DNA from: Acidobacteriaceae bacterium | GTDB taxonomy: Bacteria; Acidobacteriota; Terriglobia; Terriglobales; Acidobacteriaceae | Assembly: GCA_030041515.1 (NCBI GenBank) | Contig: JASHNS010000081.1 | Span: 1 to 64,000 of the forward strand | Reading direction: 5' to 3' | Length of the DNA: 64,000 bases | Shown here: piece by piece, positions 1-64,000 of the stretch | How the letters are laid out: each line of letters begins with the position of its first letter | How positions within the stretch are numbered: the first letter of the stretch is position 1 | The notes under the pieces: generated by a model | Told to the model about the DNA's origin: nothing | The model's database searches: none | Seen by the model: the letters and a program-made list of their open reading frames with translations, nothing else | Made by a program: the position numbers and the translations under genes

Positions 1-490
1 CCTTCACGATCTCGTCCCCCATCCCAATCTCTCCCTCTTCGATGACTCGGAGATAGAAGCCCGGTCTCCGATGCGCGACCAGCAGCGCCGGCATTGCTGC
101 ATTGTTCATCCAGATGCCGACTCGATAGCAGGTGACGCGCGGCTGAGTCACTTCAAAGAGGGCGCTGCCGATCCGGTAGCGATCTCCTATGCAAACCTCG
201 TCATCCGCCAGGCCATCGACCGTCAGGTTCTCGCCAAACTGACCGTGTTCAAAATCGTCCCTTTGGAGAACTGCCTGCCAATAGCGATAGGAGCCGAGCT
301 GGTATACCATCACCGCGCGGTGCTCTCCGCCGTGTCCTGCAAGATCGCCCTGGCCGTCGCCGTCGAGATTCAGTCGCCGCGCCATCAACCTGCCGGCGAC
401 AGGCCGCTTCCAGACGGCAGTGTGGACGGTCCTGCCCTGCCATACAATGTCGCGTGGGAGACCCACGTTCACAGAGACAACTGAAGGCAC
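1..490 (-). CDS. MOSC domain-containing protein (3' end outside the window)
   Basis: The minus-strand frame encodes about 163 residues that run off the left edge of the window, so the C-terminus is missing. It begins VSVNVGLPR and contains GHGGEHRAVMVYQ, FGENLTVDGL and the cysteine motif QPRVTCYRVG, all typical of MOSC proteins related to YiiM (molybdenum cofactor sulfurase C-terminal fold). In this family the conserved cysteine, here in VTCYRVG, is implicated in sulfur or molybdopterin chemistry; the substrate cannot be told from sequence. I chose the GTG at 490 because an AGGAG lies 4 nt upstream; no ATG precedes the conserved start. It lies 76 bp downstream of the ABM-like gene on the same strand. 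A fusion to a ferredoxin reductase domain beyond the window edge, as in some MOSC proteins, cannot be excluded. Confidence 0.85.
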   Translation of the reverse strand, partial: MPSVVSVNVGLPRDIVWQGRTVHTAVWKRPVAGRLMARRLNLDGDGQGDLAGHGGEHRAVMVYQLGSYRYWQAVLQRDDFEHGQFGENLTVDGLADDEVCIGDRYRIGSALFEVTQPRVTCYRVGIWMNNAAMPALLVAHRRPGFYLRVIEEGEIGMGDEIVK

Positions 491-566
491 AAGGCTCCTG
501 GTATTCCGGTGGACTTTTCAGCCGTCCACCCTCGGTCTCCGCACCGCGACATGGCCTTACGCTTCT

Positions 567-1241
567 TCATGCCGCGGAGTGCGCTTCGGCAAAGTATTGC
601 GGTGCCTCGCGGCGATCGAACATGCCATAATCGCGGACGACCCGGATGTTCCGCAGGCGTACTCCTTTGGGCAAGGTCATTCCTCGTCTAAAGGCCTCAG
701 CCTTCGCGAGGTCGTCCCACTTCACCAGCGCAATCACGTCGCCCGGGGCCGCCACAGCGTCGAACACGTCCCAGGAGACAACCCTGGACGCGCCAGGATC
801 AAATCCGAGGACCTTCATGACTGCGTCAGTACCGGCCCGCTTTACCCATTCCGCATCTCGCTTCACGTTGAGCAGCGTGATTGCCTTGCCGTCTGCGGTC
901 TCAGTTACGTCGAGGCGCTGCTGCAGCAGCGATTGTCCAGCCGGCAAGTGCGTATCCGCAACGAACTCGCCGATGTGCATCTGGTAGTCGGCGAAAACCC
1001 GATCGCGCGCAGCCTGCATCACCTTGTGGTGGTGCGCCTCGATGCTCCAGCGGACCAGGGACTTCTCGTCGCGCCAGCTTGATAACGAGAGAAGCCATCC
1101 CGGGCGCGTCAGGCTGGCGTAACGGTCGTTGTCGACAAAACCATCTATCTTTTCAAGTTCGGGCCGCAGCATCCTCGCCATTCCGAAATAGTTCTCGAAC
1201 TGGTCAGACTTCGGGTTGACTTCGAGCATTCCGCAAAACAT
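567..1241 (-). CDS. ABM-like dimeric alpha/beta-barrel protein (two tandem barrel units)
   Basis: The product has 224 residues when started at the ATG at 1241 (MFCGMLEVNP), which has AGGGA about 8 nt upstream. The first half carries the pattern of small antibiotic-biosynthesis-monooxygenase-like barrels: ENYFGMARMLRPELEKIDGF followed by LLSLSSWRDEKSLVRW and a histidine-rich helix (EAHHHKVMQ). The second half (around ITLLNVKRDAEW to IALVKWDDLAKAEAF) looks like a second barrel unit. Such proteins act as cofactor-free oxygenases, haem-handling proteins or simply dimerise; the actual role here is unknown. There is no signal peptide, so it is cytoplasmic. It lies between the carbonic anhydrase and MOSC genes on the same strand, possibly co-transcribed. 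Confidence 0.75.
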   Translation of the reverse strand: MFCGMLEVNPKSDQFENYFGMARMLRPELEKIDGFVDNDRYASLTRPGWLLSLSSWRDEKSLVRWSIEAHHHKVMQAARDRVFADYQMHIGEFVADTHLPAGQSLLQQRLDVTETADGKAITLLNVKRDAEWVKRAGTDAVMKVLGFDPGASRVVSWDVFDAVAAPGDVIALVKWDDLAKAEAFRRGMTLPKGVRLRNIRVVRDYGMFDRREAPQYFAEAHSAA

Positions 1242-1347
1242 GACAGATTCCCTGCTTTCAAAAGCCGTTGCTCGCAGGATCGCGGCCACGCAACCTCAGA
1301 GTAGAAATCATCTCTGCGGCTTGTGTCGCACGGCAAACCGCGAATAC

Positions 1348-1875
1348 TCATGCGGCCAATTGATTATTGGCTTCCTCTGGCGTGACTTCCTTCAGTTCGC
1401 CTGTCGACAAATCGAAGACAAACCCACGAATCACCACGTTCGAAGGAATCCAGGGGTGAGACCTGAGCTTTAGCACCTGCTTTTGCGTTTGCCCATTCAC
1501 GTCCGAATAGCAGTGGAATTTGTCTGGAGCCACCGCGCAGACGCCGGTCTCTTTGTGGAGGTGCTTTTCGAAGTCCTCTTCCGAAAACAACTCCATTCCG
1601 CAGCCGCTGTGGCCGACGATCATGATCTCCCGCACGCCGAGGACGTGAATCGAAAACATCAGCGATCGCACAACATCTTCTGTTGCCGCGGTTCCAACGT
1701 TCCGAATCACGTCCGCATCAGCGGGCTTGATGTCCAGCCATTGGAGCAGCTCGTTCAGACGGGGGTCCATACACGTAAGGATCGCGATTTTCGGAGACGG
1801 TTTGCTGGTCAGCCAGGCCGCACTTTGCCAGGGCCTCTTTCGGTTTACTGCAATCGCGCGGTCTATCAGGCTCAT
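1348..1875 (-). CDS. beta-class carbonic anhydrase
   Basis: A 175-residue cytoplasmic protein that should interconvert CO2 and bicarbonate. The class signature is clear: TCMDPRL supplies zinc ligand Cys35 and the Asp37/Arg39 dyad, and GHSGCGM supplies His89 and Cys92. The length fits the short type of beta-carbonic anhydrase found in mycobacteria and acidobacteria. The ATG start (MSLIDRAIAV) precedes the conserved region at the expected distance. It is followed on the same strand, after about 100 bp, by the ABM-like gene, and the broken mmsA-like gene lies 105 bp upstream. A regulatory or sulfur-related role cannot be excluded for this subclass, but all zinc and catalytic residues are present. 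Confidence 0.9.
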   Translation of the reverse strand: MSLIDRAIAVNRKRPWQSAAWLTSKPSPKIAILTCMDPRLNELLQWLDIKPADADVIRNVGTAATEDVVRSLMFSIHVLGVREIMIVGHSGCGMELFSEEDFEKHLHKETGVCAVAPDKFHCYSDVNGQTQKQVLKLRSHPWIPSNVVIRGFVFDLSTGELKEVTPEEANNQLAA

Positions 1876-1980
1876 ATGATTCTCCCAATTTGTGTTGCAC
1901 AGCCGCGATTTCGGCTTAGAGCAACGCGTGCTGTCATGGTGTTTATGCTGATGCAGCCAGCTTCGACCGGATTCGCGGTT

Positions 1981-2695
1981 TCAAAGCTCAAAGGCCGGTC
2001 CGCCGCGAGGCCACCGCTGCGTTACAACCTCTGTCCGCGTGAAAAAGCGGATGCTGTCTTCGCCATATTGGTTCAGGTCGCTGAACGCGGAGTCCTTCCA
2101 GCCTCCATGGCTGTAGTAGCCGACCGGCGTTGGCATCGGAAAGTTGACCCCCACCACACCCACCGCAGCCTCAGCAATGAAACGCTGAGCCGCACCCCCG
2201 CTGCGCGTGAAGACGGTAACTGCGTTGCCCTGATTATGGACCGTCGGATAACTCAGGGCTTCGTCGAAGGTTTCCGCGCGAACGATCTGCAGCACAGGGC
2301 CGAAGATCTCTTCCTGGTAGCTCCTCATTCTCGGTGCGGCGTAATCGATCAGGGTCGGCCACAAACTCCACCACGTCCAGGCCACGCTGCAACTCCCCCA
2401 TGGAGTCGCCCAGGAGTTTGCCGTGTTCAGAGGACATCAGATGGACGAGTTCCTTTTTGTGCTCTTCGATTAGGGCCTTAAATCTGAACATCATCCGAGC
2501 CCGATGCTGGAGGTCGGTGCTCGCCCACGCGGGTCGCGCTGCCCTGGCGGCCGCGACCGCTTCCGCCAGGATTGCGGCCTTGCCCCGCTCCAGGCGAGCC
2601 TGCACCTGCCCGGTGTTCGGATCGTATACCGGACCCGTGACGGAGCCAGTGCACGAGACGCTTTGGCCATTGATGAAATGACTGATCGTGCGCAT
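1981..2695 (-). pseudogene. mmsA: methylmalonate-semialdehyde dehydrogenase remnant (internal deletion and frameshift)
   Basis: The N-terminal part (from ATG 2695, SD GGAG 5 nt upstream) reads MRTISHFINGQ, then YDPNTGQ and LMSSEHGKLLGDSMGELQRG, matching the start of CoA-acylating methylmalonate-semialdehyde dehydrogenase. At about 2360 the frame shifts, and the text continues in another frame with EEIFGPVLQIVRAETFDEAL, GVNFPMPTPVGYYSHGGW and a C-terminus ending WPRGGPAFEL. Family members have about 480-500 residues; roughly 230 residues between VVEFV and PTLIDY, including the NAD-binding motifs and catalytic cysteine, are absent. Both flanks still read well, so the event looks recent. The gene cannot make an active dehydrogenase. 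A sequencing or assembly artefact is possible but would need to explain a ~700-bp loss. Confidence 0.85.
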
Positions 2696-3303
2696 CTTTG
2701 CTCCGCTAAGCACTGCTCTGGATCGCTCATGCGATCAGCGCAGCGAGGGCGATAACGTGATTAGGCCAGACGAGCGGAACTGCAACAAGTGAACGAAAGT
2801 ATTGATCAATACCTTCGTCTGGTCGAACCCTCTATAGAAATGCCAGCACTGTGCGGGACAAAACGACAGTCCCGATGAAGAGCGATCATTTTCGGTGGGG
2901 GCACCGGGGTGGCGCGACGGTATCGAATCCCGAGCCGGGTGGACCATTGCCTGAATGTTTCGACGCTGCTGCAGATGCCCAATACCAAAGTACAATAGCC
3001 ACTCTTCAGAATGCAGGGATACTCTTATCGCTCGCTGGCCACTGTGAAAACAATCCTGCCATTGTGAGGACGAAGCCCGTAGCGCGCCGCTGTTATTTGG
3101 GTGCTTTTTCGGCGTAAAGCGTTTTGCGCGGAGGTGCGAAGTTGAGTGATGCTGGCGCGTTGATCGTTGACCACTCGATCGGAGAATCCATCGAGCAAAG
3201 CTCTGCCCCCTGTCTGCCCCCCCTGAGGCAATTCTGTGCAGCGATCAGCAATACAAGAAGGGGTGATCGTCGGCGAGGTAGTTACCGAAACGTCGGCCAG
3301 GGT
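2696..3303. other. intergenic region, no recognisable gene
   Basis: About 600 bp between the broken mmsA-like gene and a small gene at 3304. The open frames on both strands are short, lack recognisable domains and have no convincing ribosome binding site. No tRNA, transposase or strong repeat was seen. Together with the neighbouring pseudogene and the low gene density to 5.3 kb, it looks like decayed DNA. Confidence 0.5.
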
Positions 3304-3567
3304 TCAGCTTTCCGAAGAGCGCTCGAGTGATGGTCTCCTTTGAAGCGATTCCCACTTCTGCTGTTCCTCGGCGGATGGCCTAAGGTAGTCTTCCGGTTGC
3401 CAGGCTGAGATGACCAGCCGAAATTCCTTGCGTTCATCGAATAGTCCGGAGGTGTCCATGACCCCGATCCAGACTGGGGAGGCAAATCTCCTGATCTCGA
3501 TCTGCACCAAAATGTCAGCGTTTGGATCGAACGCTTGGAGCTTTTCAATCAGATCGATCACTTTCAT
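3304..3567 (-). CDS. small hypothetical protein (87 aa)
   Basis: An 87-residue soluble protein starting MKVIDLIEKLQAFDPNADI. The ATG at 3567 has a good ribosome binding site (AGAGGT about 7 nt upstream). The opening helix followed by FDPNADILVQIE resembles many small phage- or mobile-element-associated proteins of unknown function that begin with a L-I-x-x-L-x-x-F-D-P-x-A motif; this is only a resemblance. There are no catalytic motifs, no signal peptide and no membrane segment. It stands alone in a gene-poor stretch, so its context gives no clue. It may be a relic of a mobile element. Confidence 0.5.
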   Translation of the reverse strand: MKVIDLIEKLQAFDPNADILVQIEIRRFASPVWIGVMDTSGLFDERKEFRLVISAWQPEDYLRPSAEEQQKWESLQRRPSLERSSES

Positions 3568-4797
3568 CGTTGACCTCTACCTCTGATACCTCTGAACCGC
3601 TACGATAACCGTTTGTATGGGCAAATTTCGCGAGGTGTGATACGTCGATGCACCGAGCCCACTATCCGATGTGAACTGCGAGGTCGGAATTGCGGAACGA
3701 ATATGATGCCGGCTTGAAAGGACCGGAACGGCATTCCTGCCTGGATCGAAGCAGCGGGCTTTGGGGGCAACTTTGGGGGCAACTCAGCGTGCGCTACGCT
3801 CTGAACACCGCATATCTACTGGACTCTGGACGTGTGTGTGGTGGCGTCCCTGGCCGCCATTCACTCACGAGAAATTGGCTGGAGGAGCGTTCCTTCCACG
3901 ATCTGTGCCCGCTCAGGATTTTGCCCGCGGCCTTCCTCCGATCCGCAAGCCCGCCAGGGCGAGTTCCTCTGGCCGCGAAACCCTTCAGGTTCGATCCCGT
4001 CCATGTTCACCAATCAGGCATTCGTTGTTGGAGCGGTCTTTCGACTTGCTGCGTACGTGTGGCGCAGAGCAGGGTGAAGCAGGAGGATATCAGGGTACAG
4101 TCTCCGGTGGTCTCTGGATATTCAGTCGCGATCGCGCGGCCACGTTGGCGGTTTTGACCTGAAAGTGCTGCACGGCGGCGGCCAGCGCGAGCGCCATGGA
4201 TGAGGCTGAGAATTCTGACGGGCGTGACCCCGGAAGAGATGGTATTGAATGGTTTTATCATGCAGGTAGCATTCTTAACAACTTATCGATGAAGTAACAA
4301 CGACGGTATGAAATCCTTGCGGTTGACGGTGTTGCTTTGTATACGATGAAGTGCTTCACAAGCGAGTACGATGCCATCCAAACATTGTTATCTGACAGGT
4401 AATATTGGGGATATTTTCGACAAGAGAAAAGTCTTGACAGTGCCGGGATCCGGAGCGTACTTTCAGTCCACACTGAAACGATTCAATCGGACAGGCACGA
4501 CGCGTTCTCCAGCGCGTGTTCGGTTGTCCTGACAGCAGATTGACAAGCTGATTGCCGCGGGAGCTTCTGTGCCTCGCAGTGCAACAGAGCAGAGGGGCAT
4601 TTTGTCTTTTTTGCGCTCGGATGGGCGCGATACGGTCGCAATGGACCTGCTGCCCGGCCTACGCCCGATTCACTCGGCATCGGGGCGCGGATTCCGGGAC
4701 GCGGGTCCTGGAACTGCTGCTTTGGTCGAGCCATGATGGCGAAGGGATCAACTTCCAGACCTGACTCGACTGAGGAAATCGAAGGGAACCCAGAACA
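3568..4797. other. gene-poor region, partly AT-rich
   Basis: About 1.2 kb without a convincing gene. Open frames on both strands have no family resemblance or ribosome binding sites. A 12-bp direct repeat (CTTTGGGGGCAA twice, 3759-3782) is present. From about 4255 to 4450 the base composition is clearly richer in A and T than the surroundings, with TTGACA at 4434 and a weak TACTTT 18 nt further on; this may be upstream regulatory DNA for the receptor region or a foreign fragment. No tRNA or complete insertion element was found. Confidence 0.45.
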
Positions 4798-5322
4798 TTG
4801 AAGAGTGCAGCCGGTCAGCATGCTCAAGGCCGCTCAATCCAGTTGTTTCGCACGCTTCTGGGGTTGGGAGTCATCCTGTCCCTCGGCGCCTTGGAGTCAG
4901 GGGCGACCGATCAGGGGCCGAACTCGTCGTTCCCACTGTGTCAGGCGGCAACCTGCCGCCTCGGCTCTATGCCTGCGCGGCATTCGAGCAGGATAGACGG
5001 CGCAGGCGCGGGCCGCACTGTCCGCCTGGTTTCCGTCCCGAAGACCCGCAGTCCCCAGGCGCAACAATCGATTCGTTCTAAGGTCGGCAATCCCCAGCCA
5101 ACGCAAGAGTTCGAGTTGGAACGGGGCCGGGCGCATATTCGCGCGGCCGGGATCACTCTCGCGCGAGAGGACGGGCTGCATTCTCCGGCGACTGTGACGA
5201 TGTCCGGAACCGGCAGGGTGGCGATGCGCGTGGGATCGACGCTGCAGAGGTCGCGCGAGGCAAGTTTTTCAACCACCACCTGCATGGATGACGTCATGCG
5301 AATGGCAACCTTTGAGGTTTAA
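4798..5322 (+). pseudogene. probable decayed 5' fragment of an Oar-type receptor gene
   Basis: The frame opening with TTG at 4798 encodes a signal-peptide-like stretch, SIQLFRTLLGLGVILSLGA followed by ATDQG, which parallels the start of the intact receptor 540 bp downstream (STQLFRALMGVGILLFFGG, then ADQGTITG). The DNA from about 4836 to 4918 aligns without gaps to 5372-5454 at roughly 70% by eye. After the DQG the similarity stops and the remaining ~130 residues have no recognisable domain. The simplest reading is a duplicated receptor gene of which only the 5' end survives. It could instead encode a small secreted protein of 174 residues; codon pattern and lack of homology make that less likely. 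Confidence 0.4.
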
Positions 5323-5340
5323 GAGACAAGGAGAGACGCA

Positions 5341-8300
5341 ATGAGAACCAACCGGGCTGCGTGGTACACCCGATCAACGCAACTGTTTCGCGCCCTTATG
5401 GGCGTGGGAATCCTTCTGTTCTTCGGCGGCTTTGCCTTTGGGCAGGCCGACCAGGGAACGATCACCGGCGTCGTGACTGATACGACGGGTGCGGCCATTC
5501 CCAACGCACAACTGACCCTGACGAATATCGGAACGAATCTCGCCTTGCAGGGCAAAACCAACAGTGACGGCATCTTCGTTTTTTCGCCCGTGAAGATCGG
5601 CGAGTACACGTTGACGGCGACCGCGCCTGGATTTGCAACGGTCGTTCAGGAACATCTGCATCTGAATATCGCGCAGCGCCTGAATGTTCCGATGAAGCTG
5701 AAGCCAGGCAGCGTGACCCAAACGGTTCGCGTAACCGGCGCTCCTCCGGTCCTGCAGACGCAGGATGCGGCTTTGGGGCAGACTGTGTCCACCCAGACGA
5801 TCGATAACACGCCGCTGAATGGAAGGAACTGGGTATTCATTGCGCAGTTGAGCGCGGGTACCGCTCCCGGCAACGGTTCACGCGGGACGGGAACGGGGGA
5901 TTTCAGCGCCAACGGCCAGCGCGAAGAGGAAAACGACTTCATTCTGGACGGAGTGGACAACAACACGGACACCGAAGACTTTCTGAACGGGGCGAGCTTT
6001 GTGGTGCTGCCACCTCCCGACGCCCTGGCGGAGTTCAAGGTGCAAACGTCCGACTACAGCGCGGAATTCGGCCATTCCGCAGGGGCGGTCGTGAATGCCA
6101 GCATCAAGTCCGGCACGAATCAGGTGCACGGCGACGTGTGGGAATATTTCCGCAACGATGCCCTCGATGCGCGCGACTATTTTGCCCCGAAAGGACCGAT
6201 ACCGGAGTACCGGGAGAACCAGTTTGGTGCGACGCTGGGTTTTCCGATCCTGCGCAATAAGCTGTTCTTCTTTGGAGATACGCAGGCGAACCGGATCGTG
6301 CAGGGAAATCCGACAACGTTCACGGTGCCTACGGCGCTGGAGCGCCAGGGGAACTTCTCTGAGCTGCTGAATCCGGCGATTAATGGCACGGGAATTCCGA
6401 TTCAACTGTATCAGCCGGGTTCAGCGGGTGGACCGGGAGGAACGGATAAGCTCAGCTGCAACAATCAGAACAACGTGTTCTGCCCGGGGCAGATCGATTC
6501 AGTGGCAGAGGGCATTCTCCAGATGTATCCGACGCCGAACGCCAACAACGGCGCGGTCTACAACAACTATGTGGAAAACATCAACACCACGAACAATACA
6601 TTCCAGTACGACACGCGGGTGGACTGGGATCTCAGCTCAAGAGATCAGGCGTTCGCCCGGTTCAGCTATTCGAATATGCATCAGTTCATGCCTTCCCCTC
6701 TCGGCTCGATCCTCGACGGGGACTACGGAGACGGGAATGATGCCAACATCGGCGAGAACTTCGCCGGCAGCGAGACACACGTCTTCAATCCCACCCTGGT
6801 GAACGAATTCCGGGTGGGCTACAACTTCGGGAACTTCACTGAGAAGCAGTTCAATTCCAATTCGAATATTTCGCAGGCGCTGGGGCTGGGTGGTGTTCCC
6901 TTCTCCCCCAATCTGGGCGGGTTGGTCGATGCTTCGATTTCCGGGATCAGCGGATTCGGGACGCCGTATTACTATCCGACTCTCGAGAACGAGCACGTGC
7001 TCGAAATTCTTGACAACCTGACGAAGGTGGTAGGGAACCACGCGCTGAAGTTCGGCGTGGATTTCCAGAGAATCAACACCGCGGAACTGCAGCCTGTGAT
7101 CACGCCTGGAGCCTACAACTACACCGGCCAGTACACGGGGATTCCGGGCGTCGCAAACACCGGGTCAGGGATCGCGGATTTCCTGGCCAATGAGATGAAC
7201 AGCGCCCTGCTGGGAATTGCCAACTTCACAAACGATCACCGCTGGATGCGGTCGGCCTATGGGCAGGACGACTGGCGCGTGACCCCGAAACTCACGCTCA
7301 ATCTTGGGCTGCGTTACGACTTTTTCGGACCGAAGACCGAAGCGGACGGAGAGCAGGCGAACCTTTCAGTGACTTCCTCGGGGATTGGGACGGGAGCGGG
7401 AACCTTCGAGGTGCCGAACAGCCAGCAGGGTGCAGTGCCGCAAACCTTCACCAGCATCCTGGCGGCGAACAACATTCACGTGGGCACCAGCAGTAATCCT
7501 GCGCTGGTGAACTCGCAGAAACTGAATTTCGCGCCTCGGTTTGGGATCTCGTACAGCATGACCAATCGAGCCGTCGTGCGCGCTGGCTATGGAATCTTCT
7601 ACGGCGGACTCGAGGGATTTGGTTACGGTGTGAACCTGACCCAGAACGTGCCTTTCAACTTCACCTCCAGCATCCCCAGTCCAGCGTGCACCACGACGTC
7701 GTGCCCCACGGACGGGATTTCCATGAATACCGGCTTCGCCACCGTGGCGCCCAACGGCCCGGCGAAATTCATCAGCTTCCCCACCATTACCGCGATTGCC
7801 GCAAATGCTCAGACGCCGTACAGCGAAGAATACAATCTGTCGACCGAGTACGCTCTGACGAACACAATTTCCGCCACGCTGTCTTACGTGGGCGGACTCA
7901 CCCGCCACCTAGACGTCGAGTATCCCATCTTCCAGCCGCACGTTCTCTCCTTCCCGGGAGACTACATGTATCAGTACGCAACGTTCCCGACGCTGGGAGG
8001 GGTGAATTACGAGCAGGCGATCGGAAGCGCGCATTACAACTCTCTGCAGGCCAAGCTCGATAAGCGGTACGCCAACGGGCTGGGCTTCATGGCGTCCTAC
8101 ACGTGGGCGCATTCAATTGACAATGCGCAAAGCGATCTGGCGGACAACCAGGATTACGGATATCGCGCCCCGGGCATTCTTCCTATCAGCGACGACATGA
8201 GGAACTCAGCATTCGACGTGCGGAACCGCTTCACGTTCGATGGCAACTACGATCTGCCGTTCGGTGTTGGGCGCCGCTTCCTGAACCATCCGGGAATCGT

Positions 8301-8901
8301 GAATGAAGCGGTTGGCGGCTGGTCGGCGACGCTGGTCTTCACCGCGCAAACCGGAAATCCTTTTTCGCTGTACTCCGACATACCGACCGCCAACGGGCTG
8401 GATAACGCGCCGCCGCTGGTGAAAGCAAATCCGATGGCGGCCGGAGGCAACCCATCGATGAACAGCGGATTACCGGCGGGATATACCTGTCCAACCCACG
8501 TAGGGACGCCGCAGCAATGGTATAACCCCTGCGCGTTTGCGAACCCACGGCCGGGCAGCGACATCGTTGCGCCGGGCACCACGCCGACGGGCAATCAGAT
8601 CGTGGGTCCGGTGACCGATCCTGCGACCGTCCTGCAGTTTGCCGGCGGCCCGCTGCTCTCGGTGTATGGACCGGGCATGCACCAGATCAATACGTCCATC
8701 TTCAAAAACTTCACCACATATCATGAGCAAACGCTGCAATTCCGGGCGGACATCTTCAACCTGCTCAACACGCCCTGGTTCGCCGTGCCGTCTTACAGCA
8801 ACGATGGCGCGTACGGGGGCCAGATCACCAGCACACGGCAGACAGGGAACTTTACGCCCGATGCGCGATTCATCCAGTTCGCGATGACGTATAAGTTCTG
8901 A
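5341..8901 (+). CDS. Oar-type TonB-dependent receptor with carboxypeptidase-regulatory-like domain
   Basis: An outer-membrane protein of 1186 residues, probably importing or binding large substrates using TonB. Residues 1-35 form a signal peptide (GILLFFGGFAFGQ). Residues about 37-120 are a CarboxypepD_reg-like beta-sandwich (GTITGVVTDTTGAAIPNAQL, then GEYTLTATAPGF). A plug-like region follows (DNTPLNGRNW and DFILDGVDNNTDTEDF), then a long beta-barrel with typical strands (GLRYDFFGP) and the terminal strand FAMTYKF ending in phenylalanine, the usual BAM signal. AAGGAG lies 8 nt before the ATG. It heads a probable unit with the phosphatase-like gene at 9023 and the unknown gene at 10181. The substrate cannot be inferred from the receptor itself. 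Confidence 0.92.
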   Translation: MRTNRAAWYTRSTQLFRALMGVGILLFFGGFAFGQADQGTITGVVTDTTGAAIPNAQLTLTNIGTNLALQGKTNSDGIFVFSPVKIGEYTLTATAPGFATVVQEHLHLNIAQRLNVPMKLKPGSVTQTVRVTGAPPVLQTQDAALGQTVSTQTIDNTPLNGRNWVFIAQLSAGTAPGNGSRGTGTGDFSANGQREEENDFILDGVDNNTDTEDFLNGASFVVLPPPDALAEFKVQTSDYSAEFGHSAGAVVNASIKSGTNQVHGDVWEYFRNDALDARDYFAPKGPIPEYRENQFGATLGFPILRNKLFFFGDTQANRIVQGNPTTFTVPTALERQGNFSELLNPAINGTGIPIQLYQPGSAGGPGGTDKLSCNNQNNVFCPGQIDSVAEGILQMYPTPNANNGAVYNNYVENINTTNNTFQYDTRVDWDLSSRDQAFARFSYSNMHQFMPSPLGSILDGDYGDGNDANIGENFAGSETHVFNPTLVNEFRVGYNFGNFTEKQFNSNSNISQALGLGGVPFSPNLGGLVDASISGISGFGTPYYYPTLENEHVLEILDNLTKVVGNHALKFGVDFQRINTAELQPVITPGAYNYTGQYTGIPGVANTGSGIADFLANEMNSALLGIANFTNDHRWMRSAYGQDDWRVTPKLTLNLGLRYDFFGPKTEADGEQANLSVTSSGIGTGAGTFEVPNSQQGAVPQTFTSILAANNIHVGTSSNPALVNSQKLNFAPRFGISYSMTNRAVVRAGYGIFYGGLEGFGYGVNLTQNVPFNFTSSIPSPACTTTSCPTDGISMNTGFATVAPNGPAKFISFPTITAIAANAQTPYSEEYNLSTEYALTNTISATLSYVGGLTRHLDVEYPIFQPHVLSFPGDYMYQYATFPTLGGVNYEQAIGSAHYNSLQAKLDKRYANGLGFMASYTWAHSIDNAQSDLADNQDYGYRAPGILPISDDMRNSAFDVRNRFTFDGNYDLPFGVGRRFLNHPGIVNEAVGGWSATLVFTAQTGNPFSLYSDIPTANGLDNAPPLVKANPMAAGGNPSMNSGLPAGYTCPTHVGTPQQWYNPCAFANPRPGSDIVAPGTTPTGNQIVGPVTDPATVLQFAGGPLLSVYGPGMHQINTSIFKNFTTYHEQTLQFRADIFNLLNTPWFAVPSYSNDGAYGGQITSTRQTGNFTPDARFIQFAMTYKF

Positions 8902-9022
8902 GCGGGCTGTTCCGGGACGCGGGCGACGACCGCCGGGTTCCGGAACGTGCACGCGATGCAGGCAACTGGCACGATCCGGCAGCGAGAGGAGGAGAAAGAT
9001 TCAAAGCAGTCATTCACGGCGG

Positions 9023-10177
9023 GTGCAAAGCAACTGGTCACGGGAAGCATCGGACCAGGCCGGATTGAGCCGGCGGGATTTTTTGCGTTCTGCGCTCGGC
9101 ATGAGCGCCGGAACAGCATTGCTCAGTTTTGCTCCACTGCAGGCACTGGCAGTGCCGCGCGGTCAGAAGGTCATTGTGGTCACGTTTGGCGGAGGCGCGC
9201 GCGATGAGGAGACGTTCGCCCCGGAAGGCCAGGAGAACATTCCCTGCCTGATGAACGAGCTCATTCCGCGTTCGACATTTTTCACGCAGGTTGTGAATCG
9301 CGGCATCCTCGGTCACTACGTCGCGACGGCCAGCCTGGCCACGGGCGTCTATGAGAGCTTCGACAATTTCGCGATGGTGCCGCCATCGAATCCGACGGTT
9401 TTTGAGTACTACCGCAAGGGGCTGCACAGGCCGGCCACCGATGCCTGGGTCGTGGCGCCCAGTAATGGCTTCAATCGCATGGGTGCAAGCGATTCGAAGC
9501 TGTATGGACCCAGCCAGGGCGCAGGCGTCATCCTGCCCAAACACCTGCTGGCGGCGGCGCTGAAGCAGGAGGACGCCGGCGGGTATACGCACCTGCTGCG
9601 CGACAACTACGAAACTCCTTTCTACACGCCGCAGATCAGCGGCAATCCGTTTCAGCTGGCCCAGCTGGAGCAGGTGCTGAGGGTGTCGGTCGTGGATTTC
9701 GTCGCGCATGCACGGAATCTCGCCAGCCCCGATGAGCTTTCCGTTTTTGTGGTGAAGCAGCTGATGAAGCAACTCGCCCCGAGCCTGCTGTGGGTGACCC
9801 TGCACGATATGGATATCGCGCATTCGGGAGCGTACTCCCTCTATATGGAGGGCATCCGGCGGACGGACCGGCTGTGCGGCGAATTGTGGAAGACCGCGGA
9901 GGCTGAGCCTGAATATGCGGGCAGGACGACGATGTTCATCCTGCCTGACTTTGGCCGGGATGCGGACGGAGATCCAGGCGGGAACGGATTTCAGCATCAC
10001 CGAACCGGGGATGCGCTTTCGCGGACCACGTGGATGATGGTTCTGGGACCGCATGTGCGCGAGAATGTTTCCGTGAACCGTCCTGTGCAGTCGCTGGATC
10101 TCGTTCCGACGCTCGGAGGTTTGCTGGGATTCACTCCCACGATGGCCCGGGGCCAGGCACTGACGGAGGTCCTGTAG
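9023..10177 (+). CDS. Tat-exported alkaline-phosphatase/sulfatase-superfamily-like protein
   Basis: A 384-residue protein with a twin-arginine signal (SRRDFLRSALGMSAG, cleavage after about residue 43). The mature part starts KVIVVTFGGGARDEETF, where the first acidic/hydroxyl metal-binding motif of the alkaline phosphatase superfamily is expected. It ends with FILPDFGRDADGDPGGNGFQHHRTGD and SLDLVPTLGGLLGF, the typical C-terminal metal-site and D-L-x-P-T-L motif of phosphatases, sulfatases and DUF1501-type proteins. The first motif is atypical (GGGARDEE), so the reaction is uncertain. The coordinates use a GTG start; a strong GGAGGAG sits further upstream in front of an ATT (8999), which may be the true start. 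The gene ends 3 bp before the next one. Confidence 0.7.
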   Translation: MQSNWSREASDQAGLSRRDFLRSALGMSAGTALLSFAPLQALAVPRGQKVIVVTFGGGARDEETFAPEGQENIPCLMNELIPRSTFFTQVVNRGILGHYVATASLATGVYESFDNFAMVPPSNPTVFEYYRKGLHRPATDAWVVAPSNGFNRMGASDSKLYGPSQGAGVILPKHLLAAALKQEDAGGYTHLLRDNYETPFYTPQISGNPFQLAQLEQVLRVSVVDFVAHARNLASPDELSVFVVKQLMKQLAPSLLWVTLHDMDIAHSGAYSLYMEGIRRTDRLCGELWKTAEAEPEYAGRTTMFILPDFGRDADGDPGGNGFQHHRTGDALSRTTWMMVLGPHVRENVSVNRPVQSLDLVPTLGGLLGFTPTMARGQALTEVL

Positions 10178-10180
10178 GCG

Positions 10181-11389
10181 ATGCTGCCGAGTCAGCTGCG
10201 CACGGACCAGTTCAGGGAGTATCCGCCGGCAGGAAGGCAGCTTGCGGTGTCGAATCTCTCCCTGCTGCGCCAGCTTACCCTGATCTATCTGGCGAGCCTG
10301 CTGCGTGAGATGATCCGGTACGACTGGAAATTTCCGGCGGAGCGCGGGCAGATCGATCGACAGCTCGCCTGGCTGGCTTCCCTGGATCCCCAGGAGCTTC
10401 ATTCGCTGTTTGCAGGTTTCGCGCAGATTCGCCTCGACCGAAAGCTCGAAGATACAGACTGGGTGAAGATGCCCGATGACTTTTCCGAAAGGCTCACAGC
10501 GTATTTGTGGAGCACGCATCAGATCGATGCCCTGCGGTCGGCAGCCACTGAATTTACGGAACGGGCGTCGCGGGCGACACCGGCGCCGTCTCCCGCCCAG
10601 GCGCGTCTGGGCATTGTCGTCATTGGAAGAAGCGTGGAGCAAAGCAGTTTTCCGCTTTTCAGGAAGTTACGGCCTTACGGAGTCCATTTCACGCGCGTGG
10701 ATCCCACGGATGGCCTGGAGATGCTTCTACACGCGGTTGCCGCTCGAGCCTCGGCTCGGCCCATCCCCTACGACCACTGGTATATCGAAGGCAGCACACC
10801 GGTGGCCGCGCCGCCGCACGTCTCCATTTCTTCGTACGACCAACTGCAGCCGGTGCGCAGCCGGCTTCTCGACAGGATGCAGCAGGTGATCGATTCGGGT
10901 AGTGGCGGCCCGGAACTGCTTGAAGTGACGATGGCGACCATCGATCCCCAGCAGCTGGGAATGAAAGGCGAGGGAAGAGATGGCGTGCTGGACCACTTCG
11001 ACGTGAGCCTGCTCACCCAGGGCCAGGGGACACAGATCTTCAGCACGACATTCGTTATGTGGGCGGCGCGCGAGGCGCTGCGCCGCGCGGAACCGGTTAC
11101 TCTGATGGCCCGCTTTACGCCGAGGCAGCGGCTGCGCCCCATGAACGAGCTGATGCAGAGCCGGTCTCACGATGTTGAGCCTGATCCTCAGGGGTCGTTG
11201 CTCGATGCAGACATGGCGGCGTATTACATCTGGCTGGATCAGCAGCGCCTTGCGGATTCTGCCCAGGCTTCCTTTCTGGTGTGGTTCGAAGGGCACAACG
11301 AAGCGCTCGCCATTGCGCCCGGATTGCCCCGGGGGACTGAATCAGCCAGCCCGGGAAATCTGCAACAGATTCTGGAGTGGATTTCGTAA
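10181..11389 (+). CDS. conserved-looking hypothetical protein paired with the phosphatase-like gene
   Basis: A 402-residue protein that I do not recognise. It starts 3 bp after the stop of the Tat-exported phosphatase-like gene, with GGAGG about 11 nt upstream, so the two are very probably co-translated. No signal peptide or transmembrane segment is seen; residues about 35-45 (LIYLASLLREM) are only amphipathic. The middle contains RLGIVVIGRSVEQSSFPLFRKL and a region LLEVTMATIDPQQLGMKGEGRDGVLDHFDVSLL, and the C-terminus has FLVWFEGHNEALAI. The codon use is regular and the frame is long, so it is a real gene. As the partner of an exported enzyme and an Oar receptor it may act in processing, export or regulation, but this is only context. 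Confidence 0.65.
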   Translation: MLPSQLRTDQFREYPPAGRQLAVSNLSLLRQLTLIYLASLLREMIRYDWKFPAERGQIDRQLAWLASLDPQELHSLFAGFAQIRLDRKLEDTDWVKMPDDFSERLTAYLWSTHQIDALRSAATEFTERASRATPAPSPAQARLGIVVIGRSVEQSSFPLFRKLRPYGVHFTRVDPTDGLEMLLHAVAARASARPIPYDHWYIEGSTPVAAPPHVSISSYDQLQPVRSRLLDRMQQVIDSGSGGPELLEVTMATIDPQQLGMKGEGRDGVLDHFDVSLLTQGQGTQIFSTTFVMWAAREALRRAEPVTLMARFTPRQRLRPMNELMQSRSHDVEPDPQGSLLDADMAAYYIWLDQQRLADSAQASFLVWFEGHNEALAIAPGLPRGTESASPGNLQQILEWIS

Positions 11390-11436
11390 ATCGCCGACAA
11401 GGGAGATAACGTGATGCACCGCTGGCGGTGTGTCAG

Positions 11437-12021
11437 CTAACGGAATTGCGCGAGCCGCTCTTCCAGGCGAAGCTTTACGGCCGGCCATTCTTCGCGAATG
11501 ATCGAGAAATATACCGTGTTGCGGATGTAACCCGTCCAGGTCAGCCGGTCGCGGCGCAGCACGCCCTCGCGGACCGCGCCAAGCTTCGCTACCGCGGCCT
11601 GGCTTCTCAGATTGCGCGTATCCACGCGGAACTGAACGCGCTCCGCTCCGCATGCAAACGCGTGCCGCAGCATCAGAAATTTGGCTTCCGGATTGACGGG
11701 GCCACTGCGGACATCCGGGTGCAGGAATGTGGAGCCGATCTCGACGCCTCCCTGGCTGGCAAGCGCCGTGTAAAGGGTCGACATACCGACAACCTTCCCA
11801 TCCGAGCGGCGGCGAATCGCGTAAGCCAGGCGGTCACTCGCAGGCGCTCCGCAAGCTGCGCGCCAGTAGTCGTCAAATCCATTGCTCGATGCATTCACCG
11901 GCATGATGGCCCAGGTTTCCGGGTCGCAGTCGACCGCGGCGCGGACGTGCTCCTTCAGGGCTTCGACAAACGGTTCGATCTGGACAAATCGGCCGGTCAA
12001 CTGCTGGAATTTCAGATCCAT
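11437..12021 (-). CDS. GNAT-family N-acetyltransferase (RimJ/RimL-like)
   Basis: A 194-residue acetyltransferase, counting from the ATG at 12021 (MDLKFQQLTG), which has GGAGCGGG just upstream; an in-frame start at 12042 would overlap the GH97 stop. The order of elements fits GNAT proteins of the RimJ/RimL type: GRFVQIEPF, the central strand DGKVVGMSTLY, EIGSTFLHPDVRSG with the acetyl-CoA-binding loop region, and the late motif FRVDTRNLRSQAAVAKLGAVREG. Closest in character to proteins that acetylate N-termini or small amines; the substrate is unknown. It lies 17 bp after GH97 on the same strand and is probably the last gene of the GH43-GH97-GNAT unit, although a functional link to sugars is not obvious. 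Confidence 0.85.
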   Translation of the reverse strand: MDLKFQQLTGRFVQIEPFVEALKEHVRAAVDCDPETWAIMPVNASSNGFDDYWRAACGAPASDRLAYAIRRRSDGKVVGMSTLYTALASQGGVEIGSTFLHPDVRSGPVNPEAKFLMLRHAFACGAERVQFRVDTRNLRSQAAVAKLGAVREGVLRRDRLTWTGYIRNTVYFSIIREEWPAVKLRLEERLAQFR

Positions 12022-12038
12022 TTTCCCGCTCCAGGGAT

Positions 12039-14108
12039 TCAACTCTTGGGCACAAACCGGATCGCAGCACCGCCTCCAGGCGCGAGGTGCAACGTGAGAG
12101 TATCGGCGCTGCTCACGGTTTTCGTCTCGAGGGAGACATGTTTTGGGTTCTCGGAAGCATCGGCCGCATCCGCATAGATCTGCGCGGTGTACTCCCCGCT
12201 GCCGAGAAAGGTGAGCGGGAGGGTGATGGTACGAGGAGTCCAGTTCGTGATCGAGCCAACATACCAGTCGCGGCCCTTACGCCGCGCGATGGTGACCGTT
12301 TTGGACGGGAATCCCTGGAGCGCCAGGGTCTGGTCCCAGGCAGTGGGGACATCGCGGATGAACTGAAATGAAGGCTGCCCGGCGTACGCCTGGGGTGCAT
12401 CCGACACCATTTGGAATGGATCGAAATCGATCACGTAAAGAGCCAGCTGCTGCGCGCGCGTGCCCTGGACCATGGGGCGATCGTCACGTGGAACGAAGCC
12501 GGCCTCTGTGGCGTTGTCGAAACCGCCGGGGGTGTAATCCATCGGACCGTTGAGCATGCGGGTAAAGGGCAAAGTGGCGCGATGGCGTGGATCGTCGCGC
12601 GCGCTCCACTTGTTGTATTCAAGCCCCATGACCGCTTCGTACGCCATCACGTTCGGCCATGTGCGGCTGATCCCCCACGGAGTCGTCGTTCCGTGAAAGT
12701 CGAGCATCAGGTGGTATTTTGCCGCGAGGCTGGCAGCCCGGTAATAGAAGGCGATTCCCGGCTGATCGCCACGCTGGATGAAGTCGATCTTCACGCCGGC
12801 AACGCCCCACTTCTCATAGAGCGGAAAGGCCTGCTCCATCTGGCGTCGAGCATCGTCGTAACTGGCCCAGACCCAGATCTTCACCCCTTTGGCCGCAGCG
12901 TAGCGAACCACACCGGGGACATCAATGTCGCCGTTGAGCTGGGTGATGTCGCCAGGTTTCGACCAGCCCGCATCGACGAGCATGTAGCGGAAACCCGAGC
13001 GGGCGGCGAAGTCGACGAAGAATTTCACCATGGCCGTGCTGTTCGCGGATTTGCCATCGGGGCCGGTGTTGCCATTCCACCAGTCCCAGGCCGCTTTTCC
13101 TGGTTGGATCCAGCTCGTGTCGGGAATACGGCTGGGAGGATTGAGATCATCGATAATGTTCGAGTTGATGAGGCTGGCGGGATTTTCGGCCACCTGCAGA
13201 ATGCGCCACGCCGTGTGGTGCGGCAGCGAATCATCCACCGCGACGGTTGGATAGGAAGGGATATCGGTGAAACGAGGTGGGAGAACCGTGGTGAGCCGGA
13301 ACTGGCCCTGGCCCGGCAGACCCGGCCTTCGATGGTTGGTCACGTACATCGCGCTGTTGCCCTGAAGGTCAGCTTCGGTGATGGCCAGCCAGCCAACCCC
13401 GGGAATCTGGGTGAGCAGAGGCAGACCTGCGAGCAGTTTGGAGGGCTCGCCGCCCTGGGCGCCCAGCGAACTGATGTGCAGGTGCACGTATTCGCTCTCA
13501 TAGGCGGAGCGGAAGTTGGGCAACTCGATGGCCCAGATGCGGGCATCCTTCGTGAAATCGAATTCAGTGTGCTCGTCGTGCAATGCATAGCGGTACATCC
13601 CCGGCTGGCGAGGCACCACATAGCGGAAGGCCACGGCTCCGTTGTAGGCGCGGGCCTCGATCGTCATGGAGAAGCCCGAGCCGCCAGGCTCCTTCACCGT
13701 GACATCGACACTGTTGTACGCATCGTGAACATGGCTGGTCTTACCGGCGACCTCCTGGTAGTCATCGATGCCGGAACCGGGAACGACGGAGGCAATGCCC
13801 ACGTTCTCGCCGAGAGGCGGCCCGCCGGCGAGATCCAGGCTGAGAGCGGAATCCTGAAGAATCGCGTGTCCGTTGAAGAAGAGCGAATATACCAGCTGCC
13901 CGGCCGCGGGGCCTGCGTCATTCGCAGGATGAATGGCCAACTGCAAACGAAGGCGACCGTCAGGAGAAGTCACGGAAGGACTCTGCGCAAAGAGCGGCAG
14001 GGCCAGGCACGTCAAAAGCCATGGGAAAGCGGAGCGTATGAGGATGCGAAGCGCTGTACTTCCCGCATGAGCCGAGAGGTGGCGCAGGTTCGTTTTGAAC
14101 GCTGTCAC
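12039..14108 (-). CDS. glycoside hydrolase family 97 (alpha-glucosidase/alpha-galactosidase type)
   Basis: A secreted enzyme of 689 residues when started at the GTG at 14108, which has GGAG 8 nt upstream and is directly followed by a signal peptide (IRSAFPWLLTCLALPLFAQS). A longer frame reaches 14312 but would overlap the upstream GH43 gene. Family features in order: N-terminal super-sandwich (VTSPDGRLRLQLAI), QPGKAAWDWWNG, FRYMLVDAGWSKPGD, WVWASYDDARRQ, GVKIDFIQRGDQ, MLDFHGTTTPWG and MAYEAVMGLEYNKW, all hallmarks of GH97. The aspartate in KIDF fits the retaining alpha-galactosidase-like branch better than the inverting SusB branch; that is inference from remembered family alignments. It probably acts in the periplasm on alpha-linked oligosaccharides. 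Confidence 0.93.
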   Translation of the reverse strand: MTAFKTNLRHLSAHAGSTALRILIRSAFPWLLTCLALPLFAQSPSVTSPDGRLRLQLAIHPANDAGPAAGQLVYSLFFNGHAILQDSALSLDLAGGPPLGENVGIASVVPGSGIDDYQEVAGKTSHVHDAYNSVDVTVKEPGGSGFSMTIEARAYNGAVAFRYVVPRQPGMYRYALHDEHTEFDFTKDARIWAIELPNFRSAYESEYVHLHISSLGAQGGEPSKLLAGLPLLTQIPGVGWLAITEADLQGNSAMYVTNHRRPGLPGQGQFRLTTVLPPRFTDIPSYPTVAVDDSLPHHTAWRILQVAENPASLINSNIIDDLNPPSRIPDTSWIQPGKAAWDWWNGNTGPDGKSANSTAMVKFFVDFAARSGFRYMLVDAGWSKPGDITQLNGDIDVPGVVRYAAAKGVKIWVWASYDDARRQMEQAFPLYEKWGVAGVKIDFIQRGDQPGIAFYYRAASLAAKYHLMLDFHGTTTPWGISRTWPNVMAYEAVMGLEYNKWSARDDPRHRATLPFTRMLNGPMDYTPGGFDNATEAGFVPRDDRPMVQGTRAQQLALYVIDFDPFQMVSDAPQAYAGQPSFQFIRDVPTAWDQTLALQGFPSKTVTIARRKGRDWYVGSITNWTPRTITLPLTFLGSGEYTAQIYADAADASENPKHVSLETKTVSSADTLTLHLAPGGGAAIRFVPKS

Positions 14109-14271
14109 TGAAACTTCTCCGATGGGGCGAGACAGTTGAGGTGCCAAGAGAGGACGCGAGCGCATTCGCGAGCTGATGTTGGCGCTCGCGCGCGTACGAA
14201 ACGCCTTCAGCAGCCAGAGAGATGATTGTATTGACGAGGGCGGAAACGCTTCAAATTCTGGCATAGGAGCA

Positions 14272-15465
14272 CTACTGAGTGGAGGGTGGCGGGACAGGTT
14301 CTCCCTGCGCATTCAGCGGCGTGCCGTAACAGGGATCGATACGGACGGTGCCGACGACAGGTTTGGCCGGCCAGATGTAGGGGTGCTGCACGACCGAGCG
14401 ACGCGTACCGATGACGACCTCCAGCTTCCAGGAGGACACGTTGCGGATGGGCAGGATGGAACCGTCGGCCGTGAACTGGAGCGGGGGCGCCCAGTACTGG
14501 AGGTCATGGCCCTTTTCGCCATCCGGGCGGGACAACCAGCGGTCTGCCATCCACATGTAGGCGATGCCGTCGGGGGTGGGAATCTGGGCAACATACGTCT
14601 GCTGTGCGTGGACGATCGGCTCGCCGCCGGAGATGTTGATATTCGCGATCTGGTGGTACGGTCCCAGGGGATGGGAGGCTACGAGGACGCGGGCGCCGCT
14701 GCCGGCTTTGCAGAAGCAGCAGGTGTGATCGAACAGGGCGTAATAGATGTTGCCGCGGCGAAAAAGCGCAGGAGCTTCGCAGTTTCTGGCGAGGATGGCA
14801 CTGGCCTCCCCGGTGGAGGAGAGGAAGTCGGGGGCAAGGCGCTCAATGCGGATGGCATGATGCTCGTCGATGGTGGTGTAGATGAAGTAGCCTGTGCCGT
14901 CCTTGTCGACAAACAAGCTGCCGTCGCCAGGATGGTCCTGCGCATGAGAAAGATTTGCGCGGGTGCTGACGATGGTGAACGGGCCCACCGGCGTTTCGCT
15001 GACGGCAATGCCCACCCGGCCATCCCAGAGTTTGGGATACCAGTTGTACCAGAGGACGTATTTGTGGGTGTGGGGGTTGTATGCGACGTAGGGCCGATAG
15101 TAGATGCCGTCGGGCGGCGACTTGAGCAGCTCCCCGTCAAAGGTCCAGTGTACGAGGTCGGGCGAACTGTAGACGCGGAAGCGGTTGTTGATCGTGTAGC
15201 CGGCGGTCTTACCGTAGGCGGTTCCGTAGAGGTAGTAGCGGCCCTGGAAGAAATGAAGGCAACCGTCGTGGGCGTCCAGGATATGTCCCTGCGTATCGAG
15301 GCGCGGAACGTCATTGTGGATGGTGACGACGCGGGCCCGCGCTGTTGCGGGCCGAGCTGCCGGCGCGATCAGACACGCCAACACAGCGGGAAGAAGCACA
15401 AATCGGAGACCCTTTTTACGATGAAGATCCACAGCCTGAAGGAAGCCAGCAGCGATTCGCAGCAC
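14272..15465 (-). CDS. secreted GH43-like five-bladed beta-propeller glycosidase
   Basis: A 397-residue protein with an N-terminal signal (FVLLPAVLACLIAPAARPATA). It shows the GH43/GH-F clan propeller pattern: DAHDGCLHFFQGRYYLYG with the first-blade acidic position, HPGDGSLFVDKDGTGYFIYT, EAPALFRRGNIYYALFDH with the probable acid glutamate, and YVAQIPTPDGIAYMWMADRW. The pattern of an alanine-histidine in the first motif recalls the galactan 1,3-beta-galactosidase-like subfamilies rather than arabinanases; this is a weak guess. The start used is GTG with AGGA upstream; a slightly later GTG is possible. It is upstream of GH97 on the same strand with 163 bp between them, and together they suggest attack on galactose- or arabinose-rich side chains. 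Confidence 0.85.
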   Translation of the reverse strand: MLRIAAGFLQAVDLHRKKGLRFVLLPAVLACLIAPAARPATARARVVTIHNDVPRLDTQGHILDAHDGCLHFFQGRYYLYGTAYGKTAGYTINNRFRVYSSPDLVHWTFDGELLKSPPDGIYYRPYVAYNPHTHKYVLWYNWYPKLWDGRVGIAVSETPVGPFTIVSTRANLSHAQDHPGDGSLFVDKDGTGYFIYTTIDEHHAIRIERLAPDFLSSTGEASAILARNCEAPALFRRGNIYYALFDHTCCFCKAGSGARVLVASHPLGPYHQIANINISGGEPIVHAQQTYVAQIPTPDGIAYMWMADRWLSRPDGEKGHDLQYWAPPLQFTADGSILPIRNVSSWKLEVVIGTRRSVVQHPYIWPAKPVVGTVRIDPCYGTPLNAQGEPVPPPSTQ

Positions 15466-15641
15466 AGCAAAATCCTATATTGTTTCTTTCGCCCGATTCC
15501 ACTCCGGGTTGGACCTCCTTCAACAAAATCCGTTCTGGAAAACTGTGATGAAGCCATGAAACCCGTCCGCTCGGTGCTGTAGGCTCAATAGAGACCGGCG
15601 ACAGAGAACGCCGCGTCGAAAAATGGCCATCAACGGGCTTC

Positions 15642-16649
15642 ATGCAGATGACAGGCACGCAGGCAGTCAGACAGCGGAATAGCAGGGGGGCGAACACCGA
15701 CCAGGGCTTCCGTCGGCTCCGCTGCTTCAGGGTTGCGCTGGCTTGTGCGCTCCTGGCCGGCCTGATCGGGTATGGGGTAGTCGCGCAAACAACAAGTCCT
15801 GCTCCGCGGCCCGATCTACAGGCTGCTTCGAACCTCATTCTGGCGAAGCACTATCAACAGGCCATTCCCCTGCTGCGTAAGATCCTCACTTCCAATGCGA
15901 GCCTGGCGGAAGCGCACGTCATGCTGGCGTACGCGCTGTTTCGCGAGAATCAACCCGCGGCATCATTGCGCGAGTATACGCTGGCTGCGCAATTGCGCCA
16001 TCCTTCGGCCGAAGATCTGAAGTGGGTGGCGCTGGATTACGTGCTGCTGGGAGATTACAACGACGCGCAGAAGTGGATGTATCAGTCCCTGCAGATGAAC
16101 GGCAGCTCGGCCGACAGCTGGTACGACATGGGGCGGATCGAATATACGCAGAATCTGTTTAAGAACGCTGAGATTTGCTTTCAGCGTGCGCTGGCGTTGT
16201 CGCCGCGGGATGTCAACGCGGAAAACAATCTCGGACTCACGTATGAGGCACTGTTTCACTGGGACGATGCGATCACAGCCTATCGCACGGCGATCGCCTG
16301 GCAGCAGGGCTCCACGCATCCCAGCGCAGAGCCGTTCCTGAACCTCGGGACCGCGCTGCTCAACCAGAATCATGGAGCGGAGGCGCTTCCGATCCTTCAG
16401 CAGGCTGCGGCGCTTGCGCCACGCAACCTCCGGGCCCTGAAGCAGCTCGCCCGCGCGAATCTCCAGCTCGGACACCTCCCGGACGCGGAGTCCGAACTCA
16501 CGACGGCACTGACGATCTCGCCAAATGACGCGGGTCTTCATTTCCAGCTGGGGCGTGTATTGAACAAGGAGGGCAAGACGGCGCAGGCAAAGGCGGAGTT
16601 CGCCAAAGTAGCGGCCCTCGATGGCACGCACTCCTCCGCGAAGCGTTGA
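15642..16649 (+). CDS. exported TPR-repeat protein
   Basis: A 335-residue protein with a positively charged N-terminus and a hydrophobic segment at about residues 31-49 (VALACALLAGLIGYGVVAQ), either a signal peptide or an anchor. From about residue 57 to the end it consists of tetratricopeptide repeats, e.g. AEAHVMLAYALFRENQPAAS, ADSWYDMGRIEYTQNLFKNA, VNAENNLGLTYEALFHWDDA and GLHFQLGRVLNKEGKTAQA. TPR proteins are scaffolds for protein-protein contacts. In acidobacterial genomes they often lie next to CRTAC1 proteins, as here (18091). It converges on another TPR gene ending at 16671, 21 bp away. A specific partner cannot be named. Confidence 0.88.
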   Translation: MQMTGTQAVRQRNSRGANTDQGFRRLRCFRVALACALLAGLIGYGVVAQTTSPAPRPDLQAASNLILAKHYQQAIPLLRKILTSNASLAEAHVMLAYALFRENQPAASLREYTLAAQLRHPSAEDLKWVALDYVLLGDYNDAQKWMYQSLQMNGSSADSWYDMGRIEYTQNLFKNAEICFQRALALSPRDVNAENNLGLTYEALFHWDDAITAYRTAIAWQQGSTHPSAEPFLNLGTALLNQNHGAEALPILQQAAALAPRNLRALKQLARANLQLGHLPDAESELTTALTISPNDAGLHFQLGRVLNKEGKTAQAKAEFAKVAALDGTHSSAKR

Positions 16650-16670
16650 ATGCTGACGAATGCGAGAAGA

Positions 16671-17861
16671 TTACTGCTGATTGTTCCCTGAAGCTGCGGC
16701 ATTGGCCTGGTTCAGCTTGAGGAAATTCTGCACGTTTACGGAACTGGCTTTCTCGCTTTGCTCGCGGAGAGCTTCGTAGCGCAATACAGCGGCACGGGCA
16801 TCCTGTGTTTTGCCGAGATGCCGGTCCGCCTGCGAGAGCTCGTACCACGCCCGCAGTTGCACCTGACCGTCGACCTGCGTCGCGCGGCTAAACTCCTGAA
16901 CGGCCCGATCGTATTTGCCCAGTGCCGCGAAGGCGCGACCCAGATAATAATCGGCCTCTGTGGGCTTGCCGTAAACACTTACGACATGCTCCAGGAGTGG
17001 CGCGGCGGCCGCAGGCTGGCCGTTTTCCACTTCTGCGCTCCCGAGGTTGTACATGGCGATGGGATTCCGGGGCGCCAGCTTCAACTGGTGCTGGAATGCC
17101 TGGACAGCGAGATCGTTTTCGTTGAGCGCACGGTATTCCCACCCGAGCGATTCATAGAGATCGGGCTGGCCGGGCGCCTGCTTGATAGCGAGAAGATACT
17201 CGTCGATCGCATGCTGATGGTCATCGGCCTGCGCATCGATGACGGCGCTGAGCTGATGAAGGCGCCAGGAGGTCGGATCCAGCTGATAGAGCTGGGTATA
17301 CGACTCTTTTGCCACTGCCATGTGCGCCTGCACGCGATAATCGATGACGTTTTCGTCCTTCGGGTCGAGTTCGGAGGCGTGGTCCAGTGGCCCTACGGCC
17401 TGGTCCGGATGGCCAATGTTCAGTTCGACGATGCCCAGCCAGGCATAAGCCTGCTCATTCTTCGAATCATCCTGAATGGCCTGCTTCAGATCGGCAATGG
17501 CAACGTCGGCATGGCTGCTCTGGTATTCGGCAATGCCGAGGAAGAGATGCGCACCGGGGGAGGCTGGATCGATGCGAAGCGAGGTTTCGATGTTTGCGAT
17601 TGCCTCCGGCAGCTTGCCTTCGCGGAGTTGCGCCAGTCCAAGGTCAAGCCACGCGGGAGCGAGTTTCGGAGCCGCCTGCGTCGCCTGGCGAAACTCCGCC
17701 TCCGCGCCCGCAAGATTGCCCGCGCGTATATCCTGCGCTCCCTGCCGGAACAGCTCGGGCAACGAATTGGCGGGGGCTGTCTGGGCCATTGCCACGTTCC
17801 CCAGACCTGACAGCGTAAGAAGGACAAGCGCGCTCAACGCCCATGTCGTCGCTCGTTTCAC
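16671..17861 (-). CDS. exported TPR-repeat protein
   Basis: A 396-residue protein with a signal peptide (ALSALVLLTLSGLGNVAMAQ, cleaved near residue 27) followed by about nine TPR units, including NLAGAEAEFRQATQAAPK, LDLGLAQLREGKLPEAIANI, AYAWLGIVELNIGHPDQAVG and EADYYLGRAFAALGKYDRAV. The C-terminus ends in a short Ala/Asn/Gln tail. It presumably acts in the periplasm as a binding scaffold. It is divergent from the CRTAC1 gene at 18091 (229 bp between starts) and convergent with the TPR gene at 15642, so the three exported proteins may be functionally linked, although their transcripts are separate. Confidence 0.88.
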   Translation of the reverse strand: MKRATTWALSALVLLTLSGLGNVAMAQTAPANSLPELFRQGAQDIRAGNLAGAEAEFRQATQAAPKLAPAWLDLGLAQLREGKLPEAIANIETSLRIDPASPGAHLFLGIAEYQSSHADVAIADLKQAIQDDSKNEQAYAWLGIVELNIGHPDQAVGPLDHASELDPKDENVIDYRVQAHMAVAKESYTQLYQLDPTSWRLHQLSAVIDAQADDHQHAIDEYLLAIKQAPGQPDLYESLGWEYRALNENDLAVQAFQHQLKLAPRNPIAMYNLGSAEVENGQPAAAAPLLEHVVSVYGKPTEADYYLGRAFAALGKYDRAVQEFSRATQVDGQVQLRAWYELSQADRHLGKTQDARAAVLRYEALREQSEKASSVNVQNFLKLNQANAAASGNNQQ

Positions 17862-18090
17862 GGCAGGGCCAGCCTAGCGGATGCCAAAAAAGAAAGTCAA
17901 TCGTACCAGGCACGGCCTTTGCGTGCAGTATCGACGGCGGTCGCGGCCGGTGTTGGTTCCCGGCGGCCCGGCGTCCGGACGAATGCCCGGGCACGCAGAG
18001 TTCGCTGATATACAATCTCCAGGATGATGCGGGGTCATCCCCAGGGAATGGGCTTCGCCAGATTGATTCCGCGATCACGGAGCGCCCCGA

Positions 18091-19935
18091 TTGGTTTCCC
18101 GCCGCATCTTTACAAAGAGCTTCTTCGCTTCGTTGATGGCCTGCGGCGTGGACGTCTCCCTGCTGCCGGGAATCGCGCAACAATCGCCGATGGGTGGCAG
18201 CTCGACAGGGGCCGCACAAAAGGCAGTCTACGATGCGGAGCACAGGCCCATCACCGCCGGCGGCTTCGTCAAATCGGGTCCGATGGTCTTCCAGGACATC
18301 ACGAAAGGCACCGGCCTGGATACCTGGATGCACGTGATGGGCACCAGGCAGAAAAAGTTCATTATCGACGTTGCCGGCTCCGGCGTGGGGCTCATCGATT
18401 ACGACAACGATGGATGGCTCGATATTTACCTCGTGAATGGATCGACCTACGAGGCCATGGAGGGCAAAGCTCCTCCACCCCGTGCTGCACTCTTCCATAA
18501 CAACCGCGACGGGACCTTCACCGATATCGCCGAACAAGCAGGAGTATTGAACGAACGCTGGGGATTCGGCGTCGTGGTCGCCGACTTCGACAATGACGGA
18601 TGGCCCGACCTTTATGTCACAAACTTTGGAAAGAATCGCCTGTACCGCAACAATCATAACGGCACGTTTACCGACGTTGCCGAGCAGGCCGGCGTCACTT
18701 TGGACAACTGGTCGACCGGAGCTACGTGGGGGGATATTGACGGCGACGGACGGCTGGATCTCTTTGTGCCGGGATACATTCATTACGACCTGAGGAACCC
18801 GCCGATTCCGGAAAGCAAGGCTGTCTCCTACTCGTCCTGCAATTATCGGGGTGTGCAGACCATGTGTGGTCCGCGCGGATTGAAGGGCGAACCGGATCAT
18901 CTCTTCCACAACAACGGAGACGGCACGTTTACCGATGTGAGCGTGAAGGCAGGCGTCAGCGATCCCAACGGCTATTACGGGTTTACGGGAGTTTTTGCCG
19001 ACTTCAGCGACGACGGAAAGCCCGATTTGGCCGTGGCTGACGATTCCACCCCGAACTATTTTTATGTCAATAAAGGGAACGGGACGTTCGAGGACGCAAG
19101 CTTCGCCTCAGGTTTTGCGCTCAATGAAGAAGGACGCGAGACAGCGAGCATGGGACTGGCTGTCGGCGATTACGACAACGACGGCAGGCTCGACATCGCG
19201 GTTACAGATTTCTCTGACGATTATTACCTGCTCTACCACAATGACGGGCAGGCGAACTTCACCGACGTCAGCTATCAGACGGGCATTGCCGCCCCTACTA
19301 TTCCGTTCCTGGGGTGGGGCATCGCCTTCATCGATTACGACAATGACGGATGGAAAGACCTGATGATGGTGAACGGCCACGTCTATCCCCAGGTGGACCA
19401 GCAGGAGTGGGGCATGACGTACGCCGAGCGGCCGCTGCTGTTTCACAATCAGAAGGGACAGAAATTCGATCTGGTGCCTGCGGTGGAGGGAACAGGTCTG
19501 GCGGACGTCATCCCGGGCCGGGGTGCAGCCTTCGGCGATTTGTTCAACGAGGGCAGGATCGATGTGGTCATCAACGTCATCGACCAGCATCCGGTTCTGC
19601 TGCGCAACGTTTGTGAGAATGGCAACCACTGGGTGAAATTCAGGCTGATCGGCGGATCCAGGAGCCCGCGCGATGCTGTGGGAGCGAAGATGTTTGTGAC
19701 CGCCAATGGCATACGCCAGCGGTGTGACGTTCTAAGCGGGGGCAGCTATCTGTCGTCGAGCGATCAGCGGCTGCATTTCGGGCTGGGATCGGCCGCTACC
19801 CTGGAAGACGTGGAGGTGCACTGGCCCAGTGGCGCTGTCGAAAAGCTGCGCGTGCCCCAGCCAGACCGTATCTACACAGTCGAAGAAGGCAAGGGCATTA
19901 CCGGCGAACTCAAGCCCGCCAGCAGGAAATCCTGA
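18091..19935 (+). CDS. CRTAC1-family FG-GAP/ASPIC-UnbV exported protein
   Basis: A 614-residue protein starting with TTG at 18091 (GGAG 8 nt upstream). The N-terminus, SRRIFTKSFFASLMACG, looks like a Tat or Tat-like signal. The body is a chain of FG-GAP repeats with calcium-binding loops of the form DYDNDGWLDIY, DFDNDGWPDLYV, DIDGDGRLDLFV and DYDNDGRLDIAV, alternating with N-x-x-G-T-F-x-D motifs, and it closes with an ASPIC/UnbV-type domain (HWVKFRLIGGSRSPRDAVGA, then VHWPSGAVEKLRV). Such integrin-alpha-like beta-propellers are extracellular or periplasmic binding proteins of mostly unknown ligand. A paralogue lies at 21159, and GH43 and GH51 enzymes surround both, which suggests polysaccharide binding as a working idea only. 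Confidence 0.9.
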   Translation: MVSRRIFTKSFFASLMACGVDVSLLPGIAQQSPMGGSSTGAAQKAVYDAEHRPITAGGFVKSGPMVFQDITKGTGLDTWMHVMGTRQKKFIIDVAGSGVGLIDYDNDGWLDIYLVNGSTYEAMEGKAPPPRAALFHNNRDGTFTDIAEQAGVLNERWGFGVVVADFDNDGWPDLYVTNFGKNRLYRNNHNGTFTDVAEQAGVTLDNWSTGATWGDIDGDGRLDLFVPGYIHYDLRNPPIPESKAVSYSSCNYRGVQTMCGPRGLKGEPDHLFHNNGDGTFTDVSVKAGVSDPNGYYGFTGVFADFSDDGKPDLAVADDSTPNYFYVNKGNGTFEDASFASGFALNEEGRETASMGLAVGDYDNDGRLDIAVTDFSDDYYLLYHNDGQANFTDVSYQTGIAAPTIPFLGWGIAFIDYDNDGWKDLMMVNGHVYPQVDQQEWGMTYAERPLLFHNQKGQKFDLVPAVEGTGLADVIPGRGAAFGDLFNEGRIDVVINVIDQHPVLLRNVCENGNHWVKFRLIGGSRSPRDAVGAKMFVTANGIRQRCDVLSGGSYLSSSDQRLHFGLGSAATLEDVEVHWPSGAVEKLRVPQPDRIYTVEEGKGITGELKPASRKS

Positions 19936-19961
19936 TTCGCAAATGCCTGGGGCGCGGCGGA

Positions 19962-21080
19962 TCAGCGCTCTGTGTGTGCCGGCACAGGACTGCTGGAGGG
20001 CCAGTGCAAAGGCTCGTTGAGCGGCACGGGACGCCCAAAATTCGGCGTCCCGTCGGCGTTCCACGCAAATGGTTGTGCGCGGGGCGCCCGGTCTCCGCCG
20101 CAACCCTCATCAGGAGCTGGATTGGCATGATAGAGAATCCAGTCCTGTGTGCCGTCGGGCGATTTGAAGAAGGAATTGTGCCCGGTGGCATAAGCCATCG
20201 CCTTTGGCGACTGCCAGAACACCGGATGGTCGGATTTATGCCACGATGCCGGGTTCAGCAGATCGCTGTCTGCGGATGCGCGCAGCATTCCTAACTCGTA
20301 GTAATCCGTCCAGCAGCCGCTGGCGGAATAAATGAGGAAAATCGAATTTCCGTGCTTCAGAATCTCAGGTCCCTCGTTCACATTGACGTGGGGCACCGGC
20401 AGCACGTGATTGCGCGAGGGCAAGTCCCCGACGCGTTCCCACGGGTACTCCGGCTGTGAGAGCAGCGCGCGCGGACTCGAGACGGTCCAGGGATTACTCA
20501 ATTCCGCAATGTAGATGTTTTGTTGGCCGTTCTGGGTTCCCGGCCAGCCTGACCAGATGAGATAAAGGCGGTCGCGGTTCTGCGTGACCGTCGGATCGAT
20601 GGCCCATCGATCGGTGCTGTCGGCGACCTTGCCTTTCAAATGCCACTCCCCCTCGAGCGGATCGTGGGAGCAGTTCTGCACCACCCAGATACGATGAGTC
20701 TCGTTTGCGCCTGCATCGGCGGCAAAGTAGATGTACCAGCACCCGCGAAGAAAGTGAAGCTCGGGGGCCCAGATATCGTGGGAATAAGGCCCCGTGGCTG
20801 GCGGCAACCATACCACCTTATGCTCAGCGGCCGCGAGCTCCGGGACGCTGCGAGTCTTCCAGATCTCCAGGCTGTTCTGGGTGGTGTTCATGTAGTAGTA
20901 GAAGCCGTCTTTCCAGGTGATCCAGGGATCGGCACCCGTTGGCAGCAGAGGATTCACAAACGCATTCGCGGTCGGATGGCCAGCAGATGGTAAGGGGGTG
21001 GTCCGATTCTGTGCCTGGACCAGCGTTGCTGCGAAAAGCACGCAGGCGGTGAGGCACAGTGGCGCCAGCTTCCACGACAT
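19962..21080 (-). CDS. secreted GH43 glycosidase (arabinofuranosidase/arabinanase type)
   Basis: A 372-residue enzyme from ATG 21080 (MSWKLAPLCLTACVLFAATL, a clear signal peptide; AGG 9 nt upstream). All catalytic landmarks of GH43 are present: ADPWITWKDGFYYYM with the base aspartate, HDIWAPELHFLRGCWYIYFA, RWAIDPTV with the aspartate that tunes the acid, and NVNEGPEILKHGNSIFLIYS with the acid glutamate. The NEGPEIL form together with GHNSFFKSPDGTQDWILYHA is typical of the exo-alpha-arabinofuranosidase-like subfamily 26 and related groups. The likely substrate is arabinan or arabinose-decorated polysaccharide, consistent with GH51 3 kb away. It sits between the two CRTAC1 genes and converges with the first of them. 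Confidence 0.9.
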   Translation of the reverse strand: MSWKLAPLCLTACVLFAATLVQAQNRTTPLPSAGHPTANAFVNPLLPTGADPWITWKDGFYYYMNTTQNSLEIWKTRSVPELAAAEHKVVWLPPATGPYSHDIWAPELHFLRGCWYIYFAADAGANETHRIWVVQNCSHDPLEGEWHLKGKVADSTDRWAIDPTVTQNRDRLYLIWSGWPGTQNGQQNIYIAELSNPWTVSSPRALLSQPEYPWERVGDLPSRNHVLPVPHVNVNEGPEILKHGNSIFLIYSASGCWTDYYELGMLRASADSDLLNPASWHKSDHPVFWQSPKAMAYATGHNSFFKSPDGTQDWILYHANPAPDEGCGGDRAPRAQPFAWNADGTPNFGRPVPLNEPLHWPSSSPVPAHTER

Positions 21081-21158
21081 CGTAGACCTGCTTTCCCGGA
21101 TGCTCACCTGGCATCCCGCTGTGATCCCCTGCACGTGGGCATCCCCTGAACGCGGACG

Positions 21159-22907
21159 TCACGTCTCGACGGGTTCATCGATGCGAAGGATCTGGTCGCT
21201 CTTCACCTGGTGCAGAACCTGATGAATCCCGCTCGGCCACTGAATCTCAATGGACGTTGCTACCGTGTCTGATCCCAGTCCGAAGTGGGCCCGTTTGTCG
21301 CTGGATGAGCAATAACTGCCGCCAGTGCTGACGGTCCACCACTGCGGGCCTTTTGAAGTCGTGAGCTTGATGACCGCGCCGATCGCGTCGCGATTGCTCT
21401 TATGTCCCACAAGCAACAGCGTAATCCAGTGATTGTCGCTCGGCGTCACGTTGCGCACCACATAAGCCGGTCCGTCGTTGGTGGTGACGACCACATCGAC
21501 GCGCCCGTCATTGTCGATATCGCCTCGGGCCAGGCCGCGGCCCGCCCACCTCTCCTGAAAAATCTCGCCCGACTCCGGCGAAACATCCGCAAACTTCCCG
21601 CCTCCGATGTTGTGCAGCAGGAGCATCGGTTCGCGGTAATGCAGGTCGGGGAATTGCAGATGAATGTTGTCGATGACGTGCCCCTGCGCGACGATCAGAT
21701 CCTTGAGCCCGTCGTTGTCGTAATCGAAAAAGCACACGCCCCAGCCGGAATGAAGGAGCGAGACGCCGCCGATGCCGGACGTATAACTCGCGTAGTTGAA
21801 CGTGCCGTCACCATTGTTCTGGTAGAGCGCGTACTTTTGATTCGCGAGATTCGTGACGATGAGATCGGGCAGCCCATCGTTGTTGTAATCCTGGAAGTCG
21901 GTTCCCATGCCCGCATAGGTATTGCCCATTCCATCGACCGCGACCTCGCTCAGCAATCCCTCTTCGGTGAGCGTGCCGTTGCCATTGTTGTGATAGAGAA
22001 ACTCCGTCATGGAGTCATTGGAAACGAAGAGATCGATATGCCCATCGCGGTCGAAGTCGGCCACTGAGGCCCCCAGTCCCTTGCCGGGCTTCATGCCGGC
22101 TTTGGCAGCAACTTCGGTAAAGCGGCCGTTCCCTTCGTTGTGATAAACGAGCGGCATGATCGGAGGAAAGAGGTCGGGGTGGCAATAGGCCCGGTATCCA
22201 GGGCGATGCTCCCCGCACCAAATGTCTGCAAAGTCCCACTTCATGTAGCGCAGCACGACCAGGTCGAGCAGGCCGTCGTTATCCAGATCCACCCACACGG
22301 CGCTGGTGCACCAGCCGCTGCCTCCGGTACCGGATTGTTCGGTGACGTCGGTAAAGGTGCCGTCGCCGTTGTTGTGGTACAGCCGGTTGCCGCCATATCC
22401 GGTCACATACAGGTCCTGATAGCCGTCGTTGTCGTAGTCCCCGACGGCTACGCCCATGTCATAACCGACGCCCTGTAGCCCCGCTTTCTCCGTCACATCT
22501 TCGAATGTCCCATCGGGCTTTTGATGATAGAGGCGATTCCAATATTCAGGGCCGCCCTTCTTCGGGATCGTACCCGGCGGCGTCGGATCGGAGATCGGAG
22601 CGCCGTTGACAAAGAAAATGTCCAGGCGGCCATCGTTGTCGAAGTCAAAGAGAGCCACACCGGAGCCCATCGTCTCGGGCAGATATTTCTTCGAGGTGTG
22701 GGAGGCTCTTCCGACGAAGCGGATCCCGCTCGCTTCTGTGACGTCGATAAATTGTCCCGCGCCGCTGCTGCTTTTCTGCTCTGGCTGCTGGCTGCGCTTT
22801 TGCAAGGCGGACTGAGGTGCGTACGGCGACATTGCCAATCCGCTTCGCCTGCCCGCCAGCACTCCTCCGAGCGCAACGGCCGACTTAAGAAAATTGCGAC
22901 GATGCAT
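21159..22907 (-). CDS. CRTAC1-family FG-GAP/ASPIC-UnbV exported protein (paralogue)
   Basis: A 582-residue protein beginning MHRRNFLKSAVALGGVLAGRR, a Tat signal. It has the same layout as the protein at 18091: repeated FG-GAP loops (DFDNDGRLDIFFVNG, DYDNDGYQDLYVTGY, DLDNDGLLDLVVLRY, DFDRDGHIDLFVSND, DYNNDGLPDLIVTN, DIDNDGRVDVVVT) and a C-terminal ASPIC/UnbV region (HWITLLLVGHKSNRDAIGA, then IEIQWPSGIHQVLHQV). The repeats bind calcium in related proteins. The role is probably extracytoplasmic binding. It is divergent from the GH51 gene with about 200 bp between the starts, and precedes the GH43 gene at 21080 on the same strand by 78 bp, so it may be co-transcribed with that enzyme. Confidence 0.9.
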   Translation of the reverse strand: MHRRNFLKSAVALGGVLAGRRSGLAMSPYAPQSALQKRSQQPEQKSSSGAGQFIDVTEASGIRFVGRASHTSKKYLPETMGSGVALFDFDNDGRLDIFFVNGAPISDPTPPGTIPKKGGPEYWNRLYHQKPDGTFEDVTEKAGLQGVGYDMGVAVGDYDNDGYQDLYVTGYGGNRLYHNNGDGTFTDVTEQSGTGGSGWCTSAVWVDLDNDGLLDLVVLRYMKWDFADIWCGEHRPGYRAYCHPDLFPPIMPLVYHNEGNGRFTEVAAKAGMKPGKGLGASVADFDRDGHIDLFVSNDSMTEFLYHNNGNGTLTEEGLLSEVAVDGMGNTYAGMGTDFQDYNNDGLPDLIVTNLANQKYALYQNNGDGTFNYASYTSGIGGVSLLHSGWGVCFFDYDNDGLKDLIVAQGHVIDNIHLQFPDLHYREPMLLLHNIGGGKFADVSPESGEIFQERWAGRGLARGDIDNDGRVDVVVTTNDGPAYVVRNVTPSDNHWITLLLVGHKSNRDAIGAVIKLTTSKGPQWWTVSTGGSYCSSSDKRAHFGLGSDTVATSIEIQWPSGIHQVLHQVKSDQILRIDEPVET

Positions 22908-23112
22908 GATCCGTGACTATCGGTGTCGCTCTCTCCGGCCGCATCGTTCACGACCCATCTGGCGCAGTGGCCTCTGATGCCGCGCTGCGAAGCCACGGCG
23001 AGCTTCCTTCCGCTCCGCTTGTGCTCTGTATGAACGGCCGCGCCTGGCGCTATAGTACAGTCTGCGTGCGCGGCCCGGTCAAGTTCCTGGTTCCAACCCG
23101 AGGCATACTACG

Positions 23113-25152
23113 ATGCATCCTTCGCTCCGTCTCCTGTTGCCACTCGCTCTCTTCGTTCTGCCTTGTCCTTTGCTTGCTCAGGTTGTCGTGAATCAGCCCA
23201 TCCCGCCGACAGCGACCATTCGCGTGGATGCAGCCGTCTCCGCCGGCGCGGAGATCCCTCGGACCATCTTCGGAGCATTTCTGGAACCCATTGGCAAGTC
23301 AACCTACGGTGGGCTATGGGCAGAACTTCTGCAAAATCCGAGCTTTGAGTCGGGGCTTTGGGACGCTCCGCACATTGCCAGAATGCTGCGCGAAGAACCC
23401 TCCCTGGCGCGCGCCTCGCAACTAGGGCTGCCCCTGCCCTGGCAGCCGCTTCGTGTGGATGAAGGCAACCGCTATGCAGTGAAGTACGGCGATGCTGCGA
23501 ATTCCTGGCAATCCCTGGTTGTCTATGGCCTTCCAGGACACCCAACCGGGATCCGGCAGAAGATCTATCTCCCGGTACAGCGGATTCTCGTTTACAACGG
23601 GAGTCTCTATGCCCGTCATCTGAGCGGGCCTGACGGCCTCACGGTTTCTATCCGTCCGCACGACAGTGACGAGGTCCTCGCCTCTGCGCGGATCACTGCA
23701 TCCAACCCCGCCTGGACGAAGTACGTTTTTACGCTGACCCTGCCCGCAGGAAAGCTGCACCGCCTCGATCCTGCGGATTTTGTTGTCGAGGTGGAGGGTG
23801 ACGAGCGCGTCGACCTCGATGAGTTCTCACTGATGCCCGCGGATGCCCTGGACGGCCTTGATCCCGAGGTGGTCGCCATGGCGAAGGCGATGGATACTCC
23901 GCTGGTCCGATTTGGAGGTAACTTTACCTCGTCCTATAACTGGCGCGACGGGATTGGGCCGCGAGACAAACGCATCAGCATGCGCAACCTCGCCTGGGGC
24001 ATCCCCGAATACAACACCTTCGGCACCGACGAATTCCTCCATTTCTGCCAGCTCATCGGCGCTCAGCCCCAGATCGCGCTGAATCTTGGAGGCGGCACGC
24101 CGGAGGAAGCGGCCGCCTGGGTGCGCTATGTGGACGAACATTGGCGCCAGCACAGTGGTCTGCTGTGGGAACTCGGCAATGAACTTTGGGGCAACTGGAA
24201 TCTTGGCTATCCCACGCTCGATCAGCTTGCATCGCGCACGCTGGCGTTCAGTCAGGCAGTGCGCGCTGTCGACCCCGGCGCTCGGCTGATTGCCGCAGGA
24301 GAGGATCCGGACGATTTCACTCCGTGGAATGCCGTGCAGTTGCGCAATCCGCCCGGGACGTTCAATGATCTGTCGACCCATTTTGTGGTGACGACGAGCG
24401 CCGCGGACGAGGCTCATCCCTCCGATCAATTCATCGATGAAGCGGCTTTCGCGCTTCCGACAGAACTGGGGCGCAAGTTACAACAGGAGCAGGACCAGAT
24501 CGACACATATCCGGCTTTCGCCCGCCGCGCGCACATTGCCTTTACTGAGTGGCTTTTCGTCGGCCCTCGGCCCGGCATCCCTGGTTTCACAAACATGGGA
24601 GGAGCTGTGGATACCGCCGGCTTGCTTAACATGCTCATGCGCCATGCCGCGATTGTTCCCATCGCTGATATGACCGGGATCATGGACTTCGCAGGCATCT
24701 GGAAAAGCCGCGGTCAGGTGTATGCGGCGCCCGCATATTACGCGTTCCGCATGTATTCCACGGCGGGAGCTGTCTATCCCGTGCAGGTCGTCACCGATTC
24801 CGGCAGCTATTCCGTAGCCCACGGCGTAAGCCGCTTACCCGATATTTCTGACGTTCCATACCTGGACGTCGTCGCAGCAACCTCTGCGGACCACAGGACG
24901 CTCGATTTGTTCTGCGTCAATCGCAGCACCTCCACGGATATTCCTGCGGATATCACCCTTGATCACTTCGTGCCCGAAGGCCTGGCCCAAATCAAAACTC
25001 TGCGCGCGGATTACCTCGACGAAGGCAACGATGCGGATAGTCCCACCCAGGTAGTACCGCAAGAATCCGCGCACGCCCTGAGCGGGCGGTTGCTGCAACA
25101 TGTCTTCCCGTATGAGAGCGTGACCGTGATTGCATTTCACAGTGCACGGTAG
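23113..25152 (+). CDS. alpha-L-arabinofuranosidase, glycoside hydrolase family 51
   Basis: A secreted enzyme of 679 residues (signal peptide LLLPLALFVLPCPLLAQ). It should release terminal arabinofuranose from arabinan, arabinoxylan or arabinogalactan side chains by a retaining mechanism. GH51 hallmarks: EIPRTIFGAFLEPIGKSTYGGLWAEL near the start, a carbohydrate-binding-like insert (about residues 110-245), VRFGGNFTSSYNWRDGIGP, WELGNELWGNWN with the acid/base Glu357, and IAFTEWLF with the nucleophile Glu479. The C-terminal beta-sandwich (DLFCVNRSTSTDIPADI to VFPYESVTVIAF) is the usual GH51 accessory domain. A TATAGT box at 23051 may be part of its promoter. With the GH43 and GH97 neighbours it defines an arabinose-directed enzyme set. 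Confidence 0.95.
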   Translation: MHPSLRLLLPLALFVLPCPLLAQVVVNQPIPPTATIRVDAAVSAGAEIPRTIFGAFLEPIGKSTYGGLWAELLQNPSFESGLWDAPHIARMLREEPSLARASQLGLPLPWQPLRVDEGNRYAVKYGDAANSWQSLVVYGLPGHPTGIRQKIYLPVQRILVYNGSLYARHLSGPDGLTVSIRPHDSDEVLASARITASNPAWTKYVFTLTLPAGKLHRLDPADFVVEVEGDERVDLDEFSLMPADALDGLDPEVVAMAKAMDTPLVRFGGNFTSSYNWRDGIGPRDKRISMRNLAWGIPEYNTFGTDEFLHFCQLIGAQPQIALNLGGGTPEEAAAWVRYVDEHWRQHSGLLWELGNELWGNWNLGYPTLDQLASRTLAFSQAVRAVDPGARLIAAGEDPDDFTPWNAVQLRNPPGTFNDLSTHFVVTTSAADEAHPSDQFIDEAAFALPTELGRKLQQEQDQIDTYPAFARRAHIAFTEWLFVGPRPGIPGFTNMGGAVDTAGLLNMLMRHAAIVPIADMTGIMDFAGIWKSRGQVYAAPAYYAFRMYSTAGAVYPVQVVTDSGSYSVAHGVSRLPDISDVPYLDVVAATSADHRTLDLFCVNRSTSTDIPADITLDHFVPEGLAQIKTLRADYLDEGNDADSPTQVVPQESAHALSGRLLQHVFPYESVTVIAFHSAR

Positions 25153-25201
25153 GTCCCGGTGCGCTGTGCCAGCGTGATCGCGGTGCGGGTAGAATCTTGA
25201 C

Positions 25202-25840
25202 GTGGCAAAGAGTCCCCACCCCATCAAGGTGCTGGTCGTCGACGACCATCCGGTTGTCCGTGTCGGTTTGCGCACCATGCTGGAAAGTGAAACCAACATT
25301 TCTGTTGTGGGCATGGCGGCGTCCGCAAGAGAAGCGCTGATTGCCCTCCAGCACTGCGCGCCGGACGTGGTTCTGATGGACCTCCGCATGCCCGAGATGG
25401 AAGGCACCGCCGCTATCCGCGAATTGCGGCGCATTCAGCCGAAGCTGCCGATCCTCGTGCTGACGAATTATGAGACGGATTCCTACATCATGGAGGCTCT
25501 GGAGGCGGGGGCGATGGGGTATCTGCTGAAAAGTACACCTCAGGCTGAATTAGTCAGAGCAGTGGAGAAAGTCCACGCCAATCAGCGGGTCATCCCTCCC
25601 AGAATCGCCGCTCGTCTGCTCGAGAATATAGGTCGAGATGAGTTGAGCGCGCGGGAGCTTGAGGTTCTGGCGCTCGTCGCTCGCGGCCTGAGCAATAAGG
25701 AGATCGCCGATGCGCTCTCCATCAGTGACAAGACGGTGCGCAACCACGTCGCAAGCTGCCTCGTAAAGCTGGGCGTTGCAGACCGAACCGGCGCAGTCAC
25801 AACCGCGATCCGGCGGGGGTTGATCCGAATCTCCGAATAG
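25202..25840 (+). CDS. NarL/FixJ-family response regulator
   Basis: A 212-residue cytoplasmic transcription regulator with a GTG start. The receiver domain (residues 8-125) has the acidic pair in VLVVDDHP, phosphoacceptor Asp60 in VVLMDLRMPEMEG, the switch threonine in VLTNYE and the conserved lysine in YLLKSTP. The C-terminal LuxR-type helix-turn-helix (about 145-210) reads LSARELEVLALVARGLSNKE, then ISDKTVRNHVASCLVKLGV. It converges with the sensor kinase gene at 25882, 41 bp away, which carries the matching HisKA_3 domain; these are almost certainly a pair although not in one operon. GH51 ends 49 bp upstream, so the regulator may be read through from it. Targets are unknown; the flanking enzymes and receptor are candidates. 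Confidence 0.93.
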   Translation: MAKSPHPIKVLVVDDHPVVRVGLRTMLESETNISVVGMAASAREALIALQHCAPDVVLMDLRMPEMEGTAAIRELRRIQPKLPILVLTNYETDSYIMEALEAGAMGYLLKSTPQAELVRAVEKVHANQRVIPPRIAARLLENIGRDELSARELEVLALVARGLSNKEIADALSISDKTVRNHVASCLVKLGVADRTGAVTTAIRRGLIRISE

Positions 25841-25881
25841 CCGCGGGGTGTCGTCCCCTGACCAGAGAGTGAGCGCCCCAG

Positions 25882-27405
25882 CTAGCCCGCGGCAGCCTGT
25901 CCCAGGATTTTCCACAGCCTGGCCTTGGTTTCGAGAAAGATACGCGTGCGAAGCCTCTCATGTTGCAGCGCGGCCTTTACCGACACACGCGTACCCGACT
26001 CCGGGCTGCTGGTGATTTCCAGGCTTGCCCCCACATCCCGGGCGTGTTTCTGCATACCCAGAATTCCAAAGCCGGCAGATTCCGGCTTGTAGTCGAAGCC
26101 ACACCCATTGTCTTCGACCACCAGCTCCACCTGGTCGCCCGCATACGAAAGCGTCAGCTGCAGCAGCGTCGGTTCGGCATAGCTGATGGCGTTTACGATT
26201 GCTTCCCTGCCTATATGCAGCAGCGCGTCCGCAAGGCGAAGGTTCAGGGATCCCGCATTGCCGCGCAACTCGGGAACGACCCTGATCTGGGTGCCCGCAA
26301 TACCGGTTGCAATGTCCGTGAGAGCCGTCAGAACATTTTCCTGAAATGACGGCGACCGCGAGCCCAGCATCGCGATCGTTCGACTGGCCTCTTCGTGACA
26401 CTTCCTCACCAGCTGATAGGCGACGTTCAACTGCGCTGTTATCTCCATGACCTCGGCGCCCTCCGCGCTGGTCAGCCTGTGCCGGATTCCCTGAATCTGA
26501 TACCCGATGCCGGCGAAGCTCTGTGCCATCGTGTCGTGGATTTCGTGAGCAAATCGTTCGCGTTCGCGCATGATCGTGTTGCTCTTCCATTGCCGCATGC
26601 GGAAGTAAAAAAGCTGAAGGACCAGCATCACAGCGAAGATCCCGCCAAAAAGCAGAACCGCGTGCCAGGGAGTCCACCATGGAGGTCCCGGCAGTACTTC
26701 CAGCCGCTCGAGGTACGCGGCCTGCCGGCGGATCGCCAGATAATCGTTCAGGCTCGCCGGCGCAACGCTGATGTTCCGCCACATACCTCCCGCGTTGAGC
26801 GAGCGCAGGCCGATGCGACCGCTGGCAAGACAGTAGGGTTCATGGAGGGCCGTTGCCGCGGATTGAAGCGTTTTCAGGTTCACGACCGAAGCCGCGATGT
26901 CGCACCCGTAAGCTGTGACCACCAGCCGGTACCAGATCATGGGCTGAACACCGCCGGGAATCAGGACGGGACGAGCTTCCCGCCAGCCAAAATCGGATCG
27001 GCCCAGCACCAGGGTTCCGTCCAGAGTACGGACACCGACGTAGTACCCGTCGTAGGTGTCCGTGCCCTCGCGTTCATCGTTCGTGCGCACGACCACGCCC
27101 ATATCGGCATTCGTCCCGCTAAACCGAAGGTCGGTCTTCAACGTATAGTTTCGCCAGTAGCTGGAACCGGTGAGCAGCTTGGCCCCGCGCTCATAGGAGT
27201 TGTTGTAGACGATGCCATCGATCATCTCCCATTTGCCCCCGACGGCCTGCCACTGGTTCTGCTCGGCAGCTACCAGCGGGTACGCGCGGTGCGGAACGAT
27301 GCTGTCGACGACGCGTCTGTGAATCCACCATGCTGCAAACAGAATGAAGGCGCTCGCGATCCAGATCGCTGCTCCCCGCCTCCAGCGTGATTTTCCAAAA
27401 GACAT
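25882..27405 (-). CDS. NarL-type sensor histidine kinase with jelly-roll (DUF1080/LamG-like) sensor domain
   Basis: A 507-residue kinase from ATG 27405 (GGGGAG 6 nt upstream); a longer frame is less likely. Order: transmembrane segment about residues 11-28 (IWIASAFILFAAWW), an extracytoplasmic domain of some 215 residues, a second membrane segment (AVLLFGGIFAVMLVLQLFYF), a HisKA_3 dimerisation domain with the phosphoacceptor in FAHEIHDTMAQ, and an ATPase domain (VEDNGCGFDY and GFGILGMQKHARDVGA). The outer part (WQAVGGKWEMIDGIVYNN, LLTGSSYWRNYTLKTDLRF, GVVVRTNDE, YYVGVRTLDG) looks like the concanavalin-like fold of 3-keto-disaccharide hydrolase/LamG domains. This would fit sensing of a saccharide; that is inference. 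Partner: the regulator ending at 25840. Confidence 0.9.
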   Translation of the reverse strand: MSFGKSRWRRGAAIWIASAFILFAAWWIHRRVVDSIVPHRAYPLVAAEQNQWQAVGGKWEMIDGIVYNNSYERGAKLLTGSSYWRNYTLKTDLRFSGTNADMGVVVRTNDEREGTDTYDGYYVGVRTLDGTLVLGRSDFGWREARPVLIPGGVQPMIWYRLVVTAYGCDIAASVVNLKTLQSAATALHEPYCLASGRIGLRSLNAGGMWRNISVAPASLNDYLAIRRQAAYLERLEVLPGPPWWTPWHAVLLFGGIFAVMLVLQLFYFRMRQWKSNTIMRERERFAHEIHDTMAQSFAGIGYQIQGIRHRLTSAEGAEVMEITAQLNVAYQLVRKCHEEASRTIAMLGSRSPSFQENVLTALTDIATGIAGTQIRVVPELRGNAGSLNLRLADALLHIGREAIVNAISYAEPTLLQLTLSYAGDQVELVVEDNGCGFDYKPESAGFGILGMQKHARDVGASLEITSSPESGTRVSVKAALQHERLRTRIFLETKARLWKILGQAAAG

Positions 27406-27663
27406 TGCCAGCTCCCCATGAACGGCTTGCGGTGCGCCAACGGTGCGGGGTCGAATTTTACACCACACGCCTGCCGGCACGCGATTCCCCTGCGAAGCTC
27501 TGCCCTGGGTGCTGTCGCAGCCCCGGAAAACTAAATCCTGCCTGCGGGGCAACCAGGACGCTGGGTCATTTGTACTAACGAACGCTGGGCCATTAACCCC
27601 TTGTGCGCCTCCGGAATCGAAGCCTACGATTCGCGATGTGATTTGTTTACATCCCTGGAATTA

Positions 27664-27677
27664 AGTAAATGTTTACT
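27664..27677. promoter_or_regulatory. inverted repeat, possible operator upstream of the second Oar receptor
   Basis: The sequence AGTAAATGTTTACT is a perfect inverted repeat with 6-bp arms and a 2-bp centre, in an AT-rich stretch 68 bp before the receptor start. A related TTGTTTACAT lies just upstream (about 27643-27652). The form resembles operators of LacI/GalR-type regulators. No LacI-type gene is present in the window, so the cognate protein is unknown. Confidence 0.4.
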
Positions 27678-27744
27678 CCCCAATAAGCAACAAAATAGAA
27701 CTCCTCTTTTCTCGTACCGGGCTCTGATAGTTTTTGGAGGCGCG

Positions 27745-30700
27745 ATGAAAGGCCTGCGGGACACGGCCCTTTGGGGGCTGACTCTGGCTGTTCTCCTTGC
27801 TCTGGCAACGTCTGTAGTCCGGGCGCAAACCGTGTTCGGGAGTATCTCCGGCACGGTCTCCGATCCAACCGGCGCAGTTGTCCCCAACGCGAAAGTGCAG
27901 GCCATCGGCGAGAGCACCGGGACGAAGCTCGACGGCGTGACCACATCGGCTGGAGCCTTCCATTTCCCCGAGGTCCCCATCGGCCTCTACGACCTCATTG
28001 TCACCGCTCCCGGTTTTCAGGTCTCCAAAACGACCGGCGTCCGCGTCAATCTGCAGATCACGACCGGCGTCAACGTGACCCTTAAAGTCGGCTCCGCGAC
28101 GCAAACCGTCACCGTCAATGGCCAGGGCCTGCGGCTTCAGACGCAGAGTTCTGACATCACCGGATCGATCAGCAACGAAGAATATTTGAAATTGCCCCTC
28201 ACTCTGGGGGGCGTAGGCGCGCTCCGTTCCCCGGAAGCGTTTATCTTCCTGCTCCCCGGTAACACGGGGCCCGGTACCAGCAACAATACTGACAACGGCG
28301 TGTTCTTTGACAAGCTCGCCGGCGGCCAGGACTTCGGCGCCGAAGTGCTCATCGACGGCCTGAGCCAGCAGCGCAGCGAAAACGGCTCCTCGTTCGACGA
28401 GGAAGCGCCTTCGGTGGACGCTTTGCAGGAGCTCACCGTTACGGATGCCGTGCCTCCCGCCGAGTACAACCGCACGACCGGCGGCATCGAAAACTTTGCC
28501 ACCAAGAGCGGCACCAACAAGTTCCATGGCATGGCCTACGAGATCCTGCGCAACACGGATCTCGACGCGGATCTTTGGTTCAATAATGGGTTCCGAGCAG
28601 AGAATTGCACCGGCACGAGCAATACGCCCGCCTGCCGCGCTCAATATGCAACGCCCGCCGATCAAAAGAACGATTACGGCGGCACGCTGGGAGGCCCGGT
28701 GCTGATTCCGAAACTCTACAACGGCCGCAACAAGCTCTTCTTCTTTTTCTCCTGGGAGCAACTCCGCTACAGTCTCGGGGCTACCACGGTAACGACCGTC
28801 CCCACGCCGCAGGAACTCTCCGGCGACTTCTCCAATCCAGCGTTTTACAATCCCAGCGTCGTGGAGGGAACCAATCCCTGCACCGGAGGACCCGTCTACC
28901 AGGGACAAATCTTCGATCCCACAACCACGACCGTGGTCGGCGGCGTTGAGTGCCGGACTCCCTACCCCGGCAACAAAATCCCCGCGTCCGATGCGGGTGA
29001 GTTATCCAAAGCGGCCGCTGCGGCGCTGGCCTATTTCCCAGCTCCGACAAACGGGAATGTCTTCAATAATTATGTCTTTTCCAGCACGTCCCCGATTATC
29101 AATACCGCCGAGACGATTCGCATCGACAGCAACATCGGCCCCAGGAATCATATCTGGAGTTCGTACAGTTCTCGCGAGAATGACCGCGTCTCGGGCACAC
29201 CCCAGATCCTGCCGTATCCGATCGACCCGAACACCTGGAAGCAGGATTTCACAACGCACTTCTGGCGCTTTGGCTGGGACTTGAACCTGACTCCTGATCT
29301 GCTCAACGACGTCATCGTAGGTTCCAACCGCTCCAACAGCGTCAATTATGCGTTCCCGCTGTTTCAGGGGATCAATTACGCGCAGAAGTTAGGCATTGGG
29401 AACGCTGTATCCCTCAATTTCCCACAGTTCACGAATGGCATTACGGCAAATGAAGGCAATCCGGCGCAGAACGACGACAATGTCGATAACGGGCTGCGCT
29501 TCGTCGACAATCTTTCCTGGCTGAAAGGTGCGCAGAGCATCACCTTTGGCGCGGATGAACGATACCAGCAATACTCGCCCATCGATGGAAATTCCCCCAC
29601 GCTCAACTTCTGCAGCGCACAAACCTCAGCGTATCCGGGCTCCTCGAATAACGGGAATGCACTTGCCAGCGAACTGCTGGGCGACGCGTGTGGTGGCACT
29701 CAGAACCTCTACTATCACCAGTCGCGATGGATATCGTGGTACTTCTCGGGCTATGTCCAGGACAACTGGAGAGTGAAACATGACCTTACGCTGAACCTCG
29801 GCGTGAACTACAGCGTGGACGTCCCCCGCCGGGAGGCGGATAACGATACTTCCGACTTCAGCGCGACTGCCATTGATCCCGAAACGGGCACGCCAGGTGC
29901 CCTCGTTTTTGGCTCGCAGTGCAGCGGCTGCAACACCCGATGGGCGAACACCTATTACAAGGACATTGCACCGCGCATCGGATTCGCCTATTCACCGCCG
30001 TGGATGAACAACAAGACGGTCGTTCGCGGCGGCGGAGGAATTCTTTACGGCCCGCTGCAATACGACGACTTTGGCGGATCCATGGACGCCGGTTACAAGT
30101 CCAGCCCTGTCTTCCCGTCGAAGAACGGTTTCGACCCTTCGTTCGAGATCGACAATGGATACCCGGCGTTCCCATCCCCTCCTGATCTGGATCCAGGACT
30201 CTACAACGGTGCTTATCTGCCCGGTTCGTATATCGAAACGATTGCCGGACGTCCGGCCGAAATCTACAACTGGGATCTGGATGTTCAGCAACAGGTGATG
30301 CAGAATCTTGTCCTCAGCGTCGGCTATATCGGAAGCGAGGCGCAAAATCTCCAGGCGAACAACCAGAACATCAACAATGTGCCCTACAACAAGGAATTCA
30401 GCACGGGCGGCAAGGAGCTGAACGCTCCTCTCCTCAACAACACCTACGGAGTCGCAACCCCATTCCCGAATTACTACAATATCTGGGGCAATGGTGTCAC
30501 GATCCAGCAGGCTCTGCGTCCGTTTCCGCAGTACGACTTTATCGACTCCGGATGCTGCCTCCAGGCCACGGGGCACTCCAGCTACGACGCTTTGCTCGTG
30601 TCGCTGCAGGGCAACTTTAAAGACCTGACACTGCAGGGGTCATACACCTGGGCGAAAACGCTCGACGATAACGACAGTATCCTCCCCAATACAAACCCGG

Positions 30701-31440
30701 GACAGCCGCAGGTCCAGGATCCGGCGGATCTGCATCTGGAAAAAGCCATCAGCATTCAGGATCTGCCGAATACGTTTGTTGTCAGCTACACCTACTCGCT
30801 GCCGGCCGGGAAAGGTCAGCGCTATATGTCCCATGGCATCGGCAGCTATGTCCTGGGGGGGTGGCAGATTGGAGGTATCCAGCGTTATCAGGATGGCGAG
30901 CCGCTGGCTTTTTGCTGCGCCACTGGGATCCCAGGATGGGAGCAGTCGATCTACTACGACCTGATTCCGGGTGTTCCGATTAAGAGCGCGGTCTACCGAA
31001 GCGGATGGAAGCACATTAATCCGTTCAATGACGCCAACGGCAGCGATCCGAGCACGAACAGCTTCTTCAATGCGGCGGATACGACCACGGCGGCAGCGTA
31101 TGTAACTGGCGGGGCGCAACCAGCCTTTCACGACCAGGTGCGGGAGGTGAACGTGCTGAACTCCCAGCCGGGGAATAACCTGCCCTACACCCTGGGCGAC
31201 GTACCCCGCGTTACCGGCATTCGCATGCCGGCGTGGATGGAAGAGGACTTCAGCCTGATCAAGAATACGAACATTACTGAGCGGTTGACGTTTCAGTTAA
31301 AGGCGGACTTCCTGAATGCGCCGAACCGCCATATTTTCGGCGCGCCGGACACGAATCCAGCGGACTACGACTTCGGCATTCCGACCTACCAATCGAACGC
31401 TCCACGGGCCATACAAATCAACGGAACGCTTTTGTTTTAA
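27745..31440 (+). CDS. Oar-type TonB-dependent receptor with carboxypeptidase-regulatory-like domain
   Basis: An outer-membrane receptor of 1231 residues from ATG 27745, which has GGAGG 4 nt upstream. The signal peptide is ALWGLTLAVLLALATSVVRAQ. The CarboxypepD_reg-like domain (about 34-115) has GSISGTVSDPTGAVVPNAKV and GLYDLIVTAPGF. The plug-like part follows (VLIDGLSQQRSENGSSFDEE), then the barrel, with DNWRVKHDLTLNLGVNYSVD late in the chain and the terminal strand IQINGTLLF ending in phenylalanine. It is directly followed by a strong hairpin terminator. A putative inverted-repeat operator precedes it, and the sensor kinase gene with a sugar-binding-like domain is divergent from it, so this receptor is a natural candidate for carbohydrate-linked control. 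Confidence 0.92.
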   Translation: MKGLRDTALWGLTLAVLLALATSVVRAQTVFGSISGTVSDPTGAVVPNAKVQAIGESTGTKLDGVTTSAGAFHFPEVPIGLYDLIVTAPGFQVSKTTGVRVNLQITTGVNVTLKVGSATQTVTVNGQGLRLQTQSSDITGSISNEEYLKLPLTLGGVGALRSPEAFIFLLPGNTGPGTSNNTDNGVFFDKLAGGQDFGAEVLIDGLSQQRSENGSSFDEEAPSVDALQELTVTDAVPPAEYNRTTGGIENFATKSGTNKFHGMAYEILRNTDLDADLWFNNGFRAENCTGTSNTPACRAQYATPADQKNDYGGTLGGPVLIPKLYNGRNKLFFFFSWEQLRYSLGATTVTTVPTPQELSGDFSNPAFYNPSVVEGTNPCTGGPVYQGQIFDPTTTTVVGGVECRTPYPGNKIPASDAGELSKAAAAALAYFPAPTNGNVFNNYVFSSTSPIINTAETIRIDSNIGPRNHIWSSYSSRENDRVSGTPQILPYPIDPNTWKQDFTTHFWRFGWDLNLTPDLLNDVIVGSNRSNSVNYAFPLFQGINYAQKLGIGNAVSLNFPQFTNGITANEGNPAQNDDNVDNGLRFVDNLSWLKGAQSITFGADERYQQYSPIDGNSPTLNFCSAQTSAYPGSSNNGNALASELLGDACGGTQNLYYHQSRWISWYFSGYVQDNWRVKHDLTLNLGVNYSVDVPRREADNDTSDFSATAIDPETGTPGALVFGSQCSGCNTRWANTYYKDIAPRIGFAYSPPWMNNKTVVRGGGGILYGPLQYDDFGGSMDAGYKSSPVFPSKNGFDPSFEIDNGYPAFPSPPDLDPGLYNGAYLPGSYIETIAGRPAEIYNWDLDVQQQVMQNLVLSVGYIGSEAQNLQANNQNINNVPYNKEFSTGGKELNAPLLNNTYGVATPFPNYYNIWGNGVTIQQALRPFPQYDFIDSGCCLQATGHSSYDALLVSLQGNFKDLTLQGSYTWAKTLDDNDSILPNTNPGQPQVQDPADLHLEKAISIQDLPNTFVVSYTYSLPAGKGQRYMSHGIGSYVLGGWQIGGIQRYQDGEPLAFCCATGIPGWEQSIYYDLIPGVPIKSAVYRSGWKHINPFNDANGSDPSTNSFFNAADTTTAAAYVTGGAQPAFHDQVREVNVLNSQPGNNLPYTLGDVPRVTGIRMPAWMEEDFSLIKNTNITERLTFQLKADFLNAPNRHIFGAPDTNPADYDFGIPTYQSNAPRAIQINGTLLF

Positions 31441-31471
31441 GCTTCGACATGCATCGATAGTCGCTGCAAAA

Positions 31472-31505
31472 GGGAGCGTATCGCCGGATACGCTCCCTTC
31501 CTTGT
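31472..31505 (+). terminator. hairpin terminator after the receptor gene
   Basis: A perfect 11-bp stem, GGGAGCGTATC pairing with GATACGCTCCC, closed by the tetraloop GCCG (31483-31486) and followed by TTCCTTGT. The T-tract is imperfect, but stem length and position (31 bp after the stop) support transcription termination between the receptor and the DUF4965 gene. Confidence 0.75.
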
Positions 31506-31539
31506 GGAAGCCCATTATGCTTAAAATGAGGATCGCGTC

Positions 31540-33630
31540 GTGACCAGGTTGCCCTTCTCTGGAATGTTGCCACTTTGGGCAATTGCTGTCTGTGCCGTCT
31601 CCTTGCCTGCTCAGCAGCCGATAACGGTCCGAACGCCCGCGACTCCTCTCGTGCTGCACGATCCCTACTTCAGTATTTGGTCCTTTGACGATGCGTTGAC
31701 GGCGGGGCCTACGCGACACTGGACCGGGACGGAGCAGCAACTGAACGGCTCGATTCGCATTGATGGCCGGACATTCCGCTTCATGGGAGATGACTCGGAT
31801 TTTCCGCCGCTGCCCCAGGTAAAGCGGACCATCTGGCCCACCCGTACCATCTACGACTTCGAAGGCCAGGGCATCCATCTCACCGCAACTTTCTTCACGC
31901 CCGCATTGCCCCGCGACCTGGATGTCCTCTCCAGGCCGCTCACATATCTCACCTGGACCGCACGCTCGGTGGACGGACGATCCCATTCCGTTCACATCGC
32001 GGTGAGTGCGAGCGCTCAGCTCGCCGTCAACGACGGCCATGAACCCGTGGTGTGGGGATCGAGCCGCGTCGGCGATATGACCGTGATGCATGTTGGTACC
32101 GGCGCGCAGCCGATGCTCGCGAAGGCCGGAGATAACCTCCGCATTGACTGGGGCTGGGCGGATCTCGCCGTTCCGCACCAGCCGGATATGTCCACGGAGA
32201 TCGTGGGATTGCAGGAATTCCAGAAGGAGGAGGAGAAAGGCGAGCCGGCAGACAGCGACGACCTGGATATGCCTCGGCCTCCACGCGTCGATCTTCCCGT
32301 CATGGCCGTCTTCTTCAACCTGGGCCAGGTATTCGCAACGCCCGTTACGCGCGAGGCTATGCTGGCCTACGACGATCGGAGAGCGATCGAATTTCTGCAC
32401 CGGCAACTACCGGACTACTGGCGGCGCAACGGGCAGACCATGGCGCAAATGCTGCTGGAGGCCGAACGCGAAGAAGATCCGCTGCGTTCTCGTGCGATCG
32501 CTTTCGATCACGCGCTGGCCTCCGATCTGGAACAGGCGGGAGGCCAGGAATACGAGCAGCTCGCCATCCTTGCCTATCGGCAAAGCATCGCGGCCGGCAA
32601 ACTGGTCGTCGACATCGATGGAACGCCTTTGTACTTTTCCAAGGAAAATTCCAGCAACGGCTGCACGGATACCGTGGATGTCACGTATCCAGCCTCGCCG
32701 CTTTTCCTGTTGCTGAATCCGAAGCTGCTGGAAGCGGAATTACGGCCCGTGATGCAATATGCCAGCCTGCCGCGCTGGCCCTGGCCATTTGCGCCACACG
32801 ATCTGGGAACCTATCCCCTGGCCAACGGGCAGGTCTACGGAGGCGGCACAACCAGCGAGGTAGACCAGATGCCGGTCGAGGAAAGCGGCAATATGCTCAT
32901 TCTCTTCGACGCGGTCGCCCACGCCGAAGGCAATGCCGATTTCGCAGCCCTCTACTGGCCCCTGTTATCGCGATGGGCCGACTATCTGCGAGCCAACGGA
33001 CTCGATCCTGGCAACCAGCTCAGCACAGACGATTTCACCGGTCACCTGGCGCACAATGCCAATCTCTCGATCAAGGCGATCATCGCCATCGGCAGCTATG
33101 CGCAGCTCGCCCAAATGCTGCACAAGGACGCCGTGGCTTCCAGTTATCGTCAGGACGCCCGGAAGATGGCCCTGCAATGGATGCGGATGTCTGCGGACGG
33201 CGATCACACTCGGCTGGCCTTCGATCTTCCCGGTACCTGGAGCCAGAAATATAACCTCGTATGGGATCGCATTCTCGGTCTCCAGCTCTTTCCGCCGTCG
33301 GTTGCGCAGGAAGAAGTCCGGTTTTACCTGCGACATCAGAATGAGTTTGGATTACCTCTCGACAACCGCCATACCTATACCAAGCTGGACTGGAGCGTGT
33401 GGACGGCCACGCTGGCTGACAACCAGCATGATTTTGAAACGATGATCCATCCCCTTTATCGCTTTATGACGGAAACGCCGACACGGGTTCCGCTGAGCGA
33501 TTGGTTCGACACGGTCACGGGAGCCCAGGTTGGGTTTCAGGCCCGCTCGGTTGTCGGCGGGATCTATATCAGGATGCTGGCTGATCCTGAATTATGGAAG
33601 AAGTGGGCGTCGTCCGCGGGAGCGCCCTGA
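31540..33630 (+). CDS. secreted DUF4965/glutaminase-like protein
   Basis: A 696-residue protein with a signal peptide (MLPLWAIAVCAVSLPAQ); the GTG at 31540 has GAGG 8 nt upstream. It opens like the DUF5127-DUF4965-DUF1793 proteins annotated as glutaminase GtaA-like: TPATPLVLHDPYFSIWSFDD and GTEQQLNGSIRIDGRTFRFMG. The middle and C-terminal (alpha/alpha)6-like part has YFSKENSSNGCTDTVDVTYP, PWPFAPHDLGTYPLANGQVYG, MPVEESGNMLILFDA and DNRHTYTKLDWSVW. In this group the true reaction is often unknown; several relatives are carbohydrate-active rather than amidases, and the receptor and CAZyme neighbourhood here favours that. It is probably periplasmic. A terminator separates it from the receptor gene. 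Confidence 0.85.
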   Translation: MTRLPFSGMLPLWAIAVCAVSLPAQQPITVRTPATPLVLHDPYFSIWSFDDALTAGPTRHWTGTEQQLNGSIRIDGRTFRFMGDDSDFPPLPQVKRTIWPTRTIYDFEGQGIHLTATFFTPALPRDLDVLSRPLTYLTWTARSVDGRSHSVHIAVSASAQLAVNDGHEPVVWGSSRVGDMTVMHVGTGAQPMLAKAGDNLRIDWGWADLAVPHQPDMSTEIVGLQEFQKEEEKGEPADSDDLDMPRPPRVDLPVMAVFFNLGQVFATPVTREAMLAYDDRRAIEFLHRQLPDYWRRNGQTMAQMLLEAEREEDPLRSRAIAFDHALASDLEQAGGQEYEQLAILAYRQSIAAGKLVVDIDGTPLYFSKENSSNGCTDTVDVTYPASPLFLLLNPKLLEAELRPVMQYASLPRWPWPFAPHDLGTYPLANGQVYGGGTTSEVDQMPVEESGNMLILFDAVAHAEGNADFAALYWPLLSRWADYLRANGLDPGNQLSTDDFTGHLAHNANLSIKAIIAIGSYAQLAQMLHKDAVASSYRQDARKMALQWMRMSADGDHTRLAFDLPGTWSQKYNLVWDRILGLQLFPPSVAQEEVRFYLRHQNEFGLPLDNRHTYTKLDWSVWTATLADNQHDFETMIHPLYRFMTETPTRVPLSDWFDTVTGAQVGFQARSVVGGIYIRMLADPELWKKWASSAGAP

Positions 33631-33820
33631 ATCCGGACGATCGTGCGGAGCGTCAGTCACCGGAGGGGAGCGCAAGGGAGCACGGGGGCCAGCCCCTGCG
33701 GGCCCTTGCAGGCGCCCGGCGCAAAGCTGACGGTTCCCTGCAGCCACTGGCCAGCGGCAACTGGCATCGACACTCGATAGAATGATGAGCGAATCCAATT
33801 TCCGGATTCGATGACTCGCT

Positions 33821-34777
33821 GTGCGAACAATGCTCCTCATCGCCGGGCTGGCGCTGGCTGGAACGGCCGTTTCAGGCCAGACCAACTCTGCCACGACGAT
33901 TGCGGGCGGAGCTTCGCTTCTGCAATCCGGCAACTACCAGGAAGCCCAAAGCGCTTTTGAGGTAGCTCTGCGCGCCGATCCTGCAAACGAGCAGGCCCAA
34001 AACGGAGAGGTTGAAGCCAGCGAGCATCTGGCGTTACAGCAGCGCGCCGCCGGACACCTGGTCGATGCACTGCAGGCATTGCTGCGAGGCGAGAGATATG
34101 TCCCGAACCGTGCGCGGCTCTATTACGATCAGGGCATTCTTGAAGACGAGATGCACTTGTATCCGCAGGCGCTGAAAGCGCTCGATACCGCACAACAGCT
34201 TCACATGCAGGATCCGATGCTGCTATACGCCACAGCGCGGGTGTACCTGGATCAGGGGCAACTGGAACCCGCGGCAGCGAAGATGAGCGCGTATCTGGAG
34301 CTGCGGCCAAACGACGCCAGTGCGCATTATGGATTGGGGCGGATCTATCAGCTCGGGCTGCAGTTTGCGAAGGCGCAGGCCGAATTCGAGGAATCACTTC
34401 GGCTGGACCCGCATCAGACGGAATCCTGGTTCCAACTCGGAGACGTGGAACTCAATCAGAACCATCTCGATGCGGCGCTGACTGATTTTCAGCAAACGCT
34501 GGCCCGTAATCCGAACCACGGTGGAGCGCTGACCGAATCGGGGCAGGTCCTCTATCGGCAAAAGAAGTACCAAAAGGCACTCCCTCTTCTTGAGAAGGCG
34601 GTTGCGGCCGCACCCGGGTTTCAGCCCGCCCATTACTATCTGGGACTCACGCTGGCGCGCCTGGGACGCAGCGCAGACGCAGAGAAGGAGCTGGCAACGG
34701 CCGTGAAGCTGGCCAATGAAAAAAACAGGCAGGAGAGTACACAGTACCAGCTCGTTCTTCCCTCAGGCAGCCACTGA
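33821..34777 (+). CDS. exported TPR-repeat protein
   Basis: A 318-residue protein with a short signal peptide (MLLIAGLALAGTAVSGQ). The start shown is GTG 33821; ATG 33830 is an equal alternative and neither has a strong ribosome binding site. About eight TPR units follow, for example ATTIAGGASLLQSGNYQEAQ, SAHYGLGRIYQLGLQFAKAQ, ESWFQLGDVELNQNHLDAAL and PAHYYLGLTLARLGRSADAE. It lies 190 bp after the DUF4965 gene; a TAGAAT box at about 33778 could be its own -10. The likely role is a periplasmic scaffold, similar to the TPR proteins near 16 kb; no enzymatic motif is present. Confidence 0.87.
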   Translation: MRTMLLIAGLALAGTAVSGQTNSATTIAGGASLLQSGNYQEAQSAFEVALRADPANEQAQNGEVEASEHLALQQRAAGHLVDALQALLRGERYVPNRARLYYDQGILEDEMHLYPQALKALDTAQQLHMQDPMLLYATARVYLDQGQLEPAAAKMSAYLELRPNDASAHYGLGRIYQLGLQFAKAQAEFEESLRLDPHQTESWFQLGDVELNQNHLDAALTDFQQTLARNPNHGGALTESGQVLYRQKKYQKALPLLEKAVAAAPGFQPAHYYLGLTLARLGRSADAEKELATAVKLANEKNRQESTQYQLVLPSGSH

Positions 34778-34933
34778 GCCACGGGACGCAGCTGGAGAGA
34801 ACAAGCTGAAAGCTGCCAGGCAAGTCCGGAGAGGAATCAGGAAAGTTTCAGAATCAGGTGAGGATGAACCTGCCGGGCTGTTGACGTTGTTTCGCACCCT
34901 GGAGATGCCGGCGTTCAATGCGCACACCGGAAG

Positions 34934-35692
34934 TCAGGGTCCCTTTTGAGATTTCTGCGGCTGCCAGGAACCGATCCCCAGCGTGGTGATGATCTCTGGT
35001 TCCAGATCTTCGTAATAAAGTACTGCGGACCGGGCTTTCCCGCGGTTGAAGAGCGACAAAGCAAACGCCACAACCGCCGATGCAACAAGCAGCGCCGCGA
35101 ACGGAAGAGCCTCGTTCAGGATCTTCATCTCATAGCGGGAGAACAGAATGGCCAGCGGCGCGAAGACACCGACGAAGGTCCAGAATACATATTGAACATT
35201 CGACTTTCCGGGCAGATACGAACACGCAAATGGGATCTTTGATACCCCGATCAGGCTCAGATCAGTCAGGATCGAACCCACCAGCGCCAGCACCAGCAGG
35301 TGTTCTCCGTCCGCTCTCCACGGCCGATGGCACAGGACCAGTCCCGCCGCTGTCAGCCAAACCGGGACTGTTGCCATGACCAGCATTGCGCGTCGCACTG
35401 CCGCAATGTACTGTTCGGCTGGGCGCAGTTGCGTCACCTGCAAAACCCAGTTCGCTTTCAGCGATGCGGGCAGTGAAAAAATACTTCTCAACCCGAATAC
35501 CGCCAGGCAGAGGATCGTCAGCGTGCTCATCAGGAATCCCACGGTCAAAGGCGGTCCGCGATGGGTCGTCAAAACCTGCCGCAATGTCGGTCCCAGATAG
35601 CCCGTTACCTCACCCGGCCGCGCCGAAAAGCTCACATCGTCCACAGCCGGAATCCCCGAGAACAGCTTGGTCACCCGTCGTAGTTCCAGCAC
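34934..35692 (-). pseudogene. chimeric remnant of a second ABC exporter (ATPase start joined to permease end)
   Basis: A 252-residue frame whose first ~36 residues are the beginning of an ABC ATPase (GTG 35692, preceded by a full AAGGAGG; LELRRVTKLFSGIPAVDDVS, then PGEVTGYLGP). At the point where the Walker A motif should follow, the text jumps to the C-terminal half of a permease (TLRQVLTTHRGPP, VFGLRSIFSLP, ILTDLSLIGVSKIPFACSYL), which aligns with the intact permease at 35782 (VSGLRSTFLAP, LLTDAFFLNVRTIPFTGSQ). So a second ATPase-permease pair has lost the DNA between. The join is in frame, but with no complete nucleotide-binding domain it cannot be a working transporter. Whether the membrane part is still made is unknown. 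Confidence 0.8.
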
Positions 35693-35781
35693 GCTTCCCC
35701 TCCTTGGTTGCGATCTGAATTCCGGCAGCCTTCGCCGCTCTGAATGCTCTTCACAACGGCGCGACGATGATGTTCCTCCGC

Positions 35782-37560
35782 TCAGTACCGCAGCCCCAGC
35801 CGCAATGGAAACTCTTCCTCGTCTTCGTCGGCTTCGATCCGCTGGAGTTGCTCGCGGATGCGGGTCCTGTGGCTGCGGACCAGGCAGATATGAGCTGCTG
35901 CTGCCACGACAGTTGCGAGCCCGAGATGCAGGAGGCTCGCCTGCAGCCACGGCTCGGCGGACGTAGTGAACAGCACAATGGCAGGGAAAAAGCCGATATA
36001 CGGAATCATGAGCAGCGCCAGATTCGTGGCAGAACTGGATTGGCTGCCGGTGAAAGGAATGGTTCTCACGTTCAGGAAAAATGCGTCGGTCAGCAAAAGA
36101 CTCAAAGCAACAGCTGCGAATCCCTGCACGGCGGCGAATCTCCACGGGTGAAAATCCGGAGCAGAAGCCAGCGCCGCGAGGCTTACCGTCAGCAGCATGC
36201 TCCAGAGCAAAACCCAGCGGCGCGCTGCGGCGACATGCGGCCATGCCGGTTTGCCCTGCACAGTGCGAAAAATCCAGCGGCCGCGCTGGTCCGCGGGCGC
36301 GAGAAACGTGCTGCGCAGGCCGGAGACGGTCCAGAAAGCGCCAATCGGCACCATTGCACGCAATCCATCGCGCGAAACAGCCAAACCTAATCTGTTATGT
36401 TCCACGACGATCCGTAGAGCCGCTGAGAGCATCACAGCCACGCCTGCGCCTCCGTATAGAACCAGAACCATACGATAACGAGGCACCCGCAGCAGGTTTT
36501 GCCCGATGAAGTGCCAGATGGCACGGCCGCCGGGCACGCGAACCAGCGTTGCATGGATTGCGTGATGAAAAGGCGCTGAGGCGCGGCGCGGGCGCTCGCG
36601 CTTGGCCCCGCCTGTCAACAAATTGGCCGTTCTCCGCCACCACGCCAGCGGGTACAGCGACACCGTGAGCATCACGGTTGTTCCGGTTGCGAGCAATCCC
36701 AGTTGCGCAAGAGTTGCGAAGATCGGTGGCTCGCCCGTGCCACCCAATATTCGCTGATAGATGCCCAGAAACCAAAAAGGCGGGAACCAGAGTGCGCGTT
36801 CGTGTCCGGAAAGGATCAATCCACGGAGAACCCCGTACACGACAGGGTAAAGAAACAACGAGGAAAGCAGAGCGACCGCGGCGAATCCCTGAATCCACAG
36901 GGAGACGCGCCGGAACCAGCGATCTCCCAGGGCAGCGAGCAGAATTGCTTCCATCGAGAGGATCAGCGTCGCACTGAACATTCCACTGCACACGACGGCG
37001 ATGCAGTGCGCCGCCAGAAACCGAAAGAGCGCCGGAGGATCCGTCGCTGCCGGCAGAACCAGCGGCGGAAGAAAACTGGAAGCAAGGATCGCCGCCCCGA
37101 TCAGCAGCAGAATTGCTGTAACCCTTGCCAGCAACAGCCGAATGGCCTTGACAGGGAGGGACGACAGAACGAAGACGTCGAGCAAATCCGGAAACAGGAG
37201 GTCCCACTCGAAGATCGTTACCAGGCCCATGGCGACCATCGTGTACAGGACAAAGAAGTAGTGGTCACCCGCTTGTTCCCAATACGATCGCACAACGTGT
37301 GGAAGATGGTACGGCGTGTAGAGGTAGAGAGAGAGCACCAGTGGCGGAAGCCCGATGACGCACACCGCCTGCACCAGACGCGTCTTCGAGTCGCCCTCCA
37401 CGGAAGCCAGTTCGCTCCCGAAGAACCGGTCAAGAAAATGACGTATGAGCACCCTGAACGAAGACAGATGTTCCGGATCGCCGGCCGTCTTGCCGGCCAG
37501 CACATTCAGCGACAGTACCTCATCCCGCATGGCCGCGCGTGCGGGTTCAGTTCCGGGCAT
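35782..37560 (-). CDS. ABC-2-type exporter permease
   Basis: A 592-residue multi-spanning membrane protein. Hydrophobic segments include VCVIGLPPLVLSLYLY, VTAILLLIGAAILASSFLPP, FLAAHCIAVVCSGMFSATLI, FAAVALLSSLFLYPVVYGVL, TVMLTVSLYPLAWW and LALLMIPYIGFFPAIVLF, about twelve in all. No nucleotide-binding motif is present. The start overlaps the end of the ATPase gene by 14 bp, so the two are translationally coupled and form an ABC exporter; the substrate (lipid, peptide or antibiotic) cannot be told. The C-terminus is highly acidic (EADEDEEEF). A half-deleted paralogue lies 90 bp downstream. Confidence 0.85.
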   Translation of the reverse strand: MPGTEPARAAMRDEVLSLNVLAGKTAGDPEHLSSFRVLIRHFLDRFFGSELASVEGDSKTRLVQAVCVIGLPPLVLSLYLYTPYHLPHVVRSYWEQAGDHYFFVLYTMVAMGLVTIFEWDLLFPDLLDVFVLSSLPVKAIRLLLARVTAILLLIGAAILASSFLPPLVLPAATDPPALFRFLAAHCIAVVCSGMFSATLILSMEAILLAALGDRWFRRVSLWIQGFAAVALLSSLFLYPVVYGVLRGLILSGHERALWFPPFWFLGIYQRILGGTGEPPIFATLAQLGLLATGTTVMLTVSLYPLAWWRRTANLLTGGAKRERPRRASAPFHHAIHATLVRVPGGRAIWHFIGQNLLRVPRYRMVLVLYGGAGVAVMLSAALRIVVEHNRLGLAVSRDGLRAMVPIGAFWTVSGLRSTFLAPADQRGRWIFRTVQGKPAWPHVAAARRWVLLWSMLLTVSLAALASAPDFHPWRFAAVQGFAAVALSLLLTDAFFLNVRTIPFTGSQSSSATNLALLMIPYIGFFPAIVLFTTSAEPWLQASLLHLGLATVVAAAAHICLVRSHRTRIREQLQRIEADEDEEEFPLRLGLRY

Positions 37561-38326
37561 GGCCGCGCCTCATCAATTCGAGAATTCCACGTGCGGTCGA
37601 ACGCGTATCCTGCTGCCGCACGAGCTCAGCGAAGACCTTTTCGAGGCTCGGCTGCTTCATCAGCCGGATCAGTTCGCCGGGGGGCGCATCGGCCACAATC
37701 CGTCCCTGAGAAATCACGACGACGCGATCGCAGACCTGCTCGACGATTTCGAGGACATGCGAGATGTACAGGACTGCTTTTCCCGCCGCGGTCAACTCGC
37801 GCAGGAGGTCGCGGAACAGTCGCGAAGACAGCACGTCGAGACCGGACAGCGGCTCATCGAAGATGAGAACCTGAGGATCGTGCATCAGCGCTGCGGCCAT
37901 CAGGACGCGTTGCCGCATGCCTTTCGAGTACACCGTCATCGGCGAGTGCCGCCAGGATTCCAGATCCAGCAGCGCCAGCAAGCCCTCCGCCTGTTCCCGA
38001 ATCGATCGCTCGCCCAGGCCCCGCAGCCTGCCCACCAGCTGTAGATATTCCAGTGCTGACATCCAGGTGTACAGGTGCGGCTCTTCCGGGATATATCCAA
38101 AGCTGGCCCGCCAGGAGACCAGGTCGTCGTGAATGTCGCGGTTTCGGAAAAGGACCCGGCCGTCATTCGGCCGCAGCAGGCCGGTGATGATTTTCACGGT
38201 GGTGGATTTGCCTGCGCCGTTGGGTCCCAGGAATCCCACGATCTCTCCGGGCCCGACCCGGAAACTAACGTCGCTCACGGCCGGAATCCCCCGGTAGTTC
38301 CTGTAAAGATGATCGACCTCGAGCAC
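37547..38326 (-). CDS. ABC transporter ATP-binding protein
   Basis: A 259-residue ATPase that powers the adjacent permease. Walker A is GFLGPNGAGKST, the Q-loop region IPEEPHLYTW, the signature YSKGMRQRV, Walker B VLIFDEPLSGLD and the switch histidine YISHVLE. I chose the GTG at 38326 (VLEVDHLYRN), with GGAGG 8 nt upstream, because the decayed paralogue starts at exactly the same point (VLELRR); the upstream ATG at 38362 lies inside the inverted-repeat operator and within the promoter. It is divergent from padR, which probably represses it. The C-terminal part (ARGILELMRRG) is short, as in simple ABC-2 exporters. Confidence 0.93.
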   Translation of the reverse strand: MLEVDHLYRNYRGIPAVSDVSFRVGPGEIVGFLGPNGAGKSTTVKIITGLLRPNDGRVLFRNRDIHDDLVSWRASFGYIPEEPHLYTWMSALEYLQLVGRLRGLGERSIREQAEGLLALLDLESWRHSPMTVYSKGMRQRVLMAAALMHDPQVLIFDEPLSGLDVLSSRLFRDLLRELTAAGKAVLYISHVLEIVEQVCDRVVVISQGRIVADAPPGELIRLMKQPSLEKVFAELVRQQDTRSTARGILELMRRGHARN

Positions 38327-38350
38327 AGCCGGCGCCTCCGTGCACCTCTC

Positions 38351-38397
38351 CCTATGTAGCATACTGCTGTAAGGTCGTCAACAGAATGCTACATAGG
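38351..38397. promoter_or_regulatory. 12-bp inverted repeat, probable PadR operator
   Basis: CCTATGTAGCAT (38351-38362) and ATGCTACATAGG (38386-38397) form a perfect inverted repeat separated by 23 bp, between the divergent ABC exporter and padR genes. The arms contain ATGT and ACAT, the half-sites usual for PadR-type operators. The left arm covers the -10 region of the exporter promoter and the right arm fills the -35/-10 spacer of the padR promoter, so binding would block both. Confidence 0.8.
38353..38381 (-). promoter_or_regulatory. predicted promoter of the ABC exporter operon
   Basis: On the minus strand TTGACG (38381-38376) and TACATA (38358-38353) are 17 bp apart, leading to the GTG start at 38326 through a leader of roughly 20 nt that contains GGAGG. 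The -10 box lies inside the left arm of the inverted repeat, which supports repression by the neighbouring PadR protein. Confidence 0.55.
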
Positions 38398-38404
38398 CTA
38401 CAAT
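38375..38404 (+). promoter_or_regulatory. predicted promoter of padR (leaderless transcript)
   Basis: TCGTCA (38375-38380) and TACAAT (38399-38404) are 18 bp apart. The padR ATG is at 38411, only 6 nt after the -10 box, so transcription would begin at or next to the A of the start codon and give a leaderless mRNA. No ribosome binding site is visible, in agreement with this. Confidence 0.5.
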
Positions 38405-38410
38405 TCCGCC

Positions 38411-38731
38411 ATGCCGGTCGAAGCGAAACTTTCGCACACCGCGGCCATGGTTCTCGAGGCCCTCCATGGGGGCTATGTCTACGGCTTCAGCGTGATGGAA
38501 GTCACGGGACTCCCCAGCGGAACCGTCTATCCGGCCATGCGACGGCTCGAACGCGATGGCCTGATCGCGTCGAAATGGGAGCAGCAGTCCGTGGCCGATG
38601 CGGCACAGCGCCCGCCGCGCAAGTACTACCGGCTGACGCGATCGGGCCGGTTAACGCTGGATGCTGCCCGGAGGCGATATCCCTTGCTCGAAGGGATGAT
38701 CCCGCAGGCCCAGGAATTGGAGCGGGCATGA
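38411..38731 (+). CDS. PadR-family transcriptional regulator
   Basis: A 106-residue winged-helix protein typical of short PadR regulators. It has LSHTAAMVLEALHGGYVYGF in helix 1 and the turn, the recognition region GLPSGTVYPAMRRLERDGLI, and the wing PPRKYYRLTRSGRLTL, followed by a short dimerisation helix. It should repress its own gene and the divergent ABC exporter through the inverted repeat at 38351-38397 and respond to a small ligand, possibly the exported compound. Its stop overlaps the start of the downstream membrane-protein gene (ATGA), an arrangement common in Acidobacteriota where PadR genes precede MacB-like permeases. Confidence 0.93.
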   Translation: MPVEAKLSHTAAMVLEALHGGYVYGFSVMEVTGLPSGTVYPAMRRLERDGLIASKWEQQSVADAAQRPPRKYYRLTRSGRLTLDAARRRYPLLEGMIPQAQELERA

Positions 38732-40194
38732 GCGATAAAGCTTCCCGTGCCGCGGCGCTGGCTCAGCTCGTTATCGGGCTCGCATCCCGAGTTCTTCCCG
38801 CCGGCGCTCGGCGCGAATGGGCCGCCGAGTGGAACGCCGAGCTTTGCCACGTGTGCCGGTCCTGCGCCTGCGAGCCAGTGCGATTCGCACTGGGCGCTTT
38901 TCAGGATGCGCTCTGGATCCGACTCGATCGCATAAGTGATCGTGCTCGGTCCACTTTTGCGCGGGGCTCTGCGGTGCGGTGTTGCGCAAACCTGCTGCTT
39001 GTGGGAGCGGTGGGCCTGCTTCTTTGCTCTCTCCTCCCCGGTCCCAGACGGGCATTTTTGGCCGCTCTTGCGCACACGCCCTCCGATCTGGTGACCATCT
39101 CGAGCGATGGATATGACGGAACCCAGGCCCCGAGCATTTCCATGTCAGAGTTCCAGGAATGGAAGACTGTGGCATCCCCTCTCTTCACCCAGATCGCCTT
39201 TTGCCGCCCCGCCGTGCGTCGTATCCATTTGAGCCATCATCGACCAGTGAATCTGGTTATTGCTGTCGCCAGCCAGAATCTGCTGCGCGTTTTGGATTTG
39301 TCCGGCTTTGCCTCCCGGTCGCCGGTGTCGAGCGCCGGCCATCTTTTTCTCACCCAGTCAGTCTGGCGAACTCAGTTCCACGCTGATCCGAATCTGATTG
39401 GAACGACAACGACGATGGGCGGCAATCCTGTAGTCGTCGCCGGCATTCTTCCCGATCAAAGGTCAGATCTTCCGGGAGAGATCCAGGTTCTGCTCACCGA
39501 AAACTCCCGTCAGCTTGAGTCCATTCCGCCCACCGCCGATGGATATGTCTTCGCTCGCCTTCGCCCGTCGGCCTTTGCAGCAAGAACCGGCGCGTGGCAC
39601 CTGATATTCGAGCAGCGAAACGATGCGATCTCCCAGTTCGAATGCGTTCCCGTTTCGTATATTTTCGGCCAGCCCATCGGCATTTTCTTATTTGCGCTTC
39701 TGGCGGCATGCATCGCGCTTCCCGCAACCACAGCTCTGCGTCTTGGCGAATACGCTGAGCGCCGCGGACGTCTGGAGTGTGCCGGCTCTCTGCGCAGATG
39801 GTTGTTCCTTCTCGCGAAGATCGTGCTTGTGGTGTTGATCGTAAGCTCGTGGTCGTTTGCACTCGCCTATGCGGGTGCTGCTGTTGGCTCCGCCGCCGCC
39901 CTCTATGTTCAGTTAGGAACGGCTTTCCCCGCGCTGCTGTTCGCATTTCGCTGGACTTTCCACGATCAGCGGAGGCGCTGCCCGGTTTGTCTCAGGCGCT
40001 TGTCCAACCCCGCCCGCGTCGGCCAGCCGTCGTGGAATTTCCTTGCCTGGTGCGGTACCGAATGGATGTGCGAAAGCGGACACGGGCTCCTGCACATTCC
40101 CGAATTACCGACCTGCTGGTTCAGCACGCAGCGCTGGCTTTGCCTCGATGCCTCGTGGGCAAGTCTCTTCCCAGCCGGCCCGGCCGCTTCCTAG
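38728..40194 (+). CDS. membrane protein with MacB-periplasmic-core-like region and C-terminal zinc-ribbon-like motif
   Basis: A 488-residue protein whose ATG overlaps the padR stop codon. The N-terminus (LASRVLPAGARREWAAEWNAEL) resembles the prefix domain of acidobacterial MacB-like permeases. After a membrane segment (LLLVGAVGLLLCSLL) comes a periplasmic part with SVWRTQFHADPNLIGTTTTM and VVVAGILPDQRSD, which matches the W-x-x-x-F-x-x-D-P-x-x-x-G pattern of the MacB core. Three or more hydrophobic helices follow, but no recognisable FtsX domain. The C-terminus has CPVCLRRLSNPARVG, then CGTEWMCESGHGLLHIPE, a probable metal-binding ribbon. It is therefore unlikely to be a complete transporter subunit; a sensing or regulatory role with PadR is possible. 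Confidence 0.75.
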   Translation: MSDKASRAAALAQLVIGLASRVLPAGARREWAAEWNAELCHVCRSCACEPVRFALGAFQDALWIRLDRISDRARSTFARGSAVRCCANLLLVGAVGLLLCSLLPGPRRAFLAALAHTPSDLVTISSDGYDGTQAPSISMSEFQEWKTVASPLFTQIAFCRPAVRRIHLSHHRPVNLVIAVASQNLLRVLDLSGFASRSPVSSAGHLFLTQSVWRTQFHADPNLIGTTTTMGGNPVVVAGILPDQRSDLPGEIQVLLTENSRQLESIPPTADGYVFARLRPSAFAARTGAWHLIFEQRNDAISQFECVPVSYIFGQPIGIFLFALLAACIALPATTALRLGEYAERRGRLECAGSLRRWLFLLAKIVLVVLIVSSWSFALAYAGAAVGSAAALYVQLGTAFPALLFAFRWTFHDQRRRCPVCLRRLSNPARVGQPSWNFLAWCGTEWMCESGHGLLHIPELPTCWFSTQRWLCLDASWASLFPAGPAAS

Positions 40195-40339
40195 CCGCTC
40201 GTTCGCGGTGCCGGCGCCAAATTGCTCTTCATCGTTATCACGAATCGCCCTTTCGGCGGCGCCTTCGCGGTGCGGTCTCCCAGGACCTGAGCTGTGGCCT
40301 AAGCCTCGCGGAAACGCGAAGTTTGCCTGACTGGAAGTA

Positions 40340-43300
40340 TCAGAATGAGTAACGAATCCCAAGCTGGAGCTGTCGAGGCGGCCTGTTGCCGTAGGCGTTC
40401 GCCGACACCAGTTGCCCGAAGGTGGCCGAATCGAAGATTCGATCGGGAACGTCGAAATTCGGGTGGTTGAAGATGTTGAACAAGTCCGCACGCAACTGCA
40501 GGCTGCCGCCTTCGCGGATCTGCTGATTGCGCTGCACACTGATGTCGAAATCCACGAAGCCAGGCCCGATGACGCTGTTCCTTGGCGCGGTGCCAAAGCG
40601 GTATTCGCCCAGCAAATTAGGGTCGGAAAACGCGCATGGATTGAACCAGCTTGCGGCGGTGCGAGTGGCGTCGGCAGCGCGGCCTCCCTCGGAGACGGTC
40701 TTGTAGCAGGTGGGATCGGCGTTGGCCATCACCGGGCCCGGCTTCATGGGATCGCTCACCTGATCCGGACGGTCGATATAGGGTTGAAGGCCGGTGCGGC
40801 TCTGGAGCACGGCACGATTAACGGTAAAAGGCCGCCCGGTCTGGACCGTCGTGATGCCACCAAACGTCCAGTGCGAAAGCAAAACGGGCAGAACTCCGCG
40901 CGCAAAGCCCCTGCCATTTGCGAGCGACGGTGCCTGATAAACGTAGCTCGCGACAAACCGGTGCCGCGCATCGAAGTCGGACAGGGCGCGCTCCGAGCGA
41001 AGATTGTTTGAGTTCTGCGGGAAGCCCGGATCGACTGCGGTGCTGAACAGTTGCGAGCTGTTGTCGATCGATTTCGACCAGGTATACGCGGCCAGGAACT
41101 CGAGCCCGTTGTTGTACCGCCGCACGGCGCGCGCCTGCAGCGAGTTATAGGTGCTGTCAGCCGTCGACTGGATTTGCTGCACAGTGGAAAACTGAGGAAA
41201 TGGCGGAATGCCGCCTGGCTCCGGCTGATTCACATTCAGCCGCAAGGGTAAGCGTGTGCCTTTGCTGCCTACATAGGCCAGGTCAAACACCAGTCCCTTC
41301 GCCGCCTCGATTTGGTTCCCAAAATCCCATTCCTGCACGTAGGCATCGCGGAAGTTTTCCGGCATGGTGAAAGCGAGAGGATAAACAATCGGCGAATCGA
41401 AAATGGTCTGGATGTTCTGCGTGCCCGAATTGACCCAGGTCTCTATCGGATAGTAAGGCGGATTGAGCCGGGAGCCAAAGTTGGTATTCAGGATCGTGAC
41501 ATCGTAGAAGATTCCGTAGGCGGAGCGCACAACGTAGCGATCCGTGTTGAGCGGCCTCCAGGCAAATCCGGCGCGCGGCGCGAAGTCGTCACGGTCAGGA
41601 CGGTAGATGCCGCGCGGAATGCCATCGGTTCCCGCCAGGATAAACATGCAGGCCGGTTGCGGTGAGCATGTGGCGGAACTTGCCGAGAGATTCGGAATCG
41701 ACATGCGATTGCCGGTGTCGAACGGCGGCGAACTGTACTCGTAACGAAGGCCGGCGTTCAGCGTAAGGCGCGCAGTCGCGCGAATATCGTCCTGTGCATA
41801 GAGCGCCGTGTCGGAGGTGCGCAAATCCGCTTCAGTATTTCCGCTGACACTCACCGCTATGGCGGGAATGCCCAGCAGGAGGTCCTCGACGGAATTGCCG
41901 GTGACGCCCAGAAAATCCCAGAAGCCCCGCGAAAACTCATCGATGTAGGAGTTGTTGCCGATGTTGAGATAATCCACGCCGAAGTTCATCTGATGGCGGC
42001 CGCGATTGAAGGCCGGATGCCATGCCAGGTTGTTGGCGATGTTGAAAGTGTCGTTGCGCCGATCCATGGGGAAGCTCGTGGATCCCCCGATGCCGTCGTA
42101 GCCGGTGAGCTCAACATCCGGGTAGCCGCGGTCGACCGGGCGGTTGAGCATGGTGGCGAAGCCGGGGATGGTCTGGCTGCCCTGGTTCGAGAGATAGCCC
42201 CCGAAGGTATTCCGATTGAAGCCGAATTTTGCCTCGTTGATGGTCGAAGGTCCAAAGACATGAACCCACGAAATTCCCAGGTTCTGCCCCAGCGTATCTT
42301 CAGGCGATCCGTATCCCGGCAGATTGCTGAACGAAGGCACGCCGGGGTCGAAGGGGTCGAAGCGGTTCTGATCATAGACCGCGTAGTGCCCGGAGACCGT
42401 GTCGATTGGGCTGATGTGGTCATCGAGCCGGACGATGGGCATTTGGTCCGTCTCGGTCAGCAGCGGCGCGGCGATGTAGCGCGTCGAGGTGAGAGGGTCG
42501 CCCACATTGGCATCGGGAATCAGGCTCAGGACGGTGGCGCCGGCGCTGCTGATCGCGGGCGGGGGAAGCGCCGCCAGCAAGCCTTCTCGCAACTCCAGCG
42601 AGGGCACGGTCGCCTCGCGGGTGATTGCCTGCCGCATCGACAGTTCCTCATCCGCCACGAAGAAGAAGGTTCGGCCTCGACGGATGGGTCCGCCCAGCGA
42701 GCCGCCGAACTGATCCCGGTCGAAGGGCGGAATCGAACCGCATGTGCCCGGAACCGACCCCGGCTGGCAAGCAGGCAAGTCGAAGTAGTTCTTCGCATCC
42801 ATATTGCGATTGCGCAGGAACTCGAAGGCGCTTCCATGGAAATGGTCGCCGCCTGACTTGATCGCCACGTTAATCTGCCCGCCGGCGACTCGTCCGTACT
42901 CTGCCGAGGAATTGCTCGATTGCACCTTGAATTCGAGGATGGCCTCAACGGAGGGCAGCACACTCCATTGGTTGAGAAACGGGTCGTTGTTGTCAACTCC
43001 ATCGAGCAGGAAGTAATTTGACTGCTCGCGCACGCCATCCAGGCTGATGGCGCTGCCCAGGAGCGTGTTCTGCGAACCGTCGGTGCCCGGCTCGGAGCCC
43101 GCCGCCAGAAGCCCGAACGTGAGAAAGTTCCTCTCGTTCAGCGGCAGCGCCGCAATGCGTGTGGCGTCGATCACCTCGCCTACAGTACCGTTCCGCGACT
43201 GGATCAGAGGCGGTTCTCCGTTCACGGTGACCTGCTCATGAACGCCGCCCACCGGCAGTACAAAGTCAACCTCGACAAATGAGTCGATCTCAACTCGGAC

Positions 43301-43588
43301 ATTGGTCCGCACGACCTCACGAAACCCGGGACTGGTGGCGCTCACTTCGTACATCCCCGGTGGCAGCAGCGGGAGCGTATACGCGCCCAGCGCATCGGTC
43401 CGCGTCTCTCGAACCGTGTCCGTGGCCAGATTTCTGGCGCGCACCACCGCATTCACGATCACGGCGCGCTGCTGGTCCTGGACGGTTCCGCGCACTGAGC
43501 CGGTGGCGTCCAGTGCGGCTGCGCAACCGCAACCGGCGGCCATCCAGATGGGAATCAGAATCAGAGCAGCTCGCATCGCGCTCTTCAC
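40340..43588 (-). CDS. Oar-type TonB-dependent receptor with carboxypeptidase-regulatory-like domain
   Basis: An outer-membrane receptor of 1082 residues, smaller than the other two in the window. The start used is GTG 43588 with AAGG upstream; an ATG at 43576 is also possible. Signal peptide: ALILIPIWMAAGCGCAAAL. The carboxypeptidase-regulatory-like domain has GSVRGTVQDQQRAVIVNAVV and PPGMYEVSATSPGFREV. The plug has LPLNERNFLTFGLLAAGSEP, and YFLLDGVDNNDPFLNQWSVL follows. Barrel strands end in LQLGIRYSF with terminal phenylalanine. It converges with the PadR/MacB-like unit and is divergent from the Ser/Thr kinase at 43781, sharing a 192-bp intergenic region with it. The substrate is unknown. 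Confidence 0.92.
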   Translation of the reverse strand: MKSAMRAALILIPIWMAAGCGCAAALDATGSVRGTVQDQQRAVIVNAVVRARNLATDTVRETRTDALGAYTLPLLPPGMYEVSATSPGFREVVRTNVRVEIDSFVEVDFVLPVGGVHEQVTVNGEPPLIQSRNGTVGEVIDATRIAALPLNERNFLTFGLLAAGSEPGTDGSQNTLLGSAISLDGVREQSNYFLLDGVDNNDPFLNQWSVLPSVEAILEFKVQSSNSSAEYGRVAGGQINVAIKSGGDHFHGSAFEFLRNRNMDAKNYFDLPACQPGSVPGTCGSIPPFDRDQFGGSLGGPIRRGRTFFFVADEELSMRQAITREATVPSLELREGLLAALPPPAISSAGATVLSLIPDANVGDPLTSTRYIAAPLLTETDQMPIVRLDDHISPIDTVSGHYAVYDQNRFDPFDPGVPSFSNLPGYGSPEDTLGQNLGISWVHVFGPSTINEAKFGFNRNTFGGYLSNQGSQTIPGFATMLNRPVDRGYPDVELTGYDGIGGSTSFPMDRRNDTFNIANNLAWHPAFNRGRHQMNFGVDYLNIGNNSYIDEFSRGFWDFLGVTGNSVEDLLLGIPAIAVSVSGNTEADLRTSDTALYAQDDIRATARLTLNAGLRYEYSSPPFDTGNRMSIPNLSASSATCSPQPACMFILAGTDGIPRGIYRPDRDDFAPRAGFAWRPLNTDRYVVRSAYGIFYDVTILNTNFGSRLNPPYYPIETWVNSGTQNIQTIFDSPIVYPLAFTMPENFRDAYVQEWDFGNQIEAAKGLVFDLAYVGSKGTRLPLRLNVNQPEPGGIPPFPQFSTVQQIQSTADSTYNSLQARAVRRYNNGLEFLAAYTWSKSIDNSSQLFSTAVDPGFPQNSNNLRSERALSDFDARHRFVASYVYQAPSLANGRGFARGVLPVLLSHWTFGGITTVQTGRPFTVNRAVLQSRTGLQPYIDRPDQVSDPMKPGPVMANADPTCYKTVSEGGRAADATRTAASWFNPCAFSDPNLLGEYRFGTAPRNSVIGPGFVDFDISVQRNQQIREGGSLQLRADLFNIFNHPNFDVPDRIFDSATFGQLVSANAYGNRPPRQLQLGIRYSF

Positions 43589-43780
43589 CAGACTGCCTTC
43601 CCTTCGCGCACCAGAATTCGCGCTCGGATTTTACGGCGGTGTGATGCCACGTCCTGCCTGCAGCCCGACGGTCGGGGGCTGAGGATCCAGGCATTTTCTG
43701 AATGCACCAAACCGATGGGGGGGAGGACTTATAGGTCTCGACTATACTGCACTCGCGGGGCTTCCGGCACAGAAAGGGCG

Positions 43781-46096
43781 ATGTTGGATCAAATCATCTC
43801 GCATTACCGGCTCATCCGCCAGATCGGGTCCGGCGGGATGGGGATTGTCTATGAGGCCGAGGACCTCACCCTGGGCCGCCATGTCGCGCTGAAGTTGCTG
43901 CCGGAAACCACCGGCGAGGAGCAGGTCGAGCGTTTCCGCCGCGAAGCGCGCACCGCCTCCTCCCTGAATCATCCTGCCATCTGCACCGTTTACGAGACGG
44001 GGATGGACCAGGGACGGCATTTCATCAGCATGGAATTGCTGGAAGGGGATCCCCTTAATACCCGCATCGCCATGGGGCCTTTCGAACTGAAGCAAATGAT
44101 CGAAATTGCCGTGCAGGTCAGCGACGGCCTGAGCGCTGCTCACAGCAAGGGCATCCTCCATCGCGATCTCAAACCCGCCAATCTCTTCCTGACCCGCCAC
44201 GGTCAGGCAAAGATCCTCGACTTCGGACTGGCCAAGCTGATCGCAGACGGCACATCGTCGCCCGATGCCCTCACCGCGGCCGCTCCGCTCACCCGCCCTC
44301 AGGATGCAGTTGGAACGCTTGAATATATGTCGCCCGAGCAGGCGCGGGGAGCCCAACTCGACCCGCGCACCGACATCTTTTCCTTTGGCGGCGTGCTGTA
44401 TGAAATGGCCACGTGCCGGCGCCCATTCTTTGGCGCGACCTCCGCGCTGCTCTTCCATGCCATCCTGAACACCGATCCCATCCTCCCCTCCAACCTCGAT
44501 CCGTCCATTCCGCCCCGCCTTGAAGAAATCATCATGGCGATGCTCGAAAAGGACCCCGATCTTCGCCTGCAGAGCGCCGATGCGGCGCGGACGGAGTTCC
44601 GGCGTCTGCAGCGCGACATCGAGCAGGGCCGCGTGTCTTCGGGGTCGAACCGCGCAGCTGGATCTCCCCGTACTCCTGCGCCTGCTCCCCGTCCCACCCG
44701 CCGTGCCGCTCGCCCACGCAGAAAGCCCATCGCGGTTCTGCCGTTTTCCAACGACACCGGAAGCCCCGAACTCGATTACCTGAGCGACGGCCTGACCGAA
44801 GTTATCATCAACAACCTGTCAGCCATTCCGGAACTGCGCACCGCTCCCCGTGCTCTCGCCTTTCACTTCAAAGGCCGCTCTTTCGATTCGACCGCGATCG
44901 TCAAAGACCTTAAGGTGAACACTGTGGTCGTCGGCCGCCTCACGCGCCGCGGCTCCCGGCTCGCGATCGGAGTCGAATTGCTGGATCTGAGTTCTGTCGA
45001 GCAGATCTGGGGGCACCAGTACAGCGTCGACGAACAGGATCTGGCCGGGCTCGACGGGATTATTGCGGGCGACATCACCACCGCTCTTCGCATTAATCTG
45101 ACCTCCGATATCACATCGCGGCTTTCCCATCGCCAGACCAGCAATCCCCGCGCCTTTGAGTTGTATCTGAAAGGCCGCCACGCTTATGCGCGCTTCTTTC
45201 TGCCCGAGCCGGTCTTTCAGGCCATCGAGTTCGCCCGCCAGTCCGTCGAACTGGATCCGATGTTTGCCGCTGCCTGGGGTCTTTCCGCCGACGCGTATGC
45301 CCTGTGCGGATACTTCCGCTATCGCGAGCCTGACGATGTTTTTCCGAAAGCCAAGGCGGCGGCGCTGCGCGCGATCGAGCTGGACCCGACGCTCGGCGAA
45401 CCGCACGCGACGCTGGGATTCATCTATTACATCTACGACTGGGACTGGAATCGCGCAGAGCAGGCGTTTCAGCGAGCCATCCACTGGCAGGCCGAAGGCC
45501 AGGGCGGCGGCACTTCCTATGCCTTCCTCATGCTCACTCTCGGACGCTTCGATCAGGCGGTAGAACTGTGCGAGCGTGCACTGAAGGTCGATCCCCTGTC
45601 TGCTCCTGTGGCGGCTGCCGCCTCCTGGGTTTACTTCCGCACCGGCGATTACGAAAAGGCTCTGCGGCAGGGAAGGAACCTCCGGGAACTGGATCCGAAT
45701 ATCTACCACAACCTCGAATTCCCTCCCATCGAGATCATGATCGACCTGATGCAGGGTCGCGGCCAGGAGGCCTTGATGAAGTATCAGGCCTTCGTGACCG
45801 AGTGGGGCCTCGACCCGACGAAAAGCGCGTTGCCCTACATCATGGCGCATGCGGGTTTGCACAACGAGGTGCGTGCGATTTTCCAGATGGCCGATCTTTC
45901 CAGCGCCGATCCCGGCAAGCTGGCGATGGTCTATGCGGTGCTCGGCGATTATGACCAGGCCTTCGCCTGCCTTGAAAAGGGCATCGCAGGACGTTACCGG
46001 TCGCTGCTGGAGATTCGCGTAACACCGGAATTCGAACCGATGCGCAGCGACCCTCGATACGCGGACATCCTGCGGCGCATGAATCTGCCGCTTTAG
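43781..46096 (+). CDS. Ser/Thr protein kinase with TolB-like and TPR regions
   Basis: A 771-residue protein from ATG 43781 (GAAAGG upstream). Kinase domain (about residues 8-265): glycine loop IGSGGMGIVYEAED, lysine in VALKLLPE, catalytic loop HRDLKPANLFL, DFGLAKL and GTLEYMSPEQARG, all intact. A Pro/Arg-rich linker (about 295-325) leads to a TolB/FlgO-like alpha/beta region (IAVLPFSNDTGSPELDYLSD, then TTVVVGRLTRRGSRLAIG-like strands), followed by TPR units to the end (FAAAWGLSADAYALCGYF, PHATLGFIYYIYDWDWNRAE). No transmembrane helix is seen, so it is probably cytoplasmic. This kinase-TolB-TPR architecture is frequent in Acidobacteriota; targets are unknown. Its stop overlaps by 3 bp the end of the convergent flavoprotein gene. 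Confidence 0.92.
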   Translation: MLDQIISHYRLIRQIGSGGMGIVYEAEDLTLGRHVALKLLPETTGEEQVERFRREARTASSLNHPAICTVYETGMDQGRHFISMELLEGDPLNTRIAMGPFELKQMIEIAVQVSDGLSAAHSKGILHRDLKPANLFLTRHGQAKILDFGLAKLIADGTSSPDALTAAAPLTRPQDAVGTLEYMSPEQARGAQLDPRTDIFSFGGVLYEMATCRRPFFGATSALLFHAILNTDPILPSNLDPSIPPRLEEIIMAMLEKDPDLRLQSADAARTEFRRLQRDIEQGRVSSGSNRAAGSPRTPAPAPRPTRRAARPRRKPIAVLPFSNDTGSPELDYLSDGLTEVIINNLSAIPELRTAPRALAFHFKGRSFDSTAIVKDLKVNTVVVGRLTRRGSRLAIGVELLDLSSVEQIWGHQYSVDEQDLAGLDGIIAGDITTALRINLTSDITSRLSHRQTSNPRAFELYLKGRHAYARFFLPEPVFQAIEFARQSVELDPMFAAAWGLSADAYALCGYFRYREPDDVFPKAKAAALRAIELDPTLGEPHATLGFIYYIYDWDWNRAEQAFQRAIHWQAEGQGGGTSYAFLMLTLGRFDQAVELCERALKVDPLSAPVAAAASWVYFRTGDYEKALRQGRNLRELDPNIYHNLEFPPIEIMIDLMQGRGQEALMKYQAFVTEWGLDPTKSALPYIMAHAGLHNEVRAIFQMADLSSADPGKLAMVYAVLGDYDQAFACLEKGIAGRYRSLLEIRVTPEFEPMRSDPRYADILRRMNLPL

Positions 46097-48213
46097 TCCG
46101 CTTCGAACTCGCCAAACTTTTCTCCGACGGCTCGCGATGGCCGGCCCAGAATGCCCGCAGCAGCCTGCATCCCCGAAGTCGTTGCTGCTTCCACGCAGCC
46201 GGCGTTGATTCCGTTGTCGGTCCAGTCGCCGGCCAGGAAGAGATTCTCGAATCCCGATGCCGCCGGCGCCAGCCTGTACTTTGTGCTGCCCTTCACCGTA
46301 ATCACATACCGTTCCGAGGGATCGACGTTGGCGCGAAACCACTGCGCGCGAAATCGGGCTTCGCCTTCTCCACGTGCCGCGTCCGCCAGCAGGCCGAAAT
46401 CGCACCCTCCGCCGGGTCGCTGAACCCGCGGCAGAAGCTTTCCGCAGCTTTCATTCATGAATGCGAGCGACGTTTGGTACACCGCCTCGGCCTGACTTGC
46501 GGGGAAACCATACTCCGTCGGCGGCGGCAGCGGCACATCGGGCATCGGTCCGCAGAAGTATGCGATGCTCTGCGGCGTCGCGTCCGCCGGCCATTCTTCG
46601 CGAATCAGGAGATGACTCATGTCCGCGAATGTATCCATCGGTTCTGTGAAGGCGCTCACCAGTGGCAGCTCGTTCTGCCAGTAAGGCCAGCCCAGGCCTG
46701 CGGTGTCCGCAAGCAACCACGCCTGGAAAGCCTGGGTCGCTGTGGTTTGCACATTGTCCACCATCGCCTGCCAGGCGGGGCTCGCAGCCAGCAGTTCCCC
46801 GCAGAGCATGGGGATGGACCCCAGCGAAATCCCAAAAACAACCTGGTCGAAATCCTGTCCGCGCAGCAGCGTCAGTGGCTCCACGTTCTGCCAGTCGGCC
46901 CAGTTCGATTCGAGGTTGATGCTTCGTTCTTTCAGCTCCTCGCCCTGCACCAGTTGCTCATAGAGCGGTTCGCTGGGCCAGCAGGGCAGCCGCCGCACTT
47001 TGACCAGCGGCTCGTACTCGCCTGCCTTCACCGTCGCCTGGCGGGCCATGTCGATCGACGCAACGGATTTGCCATCCTGAGACAAATGCAGCGCCTGCAC
47101 TTTGTGAAAGAAGCGGAACTGCACGCCCCGTTTTTTCAGTACCTCGTAGAGCGGTGCGAAAATGGTGTCCCCCATCCCCGCCTGCATTCTCCAGTAGACC
47201 GCACCTCGATAGGTGAAGAGGATGCGCGAAATGCCCTTCAGATACGTCCCTGCCTCGACGGTTGTATAGGGGCTGAAGAAGAGATCGTAGAAAGACTGGA
47301 CCAAACCGCAGTTGGCCACGGTATCCGACGCGCCGTGCCGCGTCAGCCATTCCTTGTAGTCGTACTGGTTGATCGCAGAAAAACCATGCACCAGCACGCC
47401 GTCAGCGATCACGCCGATGATGTTCACCAGCGCGAACTCGCTCATGATCCAGAAGCGCCGCCACTCTTCCTGGTCCGCAGCTTCTTCCGGTGTCGAGCCC
47501 TGTCCCAGTCGCCGCGCCAGCCATTGCCGGTATGTCTCCAGCATCCTGCGCAATAGTTCATGAGCCTGGGGATCGTGCTGCCCCCCTCGTTCCGCGGTCT
47601 TTCGCACGTGCTCGCTCACCGCGCGCAGAAGCTGCTCGCCGGCATGCGCCCCGGCAGCTCCTTCCATGCCGACCGCGCCGAGAAAGGCCGCGATTTTGCC
47701 CGCAAACAACTCGTGTTCCCCCGCACCCTGCCCAGGGATCTTCGACTTCACCAGCAGGTTCCGCAGAAACTCGATGGTCGTTCCCAGAATTTCCCACAGA
47801 GATGGAAGCTTCTCCGTGTCGCCCGGCGTATCCGGATTCGGTGTGAAAGTCAGCAGCCAGGGAATCCATTCTCCGTTCACGTGGTCTTCCACCGTCACTT
47901 CGTTACACGGCTTGAATGCCTCGCTCCACGTAGCCAGCGCATCGGTCAGCGGCCGGGCATTTTCCGCGTAGCACTGGCGAATCATGCGGAATGCGTTCTC
48001 ATAGAACCCCAGCCAGAAGTGCAGCCCATGCTCCTCGATGCGCTGGCTCATCGCGGCGTTTCGCCCGCTCGCGCCCTTGCCGCCCAGCCGCCACCCCATC
48101 TGGTAGATCGTGATTTCGTAGCGCTCCTGCCAGTTCGCCTCCGAAGTCAGCTCGAATGCGGTGCTCATCGCGCCCACGCCTCCGCCCAGAATCGCGATCT
48201 TCGTTTTGCCCAT
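46093..48213 (-). CDS. desaturase/amine-oxidase-like FAD protein, third of three tandem paralogues
   Basis: A 706-residue protein from ATG 48213, 5 bp after the previous gene. It has an N-terminal Rossmann motif (KIAILGGGVGAMSTAFEL), the family block MGWRLGGKGASGRN followed by EEHGLHFWLGFYENAFRM, and a C-terminal FAD motif NLFLAGDWTDNGINAGCVEA. This layout is that of carotenoid desaturases and amine oxidases (ZDS-like GGK and GLHVFFG blocks). About 150 extra residues lie between the FAD and substrate regions, including NQYDYKEWLTRHGAS, and a shared block RRLPCWPSEPLYEQLVQGEE. The reaction is unknown. Compared with its paralogues the C-terminal tail is longer and the FAD motif differs slightly (DNGINAGC), suggesting distinct roles. 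No signal peptide. Confidence 0.85.
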   Translation of the reverse strand: MGKTKIAILGGGVGAMSTAFELTSEANWQERYEITIYQMGWRLGGKGASGRNAAMSQRIEEHGLHFWLGFYENAFRMIRQCYAENARPLTDALATWSEAFKPCNEVTVEDHVNGEWIPWLLTFTPNPDTPGDTEKLPSLWEILGTTIEFLRNLLVKSKIPGQGAGEHELFAGKIAAFLGAVGMEGAAGAHAGEQLLRAVSEHVRKTAERGGQHDPQAHELLRRMLETYRQWLARRLGQGSTPEEAADQEEWRRFWIMSEFALVNIIGVIADGVLVHGFSAINQYDYKEWLTRHGASDTVANCGLVQSFYDLFFSPYTTVEAGTYLKGISRILFTYRGAVYWRMQAGMGDTIFAPLYEVLKKRGVQFRFFHKVQALHLSQDGKSVASIDMARQATVKAGEYEPLVKVRRLPCWPSEPLYEQLVQGEELKERSINLESNWADWQNVEPLTLLRGQDFDQVVFGISLGSIPMLCGELLAASPAWQAMVDNVQTTATQAFQAWLLADTAGLGWPYWQNELPLVSAFTEPMDTFADMSHLLIREEWPADATPQSIAYFCGPMPDVPLPPPTEYGFPASQAEAVYQTSLAFMNESCGKLLPRVQRPGGGCDFGLLADAARGEGEARFRAQWFRANVDPSERYVITVKGSTKYRLAPAASGFENLFLAGDWTDNGINAGCVEAATTSGMQAAAGILGRPSRAVGEKFGEFEAD

Positions 48214-48218
48214 GCTCG

Positions 48219-50330
48219 TCAGCCTTTCCTGGTGCCCGCTGCGCGTTCCGGATGCGCGAAGGACTCGCCTTCGATCTGGATGTCGTCGCCGGCAATGGCA
48301 CGCGCTGCTCCCAGGCCGCCCATCACTGCCGCTTCCACGCACCCGGCATTGATCGGCGTGTTGACCCAGTCGCCGGCCACAAAAAGATTGGCAATGCCCG
48401 TCTTGCCCGGGTCCAGCCGATAGCGCGCGGTACCCGGCGCCGACAGCACGTACCGCTCCGACGGATCGATGTTCACCCGCAGATACTGGGAGTCCAGGCG
48501 CGCCTCACCCTGCGCCTCGCAACGGCCGGCCAGCAGATTCCAGTCAAAGCCCGTCTCCCTATGTGCTCCTGGCCAGAAGCCCCCCGTATGCTCATTCAGG
48601 TAGTCGACGACGATCCCCTTCAGCTTCTCCTGCTCCTGGGCGGGGAAGTCGCGGTCCCCAGGCGGCGGCACGCCGGCATCTGTCACTCCGCACAGATAGC
48701 CGACGTGATTCGGCGCCAGATCGCCGGGCCATTCTTCACGCTGCAGAATATCCGACATATCTGCCCAGCTGTTCATTGGCTCCACAGCCGTCAGCATCAG
48801 CGCCGCCGGCTGCCGCCATACGGGAAAGCCGAGCCCGGCCGCATCGGGATACGTCCACACCTGGAAGGCCTGGGTCGCGGTCGTCGCCACCTTCTCCACC
48901 ATGTCCTTCCAGGCCGGCTGGCTTGCGATGATCTCCGGACAGACTGCCGGAACCCCCGCCACTGAAATCCCCAGAATTGCCTCGTCGAAATCCACGCCCT
49001 CCCGCAGCGTCACCTCTTCGACATCCTGCCAGGGCGTCCAGAACGATTCAAGATTGATCTTCTCCGCCCGCAGCCTCTCCCCTTCCACAAGTTGCTCGTA
49101 GAGAGGCTCGCTCGGCCAGCACGGTAGGCCCCGCACGTCGAACAGAGGCTCGTAGTCGCCCTCTTTCACGGTCGCCTGGCGCCCCAGCCGGATCGTGTCC
49201 ACACGCTGTCCGTCTGCGGAGAGCCCCAGGTTCTTCACCCGGTGAAAGAATCGGAACCGCACCCCGCGCCTGCGCAGCACTTCGTAGAGCGGCGCAAATA
49301 CGACGTCGCCCATTCCCGCCTGCAGCTTCCAGTAGACGGCGCCTTTGCAGCCGAGCAGCGCGCGCCCCATCACGTTCAGCATGACGCCGGTCGACAGTTC
49401 CGACCGGTCATGCAGCATGAAGTTGTACGCCCAGTTCACCGCCTGCGAGTGCAGCGTGATCTCCGACGCGCCGTGCTGCCTGAGCCATGCGCGATAATCG
49501 ATGTCGTCCAGCGAACCAAAGCCCTTCTCGATCACATCGTCCGCCAGATAGCCACGCAGGTTGGCGAGCCCAAAATCCATCAGCAGCCACAACCGCATGG
49601 CTTCAGTGTTGTCGGCCACGTGCCGTTCCAGCAGCCTCCACAGCCACTGCCAGAATTTGTCCAGCTTTTCGACCAGAGTCTGCCGGAACCCGCTTCGGCG
49701 CAGTCCATCATCGCCGCCCGCGCCGTGAATCAGTTGGGCGATGGCCGTCAGCTCCGCTTCCACCGCTTCGAGCACCACCGCCTCAACCAGATCGCACAGG
49801 AAACGCGCGAGGCCCGGCAGCAGCCTCGGGTCCGATCCCGAACGCGGGCACCCGGCCGCGGAGCGGAACGTCTCCAGCATCCCATCCACCGCCAAACACA
49901 GCGTCTGCCAGTGCGTGGGAACACCGCCGTCTCCGGGATTTCCCGCTAACGGCGCGAAGTAGACTGGCCAGAATGCGGTTCCATGCGGAGTCGGCTCCTC
50001 CATCACATGGCAGTTATGCGGTTTGAAGGCCTCTTCCCACGTCGCCAGCGGAGCCGACAGCGGCCGGCCGTTCTCCGCATAACATTTCCGCATCGTGCGG
50101 AAGGCGTTCTCGTAATAGCCCAGCCACAGGTGGATGCCGTGCTCCTCGATGCGATTGAACTGAGTCCGATTCCTGCCGCTCGCACCCTTGCCGCCCAGCC
50201 GCCAGCCCAGTTGATACACGGTAATCTCGAAGCGCTCCTGCCAGTTCGGCAGCCCGCTCAGCTCGAACGCAGCCGCCAGCGCGCCTGCGCCACCGCCCAG
50301 AATCGCGATCCTCTTCTTTTCTGCATTCAC
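48219..50330 (-). CDS. desaturase/amine-oxidase-like FAD protein, second of three tandem paralogues
   Basis: A 703-residue protein from GTG 50330, 5 bp after the stop of the first paralogue, whose last codons supply AAGGAAGGG as ribosome binding site. Motifs: RIAILGGGAGALAAAFELSG, LGWRLGGKGASGRN, EEHGIHLWLGYYENAFRTM, DIDYRAWLRQHGASE, YWKLQAGMGDVVFAPLYEVL, VRGLPCWPSEPLYEQLVEGE and the C-terminal NLFVAGDWVNTPINAGCVEA. It is cytoplasmic or peripheral; no signal peptide. The three proteins share every block but diverge between them, so they are old duplicates rather than recent copies. They may act on successive steps or form a hetero-oligomer. The likely cofactor is FAD; electron acceptor and substrate cannot be inferred. 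Confidence 0.85.
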   Translation of the reverse strand: MNAEKKRIAILGGGAGALAAAFELSGLPNWQERFEITVYQLGWRLGGKGASGRNRTQFNRIEEHGIHLWLGYYENAFRTMRKCYAENGRPLSAPLATWEEAFKPHNCHVMEEPTPHGTAFWPVYFAPLAGNPGDGGVPTHWQTLCLAVDGMLETFRSAAGCPRSGSDPRLLPGLARFLCDLVEAVVLEAVEAELTAIAQLIHGAGGDDGLRRSGFRQTLVEKLDKFWQWLWRLLERHVADNTEAMRLWLLMDFGLANLRGYLADDVIEKGFGSLDDIDYRAWLRQHGASEITLHSQAVNWAYNFMLHDRSELSTGVMLNVMGRALLGCKGAVYWKLQAGMGDVVFAPLYEVLRRRGVRFRFFHRVKNLGLSADGQRVDTIRLGRQATVKEGDYEPLFDVRGLPCWPSEPLYEQLVEGERLRAEKINLESFWTPWQDVEEVTLREGVDFDEAILGISVAGVPAVCPEIIASQPAWKDMVEKVATTATQAFQVWTYPDAAGLGFPVWRQPAALMLTAVEPMNSWADMSDILQREEWPGDLAPNHVGYLCGVTDAGVPPPGDRDFPAQEQEKLKGIVVDYLNEHTGGFWPGAHRETGFDWNLLAGRCEAQGEARLDSQYLRVNIDPSERYVLSAPGTARYRLDPGKTGIANLFVAGDWVNTPINAGCVEAAVMGGLGAARAIAGDDIQIEGESFAHPERAAGTRKG

Positions 50331-50335
50331 GCGCT

Positions 50336-52513
50336 TTACCCTTCCTTTGCCGCGGAAGTGAGCGATACGGGCCCCAGCGGTTCGTTTTGGATCACCAGCG
50401 GTTTTCCCTGCACGGCCAGCGAGGTCAGGATGCCGGACATCACCGCCGCCTCGATGCAGCCTGCGTTGAGCGGAGTCCGCGTCCAGTCTCCGGTCAGAAA
50501 CAAATTGCAATAGCCGCTTTGGTTGGCAGCCAGCCGGAACTTTGAGCTGCCCGTGACCGACAGAACGTAATGCTCCGTCGGATCGACATTCGCGCGGAAA
50601 TACTGCGAGTCCAGGCGCTGCTCGCCCACGCGGTTTTCCGGATCCACCAGCAACTGCCAGCGTGGCTGCGATGTCAGCGGATCCAGCCAGTTCGGCCACA
50701 GCGGCCGGGCGTGGTTAGCCAGAAAATCCTGGGCGTAGCCCTTCACGATCTCCTTCGCTTCCGCCGGATAGCCATGATCGGACCACGGCTTCAGCACTGC
50801 GTCCGGCGGTTTCATCGGTCCCGTCAGATAGGCAATGCTGTTCGGCGTATGCGCGTCCGGCCAGGACTCGCGGACGAGGATGTCCGTCTTGTCCGCCCAG
50901 GTGTCGCACGGCTCCGCGTACGTGCTCACCATGCAGATTTCGTTGCGCCACATCGGCGAGCCCAGTCCCGCGATGTCGGGATACATCCACAGCTGGATCC
51001 CCATCGTGGGAATCGCCGTCACATGCGCCAGCATCTCGCGCCATGCGGGCTGCGCCTCGATGATCTCCCCGCAAATCATCGGCAGCGCGTTGATCGAGAT
51101 GCCCAGCACGATCTGGTCGAAGTCCACGCCGGCGCGCAGCGTGATGCTGCCCACGTCCTGCCACGGCGTCCAGGAAGACTCCAGATTGATCTGCTGCGCC
51201 TTCAGCTCCTCGCCCTCCGTAATCTGGTCATACAACGGAGTGGAAGGCCAGCACGGCAGCCCGCGCACCGAGATCAGCGGATCGTAATCGCCCGCCTTGA
51301 GCGTGACCTGCTGCCCAATCTCAATCGACTCGATGCTTTTTCCGTCTGCCGCCGGCTTCAGGCTGGTCACGCGCTGGAAGAACCGGAACTTCACCCCCCG
51401 CTTCTTCAGCACTTCGTAGATCGGCGCGAATACGATATCGCCCATCCCGGCTTCCATCTTCCAGTACACGGATCCCTTGTAGTTCAGCAGCAGCTCCAGC
51501 GTCGCGCGCAGCGCCGTCCCCGCTTCGTAGGTGTAGTAATCGCCGCAGAACACCAGAGCGTAAAATCCATCCACCAGCGGAGATTTCAGCGTGAACTCGG
51601 TTGCTCCGTGTTTCCGCAGCCAGTCCCGGTAATCCCAGTCGTTGATCACGTCGAAGCTGTTCTTTTCGACAACGCCGTCCAGAAACATGCCCCGCACATT
51701 GGCGCCCAGCAGATCCGTCAGGATCCACAGCCGCCGCGCTTCCATGTTCTTCTCCAGCTTGTCCTGGATCGCCGTCCGTACCTTGTCGATGTACTCGTCC
51801 AGCAGCTTCACGATGCAATCCTGATGCTCTGCCAGGAGACCTTCGCCGCTGATCAGCTTCTCGATCCGCCCCAGTGCATCGTAGAGCATCCGTGCCAGCA
51901 CGCCCACCTCAAAAGCTTTCTCATCCGCCTTCAGCCGATCGGAAATCGCCTCCATAAAGGTCTCCGGCTTCAGGATGTACTTCGCTCTCGTCATGTCATC
52001 GTCGTCCACGTTGGCGGTGTCCGTCTGATGCAGCGACTGCAGCAGCTCCGACATGGAACGAAACGCGCGCCCCGAGAGTTCGAGGATCGTCGGCCGCGGC
52101 AGCGGCTCGCCCGGCGTCAGTGGATTGGCCCGAAACTCCAGCGGCCAGTTGACCCACCGGTCATCCATGTGCTCCATGATGACCCAGTAGTTCACCGGCT
52201 TGAACGCTTCCGACCATGTCGCCATGGGCATTTCCAGAGGGCGAGCGTTTTCACTGTAGATGTTGCGCATCAGGTGGAAGGCATTGTCGTAGAAACCGAA
52301 CCACATGTGGTAGCCGTGCTCTTCCACACGGTTGTACTGGTCGAGATTGCGCCCGCTCGCGCCTTTGCCGCCCAGCCTCCAGCCCAGCTGGTAGACCGTG
52401 ATGTCGTATTTCTCCTGCCAGCCCGGCTGCTCCGTCAGCTCCGCCACTGTTGTCAGCGAGGAGATCCCTCCCCCCAGCACCGCGATCTTTGTGGGTCCGC
52501 TTTGCGCCATCAT
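50336..52513 (-). CDS. desaturase/amine-oxidase-like FAD protein, first of three tandem paralogues
   Basis: A 725-residue protein beginning MMAQSGPTK, with GAGGAGAAAG directly before the ATG. It has the FAD-binding start KIAVLGGGISSLTTVAEL, the block LGWRLGGKGASGRN, EEHGYHMWFGFYDNAFHLM, an inserted helical region with an acidic patch (DTANVDDDDMTRAK), NDWDYRDWLRKHGATE, YWKMEAGMGDIVFAPIYEVL, VRGLPCWPSTPLYDQITEGE and the C-terminal NLFLTGDWTRTPLNAGCIEA. Resemblance is to the phytoene/zeta-carotene desaturase and amine oxidase superfamily. No carotenoid-synthesis genes such as crtB are in the window, so a carotenoid role is not supported by context. The gene heads a three-gene unit; the DUF2235 gene lies 236 bp upstream on the same strand. 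Confidence 0.85.
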   Translation of the reverse strand: MMAQSGPTKIAVLGGGISSLTTVAELTEQPGWQEKYDITVYQLGWRLGGKGASGRNLDQYNRVEEHGYHMWFGFYDNAFHLMRNIYSENARPLEMPMATWSEAFKPVNYWVIMEHMDDRWVNWPLEFRANPLTPGEPLPRPTILELSGRAFRSMSELLQSLHQTDTANVDDDDMTRAKYILKPETFMEAISDRLKADEKAFEVGVLARMLYDALGRIEKLISGEGLLAEHQDCIVKLLDEYIDKVRTAIQDKLEKNMEARRLWILTDLLGANVRGMFLDGVVEKNSFDVINDWDYRDWLRKHGATEFTLKSPLVDGFYALVFCGDYYTYEAGTALRATLELLLNYKGSVYWKMEAGMGDIVFAPIYEVLKKRGVKFRFFQRVTSLKPAADGKSIESIEIGQQVTLKAGDYDPLISVRGLPCWPSTPLYDQITEGEELKAQQINLESSWTPWQDVGSITLRAGVDFDQIVLGISINALPMICGEIIEAQPAWREMLAHVTAIPTMGIQLWMYPDIAGLGSPMWRNEICMVSTYAEPCDTWADKTDILVRESWPDAHTPNSIAYLTGPMKPPDAVLKPWSDHGYPAEAKEIVKGYAQDFLANHARPLWPNWLDPLTSQPRWQLLVDPENRVGEQRLDSQYFRANVDPTEHYVLSVTGSSKFRLAANQSGYCNLFLTGDWTRTPLNAGCIEAAVMSGILTSLAVQGKPLVIQNEPLGPVSLTSAAKEG

Positions 52514-52749
52514 CTTTCTCCTCGTCCCTGCGCGTTGCCGCCTCGCCGGCGGGCGCTGCGCGGCCGTTTGCTCCGCTGGAGAACCGTCCCCAGACGGCCT
52601 GGCTTACCCTTCCTGGAAGGCTGCGGGCCATTATAGAGACGAGACGGGTGCTCAGGAGCGGGGAAGCTTCGTCCCCCCAAAATCATTCTGTTCCTGGATG
52701 CTGCCCTCGGCGACGCCCGCTTCCGCTGCCTGCCTCCGCCCTGCTGCGC

Positions 52750-53880
52750 CTATAAGGGAACTTTGACCGCATCCGGGGGAAATCGCTTCTGATAATCCGA
52801 ACCCTGCAGATAGGCGGACTCGTGGATGAGCGAGCCTGCGGGAATGGGACGTCGGCGATACCGATTCATCCGCCGTTTCCACCGTTTTTCCGCGGCATCC
52901 CAATGCTTCTTCGGAATGAATTCTGCAATATTCCACAGTCCCTTCAGCGACTCGTGCTTCATCGCGTCAGGTTTCGCCGGGACATACCGGCTCCCGGAGG
53001 AGAGGCCGAGCACTTCGGATTCCTGCGTTAGGTCGACGATGAGGCCCGCGCTCTTTGCCTCATCGATCATCCACTTCAAAGCGTATTTGGAAATCCCGCT
53101 CTCGGCCTCCGCATAGCCCCCTCCCACATCGCAATGAACCCCTGGGAACCACACCTGCATCAGATCGAGTGGGCCGCGCGGTTTGCTGCTGTCGGCCGGC
53201 GGCTGCCAGAGATGAGTGCGGAAAAACGCCCGGTGCTCATCGATGGAAACAGCGTGCCGTCCGATCTCGATATCGGGATTATTGGCTTCGCTCGGCAGAT
53301 GCAGCGGATTATCGAGCCAGCCTACTGAACTCACGGTATCCCATACTCCAACAAAATGGATGGGTGGTTTGGCACACGCCATCGCCTCGCGAAACTGGTG
53401 AGCCAGTTCGAAGTAAGCGGTAACATCCTGCGGCGATCTTGCCTTCTGAATGGCCATCAGCATTCGCACTGCGTAGGGAATCAGCGGCTCGTTGCCTCGG
53501 CGAATCAAACCATACCAGTGGATCAGTGAAGCCACGGCCCGCACCGTGAAGGCTCCTCGGCTGAAGCCGAACAGATAGATTTGGTCTCCAGGTTCATAAA
53601 ACTGCATCAGGAATCCGTACGTATCGCGAATGTCATTCTCCAGCCCGTATCCCACCGCCTTTCCGAGAAGTCTGACAAATTTCCGCGTCGCAGGACTGAG
53701 AAAACCGGAAGGCTCCATGGTGCCGAGGCCGGGGTGGTAAAACGTGACCTGATCCGGGGTGTCGTGAACCAGAACGGAATACAGCTTAATGACGCTGGTG
53801 CGATCCTCAGCGAACTCGTTGGCTGTTCCGTCACAGCACACGACGATGTTTTTGGACCCAGGCTTTCCGGTGCTGTTCAT
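52750..53880 (-). CDS. DUF2235 alpha/beta-hydrolase-like protein
   Basis: A 376-residue protein from ATG 53880 (GAGGG about 5 nt upstream). The beginning NIVVCCDGTANEF and VTFYHPGLGTME, then LFGFSRGAFTVRAVASLI with the nucleophile serine in the G-F-S-R-G elbow, and FVGVWDTVSSVGW, VWFPGVHCDVGGGYAE are the standard DUF2235 motifs. Members include phospholipase effectors of type VI secretion (Tle1-like), but the length here and the absence of any secretion genes or PAAR/VgrG in the window suggest a housekeeping or metabolic hydrolase. It is transcribed towards the flavoprotein operon; no clear terminator lies between them, so a shared transcript is possible. Confidence 0.88.
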   Translation of the reverse strand: MNSTGKPGSKNIVVCCDGTANEFAEDRTSVIKLYSVLVHDTPDQVTFYHPGLGTMEPSGFLSPATRKFVRLLGKAVGYGLENDIRDTYGFLMQFYEPGDQIYLFGFSRGAFTVRAVASLIHWYGLIRRGNEPLIPYAVRMLMAIQKARSPQDVTAYFELAHQFREAMACAKPPIHFVGVWDTVSSVGWLDNPLHLPSEANNPDIEIGRHAVSIDEHRAFFRTHLWQPPADSSKPRGPLDLMQVWFPGVHCDVGGGYAEAESGISKYALKWMIDEAKSAGLIVDLTQESEVLGLSSGSRYVPAKPDAMKHESLKGLWNIAEFIPKKHWDAAEKRWKRRMNRYRRRPIPAGSLIHESAYLQGSDYQKRFPPDAVKVPL

Positions 53881-54131
53881 CGCGCCCTCAGATGCCGCCG
53901 TGGTAACCAAACTTACCAAATGCGGCCCCTCGCGGACAAAATGCCGGGGATTTCCGGAAGTTGTTCAGCCGGCAACCGGGGCGGATGCAGCGAGGAGAAT
54001 CTCAGTCCAGGGAATGGAGTGACCGCAAAGGCGCGCAATCACCTGGCTCATCCGCGTGGCCAGCGCACCATGGCTTCGGCATGTGCCAAAGAGCGGCTCG
54101 GCTTCGGCAGGCCTGCGTTATCAGCTGCGCA

Positions 54132-55589
54132 CTACGCTTCGTACGGATAGCTTTCCGGGGTCAAGCCGCCGACCGGGAGATAGACTTCGAACGTAGTGCC
54201 GCTGTGCTGCGGGCGCGTCGAGGAACGGAAGCGAATTGTGCCGTGGTGCTTCATAACCAGATTTCTGGACACCCAAAGACCGAGTCCTGATCCGCGCAAC
54301 TCCTTGGTGGTGAAAAAGGGATCGAACATCAGTTTCTGCACATTCTCCGGAATGCCGTTGCCGCGATCGTGAATCGTAATACGGGTACCTTCCCGGCCCG
54401 CGCGCCGAACTGGACGAACGCGAATGCAAATCTCCGAGTCGGGTGGAGCGGCTTCGGCGGCGTTCCGAACCAGATTCCCAAACACCTGACCGAGTTGGCC
54501 CGGATATCCGTAGATGGAGAGCGTCGGCTGGCGCTCGAATGACACGCGAATGTGGCGGGCGGTCGCGGATTTCTGAAACAGATCCACCACCTCCGCCACG
54601 AGGCTGCCAAGGTCGATCGCGACGGGTGTGTGGGTATCGCGGTGGAACGAGAGCGTCTGCCTGGTAACCCGGGAGATGCGCGAGAGTTCCGTATTGGCGC
54701 TTTCCAGGTAGGGATGGATGACGTCCACGCTGGAGCTGGCTCGCGCCAGATACAGCAGGTTTGTCAGCGATTCCAGCGGATTATTGATCTCGTGAGCGAT
54801 GGCGTTGGCGAGTTTGCTGGTGGCCGCGATCTTCTCCGCCGTGCGCAGCGCGTACTCAGCCAGTTTGTGATCGGTTACGTCGGAAACAACCATGACGATG
54901 GGTCCAATTTCAGAGTCCGAACCGATGCGGTTCACAGCGAGTTGCAGGGTTTTGGACCTAAATGTGAATTCTGACGGCATCCGTTCGTGCGGCTTTCTTG
55001 AGAGCGGCTCGCTGGTCCCGATCCAGCGCTGCAGCAGGGCTGCAGCGTCCACCCCCGCAGCCAGGGAAATCTCCGGTCCACAGAGATCGGCGAAGGCGGA
55101 ATTCCAGCGGATCAGGCGCTGGTCTTCGCTGATGACGGCAAGGCCTTCGGCCAGGGAGTTGAACGTTGCCTGCCACTCGTCTGCAGCATGACGCGCCACG
55201 CTCTCTGCGGCCTTCAGCCGCAGCAGCGAGCGAACGGTGGCCAGCAGAACCTCGGCTTCAATCGGATGGATCAGATATCCGTCCGCGCCGGCGTCGAGGG
55301 CGCGCGCCCTGCTCTCCCCTGACACCATCGCTGCAGAAATCTGCAGAACGGAAATCTGGGAAGTGGCTGGATCGCCCTTGATGCGGCGGCACACCTCGAA
55401 GCCCGACATATCCGGCAAATTCACGTCGAGGACGACGACATCGGGCAGCGTTGCGGCCAGCCGCAGGGCGTCGCCACCACGGCTCGCCTCAACGCAGTCA
55501 TAACGGGCCTGGCGCAGGATACGGCACAGCACGTACCGATTCTGTTCCCGGTCGTCGACGATGAGGATACGTGGTTGCCGTTCAGGCAT
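54132..55589 (-). CDS. receiver-PAS-histidine kinase hybrid protein
   Basis: A 485-residue soluble protein. Residues 1-125 are a receiver (ILIVDDREQNRYV; Asp55 in VVLDVNLPDMSG), but the usual lysine is replaced by His108 in GYLIHPIEA. Then come a PAS-like domain (WQATFNSLAEGLAVISEDQR), a HisKA region with the phosphoacceptor in NAIAHEINNPLESLTN and an ATPase domain (NLVRNAAEAAP, DRGNGIPENV, FDPFFTTKELRGSGLGLWV). It is cytoplasmic. The start overlaps the end of the upstream hybrid kinase by 8 bp, making it the last gene of the rsbRST operon. The receiver may be fed by one of the upstream kinases. Confidence 0.92.
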   Translation of the reverse strand: MPERQPRILIVDDREQNRYVLCRILRQARYDCVEASRGGDALRLAATLPDVVVLDVNLPDMSGFEVCRRIKGDPATSQISVLQISAAMVSGESRARALDAGADGYLIHPIEAEVLLATVRSLLRLKAAESVARHAADEWQATFNSLAEGLAVISEDQRLIRWNSAFADLCGPEISLAAGVDAAALLQRWIGTSEPLSRKPHERMPSEFTFRSKTLQLAVNRIGSDSEIGPIVMVVSDVTDHKLAEYALRTAEKIAATSKLANAIAHEINNPLESLTNLLYLARASSSVDVIHPYLESANTELSRISRVTRQTLSFHRDTHTPVAIDLGSLVAEVVDLFQKSATARHIRVSFERQPTLSIYGYPGQLGQVFGNLVRNAAEAAPPDSEICIRVRPVRRAGREGTRITIHDRGNGIPENVQKLMFDPFFTTKELRGSGLGLWVSRNLVMKHHGTIRFRSSTRPQHSGTTFEVYLPVGGLTPESYPYEA

Positions 55590-57741
55590 TGGATTCGGAT
55601 ACAGGCAGAGATGGCGCGAGCCCCGCGGTGTTCAACCAGTCGAGAAACGGCTGAGCCGACAGCCGAGTCGAAACATCTTCCTTGCGAACAATACGAACTC
55701 GCCACAATTCCAGCTCGGCGCGCTCAGATTCACTTAACTGCTTGGATGTATAGATCAAAACCGGCAAGCGCTCGGTTGCCTGATTCGCGCGCAATTGGCG
55801 CAGGATTTCCAAACCTCCGATGTCGGGCATGAGCAGGTCGAGGATGATCCCGTCCGGCGGACGGGCAGCAAGCGCCGCGAGCGCTTCTGTGCCGTTTCTG
55901 GCCTCCTCCAGCTCAAGCCATGGCTGCTGCAGCAGCTCGCGCACGATATAACGGGAAACATCATTGTCATCGACAAGCAGCAGACGGCGCGTCCCCGTAC
56001 GGCCCGTGAGCCGGCAAAGCTCGCGCAACAGCGCGTCGCGCTCGATAGGCTTGGGCAGGAACAGGCTGGCTCCCCGTTCCAGCGCGCGGCTGGATTCGTC
56101 ATAGATGCTGGTCGCAACCAGCGGCACCCCAGGCAGCCGCTCCCGCAGGCGCGCGACAAAGCCCCATGCCGTCTCGTCACCCAAATAGATATCGGACACG
56201 ATGACTGCCGGCGTATGCCGCGCAAGCCAGGCCTCCGCCTGCGCCACGCTGGATGAGAGAATTGGCTGAAATTCGGTATTGCGCAGATAGCTCTCGCACA
56301 GGTGGGCGGTTTCCGGATTGTCTTCGAGAATGAGAACCGGTGCACGGCCAAACTCGGGAGCCGGGAGGCTTTCGCGTTCCACCACGCCAGCCGCGGCCGA
56401 CTCTCCGACGTATACAGGGGGGATTGCAGCGTAAAACCTGGATCCCTTGCCTGGTTCGCTCTCCACCCAGATCCTTCCACCCAGCAACAGCGCCAGATTG
56501 CGGCAGAGCGGCAGGCCCAGCCCGGTACCGCGATGCTTTTCCTGCAGCGGATTCTCCACCTGACTGAATTCCCGGAAGATGGTCTCGTGATACTCCGCCG
56601 GGATGCCAATGCCGGTGTCCTCGACGGAAAATAGAATCAGTTTGTCTTCGCGTTCTGCCGCAGAAACCCGGACGTAGCCGGAAGGCGTGAATTTCAGCGC
56701 ATTCGAAATCAGATTCCTCAGAATCTGCGATACCTTTCCGTCGTCCGTGTAAAGCTTCGGCAGGTCGCGAGCATCCTCGAAGATCAGATCCACTGAGGTG
56801 TTGTCGGCGAGCAGGGGCTTGAGCATCCCCTTGAGCGCGCTGAACAGCTCGTGCACCTCGAACTGCTTGGGGCGGATGCGAATCTTCCCCGCCTCCACTT
56901 TGGCCAGATCGAGCAGATCGTTCACCATCTCCTGGAGATCTCGGGCGGAGCTCTCGATGAAATGGACCTGCCTGGTTTGTTCGGCGGTGAGATCGCCATC
57001 CATCCGGTCCAGCAGGAGCCGAGCGAGGGAAATGATGGAGTTGAGCGGCGTGCGAAACTCGTGCGAGACGTTAGAGAGAAATTTCGTTTTCAGCTCTGAT
57101 GCGCGCCGCAGATAGTCGGCGCGTTCGTCAAGCTCCGCATAGAGAGCGACCACACCTCGGTTCGTATCTTCCAGCTCGCGGTTCAGCATCTCGAGTTCTT
57201 CCTGCCGGGTTCGCAGTTCCTGCAGGGTCTTCAGCAGTTCCTGATTCTGCTGTTCGATTTCTTCGTAGGGGCTTTCCGGTGTCCGCTCGTGCAGCCTTTG
57301 ATTCAGTTCGCGCGCTGCGCGCTGGGTCATCATCGCGTGGTGCCGCGGGATCCGTTTCATCATTCTTACGGTGGTCCCGCGAGGCCCGGCGTCGATTGCG
57401 AAATCGTCCATCAGGCGCCTCGTCCCCACAATGCCCATCCCCATGCCGGTCGTGGACTGATAGCGCCCCTCGAGAATCTCCTCGAGATTGGGAATTCCCG
57501 GCCCGGAATCGGTGATCGTCACCTCCAGAAACTGCGGCTCATCCAGGCCAACGGCAAACTGCACCGCCCCGTTCCGTGCGTAACGGTAGGCATTGCGGGC
57601 GATTTCGGACGTCGCCGTTGCCATCCGAATCTGGTCCTGGTTGTCCAGTCCCAGCTCGGCCGCCACCTCGCGCGCACGCTGGCGCGCCTGCACCACGTCG
57701 CGCTCGGTGCGCAGGGCGAGTTGAAAGATCGGGACCGACAT
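55582..57741 (-). CDS. hybrid histidine kinase with N-terminal RsbT/RsbW-like ATPase domain and two receivers
   Basis: A 719-residue cytoplasmic protein with an unusual order of domains. Residues 1-130 form an RsbT/RsbW-like GHKL domain (TATSEIARNAYRYARNG, ITDSGPGIPN, TGMGMGIVGTRRLMDDF). A coiled coil follows (about 140-215), then HisKA with His227 (FLSNVSHEFRTPLNS), a second GHKL domain (NLISNALKFTPSG, VEDTGIGIPAEY, HRGTGLGLPLCRNL) and two receivers (VLILEDNPE with VIVSDIYLGD; LLLVDDNDVSR with IILDLLMPD). The first domain duplicates the function of the neighbouring RsbT, so this protein may be recruited by the stressosome as a switch-protein kinase. It starts 3 bp after the SpoIIE-type gene. 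Confidence 0.93.
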   Translation of the reverse strand: MSVPIFQLALRTERDVVQARQRAREVAAELGLDNQDQIRMATATSEIARNAYRYARNGAVQFAVGLDEPQFLEVTITDSGPGIPNLEEILEGRYQSTTGMGMGIVGTRRLMDDFAIDAGPRGTTVRMMKRIPRHHAMMTQRAARELNQRLHERTPESPYEEIEQQNQELLKTLQELRTRQEELEMLNRELEDTNRGVVALYAELDERADYLRRASELKTKFLSNVSHEFRTPLNSIISLARLLLDRMDGDLTAEQTRQVHFIESSARDLQEMVNDLLDLAKVEAGKIRIRPKQFEVHELFSALKGMLKPLLADNTSVDLIFEDARDLPKLYTDDGKVSQILRNLISNALKFTPSGYVRVSAAEREDKLILFSVEDTGIGIPAEYHETIFREFSQVENPLQEKHRGTGLGLPLCRNLALLLGGRIWVESEPGKGSRFYAAIPPVYVGESAAAGVVERESLPAPEFGRAPVLILEDNPETAHLCESYLRNTEFQPILSSSVAQAEAWLARHTPAVIVSDIYLGDETAWGFVARLRERLPGVPLVATSIYDESSRALERGASLFLPKPIERDALLRELCRLTGRTGTRRLLLVDDNDVSRYIVRELLQQPWLELEEARNGTEALAALAARPPDGIILDLLMPDIGGLEILRQLRANQATERLPVLIYTSKQLSESERAELELWRVRIVRKEDVSTRLSAQPFLDWLNTAGLAPSLPVSESNA

Positions 57742-57744
57742 GCT

Positions 57745-58737
57745 TCATGCCGCCTTGACGACCACCACGCTGGCGTCGTCGCGCTGCCGCCGGAAATCGC
57801 GCAGCAAAACTGCTCCAATAATCGCCGGATGGCGGCAGGAGAGCCCAGCGTAGGACGACAGATCCCAGCGGGACTGCAGACCGTCGGAATGCAGCACCAG
57901 GATGGAGTCGCGGGACCAGGACGACTTGAATTCCTGAATGCGCGAGGTGACCATGCCGAGAGTGCCGTTGTGCGACACGAGGCTGCGCGAGCCCTCCGGA
58001 GATAGGACGCTTGCCGAAATGTTGCCGATCCCGGCGAAAGTCACCGTCCCTTCACCGGGCCGGATCTCGGCTACGGCCGCCACAGCGCCGCGCGTTTTCT
58101 TCAGGGCGTCGTGAAGGCAGCTCAGAATCTGACCCGGCGCGAGATCCTGCCGCTTGCGGAACGATGCCACGGCTTCCTGGGCTGCCTCCGCAGCGTCCCG
58201 ACCATGTCCCAGCCCGTCGGCCAGCAGGACGACCATTCGCTCCGGCGAATCGTGAAAGGTCCAGGCATCCCCGCAGAAGCGTTCGCCCGGATATGGCACG
58301 GCGAGGCCGGCGATATGCAGAGGGCTGGGTTTCTCCGGTTCGCCTACTTCGAGCAGTACGACCGTGCCGTGGCGGCCGGTGAAGACCTCAAGAGCGGAAG
58401 CGATGCGTTGCATGGTACCCATGCCGACTCCCATCGTGCCGGAAGTCGAGTAGCCGTCTGTCATCGCATGCGTGACATTGGCGATGCCCGTTCCCCGATC
58501 CATGGCCAGGATGCGGGCAACGCGATGATCCTCGCTGGCCATCGCCGAGATGACCAGCTGACCGCCTCCTCCATGCAACAGGACATTGCGGGACGATTCC
58601 GTCGCCAGCAGCGCAACCTCGCCGGAGCGCACTTCGTCGAAGCCGAGCCGCTGCGCGATCAGCTGGGACTTGCGCCTCGCCTCCCCGACTGAACTCTCGT
58701 CGGTGACCGGGACCCACTCCGTAGAGGTTACTTCCAT
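57745..58737 (-). CDS. GHKL-SpoIIE fusion phosphatase (RsbX-like feedback phosphatase)
   Basis: A 330-residue protein that joins an RsbT-like ATP-binding domain (residues 10-130: VALLATESSRNVLLHGGGG, MDRGTGIANV, TMGVGMGTMQRI) to a PP2C/SpoIIE phosphatase domain (about 140-330: VLLADGLGHGRDAAEAA, FAGIGNISASVLSP, VSHNGTLGMV, LVLHSDGLQSRWDL). The metal-binding aspartates in ADGLGHG and HSDGLQ are present. In stressosomes the phosphatase (RsbX) removes phosphates from RsbR and RsbS to reset the complex, which fits its place right after rsbT. It overlaps rsbT by 10 bp. Confidence 0.9.
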   Translation of the reverse strand: MEVTSTEWVPVTDESSVGEARRKSQLIAQRLGFDEVRSGEVALLATESSRNVLLHGGGGQLVISAMASEDHRVARILAMDRGTGIANVTHAMTDGYSTSGTMGVGMGTMQRIASALEVFTGRHGTVVLLEVGEPEKPSPLHIAGLAVPYPGERFCGDAWTFHDSPERMVVLLADGLGHGRDAAEAAQEAVASFRKRQDLAPGQILSCLHDALKKTRGAVAAVAEIRPGEGTVTFAGIGNISASVLSPEGSRSLVSHNGTLGMVTSRIQEFKSSWSRDSILVLHSDGLQSRWDLSSYAGLSCRHPAIIGAVLLRDFRRQRDDASVVVVKAA

Positions 58738-59132
58738 CTCGCAATTGTGACGCGTGTGCCCTTTCCCGGGGCTGTCTCGATCGAAAAATCGTTGACCAGG
58801 CGCTTGCTGCCGCCCAGGCCGAGACCCATGCCTCCTCCGGTGGTAAAGCCATCTTTGAGTGCCATTTCAATATCCGGGATGCCCGGCCCCTGGTCCTCAA
58901 AGATCAGCTTCAGTCCGACACGCAGCCCCATTCCGGTCTGTTCGATGATCATAGAACCCCCGCGACCGTGGTCGACCGTGTTGCGGGCCAGCTCGCTGGC
59001 CGCCGTCACCAGCTTGGTCTGGTCCACCAGGGTGAAGCGCAGTTCCGTTGCCCACTGCCGGACCTTCTGGCGAGCCAGGACCACGTCGTTCGAATTTCTC
59101 AGCGGGAGGGTTTCACGCTTCGTCTCGCTCAT
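58728..59132 (-). CDS. rsbT: RsbT-type serine kinase (anti-sigma-factor-like)
   Basis: A 134-residue GHKL protein starting MSETKRETLPLRNSNDVVLA at 59132, overlapping rsbS by 20 bp. Motifs: AASELARNTVDHGRGG (N box), FEDQGPGIPDIEMALKDG (G1) and TGGGMGLGLGGSKRLVNDF (G2), a close match to RsbT of Bacillus and its relatives. It should phosphorylate RsbR and RsbS and, when released, switch on the downstream partner, which in this operon is more likely a hybrid kinase or SpoIIE-type protein than RsbU, since no rsbU or rsbVW/sigB genes are present. Length is standard. Confidence 0.95.
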   Translation of the reverse strand: MSETKRETLPLRNSNDVVLARQKVRQWATELRFTLVDQTKLVTAASELARNTVDHGRGGSMIIEQTGMGLRVGLKLIFEDQGPGIPDIEMALKDGFTTGGGMGLGLGGSKRLVNDFSIETAPGKGTRVTIARWK

Positions 59133-59508
59133 CCTCGCTCCCCGTGCGGAACCCCGCTCCCGCTCCGTAGAGCAGCTCCATGCCGGCCTCCACGCTGAGC
59201 GCCGTACGCACGCCGGGCAACGACATGCCCAGCTCCACCAGGGTGATCGCCACGGCCGGCTGCATGCCGACGACGATCGTCTCGGCTCCGAGGACGCGGG
59301 ACATTGCTGCGATATTGGCAAGCATCCGCCCGATGAACGAATCGACGATTTCCAGCGACGAGATATCGATCAGAACGCCCGTCGAGCCCCATTCGGCAAT
59401 GCGGCTCGTGACATCGTCCTGCAACTGCAGGGCGAGCTTATCGTGCATGTCCACCTGGATGGTGATGAGCAGCAGGCTGCCCATGCGAAGAACAGGAATG
59501 CGTTCCAC
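59113..59508 (-). CDS. rsbS: RsbS-type STAS-domain protein of the stressosome
   Basis: A 131-residue single STAS domain: VLRMGSLLLITIQVDMHDK, then LIDISSLEIVDSFIGRMLA with the phosphoacceptor serine Ser57 in V-D-S-F, and ETIVVGMQPAVAITLVELG, SLPGVRTALSVEAGMELL. RsbS forms the stressosome core with RsbR and holds RsbT until phosphorylated. The start codon abuts the rsbR stop without a gap, and its end overlaps rsbT by 20 bp, so all three are translationally coupled. The last ~15 residues (TGSEDERDEA) are charged and probably flexible. Confidence 0.95.
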   Translation of the reverse strand: MERIPVLRMGSLLLITIQVDMHDKLALQLQDDVTSRIAEWGSTGVLIDISSLEIVDSFIGRMLANIAAMSRVLGAETIVVGMQPAVAITLVELGMSLPGVRTALSVEAGMELLYGAGAGFRTGSEDERDEA

Positions 59509-60402
59509 TCAGCCCTCCTGTCTGGCCAGCGGACCGGCCAGAACCGCTTTGGGCGCCGCAGCGGAGCTGCGCACCACGGTGCGTCCGCTCATCTGCAGTG
59601 CCAGGGCTAAGGCATCGGAAAGCTTGGCTCGGGTGATCACGTCTTCCAGATTGATGCCCAGGTGCACGATGGTCTGAGCGATCTGCGGCCGCACCCCGCT
59701 GATGATGCATTCAGCGCCCATCAGCCGCGCCGCGGTAATGGTCTTGAGCAGATGCTGCGCCACCAGGGTGTCGACCGTGGGCACCCCCGTGATGTCGATG
59801 ATGGCGTACTTCGAATTGGTCGAAACCACTGACTGCAGCAGGTTCTCCATCACCACCTGGGTGCGCGCGCTGTCGAGCGTGCCGATAATCGGCAGGGCGA
59901 GAATGCCCTCCCACAACTTCACCACCGGCGTCGACAGCTCCATCAGTTCCTGCTGCTGGCGCAAAATCAGCTCTTCCCGTGTCGCCAGATAGGCTTCGGT
60001 CGTCAGCAGGGCCAGGCGGTCCAGAAGTTCAGTCGCCGCCCAGATTGTCTCGAACAACTTGTCCGGCGCCTTGCCCATCTCGCGGCGAACGGCCGAAAAG
60101 AGGGGCTGCTTGAGCGAAAGAACGAAGGTCGCTACTTCCGTCGGGGTAAATCCCTGGCGCGCACGCGAGGCCGAAACGCCCTCCAGGAATTCGCGCGCCT
60201 CTGCAAACCCGGAGGTTGTGATATCCGCCGGGTTGCCGCTTCGCACCCCGGTGACAACGGCTTTCAGCAGCGTCCCGCACTGCTCGTTCAGCTCGGCCTT
60301 GCTCATCAGGTCCGATCGCTGCACCGTCTGGCTCATATCGCGGATCCAGTCGCTGCGGATCTGCTCCTCGTTGCGGACAATAATCTCTGCTAGATCGCTC
60401 AT
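59509..60402 (-). CDS. rsbR: RsbR-type stressosome sensor (RsbRD-like N-domain plus STAS)
   Basis: A 297-residue protein. The N-terminal half (1-150) is helical: IIVRNEEQIRSDWIRDM, then GFTPTEVATFVLSLKQPLFS, like the RsbRD-type four-helix sensor domain rather than a haem globin. The C-terminal STAS domain reads LPIIGTLDSARTQVVMENLL, IIDITGVPTVDTLVAQHLLK and IISGVRPQIAQTIVHLGINL, which is the RsbR consensus; candidate phosphoacceptor threonines are Thr175 and Thr212. It should be the sensory subunit of the stressosome. It heads the run rsbR-rsbS-rsbT-SpoIIE-kinase-kinase; the input signal is unknown. Confidence 0.95.
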   Translation of the reverse strand: MSDLAEIIVRNEEQIRSDWIRDMSQTVQRSDLMSKAELNEQCGTLLKAVVTGVRSGNPADITTSGFAEAREFLEGVSASRARQGFTPTEVATFVLSLKQPLFSAVRREMGKAPDKLFETIWAATELLDRLALLTTEAYLATREELILRQQQELMELSTPVVKLWEGILALPIIGTLDSARTQVVMENLLQSVVSTNSKYAIIDITGVPTVDTLVAQHLLKTITAARLMGAECIISGVRPQIAQTIVHLGINLEDVITRAKLSDALALALQMSGRTVVRSSAAAPKAVLAGPLARQEG

Positions 60403-60564
60403 CTTCGCCTGCCTGGGAAAAACTGAGGGGAGGATGCACCCGGCCGGAACTGGGATGGCCGACTCGGAGCAACGTAAGTTGGTTTACCACAAACCGGTGA
60501 ATCGAGTCGGTCCGGAATGGGGCAATCTCATGAAGTGAACTCGCTGAAAATGACGGATGATCGC

Positions 60565-60942
60565 TTAGGTGAACAGCCCCTCGAGAGCAGCACGAAGGTG
60601 GGAAATGTCATCGCTCTTGCTGATATACCCACTGACCCTGAACATTTGGCAAATCTCGCGATACTGGTCCCCCATGATGGTCCAGATCACGAGGGGAATG
60701 ATCGACAATCGAGGCTCGCCGTGCCAGAAACGGAGCAACTCGAAGCCGCTGTCGTGGCCCAGGTCCAGGTCCAGCAGGATGGCATCGGGCAGCGGATGCT
60801 CGCCCGCCAGGCCCTTTTCCAGATGTGTTCTTGCCATGATGGACGAGGATCTGCCCTCTACGTCGGTAAATCCACAGCCTTGTGCGACCCTGGCAGCGAT
60901 CCGAAGGTCGTTCGGCTGATCTTCGATGATCAGCAGTTTCAT
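60565..60942 (-). CDS. stand-alone receiver-domain protein
   Basis: A 125-residue single-domain response regulator. The acidic pocket is in LLIIEDQPND, the phosphoacceptor is Asp58 in ILLDLDLGHDSG, the switch threonine in VIWTIMG and the lysine in GYISKSDD. There is no output domain, so it must act by protein contact or as a phosphate relay. It is 162 bp upstream of rsbR on the same strand and may be the relay partner of the two hybrid kinases at the end of that operon; the gap could hold a separate promoter for rsbR. Confidence 0.9.
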   Translation of the reverse strand: MKLLIIEDQPNDLRIAARVAQGCGFTDVEGRSSSIMARTHLEKGLAGEHPLPDAILLDLDLGHDSGFELLRFWHGEPRLSIIPLVIWTIMGDQYREICQMFRVSGYISKSDDISHLRAALEGLFT

Positions 60943-61220
60943 AGCCCCGGGCCCTTCCGCAAAATGCGTGAGAAGGCGTTAGTGTAACAGGCGCAGGGAT
61001 GCCGCAGCGTACGCAGTTGGCATAGGCACGCGACAATATGCGCCTCTGGCAGGATGAATGCCGGTACCTGCCTGCTCCGCAGAGCTGTCGCAGCGCCAGG
61101 CGTCCGCCATTCCCGAGATCGTCCTGCCACCGCCCAAGACCGCGCGGCCTGCCCAGCCCGTTCGTTCCGCCCCTGTTTTTCCCCACTGGACAGGCCCCAT
61201 GCTCCATCCGCTGGAAGTTT

Positions 61221-61249
61221 TTGCCCGCGACCGTGCGGCCTGGTACCAT
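61221..61249 (+). promoter_or_regulatory. predicted metK promoter
   Basis: TTGCCC (61221-61226) and TACCAT (61244-61249) lie 17 bp apart, giving a leader of about 60 nt before the TTG start at 61315. The rest of the 372-bp gap between the receiver gene and metK shows no gene and no recognisable SAM riboswitch. Confidence 0.45.
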
Positions 61250-61314
61250 AGAAGTGCACTCCGGCTGAACCTTGCAGCCGCCTGCCACCCGGCTTTATCT
61301 CTGGAGGAACCCCT

Positions 61315-62493
61315 TTGTCCAACGAGAGATTTCTTTTTACCTCGGAGTCCGTCACCGAGGGCCATCCCGACAAAATCGCCGACCAGGTTTCCGACGCCAT
61401 CCTGGACGCCTGCCTCGAGCAGGACCCGTACAGCCGCGTCGCCTGCGAGACCCTCACCGCGACCGGCCTGGTCGTGATTGCCGGCGAAATCACCACCCGC
61501 GCTTATGTCGATTTCCAGGCGCTGGTCCGGGGTGTCGTCACCTCCATCGGGTATGACAATGCCATCTACGGCTTCGACTCGAATACATGCGCGGTGATCT
61601 CCACCATCAACAAGCAGTCCGGCGACATCGCCATGGGCGTGGACACCGGCGGCGCCGGCGACCAGGGCATGATGTTCGGCTACGCCACCAACGAGACCCC
61701 CGAGCTGATGCCCCTCGCCATCTCGCTGGCGCACAAGCTCACGCGCAAGCTCTCTGAAGTCCGCAAGAACGGCAAGCTGCCCTGGCTGCGCCCGGACGGC
61801 AAGAGCCAGGTGACCATCGAGTACGACCGGAACCACAAGCCGGTTCGCATCGACGCCGTGGTCATCTCCACGCAGCATGCCGAGACCATCTCCACCGAGG
61901 AACTCCGCGCGGAGATCCTGAAGCACGTCATCCAGGCGACGCTGCCGCCGGAACTGCTCGACGAGAACACCAAGTACCACATCAATCCCACCGGGCGTTT
62001 CGTGATCGGCGGCCCCATGGGCGATACCGGCCTCACCGGCCGCAAAATCATTGTCGACACCTATGGCGGCATGGGCCGGCACGGCGGCGGCGCCTTCAGC
62101 GGCAAGGATCCGACAAAGGTCGATCGCTCCGCCGCGTACCTGGCCCGCTACATCGCCAAGAATATCGTCGCGGCCGGCCTCGCCGACCGCTGCGAGGTGC
62201 AGTTGGCGTACGCCATCGGCGTCGCTGATCCCGTCAGCGTCCTCGTGGACACCTTCGGCACCAGCAAGCTCGACGAGACAAAGCTCGTCGCCCTGGTCCG
62301 CAAGAACTTCGCGCTGACGCCGAAGGGCATCATCGAGCACCTGAAGCTGCGCCGTCCGATCTACCAGAAGACGGCAGCCTACGGGCACTTCGGCCGGATC
62401 AATGAGCCGGACTTCACCTGGGAAGCGACCGACAAGGCCGACGCTCTGCGGGAGCAGGCCGGGCTGAAGAAGGAAGCCGTCGCGGCCAGATAG
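61315..62493 (+). CDS. metK: S-adenosylmethionine synthetase
   Basis: A 392-residue enzyme that makes S-adenosylmethionine from methionine and ATP, the methyl donor of the cell. Family signatures are complete: [20 protein letters not shown] at the start, [16 protein letters not shown], the loop [38 protein letters not shown] and the C-terminal AYGHFGR. The length fits the bacterial tetrameric enzyme. The start is TTG (61315) with GGAGG 7 nt upstream, because no ATG or GTG is suitably placed. It is monocistronic: a strong terminator follows 24 bp after the stop. This is the only clear core-metabolism gene in the window. Confidence 0.98.
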
Positions 62494-62517
62494 GACGGCG
62501 CGGTTCTCATCGATCAG

Positions 62518-62547
62518 GGGCAGGTCCTTTGGGACCTGCCCTTTTTT
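62518..62547 (+). terminator. intrinsic terminator of metK
   Basis: A 10-bp perfect stem, GGGCAGGTCC pairing with GGACCTGCCC, with loop TTTG and six T residues (62542-62547) immediately after. It lies 24 bp behind the metK stop codon and is a textbook rho-independent terminator. Confidence 0.92.
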
Positions 62548-62630
62548 CGTGTCGCGCCGTGCGTCCCTGGGGGGAGAAAAACATTTTTTTGAGGGGGCCT
62601 CAGGAAGTACCTGATTTAATGGCACTTGCG

Positions 62631-62655
62631 GGGTAATACCCTGCGGGTATTACCC
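62631..62655. repeat. 25-bp palindrome, copy 1
   Basis: Arms GGGTAATACCC and GGGTATTACCC are exact reverse complements around TGC. Each arm is itself nearly palindromic. It would fold into a very stable hairpin in RNA or cruciform in DNA. This form resembles REP-type intergenic elements. Confidence 0.85.
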
Positions 62656-62660
62656 TCCCC

Positions 62661-62693
62661 AGGGCAGGGTCTTCGGGCGCTGCCCTCTTTTTT
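62661..62693 (+). terminator. second intrinsic-terminator-like hairpin
   Basis: AGGGCAG (62661-62667) pairs with CTGCCCT (62680-62686), with a 12-nt loop and a T-run at 62688-62693. It occupies the place in the second module that the metK terminator holds in the first, so it probably arose by duplication of that terminator and acts as a backup. Confidence 0.7.
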
Positions 62694-62767
62694 GTCTCGC
62701 GCCAGCCGGGGAGGAAAATATTTTTTGGCAGGGGTCTCTGGAAGTGGCTGATTTGAGGGCACTTCCG

Positions 62768-62792
62768 GGGTAATACCCTGCGGGTATTACCC
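62768..62792. repeat. 25-bp palindrome, copy 2
   Basis: Identical in all 25 positions to the copy at 62631, while the DNA around it has diverged. This points to selection or gene conversion keeping the palindrome, or to a protein or RNA function of the hairpin. Confidence 0.85.
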
Positions 62793-62820
62793 TCCTCGCC
62801 CTGATTCTGCACGACTTGCG

Positions 62821-62845
62821 GGGTAATACCCTGCGGACGTTACCC
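62821..62845. repeat. 25-bp palindrome, degenerate copy 3
   Basis: Same left arm GGGTAATACCC and centre TGC; the right arm is GGACGTTACCC, with a few changed bases. It is preceded by CTTGCG as in copy 1 but lacks the rest of the module. The spacing from copy 2 is 53 bp. Confidence 0.75.
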
Positions 62846-62967
62846 GGCTTCTCTGCGAAGAGCCAATTTCCTGCCGGCGACCGGCGCGGACTGTTTGCGG
62901 GCCGGGCGTTGCGGGCCAAGGTGTCAAAGAGCGGGAGGGGCGCGCCGCCTGAGCGGAGCCAAAAGGA

Positions 62968-62992
62968 AAGAGCCCTGATGGACAGGGCTCTT
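62968..62992. terminator. hairpin, possibly a bidirectional terminator
   Basis: AAGAGCCCTG pairs perfectly with CAGGGCTCTT around ATGGA. The ends supply A and T tracts on either strand, but they are short. No gene ends nearby on the plus strand; the nearest on the minus strand is the hypothetical gene ending at 63217. Confidence 0.45.
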
Positions 62993-63068
62993 CGAAATTT
63001 CAGGATAGGGTGGCGTCGATTTGGGAGGCAAGGGGAATTGGGGGGCGACGAGGTACGAAGGTCATGGA

Positions 63069-63143
63069 GGAACAGCTAAGAGGCGGTCAGCTAAGGACCG
63101 GTCAGCTAAGGGCCGGTCAGCCAGGTACCGGTCAGCGAGGGGC
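63069..63143. repeat. 15-bp tandem repeat (about five units)
   Basis: Four clear units of the form CGGTCAGCTAAGGAC start at 63084, 63099, 63114 and 63129, with changes mainly in the second half, and a degenerate unit precedes them. The repeat lies in the non-coding stretch 62846-63216, which otherwise holds only the hairpin at 62968. Its period is a multiple of three, but no gene on either strand appears to use it. Confidence 0.75.
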
Positions 63144-63216
63144 GAGCGAGCTATGCTCCCGTCCCATATCTGCCAAAACCTTGACGCATGGTCTAAGCAT
63201 TAGGAATGGGCAAGCA

Positions 63217-63981
63217 TCAGGGCTGCTTGATCATCAGGAACTCTCGCCGCAGCAGGGCTACGACTCCGCGGACCAGTTCGCTAAGTTCGCGCAACGCTGG
63301 AAGAATCGACTCGCCCCCCAACGGCAAAGACTGCTCGAAAAATATCGCAACGCCGAGATGTCCCTTGTCTGCGATTTTCAAATTCTCTCCGAAGAGCTGC
63401 TGATAGGCGGTTCGAGTCCGAGTGATGATCCAAGGGCTAGGAACGGGGATTTGCGCGCCTTTTGCGTCTTCCAGTCGAATGTTGAAAATTGCGCCAAGTT
63501 GCATGTATGGAAGCAGCAGCCGGTGCTTGTCGAGGATTTCAAGTTTGTGGAGGGACCAGATGCGATCCCCATCCCCTCCGCTGTACGGCTGTAGGGTGTC
63601 CACAATGAAAGCGGCGATGGGGGCGGGAATCTTCTTTATCAGCCCGCCATTGATCGCAGCTACAAGTTCGTCTCTGGTACCTCTCACTGGAAAACTGGTC
63701 TTCTCGGTCCACTTGCGCGTGTGGGCGAACTCAATGTCGCAAATGGCGAAGTCCAAGGCGCAGCGCAAATTGTGGAGTGCATCTCCGAGGATCAGGGCGA
63801 AATCATCTGGGACGGCCTTAGCGATCGTCGCCTGGAGGAGATGACTGCCGCTTTCCGCGTCCGCATCGATGCGAAGGGCGTAAGCGTCTCCTACGGCGAA
63901 GGATTTCATCCGTCTCTCAAGATCGTCGATGTGCTCATTGGCCCGTTTGATCTTTAGTTGCGAGCCGCGAAAGTCGTTCAT
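63217..63981 (-). CDS. hypothetical cytoplasmic protein (254 aa)
   Basis: A 254-residue protein starting MNDFRGSQLKIKRANEHIDD. It contains DDFALILGDALHNLRCALDF, a motif present in many bacterial hypothetical proteins of about 220-260 residues in which a G-D-x-x-H-N-x-R-x-x-L-D core recurs; their function is not known to me. The rest is mostly helical with an internal IWSLHKLEILDKHRLLLPYM segment. No signal peptide or membrane segment. It stands alone next to repeat-rich DNA at the right edge of the window, a place where accessory genes are often found, so it may belong to an island continuing beyond the window. Confidence 0.7.
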   Translation of the reverse strand: MNDFRGSQLKIKRANEHIDDLERRMKSFAVGDAYALRIDADAESGSHLLQATIAKAVPDDFALILGDALHNLRCALDFAICDIEFAHTRKWTEKTSFPVRGTRDELVAAINGGLIKKIPAPIAAFIVDTLQPYSGGDGDRIWSLHKLEILDKHRLLLPYMQLGAIFNIRLEDAKGAQIPVPSPWIITRTRTAYQQLFGENLKIADKGHLGVAIFFEQSLPLGGESILPALRELSELVRGVVALLRREFLMIKQP

Positions 63982-64000
63982 AGTTTTTCGTCGTAAAATT

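What the first reader, a model, noticed from the sequence alone, without database searches (positions are those of the whole stretch)
25882..27405. Histidine kinase with a sugar-binding-like jelly-roll sensor domain
The extracytoplasmic region resembles DUF1080/LamG-type concanavalin-like domains instead of usual sensor folds such as PAS or Cache. It stands between arabinose-directed enzymes and an Oar receptor, with its NarL-type partner next to it. This looks like a direct polysaccharide sensor controlling the surrounding genes.
Basis: partly seen in the sequence, partly recalled or inferred. Interest (0 to 1): 0.5.

Follow-up and report, generated by a model that had tools for sequence, protein, structure and literature searches.

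The report
Sugar-sensor kinase with lectin-like domain
A soil acidobacterium carries a membrane kinase whose outer sensor part has the fold of a sugar-binding module, and the DNA around it suggests that the kinase, through its partner regulator, controls a neighbouring outer-membrane receptor and itself; what it actually binds is not yet tested.

Summary
Window 25882-27405(-) is an intact HisKA_3 histidine kinase. Its extracytoplasmic region passes the Pfam cut-off for PF06439 (DUF1080) and is predicted with good confidence as a concanavalin-like jelly roll closest to CBM66 (Z 21.0). The LuxR-type regulator lies tail to tail with it.

Tools added four things. (1) Its relatives form a recurrent Acidobacteriota system: LacI-type binding protein, jelly-roll/OB-like kinase, LuxR regulator, usually beside an Oar-type receptor. 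All 53 OB-bearing fused kinases counted have the binding-protein gene adjacent. The window kinase belongs to a set that lacks both (0 of 13). (2) The same jelly-roll subfamily occurs as tandem modules on GH54 arabinofuranosidases and one GH39-like protein. (3) An 18-bp palindrome marks these loci; a matrix trained without the window puts its best site of 64 kb between kinase and receptor genes (27561-27578). (4) No such site stands before the arabinose genes.

So 'direct glycan sensor controlling the neighbourhood' is partly supported. Control of the receptor (with the putative glycosidase behind it) and of the kinase is a well-grounded inference. Direct sensing is likely but untested. Arabinan as the signal is weak: the two closest kinase relatives are in GH92 loci.

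The parts
25882..27405 (-). Histidine kinase, 507 aa (ORF opens at 27552; ATG 27405 preferred)
27319..27378 (-). Transmembrane segment 1, residues 10-29
   Evidence: hydropathy
26764..27258 (-). Jelly-roll sensor domain, PF06439, residues 50-214, CBM66-like fold; Cys168 and Cys192 conserved
26674..26688 (-). GPPWW linker before TM2 (in relatives it follows the OB-like region)
26596..26676 (-). Transmembrane segment 2, residues 244-270
   Evidence: hydropathy
26371..26565 (-). HisKA_3 dimerisation/phosphotransfer domain; presumed phospho-His 290
25969..26229 (-). HATPase_c domain
25202..25840 (+). LuxR/NarL-type response regulator, presumed phospho-Asp 60
27561..27578 (.). Predicted operator CTGGGTCATTTGTACTAA, best site in the 64 kb window
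27745..31440 (+). Oar-type TonB-dependent receptor (ORF opens at 27601); predicted target
31540..33630 (+). GtaA/DUF5127/DUF4964 protein, 99 bp after the receptor, same strand; probable glycosidase and probable co-target
   Evidence: passages of PMC9668830
23113..25152 (+). GH51-like alpha-L-arabinofuranosidase, neighbour, no operator found
19962..21134 (-). GH43 enzyme, neighbour, no operator found

Best explanation
The kinase is a two-component carbohydrate sensor. Its periplasmic jelly roll, similar in fold to CBM66 and related to modules on arabinofuranosidases, binds a glycan end or oligosaccharide that reaches the periplasm (inferred). The signal passes through the GPPWW linker and TM2 to the HisKA_3 core (inferred). 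The core phosphorylates the convergent LuxR-type regulator (inferred from adjacency in 13 of 13 loci). The regulator dimer binds the palindrome at 27561-27578 and switches on the receptor, probably with the DUF5127 glycosidase behind it, and the kinase gene (inferred from operator conservation). The window kinase derives from ancestors that also had an OB-like region and a LacI-type binding-protein partner; it lost both (supported by tree and gene content), so its jelly roll is probably the only dedicated ligand site left.
For: Fold. Intact catalytic motifs. Same jelly-roll subfamily (first modules 34-37% identical to the window's over 168 columns, second modules 25-28%, same Cys pair) in tandem behind GH54 catalytic domains in L179, L180, L182 (these three stretches had been fetched because they hold receptor homologues), and behind a GH39-like domain in L246. 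OB-bearing fused kinases: 53 of 53 with a binding-protein gene within 400 bp, same strand in every row; OB-less: 0 of 5 within 9 kb or to the contig end and 0 of 8 further ones in the fetched stretches of 12-20 kb. Regulator convergent in 13 of 13 OB-less loci. OB-less set nested in OB-bearing kin, 99/98 and 99/99 support. G011, with a 53%-identical kinase, has no family-type binding protein (best 79 bits; draft 85% complete). Operator matrix trained on 53 sites from OB-bearing and split loci only: window best 14.7, next 8.1; best site near a receptor/kinase/binding-protein/regulator start in 12 of 13 OB-less loci, 1.0 expected by area; 4 of 33 stretches without such a kinase, 1.1 expected. 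(60 training sites from all loci but the window): window site 16.9, median best of 50 Markov shuffles 10.4.
Against: No ligand binding, phosphotransfer or DNA binding was tested. The window site matches only 10 of 14 positions of the commonest consensus. The exact core pattern occurs at 3 places in the genome against 5 for the reversed control pattern, so alone it is not distinctive genome-wide. The motif was first noticed on upstream sequences that included the window's, one of nine seeds; later training left the window out, but the consensus used to collect sites came from that start. The palindrome could be bound by another regulator. A binding protein could act in trans: the genome has one family member, at C97, and nine other Peripla_BP_4 places, one of them below the cut-off. 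Neighbour enzymes differ between OB-less loci (GH92, GH31, DUF5127, none obvious among those examined), so one common glycan is unlikely.
Confidence: 0.58

Rival explanations
1. The jelly roll is a docking or structural part and the ligand is read by a LacI-type binding protein supplied in trans, as may happen in the relatives; the window kinase is a shortened copy that still depends on it.
For: All 53 OB-bearing fused kinases and the five split ones have that gene at hand; binding-protein and kinase reading frames overlap, ATGA in L058; solute-binding proteins that activate sensor kinases are known (abstract and passages of PMC11113362); the genome keeps one family member at C97.
Against: The gene was not found near any of the 13 OB-less kinases and no family member was found in the draft genome G011; binding protein and OB-like region are missing together, which fits loss of that input route.
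Confidence: 0.22
2. The kinase is specifically an arabinan sensor that controls the GH51 and GH43 genes around it.
For: Arabinose-directed neighbours; the receptor and GH51 are linked in many genomes; kinases of this family stand in 8 of 39 receptor-homologue stretches and 6 of the 8 best-scoring ones, from several distant kinase branches; related modules on GH54; CBM66 modules are reported on arabinanases (passages of PMC11002231).
Against: No operator near GH51 or GH43; a GH51 match near only 2 of 13 OB-less kinases; the closest relatives L241 and L244 are in loci with GH92; in the 18.7-kb stretch around the 53%-identical kinase (L038) nothing matched the window's GH51, GH43 or GtaA proteins (its neighbours were not run against Pfam).
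Confidence: 0.3
3. The jelly roll keeps 3-keto-disaccharide hydrolase activity and the kinase reads its own catalysis.
For: PF06439 membership; characterised members include 3-ketoglycoside hydrolases (passages of PMC9007349).
Against: The model scores higher against the binding module CBM66 (Z 21.0) than against DUF1080-type BT3469 (Z 18.6); the genome's strong PF06439 member (C70, 141.8 bits) does not match the jelly-roll profile at E<=1e-8. Catalytic residues were not compared.
Confidence: 0.04

Closest known systems
CBM66 (Bacillus subtilis SacC levanase module; Cohnella xanthanase module)
   Same: Same predicted fold, Z 21.0; CBM66-type modules are also reported on GH43 and GH32 enzymes, arabinanase among them (passages of PMC11002231)
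   Different: Here it is the input domain of a kinase; only 15% identity; binding residues not compared; no PDB chain found by sequence profile
DUF1080 / PF06439 3-ketoglycoside hydrolases (BT2157 type)
   Same: Pfam family above cut-off
   Different: Fused to a kinase; no evidence of activity
Kinases with solute-binding-protein partners (XylFII-LytS, LuxPQ; recalled, and named in the reference list of PMC11113362)
   Same: Relatives have an adjacent LacI-type binding protein
   Different: The window locus has none; jelly-roll and, in relatives, OB-like regions are present
NarX/NarL-type two-component systems
   Same: HisKA_3 kinase and GerE regulator
   Different: Different sensor domain; convergent gene order; palindrome ATAGTNCANNTGNACTAT in the family
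Bacteroidetes hybrid two-component systems beside SusC-like receptors (recalled)
   Same: Carbohydrate locus with receptor and dedicated sensor
   Different: Separate LuxR-type regulator rather than a fused AraC-type one; no propeller sensor

Membership tests
HisKA_3 / NarL-type two-component system | HisKA_3 and HATPase_c with H, N and G boxes; REC+GerE regulator next to it | tested here: met
PF06439 (DUF1080) | Whole-protein score over Pfam's cut-off | tested here: met
   29.7 against 26.8 bits
CBM66 | Jelly-roll fold of the CBM66 type | tested here: met
   Predicted model, Z 21.0, rmsd 2.1, 158 aligned
CBM66 | Sequence similarity to solved CBM66 chains | tested here: inconclusive
   No PDB chain at E<=10 with profile A4
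CBM66 | Conserved ligand-binding residues and glycan binding | not testable with these tools
   Primary CBM66 paper not held; no assay
3-keto-disaccharide hydrolase | Catalytic residues and activity | not tested
   -
Kinase with solute-binding-protein partner | Cognate binding-protein gene adjacent | tested here: not met
   None within 9 kb in the window; met in 53 of 53 OB-bearing fused relatives
LamG domain proteins | Match to a LamG Pfam model | tested here: inconclusive
   No LamG family listed at E<=1; the fold class is shared
Bacteroidetes hybrid two-component system | Kinase and regulator in one chain, AraC-type output (defining features recalled) | tested here: not met
   Two separate genes, GerE output

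The most novel reading that the evidence does not exclude
A family of carbohydrate sensors in Acidobacteriota, mostly Acidobacteriaceae, uses a CBM-like lectin domain as input. In one set the ancestral binding-protein co-receptor and its OB-like relay were lost, leaving a kinase that reads glycan ends directly and tunes an outer-membrane receptor through a family-wide palindromic operator. The enzyme-borne module and the sensor share one fold and subfamily, so sensor and enzyme specificity could have been exchanged during evolution.
Probability: 0.4. Interest if true: 0.72.

Novelty: new variant of a known kind. Interest (0 to 1): 0.6.

Why it matters
How soil acidobacteria sense the plant polymers they live on seems little studied (my impression; the four library searches below found nothing on it). 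If right, this gives them a dedicated sensor family with a recognisable operator, so regulons can be read from sequence. It also makes a comparison between binding-protein-mediated and direct glycan sensing possible within one family. No paper on such a kinase was found in the held library with the searches.

Tried and rejected
LamG: no Pfam match listed, dropped as a name. Searching PDB by sequence profile gave nothing. A shared motif between the kinase/receptor interval and the FG-GAP/GH51 interval was not above shuffles. The word TGTTTAC before the receptor was near background: 3 of 62 receptor upstreams in loci with a jelly-roll family protein and 3 of 34 without, shuffle means 1.85 and 0.85. 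The promoter/terminator scan found no more than chance. A single origin of the OB-less kinases is neither shown nor rejected: one branch at 90/83 with 5 rows, two changes with 13 rows, AU p 0.378. The tandem-OB reading of the middle region rests on weak Pfam hits (PF01336, below cut-off) and on Foldseek rows that fit the whole model poorly (8soj, 5z7d); no separate model was made. The VIA list for that model was filled by the jelly roll.

L065 counts among the 53 although its binding-protein gene reads in two pieces, and L098 although its jelly roll does. One search classed L062 and L240 as loci without a jelly-roll kinase; one search used a corrected rule (75 and 33 loci instead of 73 and 35). 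The receptor and GH51 searches scored at most 4 and 7 candidates per genome, so their counts are lower bounds. Pfam was run on 20 neighbour proteins of eight OB-less loci only.

Full report
What is there. The ORF at 25882-27552(-) encodes a histidine kinase; the preferred start is ATG 27405, giving 507 aa. Pfam places PF06439 (29.7 bits, cut-off 26.8), HisKA_3 and HATPase_c above their cut-offs. Hydrophobic segments at residues 10-29 and 244-270 enclose the PF06439 part, and the catalytic motifs are present. The LuxR-type regulator 25202-25840(+) is convergent with it.

Fold. A model of residues 29-246 built on 53 aligned rows has pLDDT 87.6 and pTM 0.86. Foldseek and VIA-align both put CBM66 first (4azz_A Z 21.0, rmsd 2.1, 158 aligned, 15% identity), ahead of DUF1080-type BT3469 (Z 18.6) and legume lectins (about 16). 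A shared fold does not show binding. CBM66 modules are reported to bind fructan ends or a xanthan side chain, and related modules occur on GH43 and GH32 enzymes, arabinanase among them (abstract and passages of PMC11002231). In the jelly-roll alignment of 53 rows the two cysteines are invariant.

Relatives. A pattern-based scan of genome contigs (one genome for each of 84,980 species) with the jelly roll of five kinases returned 54 loci, all titled as Acidobacteriota except L095, a 6-kb contig of a MAG titled Candidatus Binataceae. A profile search found the subfamily in 85 of 398 genomes of the window's family at E<=1e-30 (these include enzyme-borne and stand-alone copies). The usual layout is: LacI-type Peripla_BP_4 gene, kinase with jelly roll plus a middle region that looks like tandem OB folds, LuxR regulator, with an Oar-type receptor close by; a regulator was not seen in L055, L057, L066 and L087. 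Reading frames overlap, for example ATGA in L058. In one search, 58 fused kinases were counted: 53 have the OB-like region and all 53 have the binding-protein gene within 400 bp, on the same strand in every row; 5 lack the region and none of these has the gene within 9 kb or to the contig end (L046 is a 5.4-kb contig). Five further kinases lack a fused jelly roll; a separate jelly-roll gene stands beside each and the binding-protein gene is within 760 bp. Eight more OB-less kinases, picked by frame length, also lack a binding-protein gene in their stretches, giving 0 of 13. In these 13 the regulator is always convergent. A receptor was found near 12 of 13; L046 is the exception, L239 is a weak match at 40 bits and in L243 it is 4.7 kb away.

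Evolution. The 13 OB-less kinases lie inside OB-bearing kin with 99/98 and 99/99 support, so loss is the simplest reading. One or two losses cannot be told apart (AU p 0.378). The window kinase's nearest rows are L241 and L244 (98/92), both in loci with GH92 enzymes.

Link to arabinose enzymes. Receptor homologues at E<=1e-150 occur in 45 of 150 genomes of the order, GH51 homologues in 30 of 150, and many are neighbours (capped scoring, so lower bounds). Of 39 receptor loci examined (the window plus L173-L210), 8 have a jelly-roll kinase system in the stretch (WIN, L173, L174, L176, L177, L179, L184, L206), including 6 of the 8 with the highest scores. These kinases come from several distant branches. 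GH54 arabinofuranosidases with two jelly rolls of the same subfamily stand in L179, L180 and L182; these stretches had been chosen for their receptors, so the neighbourhood itself is no test. In L179 this gene is divergent from an OB-less kinase. A GH39-like protein in L246 has the same tandem modules. This supports a carbohydrate-binding role. Against a fixed arabinan signal: by match to the window's proteins, GH51 is near only WIN and L179 among the 13 OB-less loci, while GtaA/DUF5127 proteins are near 6 of 13 (WIN, L046, L237, L238, L242, L245). Pfam on 20 neighbours of eight OB-less loci gave GH92 in three (L238, L241, L244), GH31 in one (L241), and no glycosidase among those examined in L239 and L243. 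DUF5127 proteins are proposed to be glycosidases on probe labelling and a weak beta-galactosidase activity (passages of PMC9668830).

Operator. Upstream sequences of these loci contain the palindrome ATAGTNCANNTGNACTAT. I first noticed it by eye in receptor upstreams that included the window's; the window site was one of nine seeds. At 12 or more of 14 positions there are 62 sites in 73 loci with the system (46 loci), against 1 in a Markov-shuffled copy, and 4 in 35 loci classed as without. Of those four, L062 and L240 are cut or frame-split members of the family, L178 is a receptor upstream, and L180 lies before its GH54 gene. A matrix from 53 sites of OB-bearing and split loci, with no OB-less locus and no window sequence, gives the window site 27561-27578 the best score of 64 kb (14.7; next 8.1). 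The best site lies near a receptor, kinase, binding-protein or regulator start in 12 of 13 OB-less loci (1.0 expected by area), 43 of 62 others (7.0; these include the training loci) and 4 of 33 without (1.1; two of the four score 12 or more). With 60 training sites from all loci but the window, three of them added by hand, the window site scores 16.9 against a median shuffle maximum of 10.4. The window copy is imperfect (10 of 14). The exact core pattern TRGKNCANNTGNMCYA occurs at 3 places in the genome, reversed control 5. ORFs around the other two places showed me nothing that links them to carbohydrate use (L250, L251; not run against Pfam). No other window site scores above 9, and none of the high ones lies before GH51, GH43 or the FG-GAP gene. 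In L178 the receptor homologue has a 14-of-14 site without a jelly-roll kinase in the stretch, while that genome has a jelly-roll frame of 792 aa with a binding-protein gene before it elsewhere, which suggests control in trans.

Mechanism. Shown by computation: domains, fold prediction, gene order, association with binding proteins, operator conservation. Inferred: ligand binding by the jelly roll, phosphotransfer to the convergent regulator, binding of the regulator to the palindrome, activation of receptor, DUF5127 gene and kinase.

Literature. Library searches for such kinases found none; the library holds only openly licensed PMC papers, so this is not proof of absence. PMC9007349, PMC9668830, PMC11002231, PMC8715580, PMC9765024 and PMC11113362 were seen as passages; other papers only as search listings.

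Noticed in passing
L179:14322-16691, L180:5333-7453, L182:11870-13996: GH54 arabinofuranosidases carry two C-terminal jelly rolls of the sensor's subfamily (PF09206 382-395 bits); a 12-of-14 operator-like site lies about 280 bp before the one in L180.
   Followed up: partly
L246:431-3622: A GH39-like protein (44.8 bits) also ends in two such jelly rolls.
   Followed up: no
L037 (G000:C97): The same genome holds a split version of the system: separate jelly roll, OB-type kinase, binding protein, regulator and receptor, with MGH1-like/GH65C and weak GH130/GH32-like neighbours; GTGGTGCGGATGCACCAT lies before its receptor.
   Followed up: partly
L178:7833-7850: Perfect palindrome before a receptor homologue without a jelly-roll kinase in the stretch; possible control in trans.
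   Followed up: no
window 18091-19935 and 21159-22907: Two ASPIC/UnbV FG-GAP repeat proteins; similar ones recur near many receptor loci.
   Followed up: no
window 48219-50699 and 50336-52513: Two overlapping ORFs on the same strand, each with an NAD_binding_8 match.
   Followed up: no
window 12039-14312: GH97 enzyme; further Oar-type receptors at 5341-8901 and 40340-43588.
   Followed up: no
L095: The only locus titled outside Acidobacteriota; a 6-kb MAG contig, possibly misbinned.
   Followed up: no
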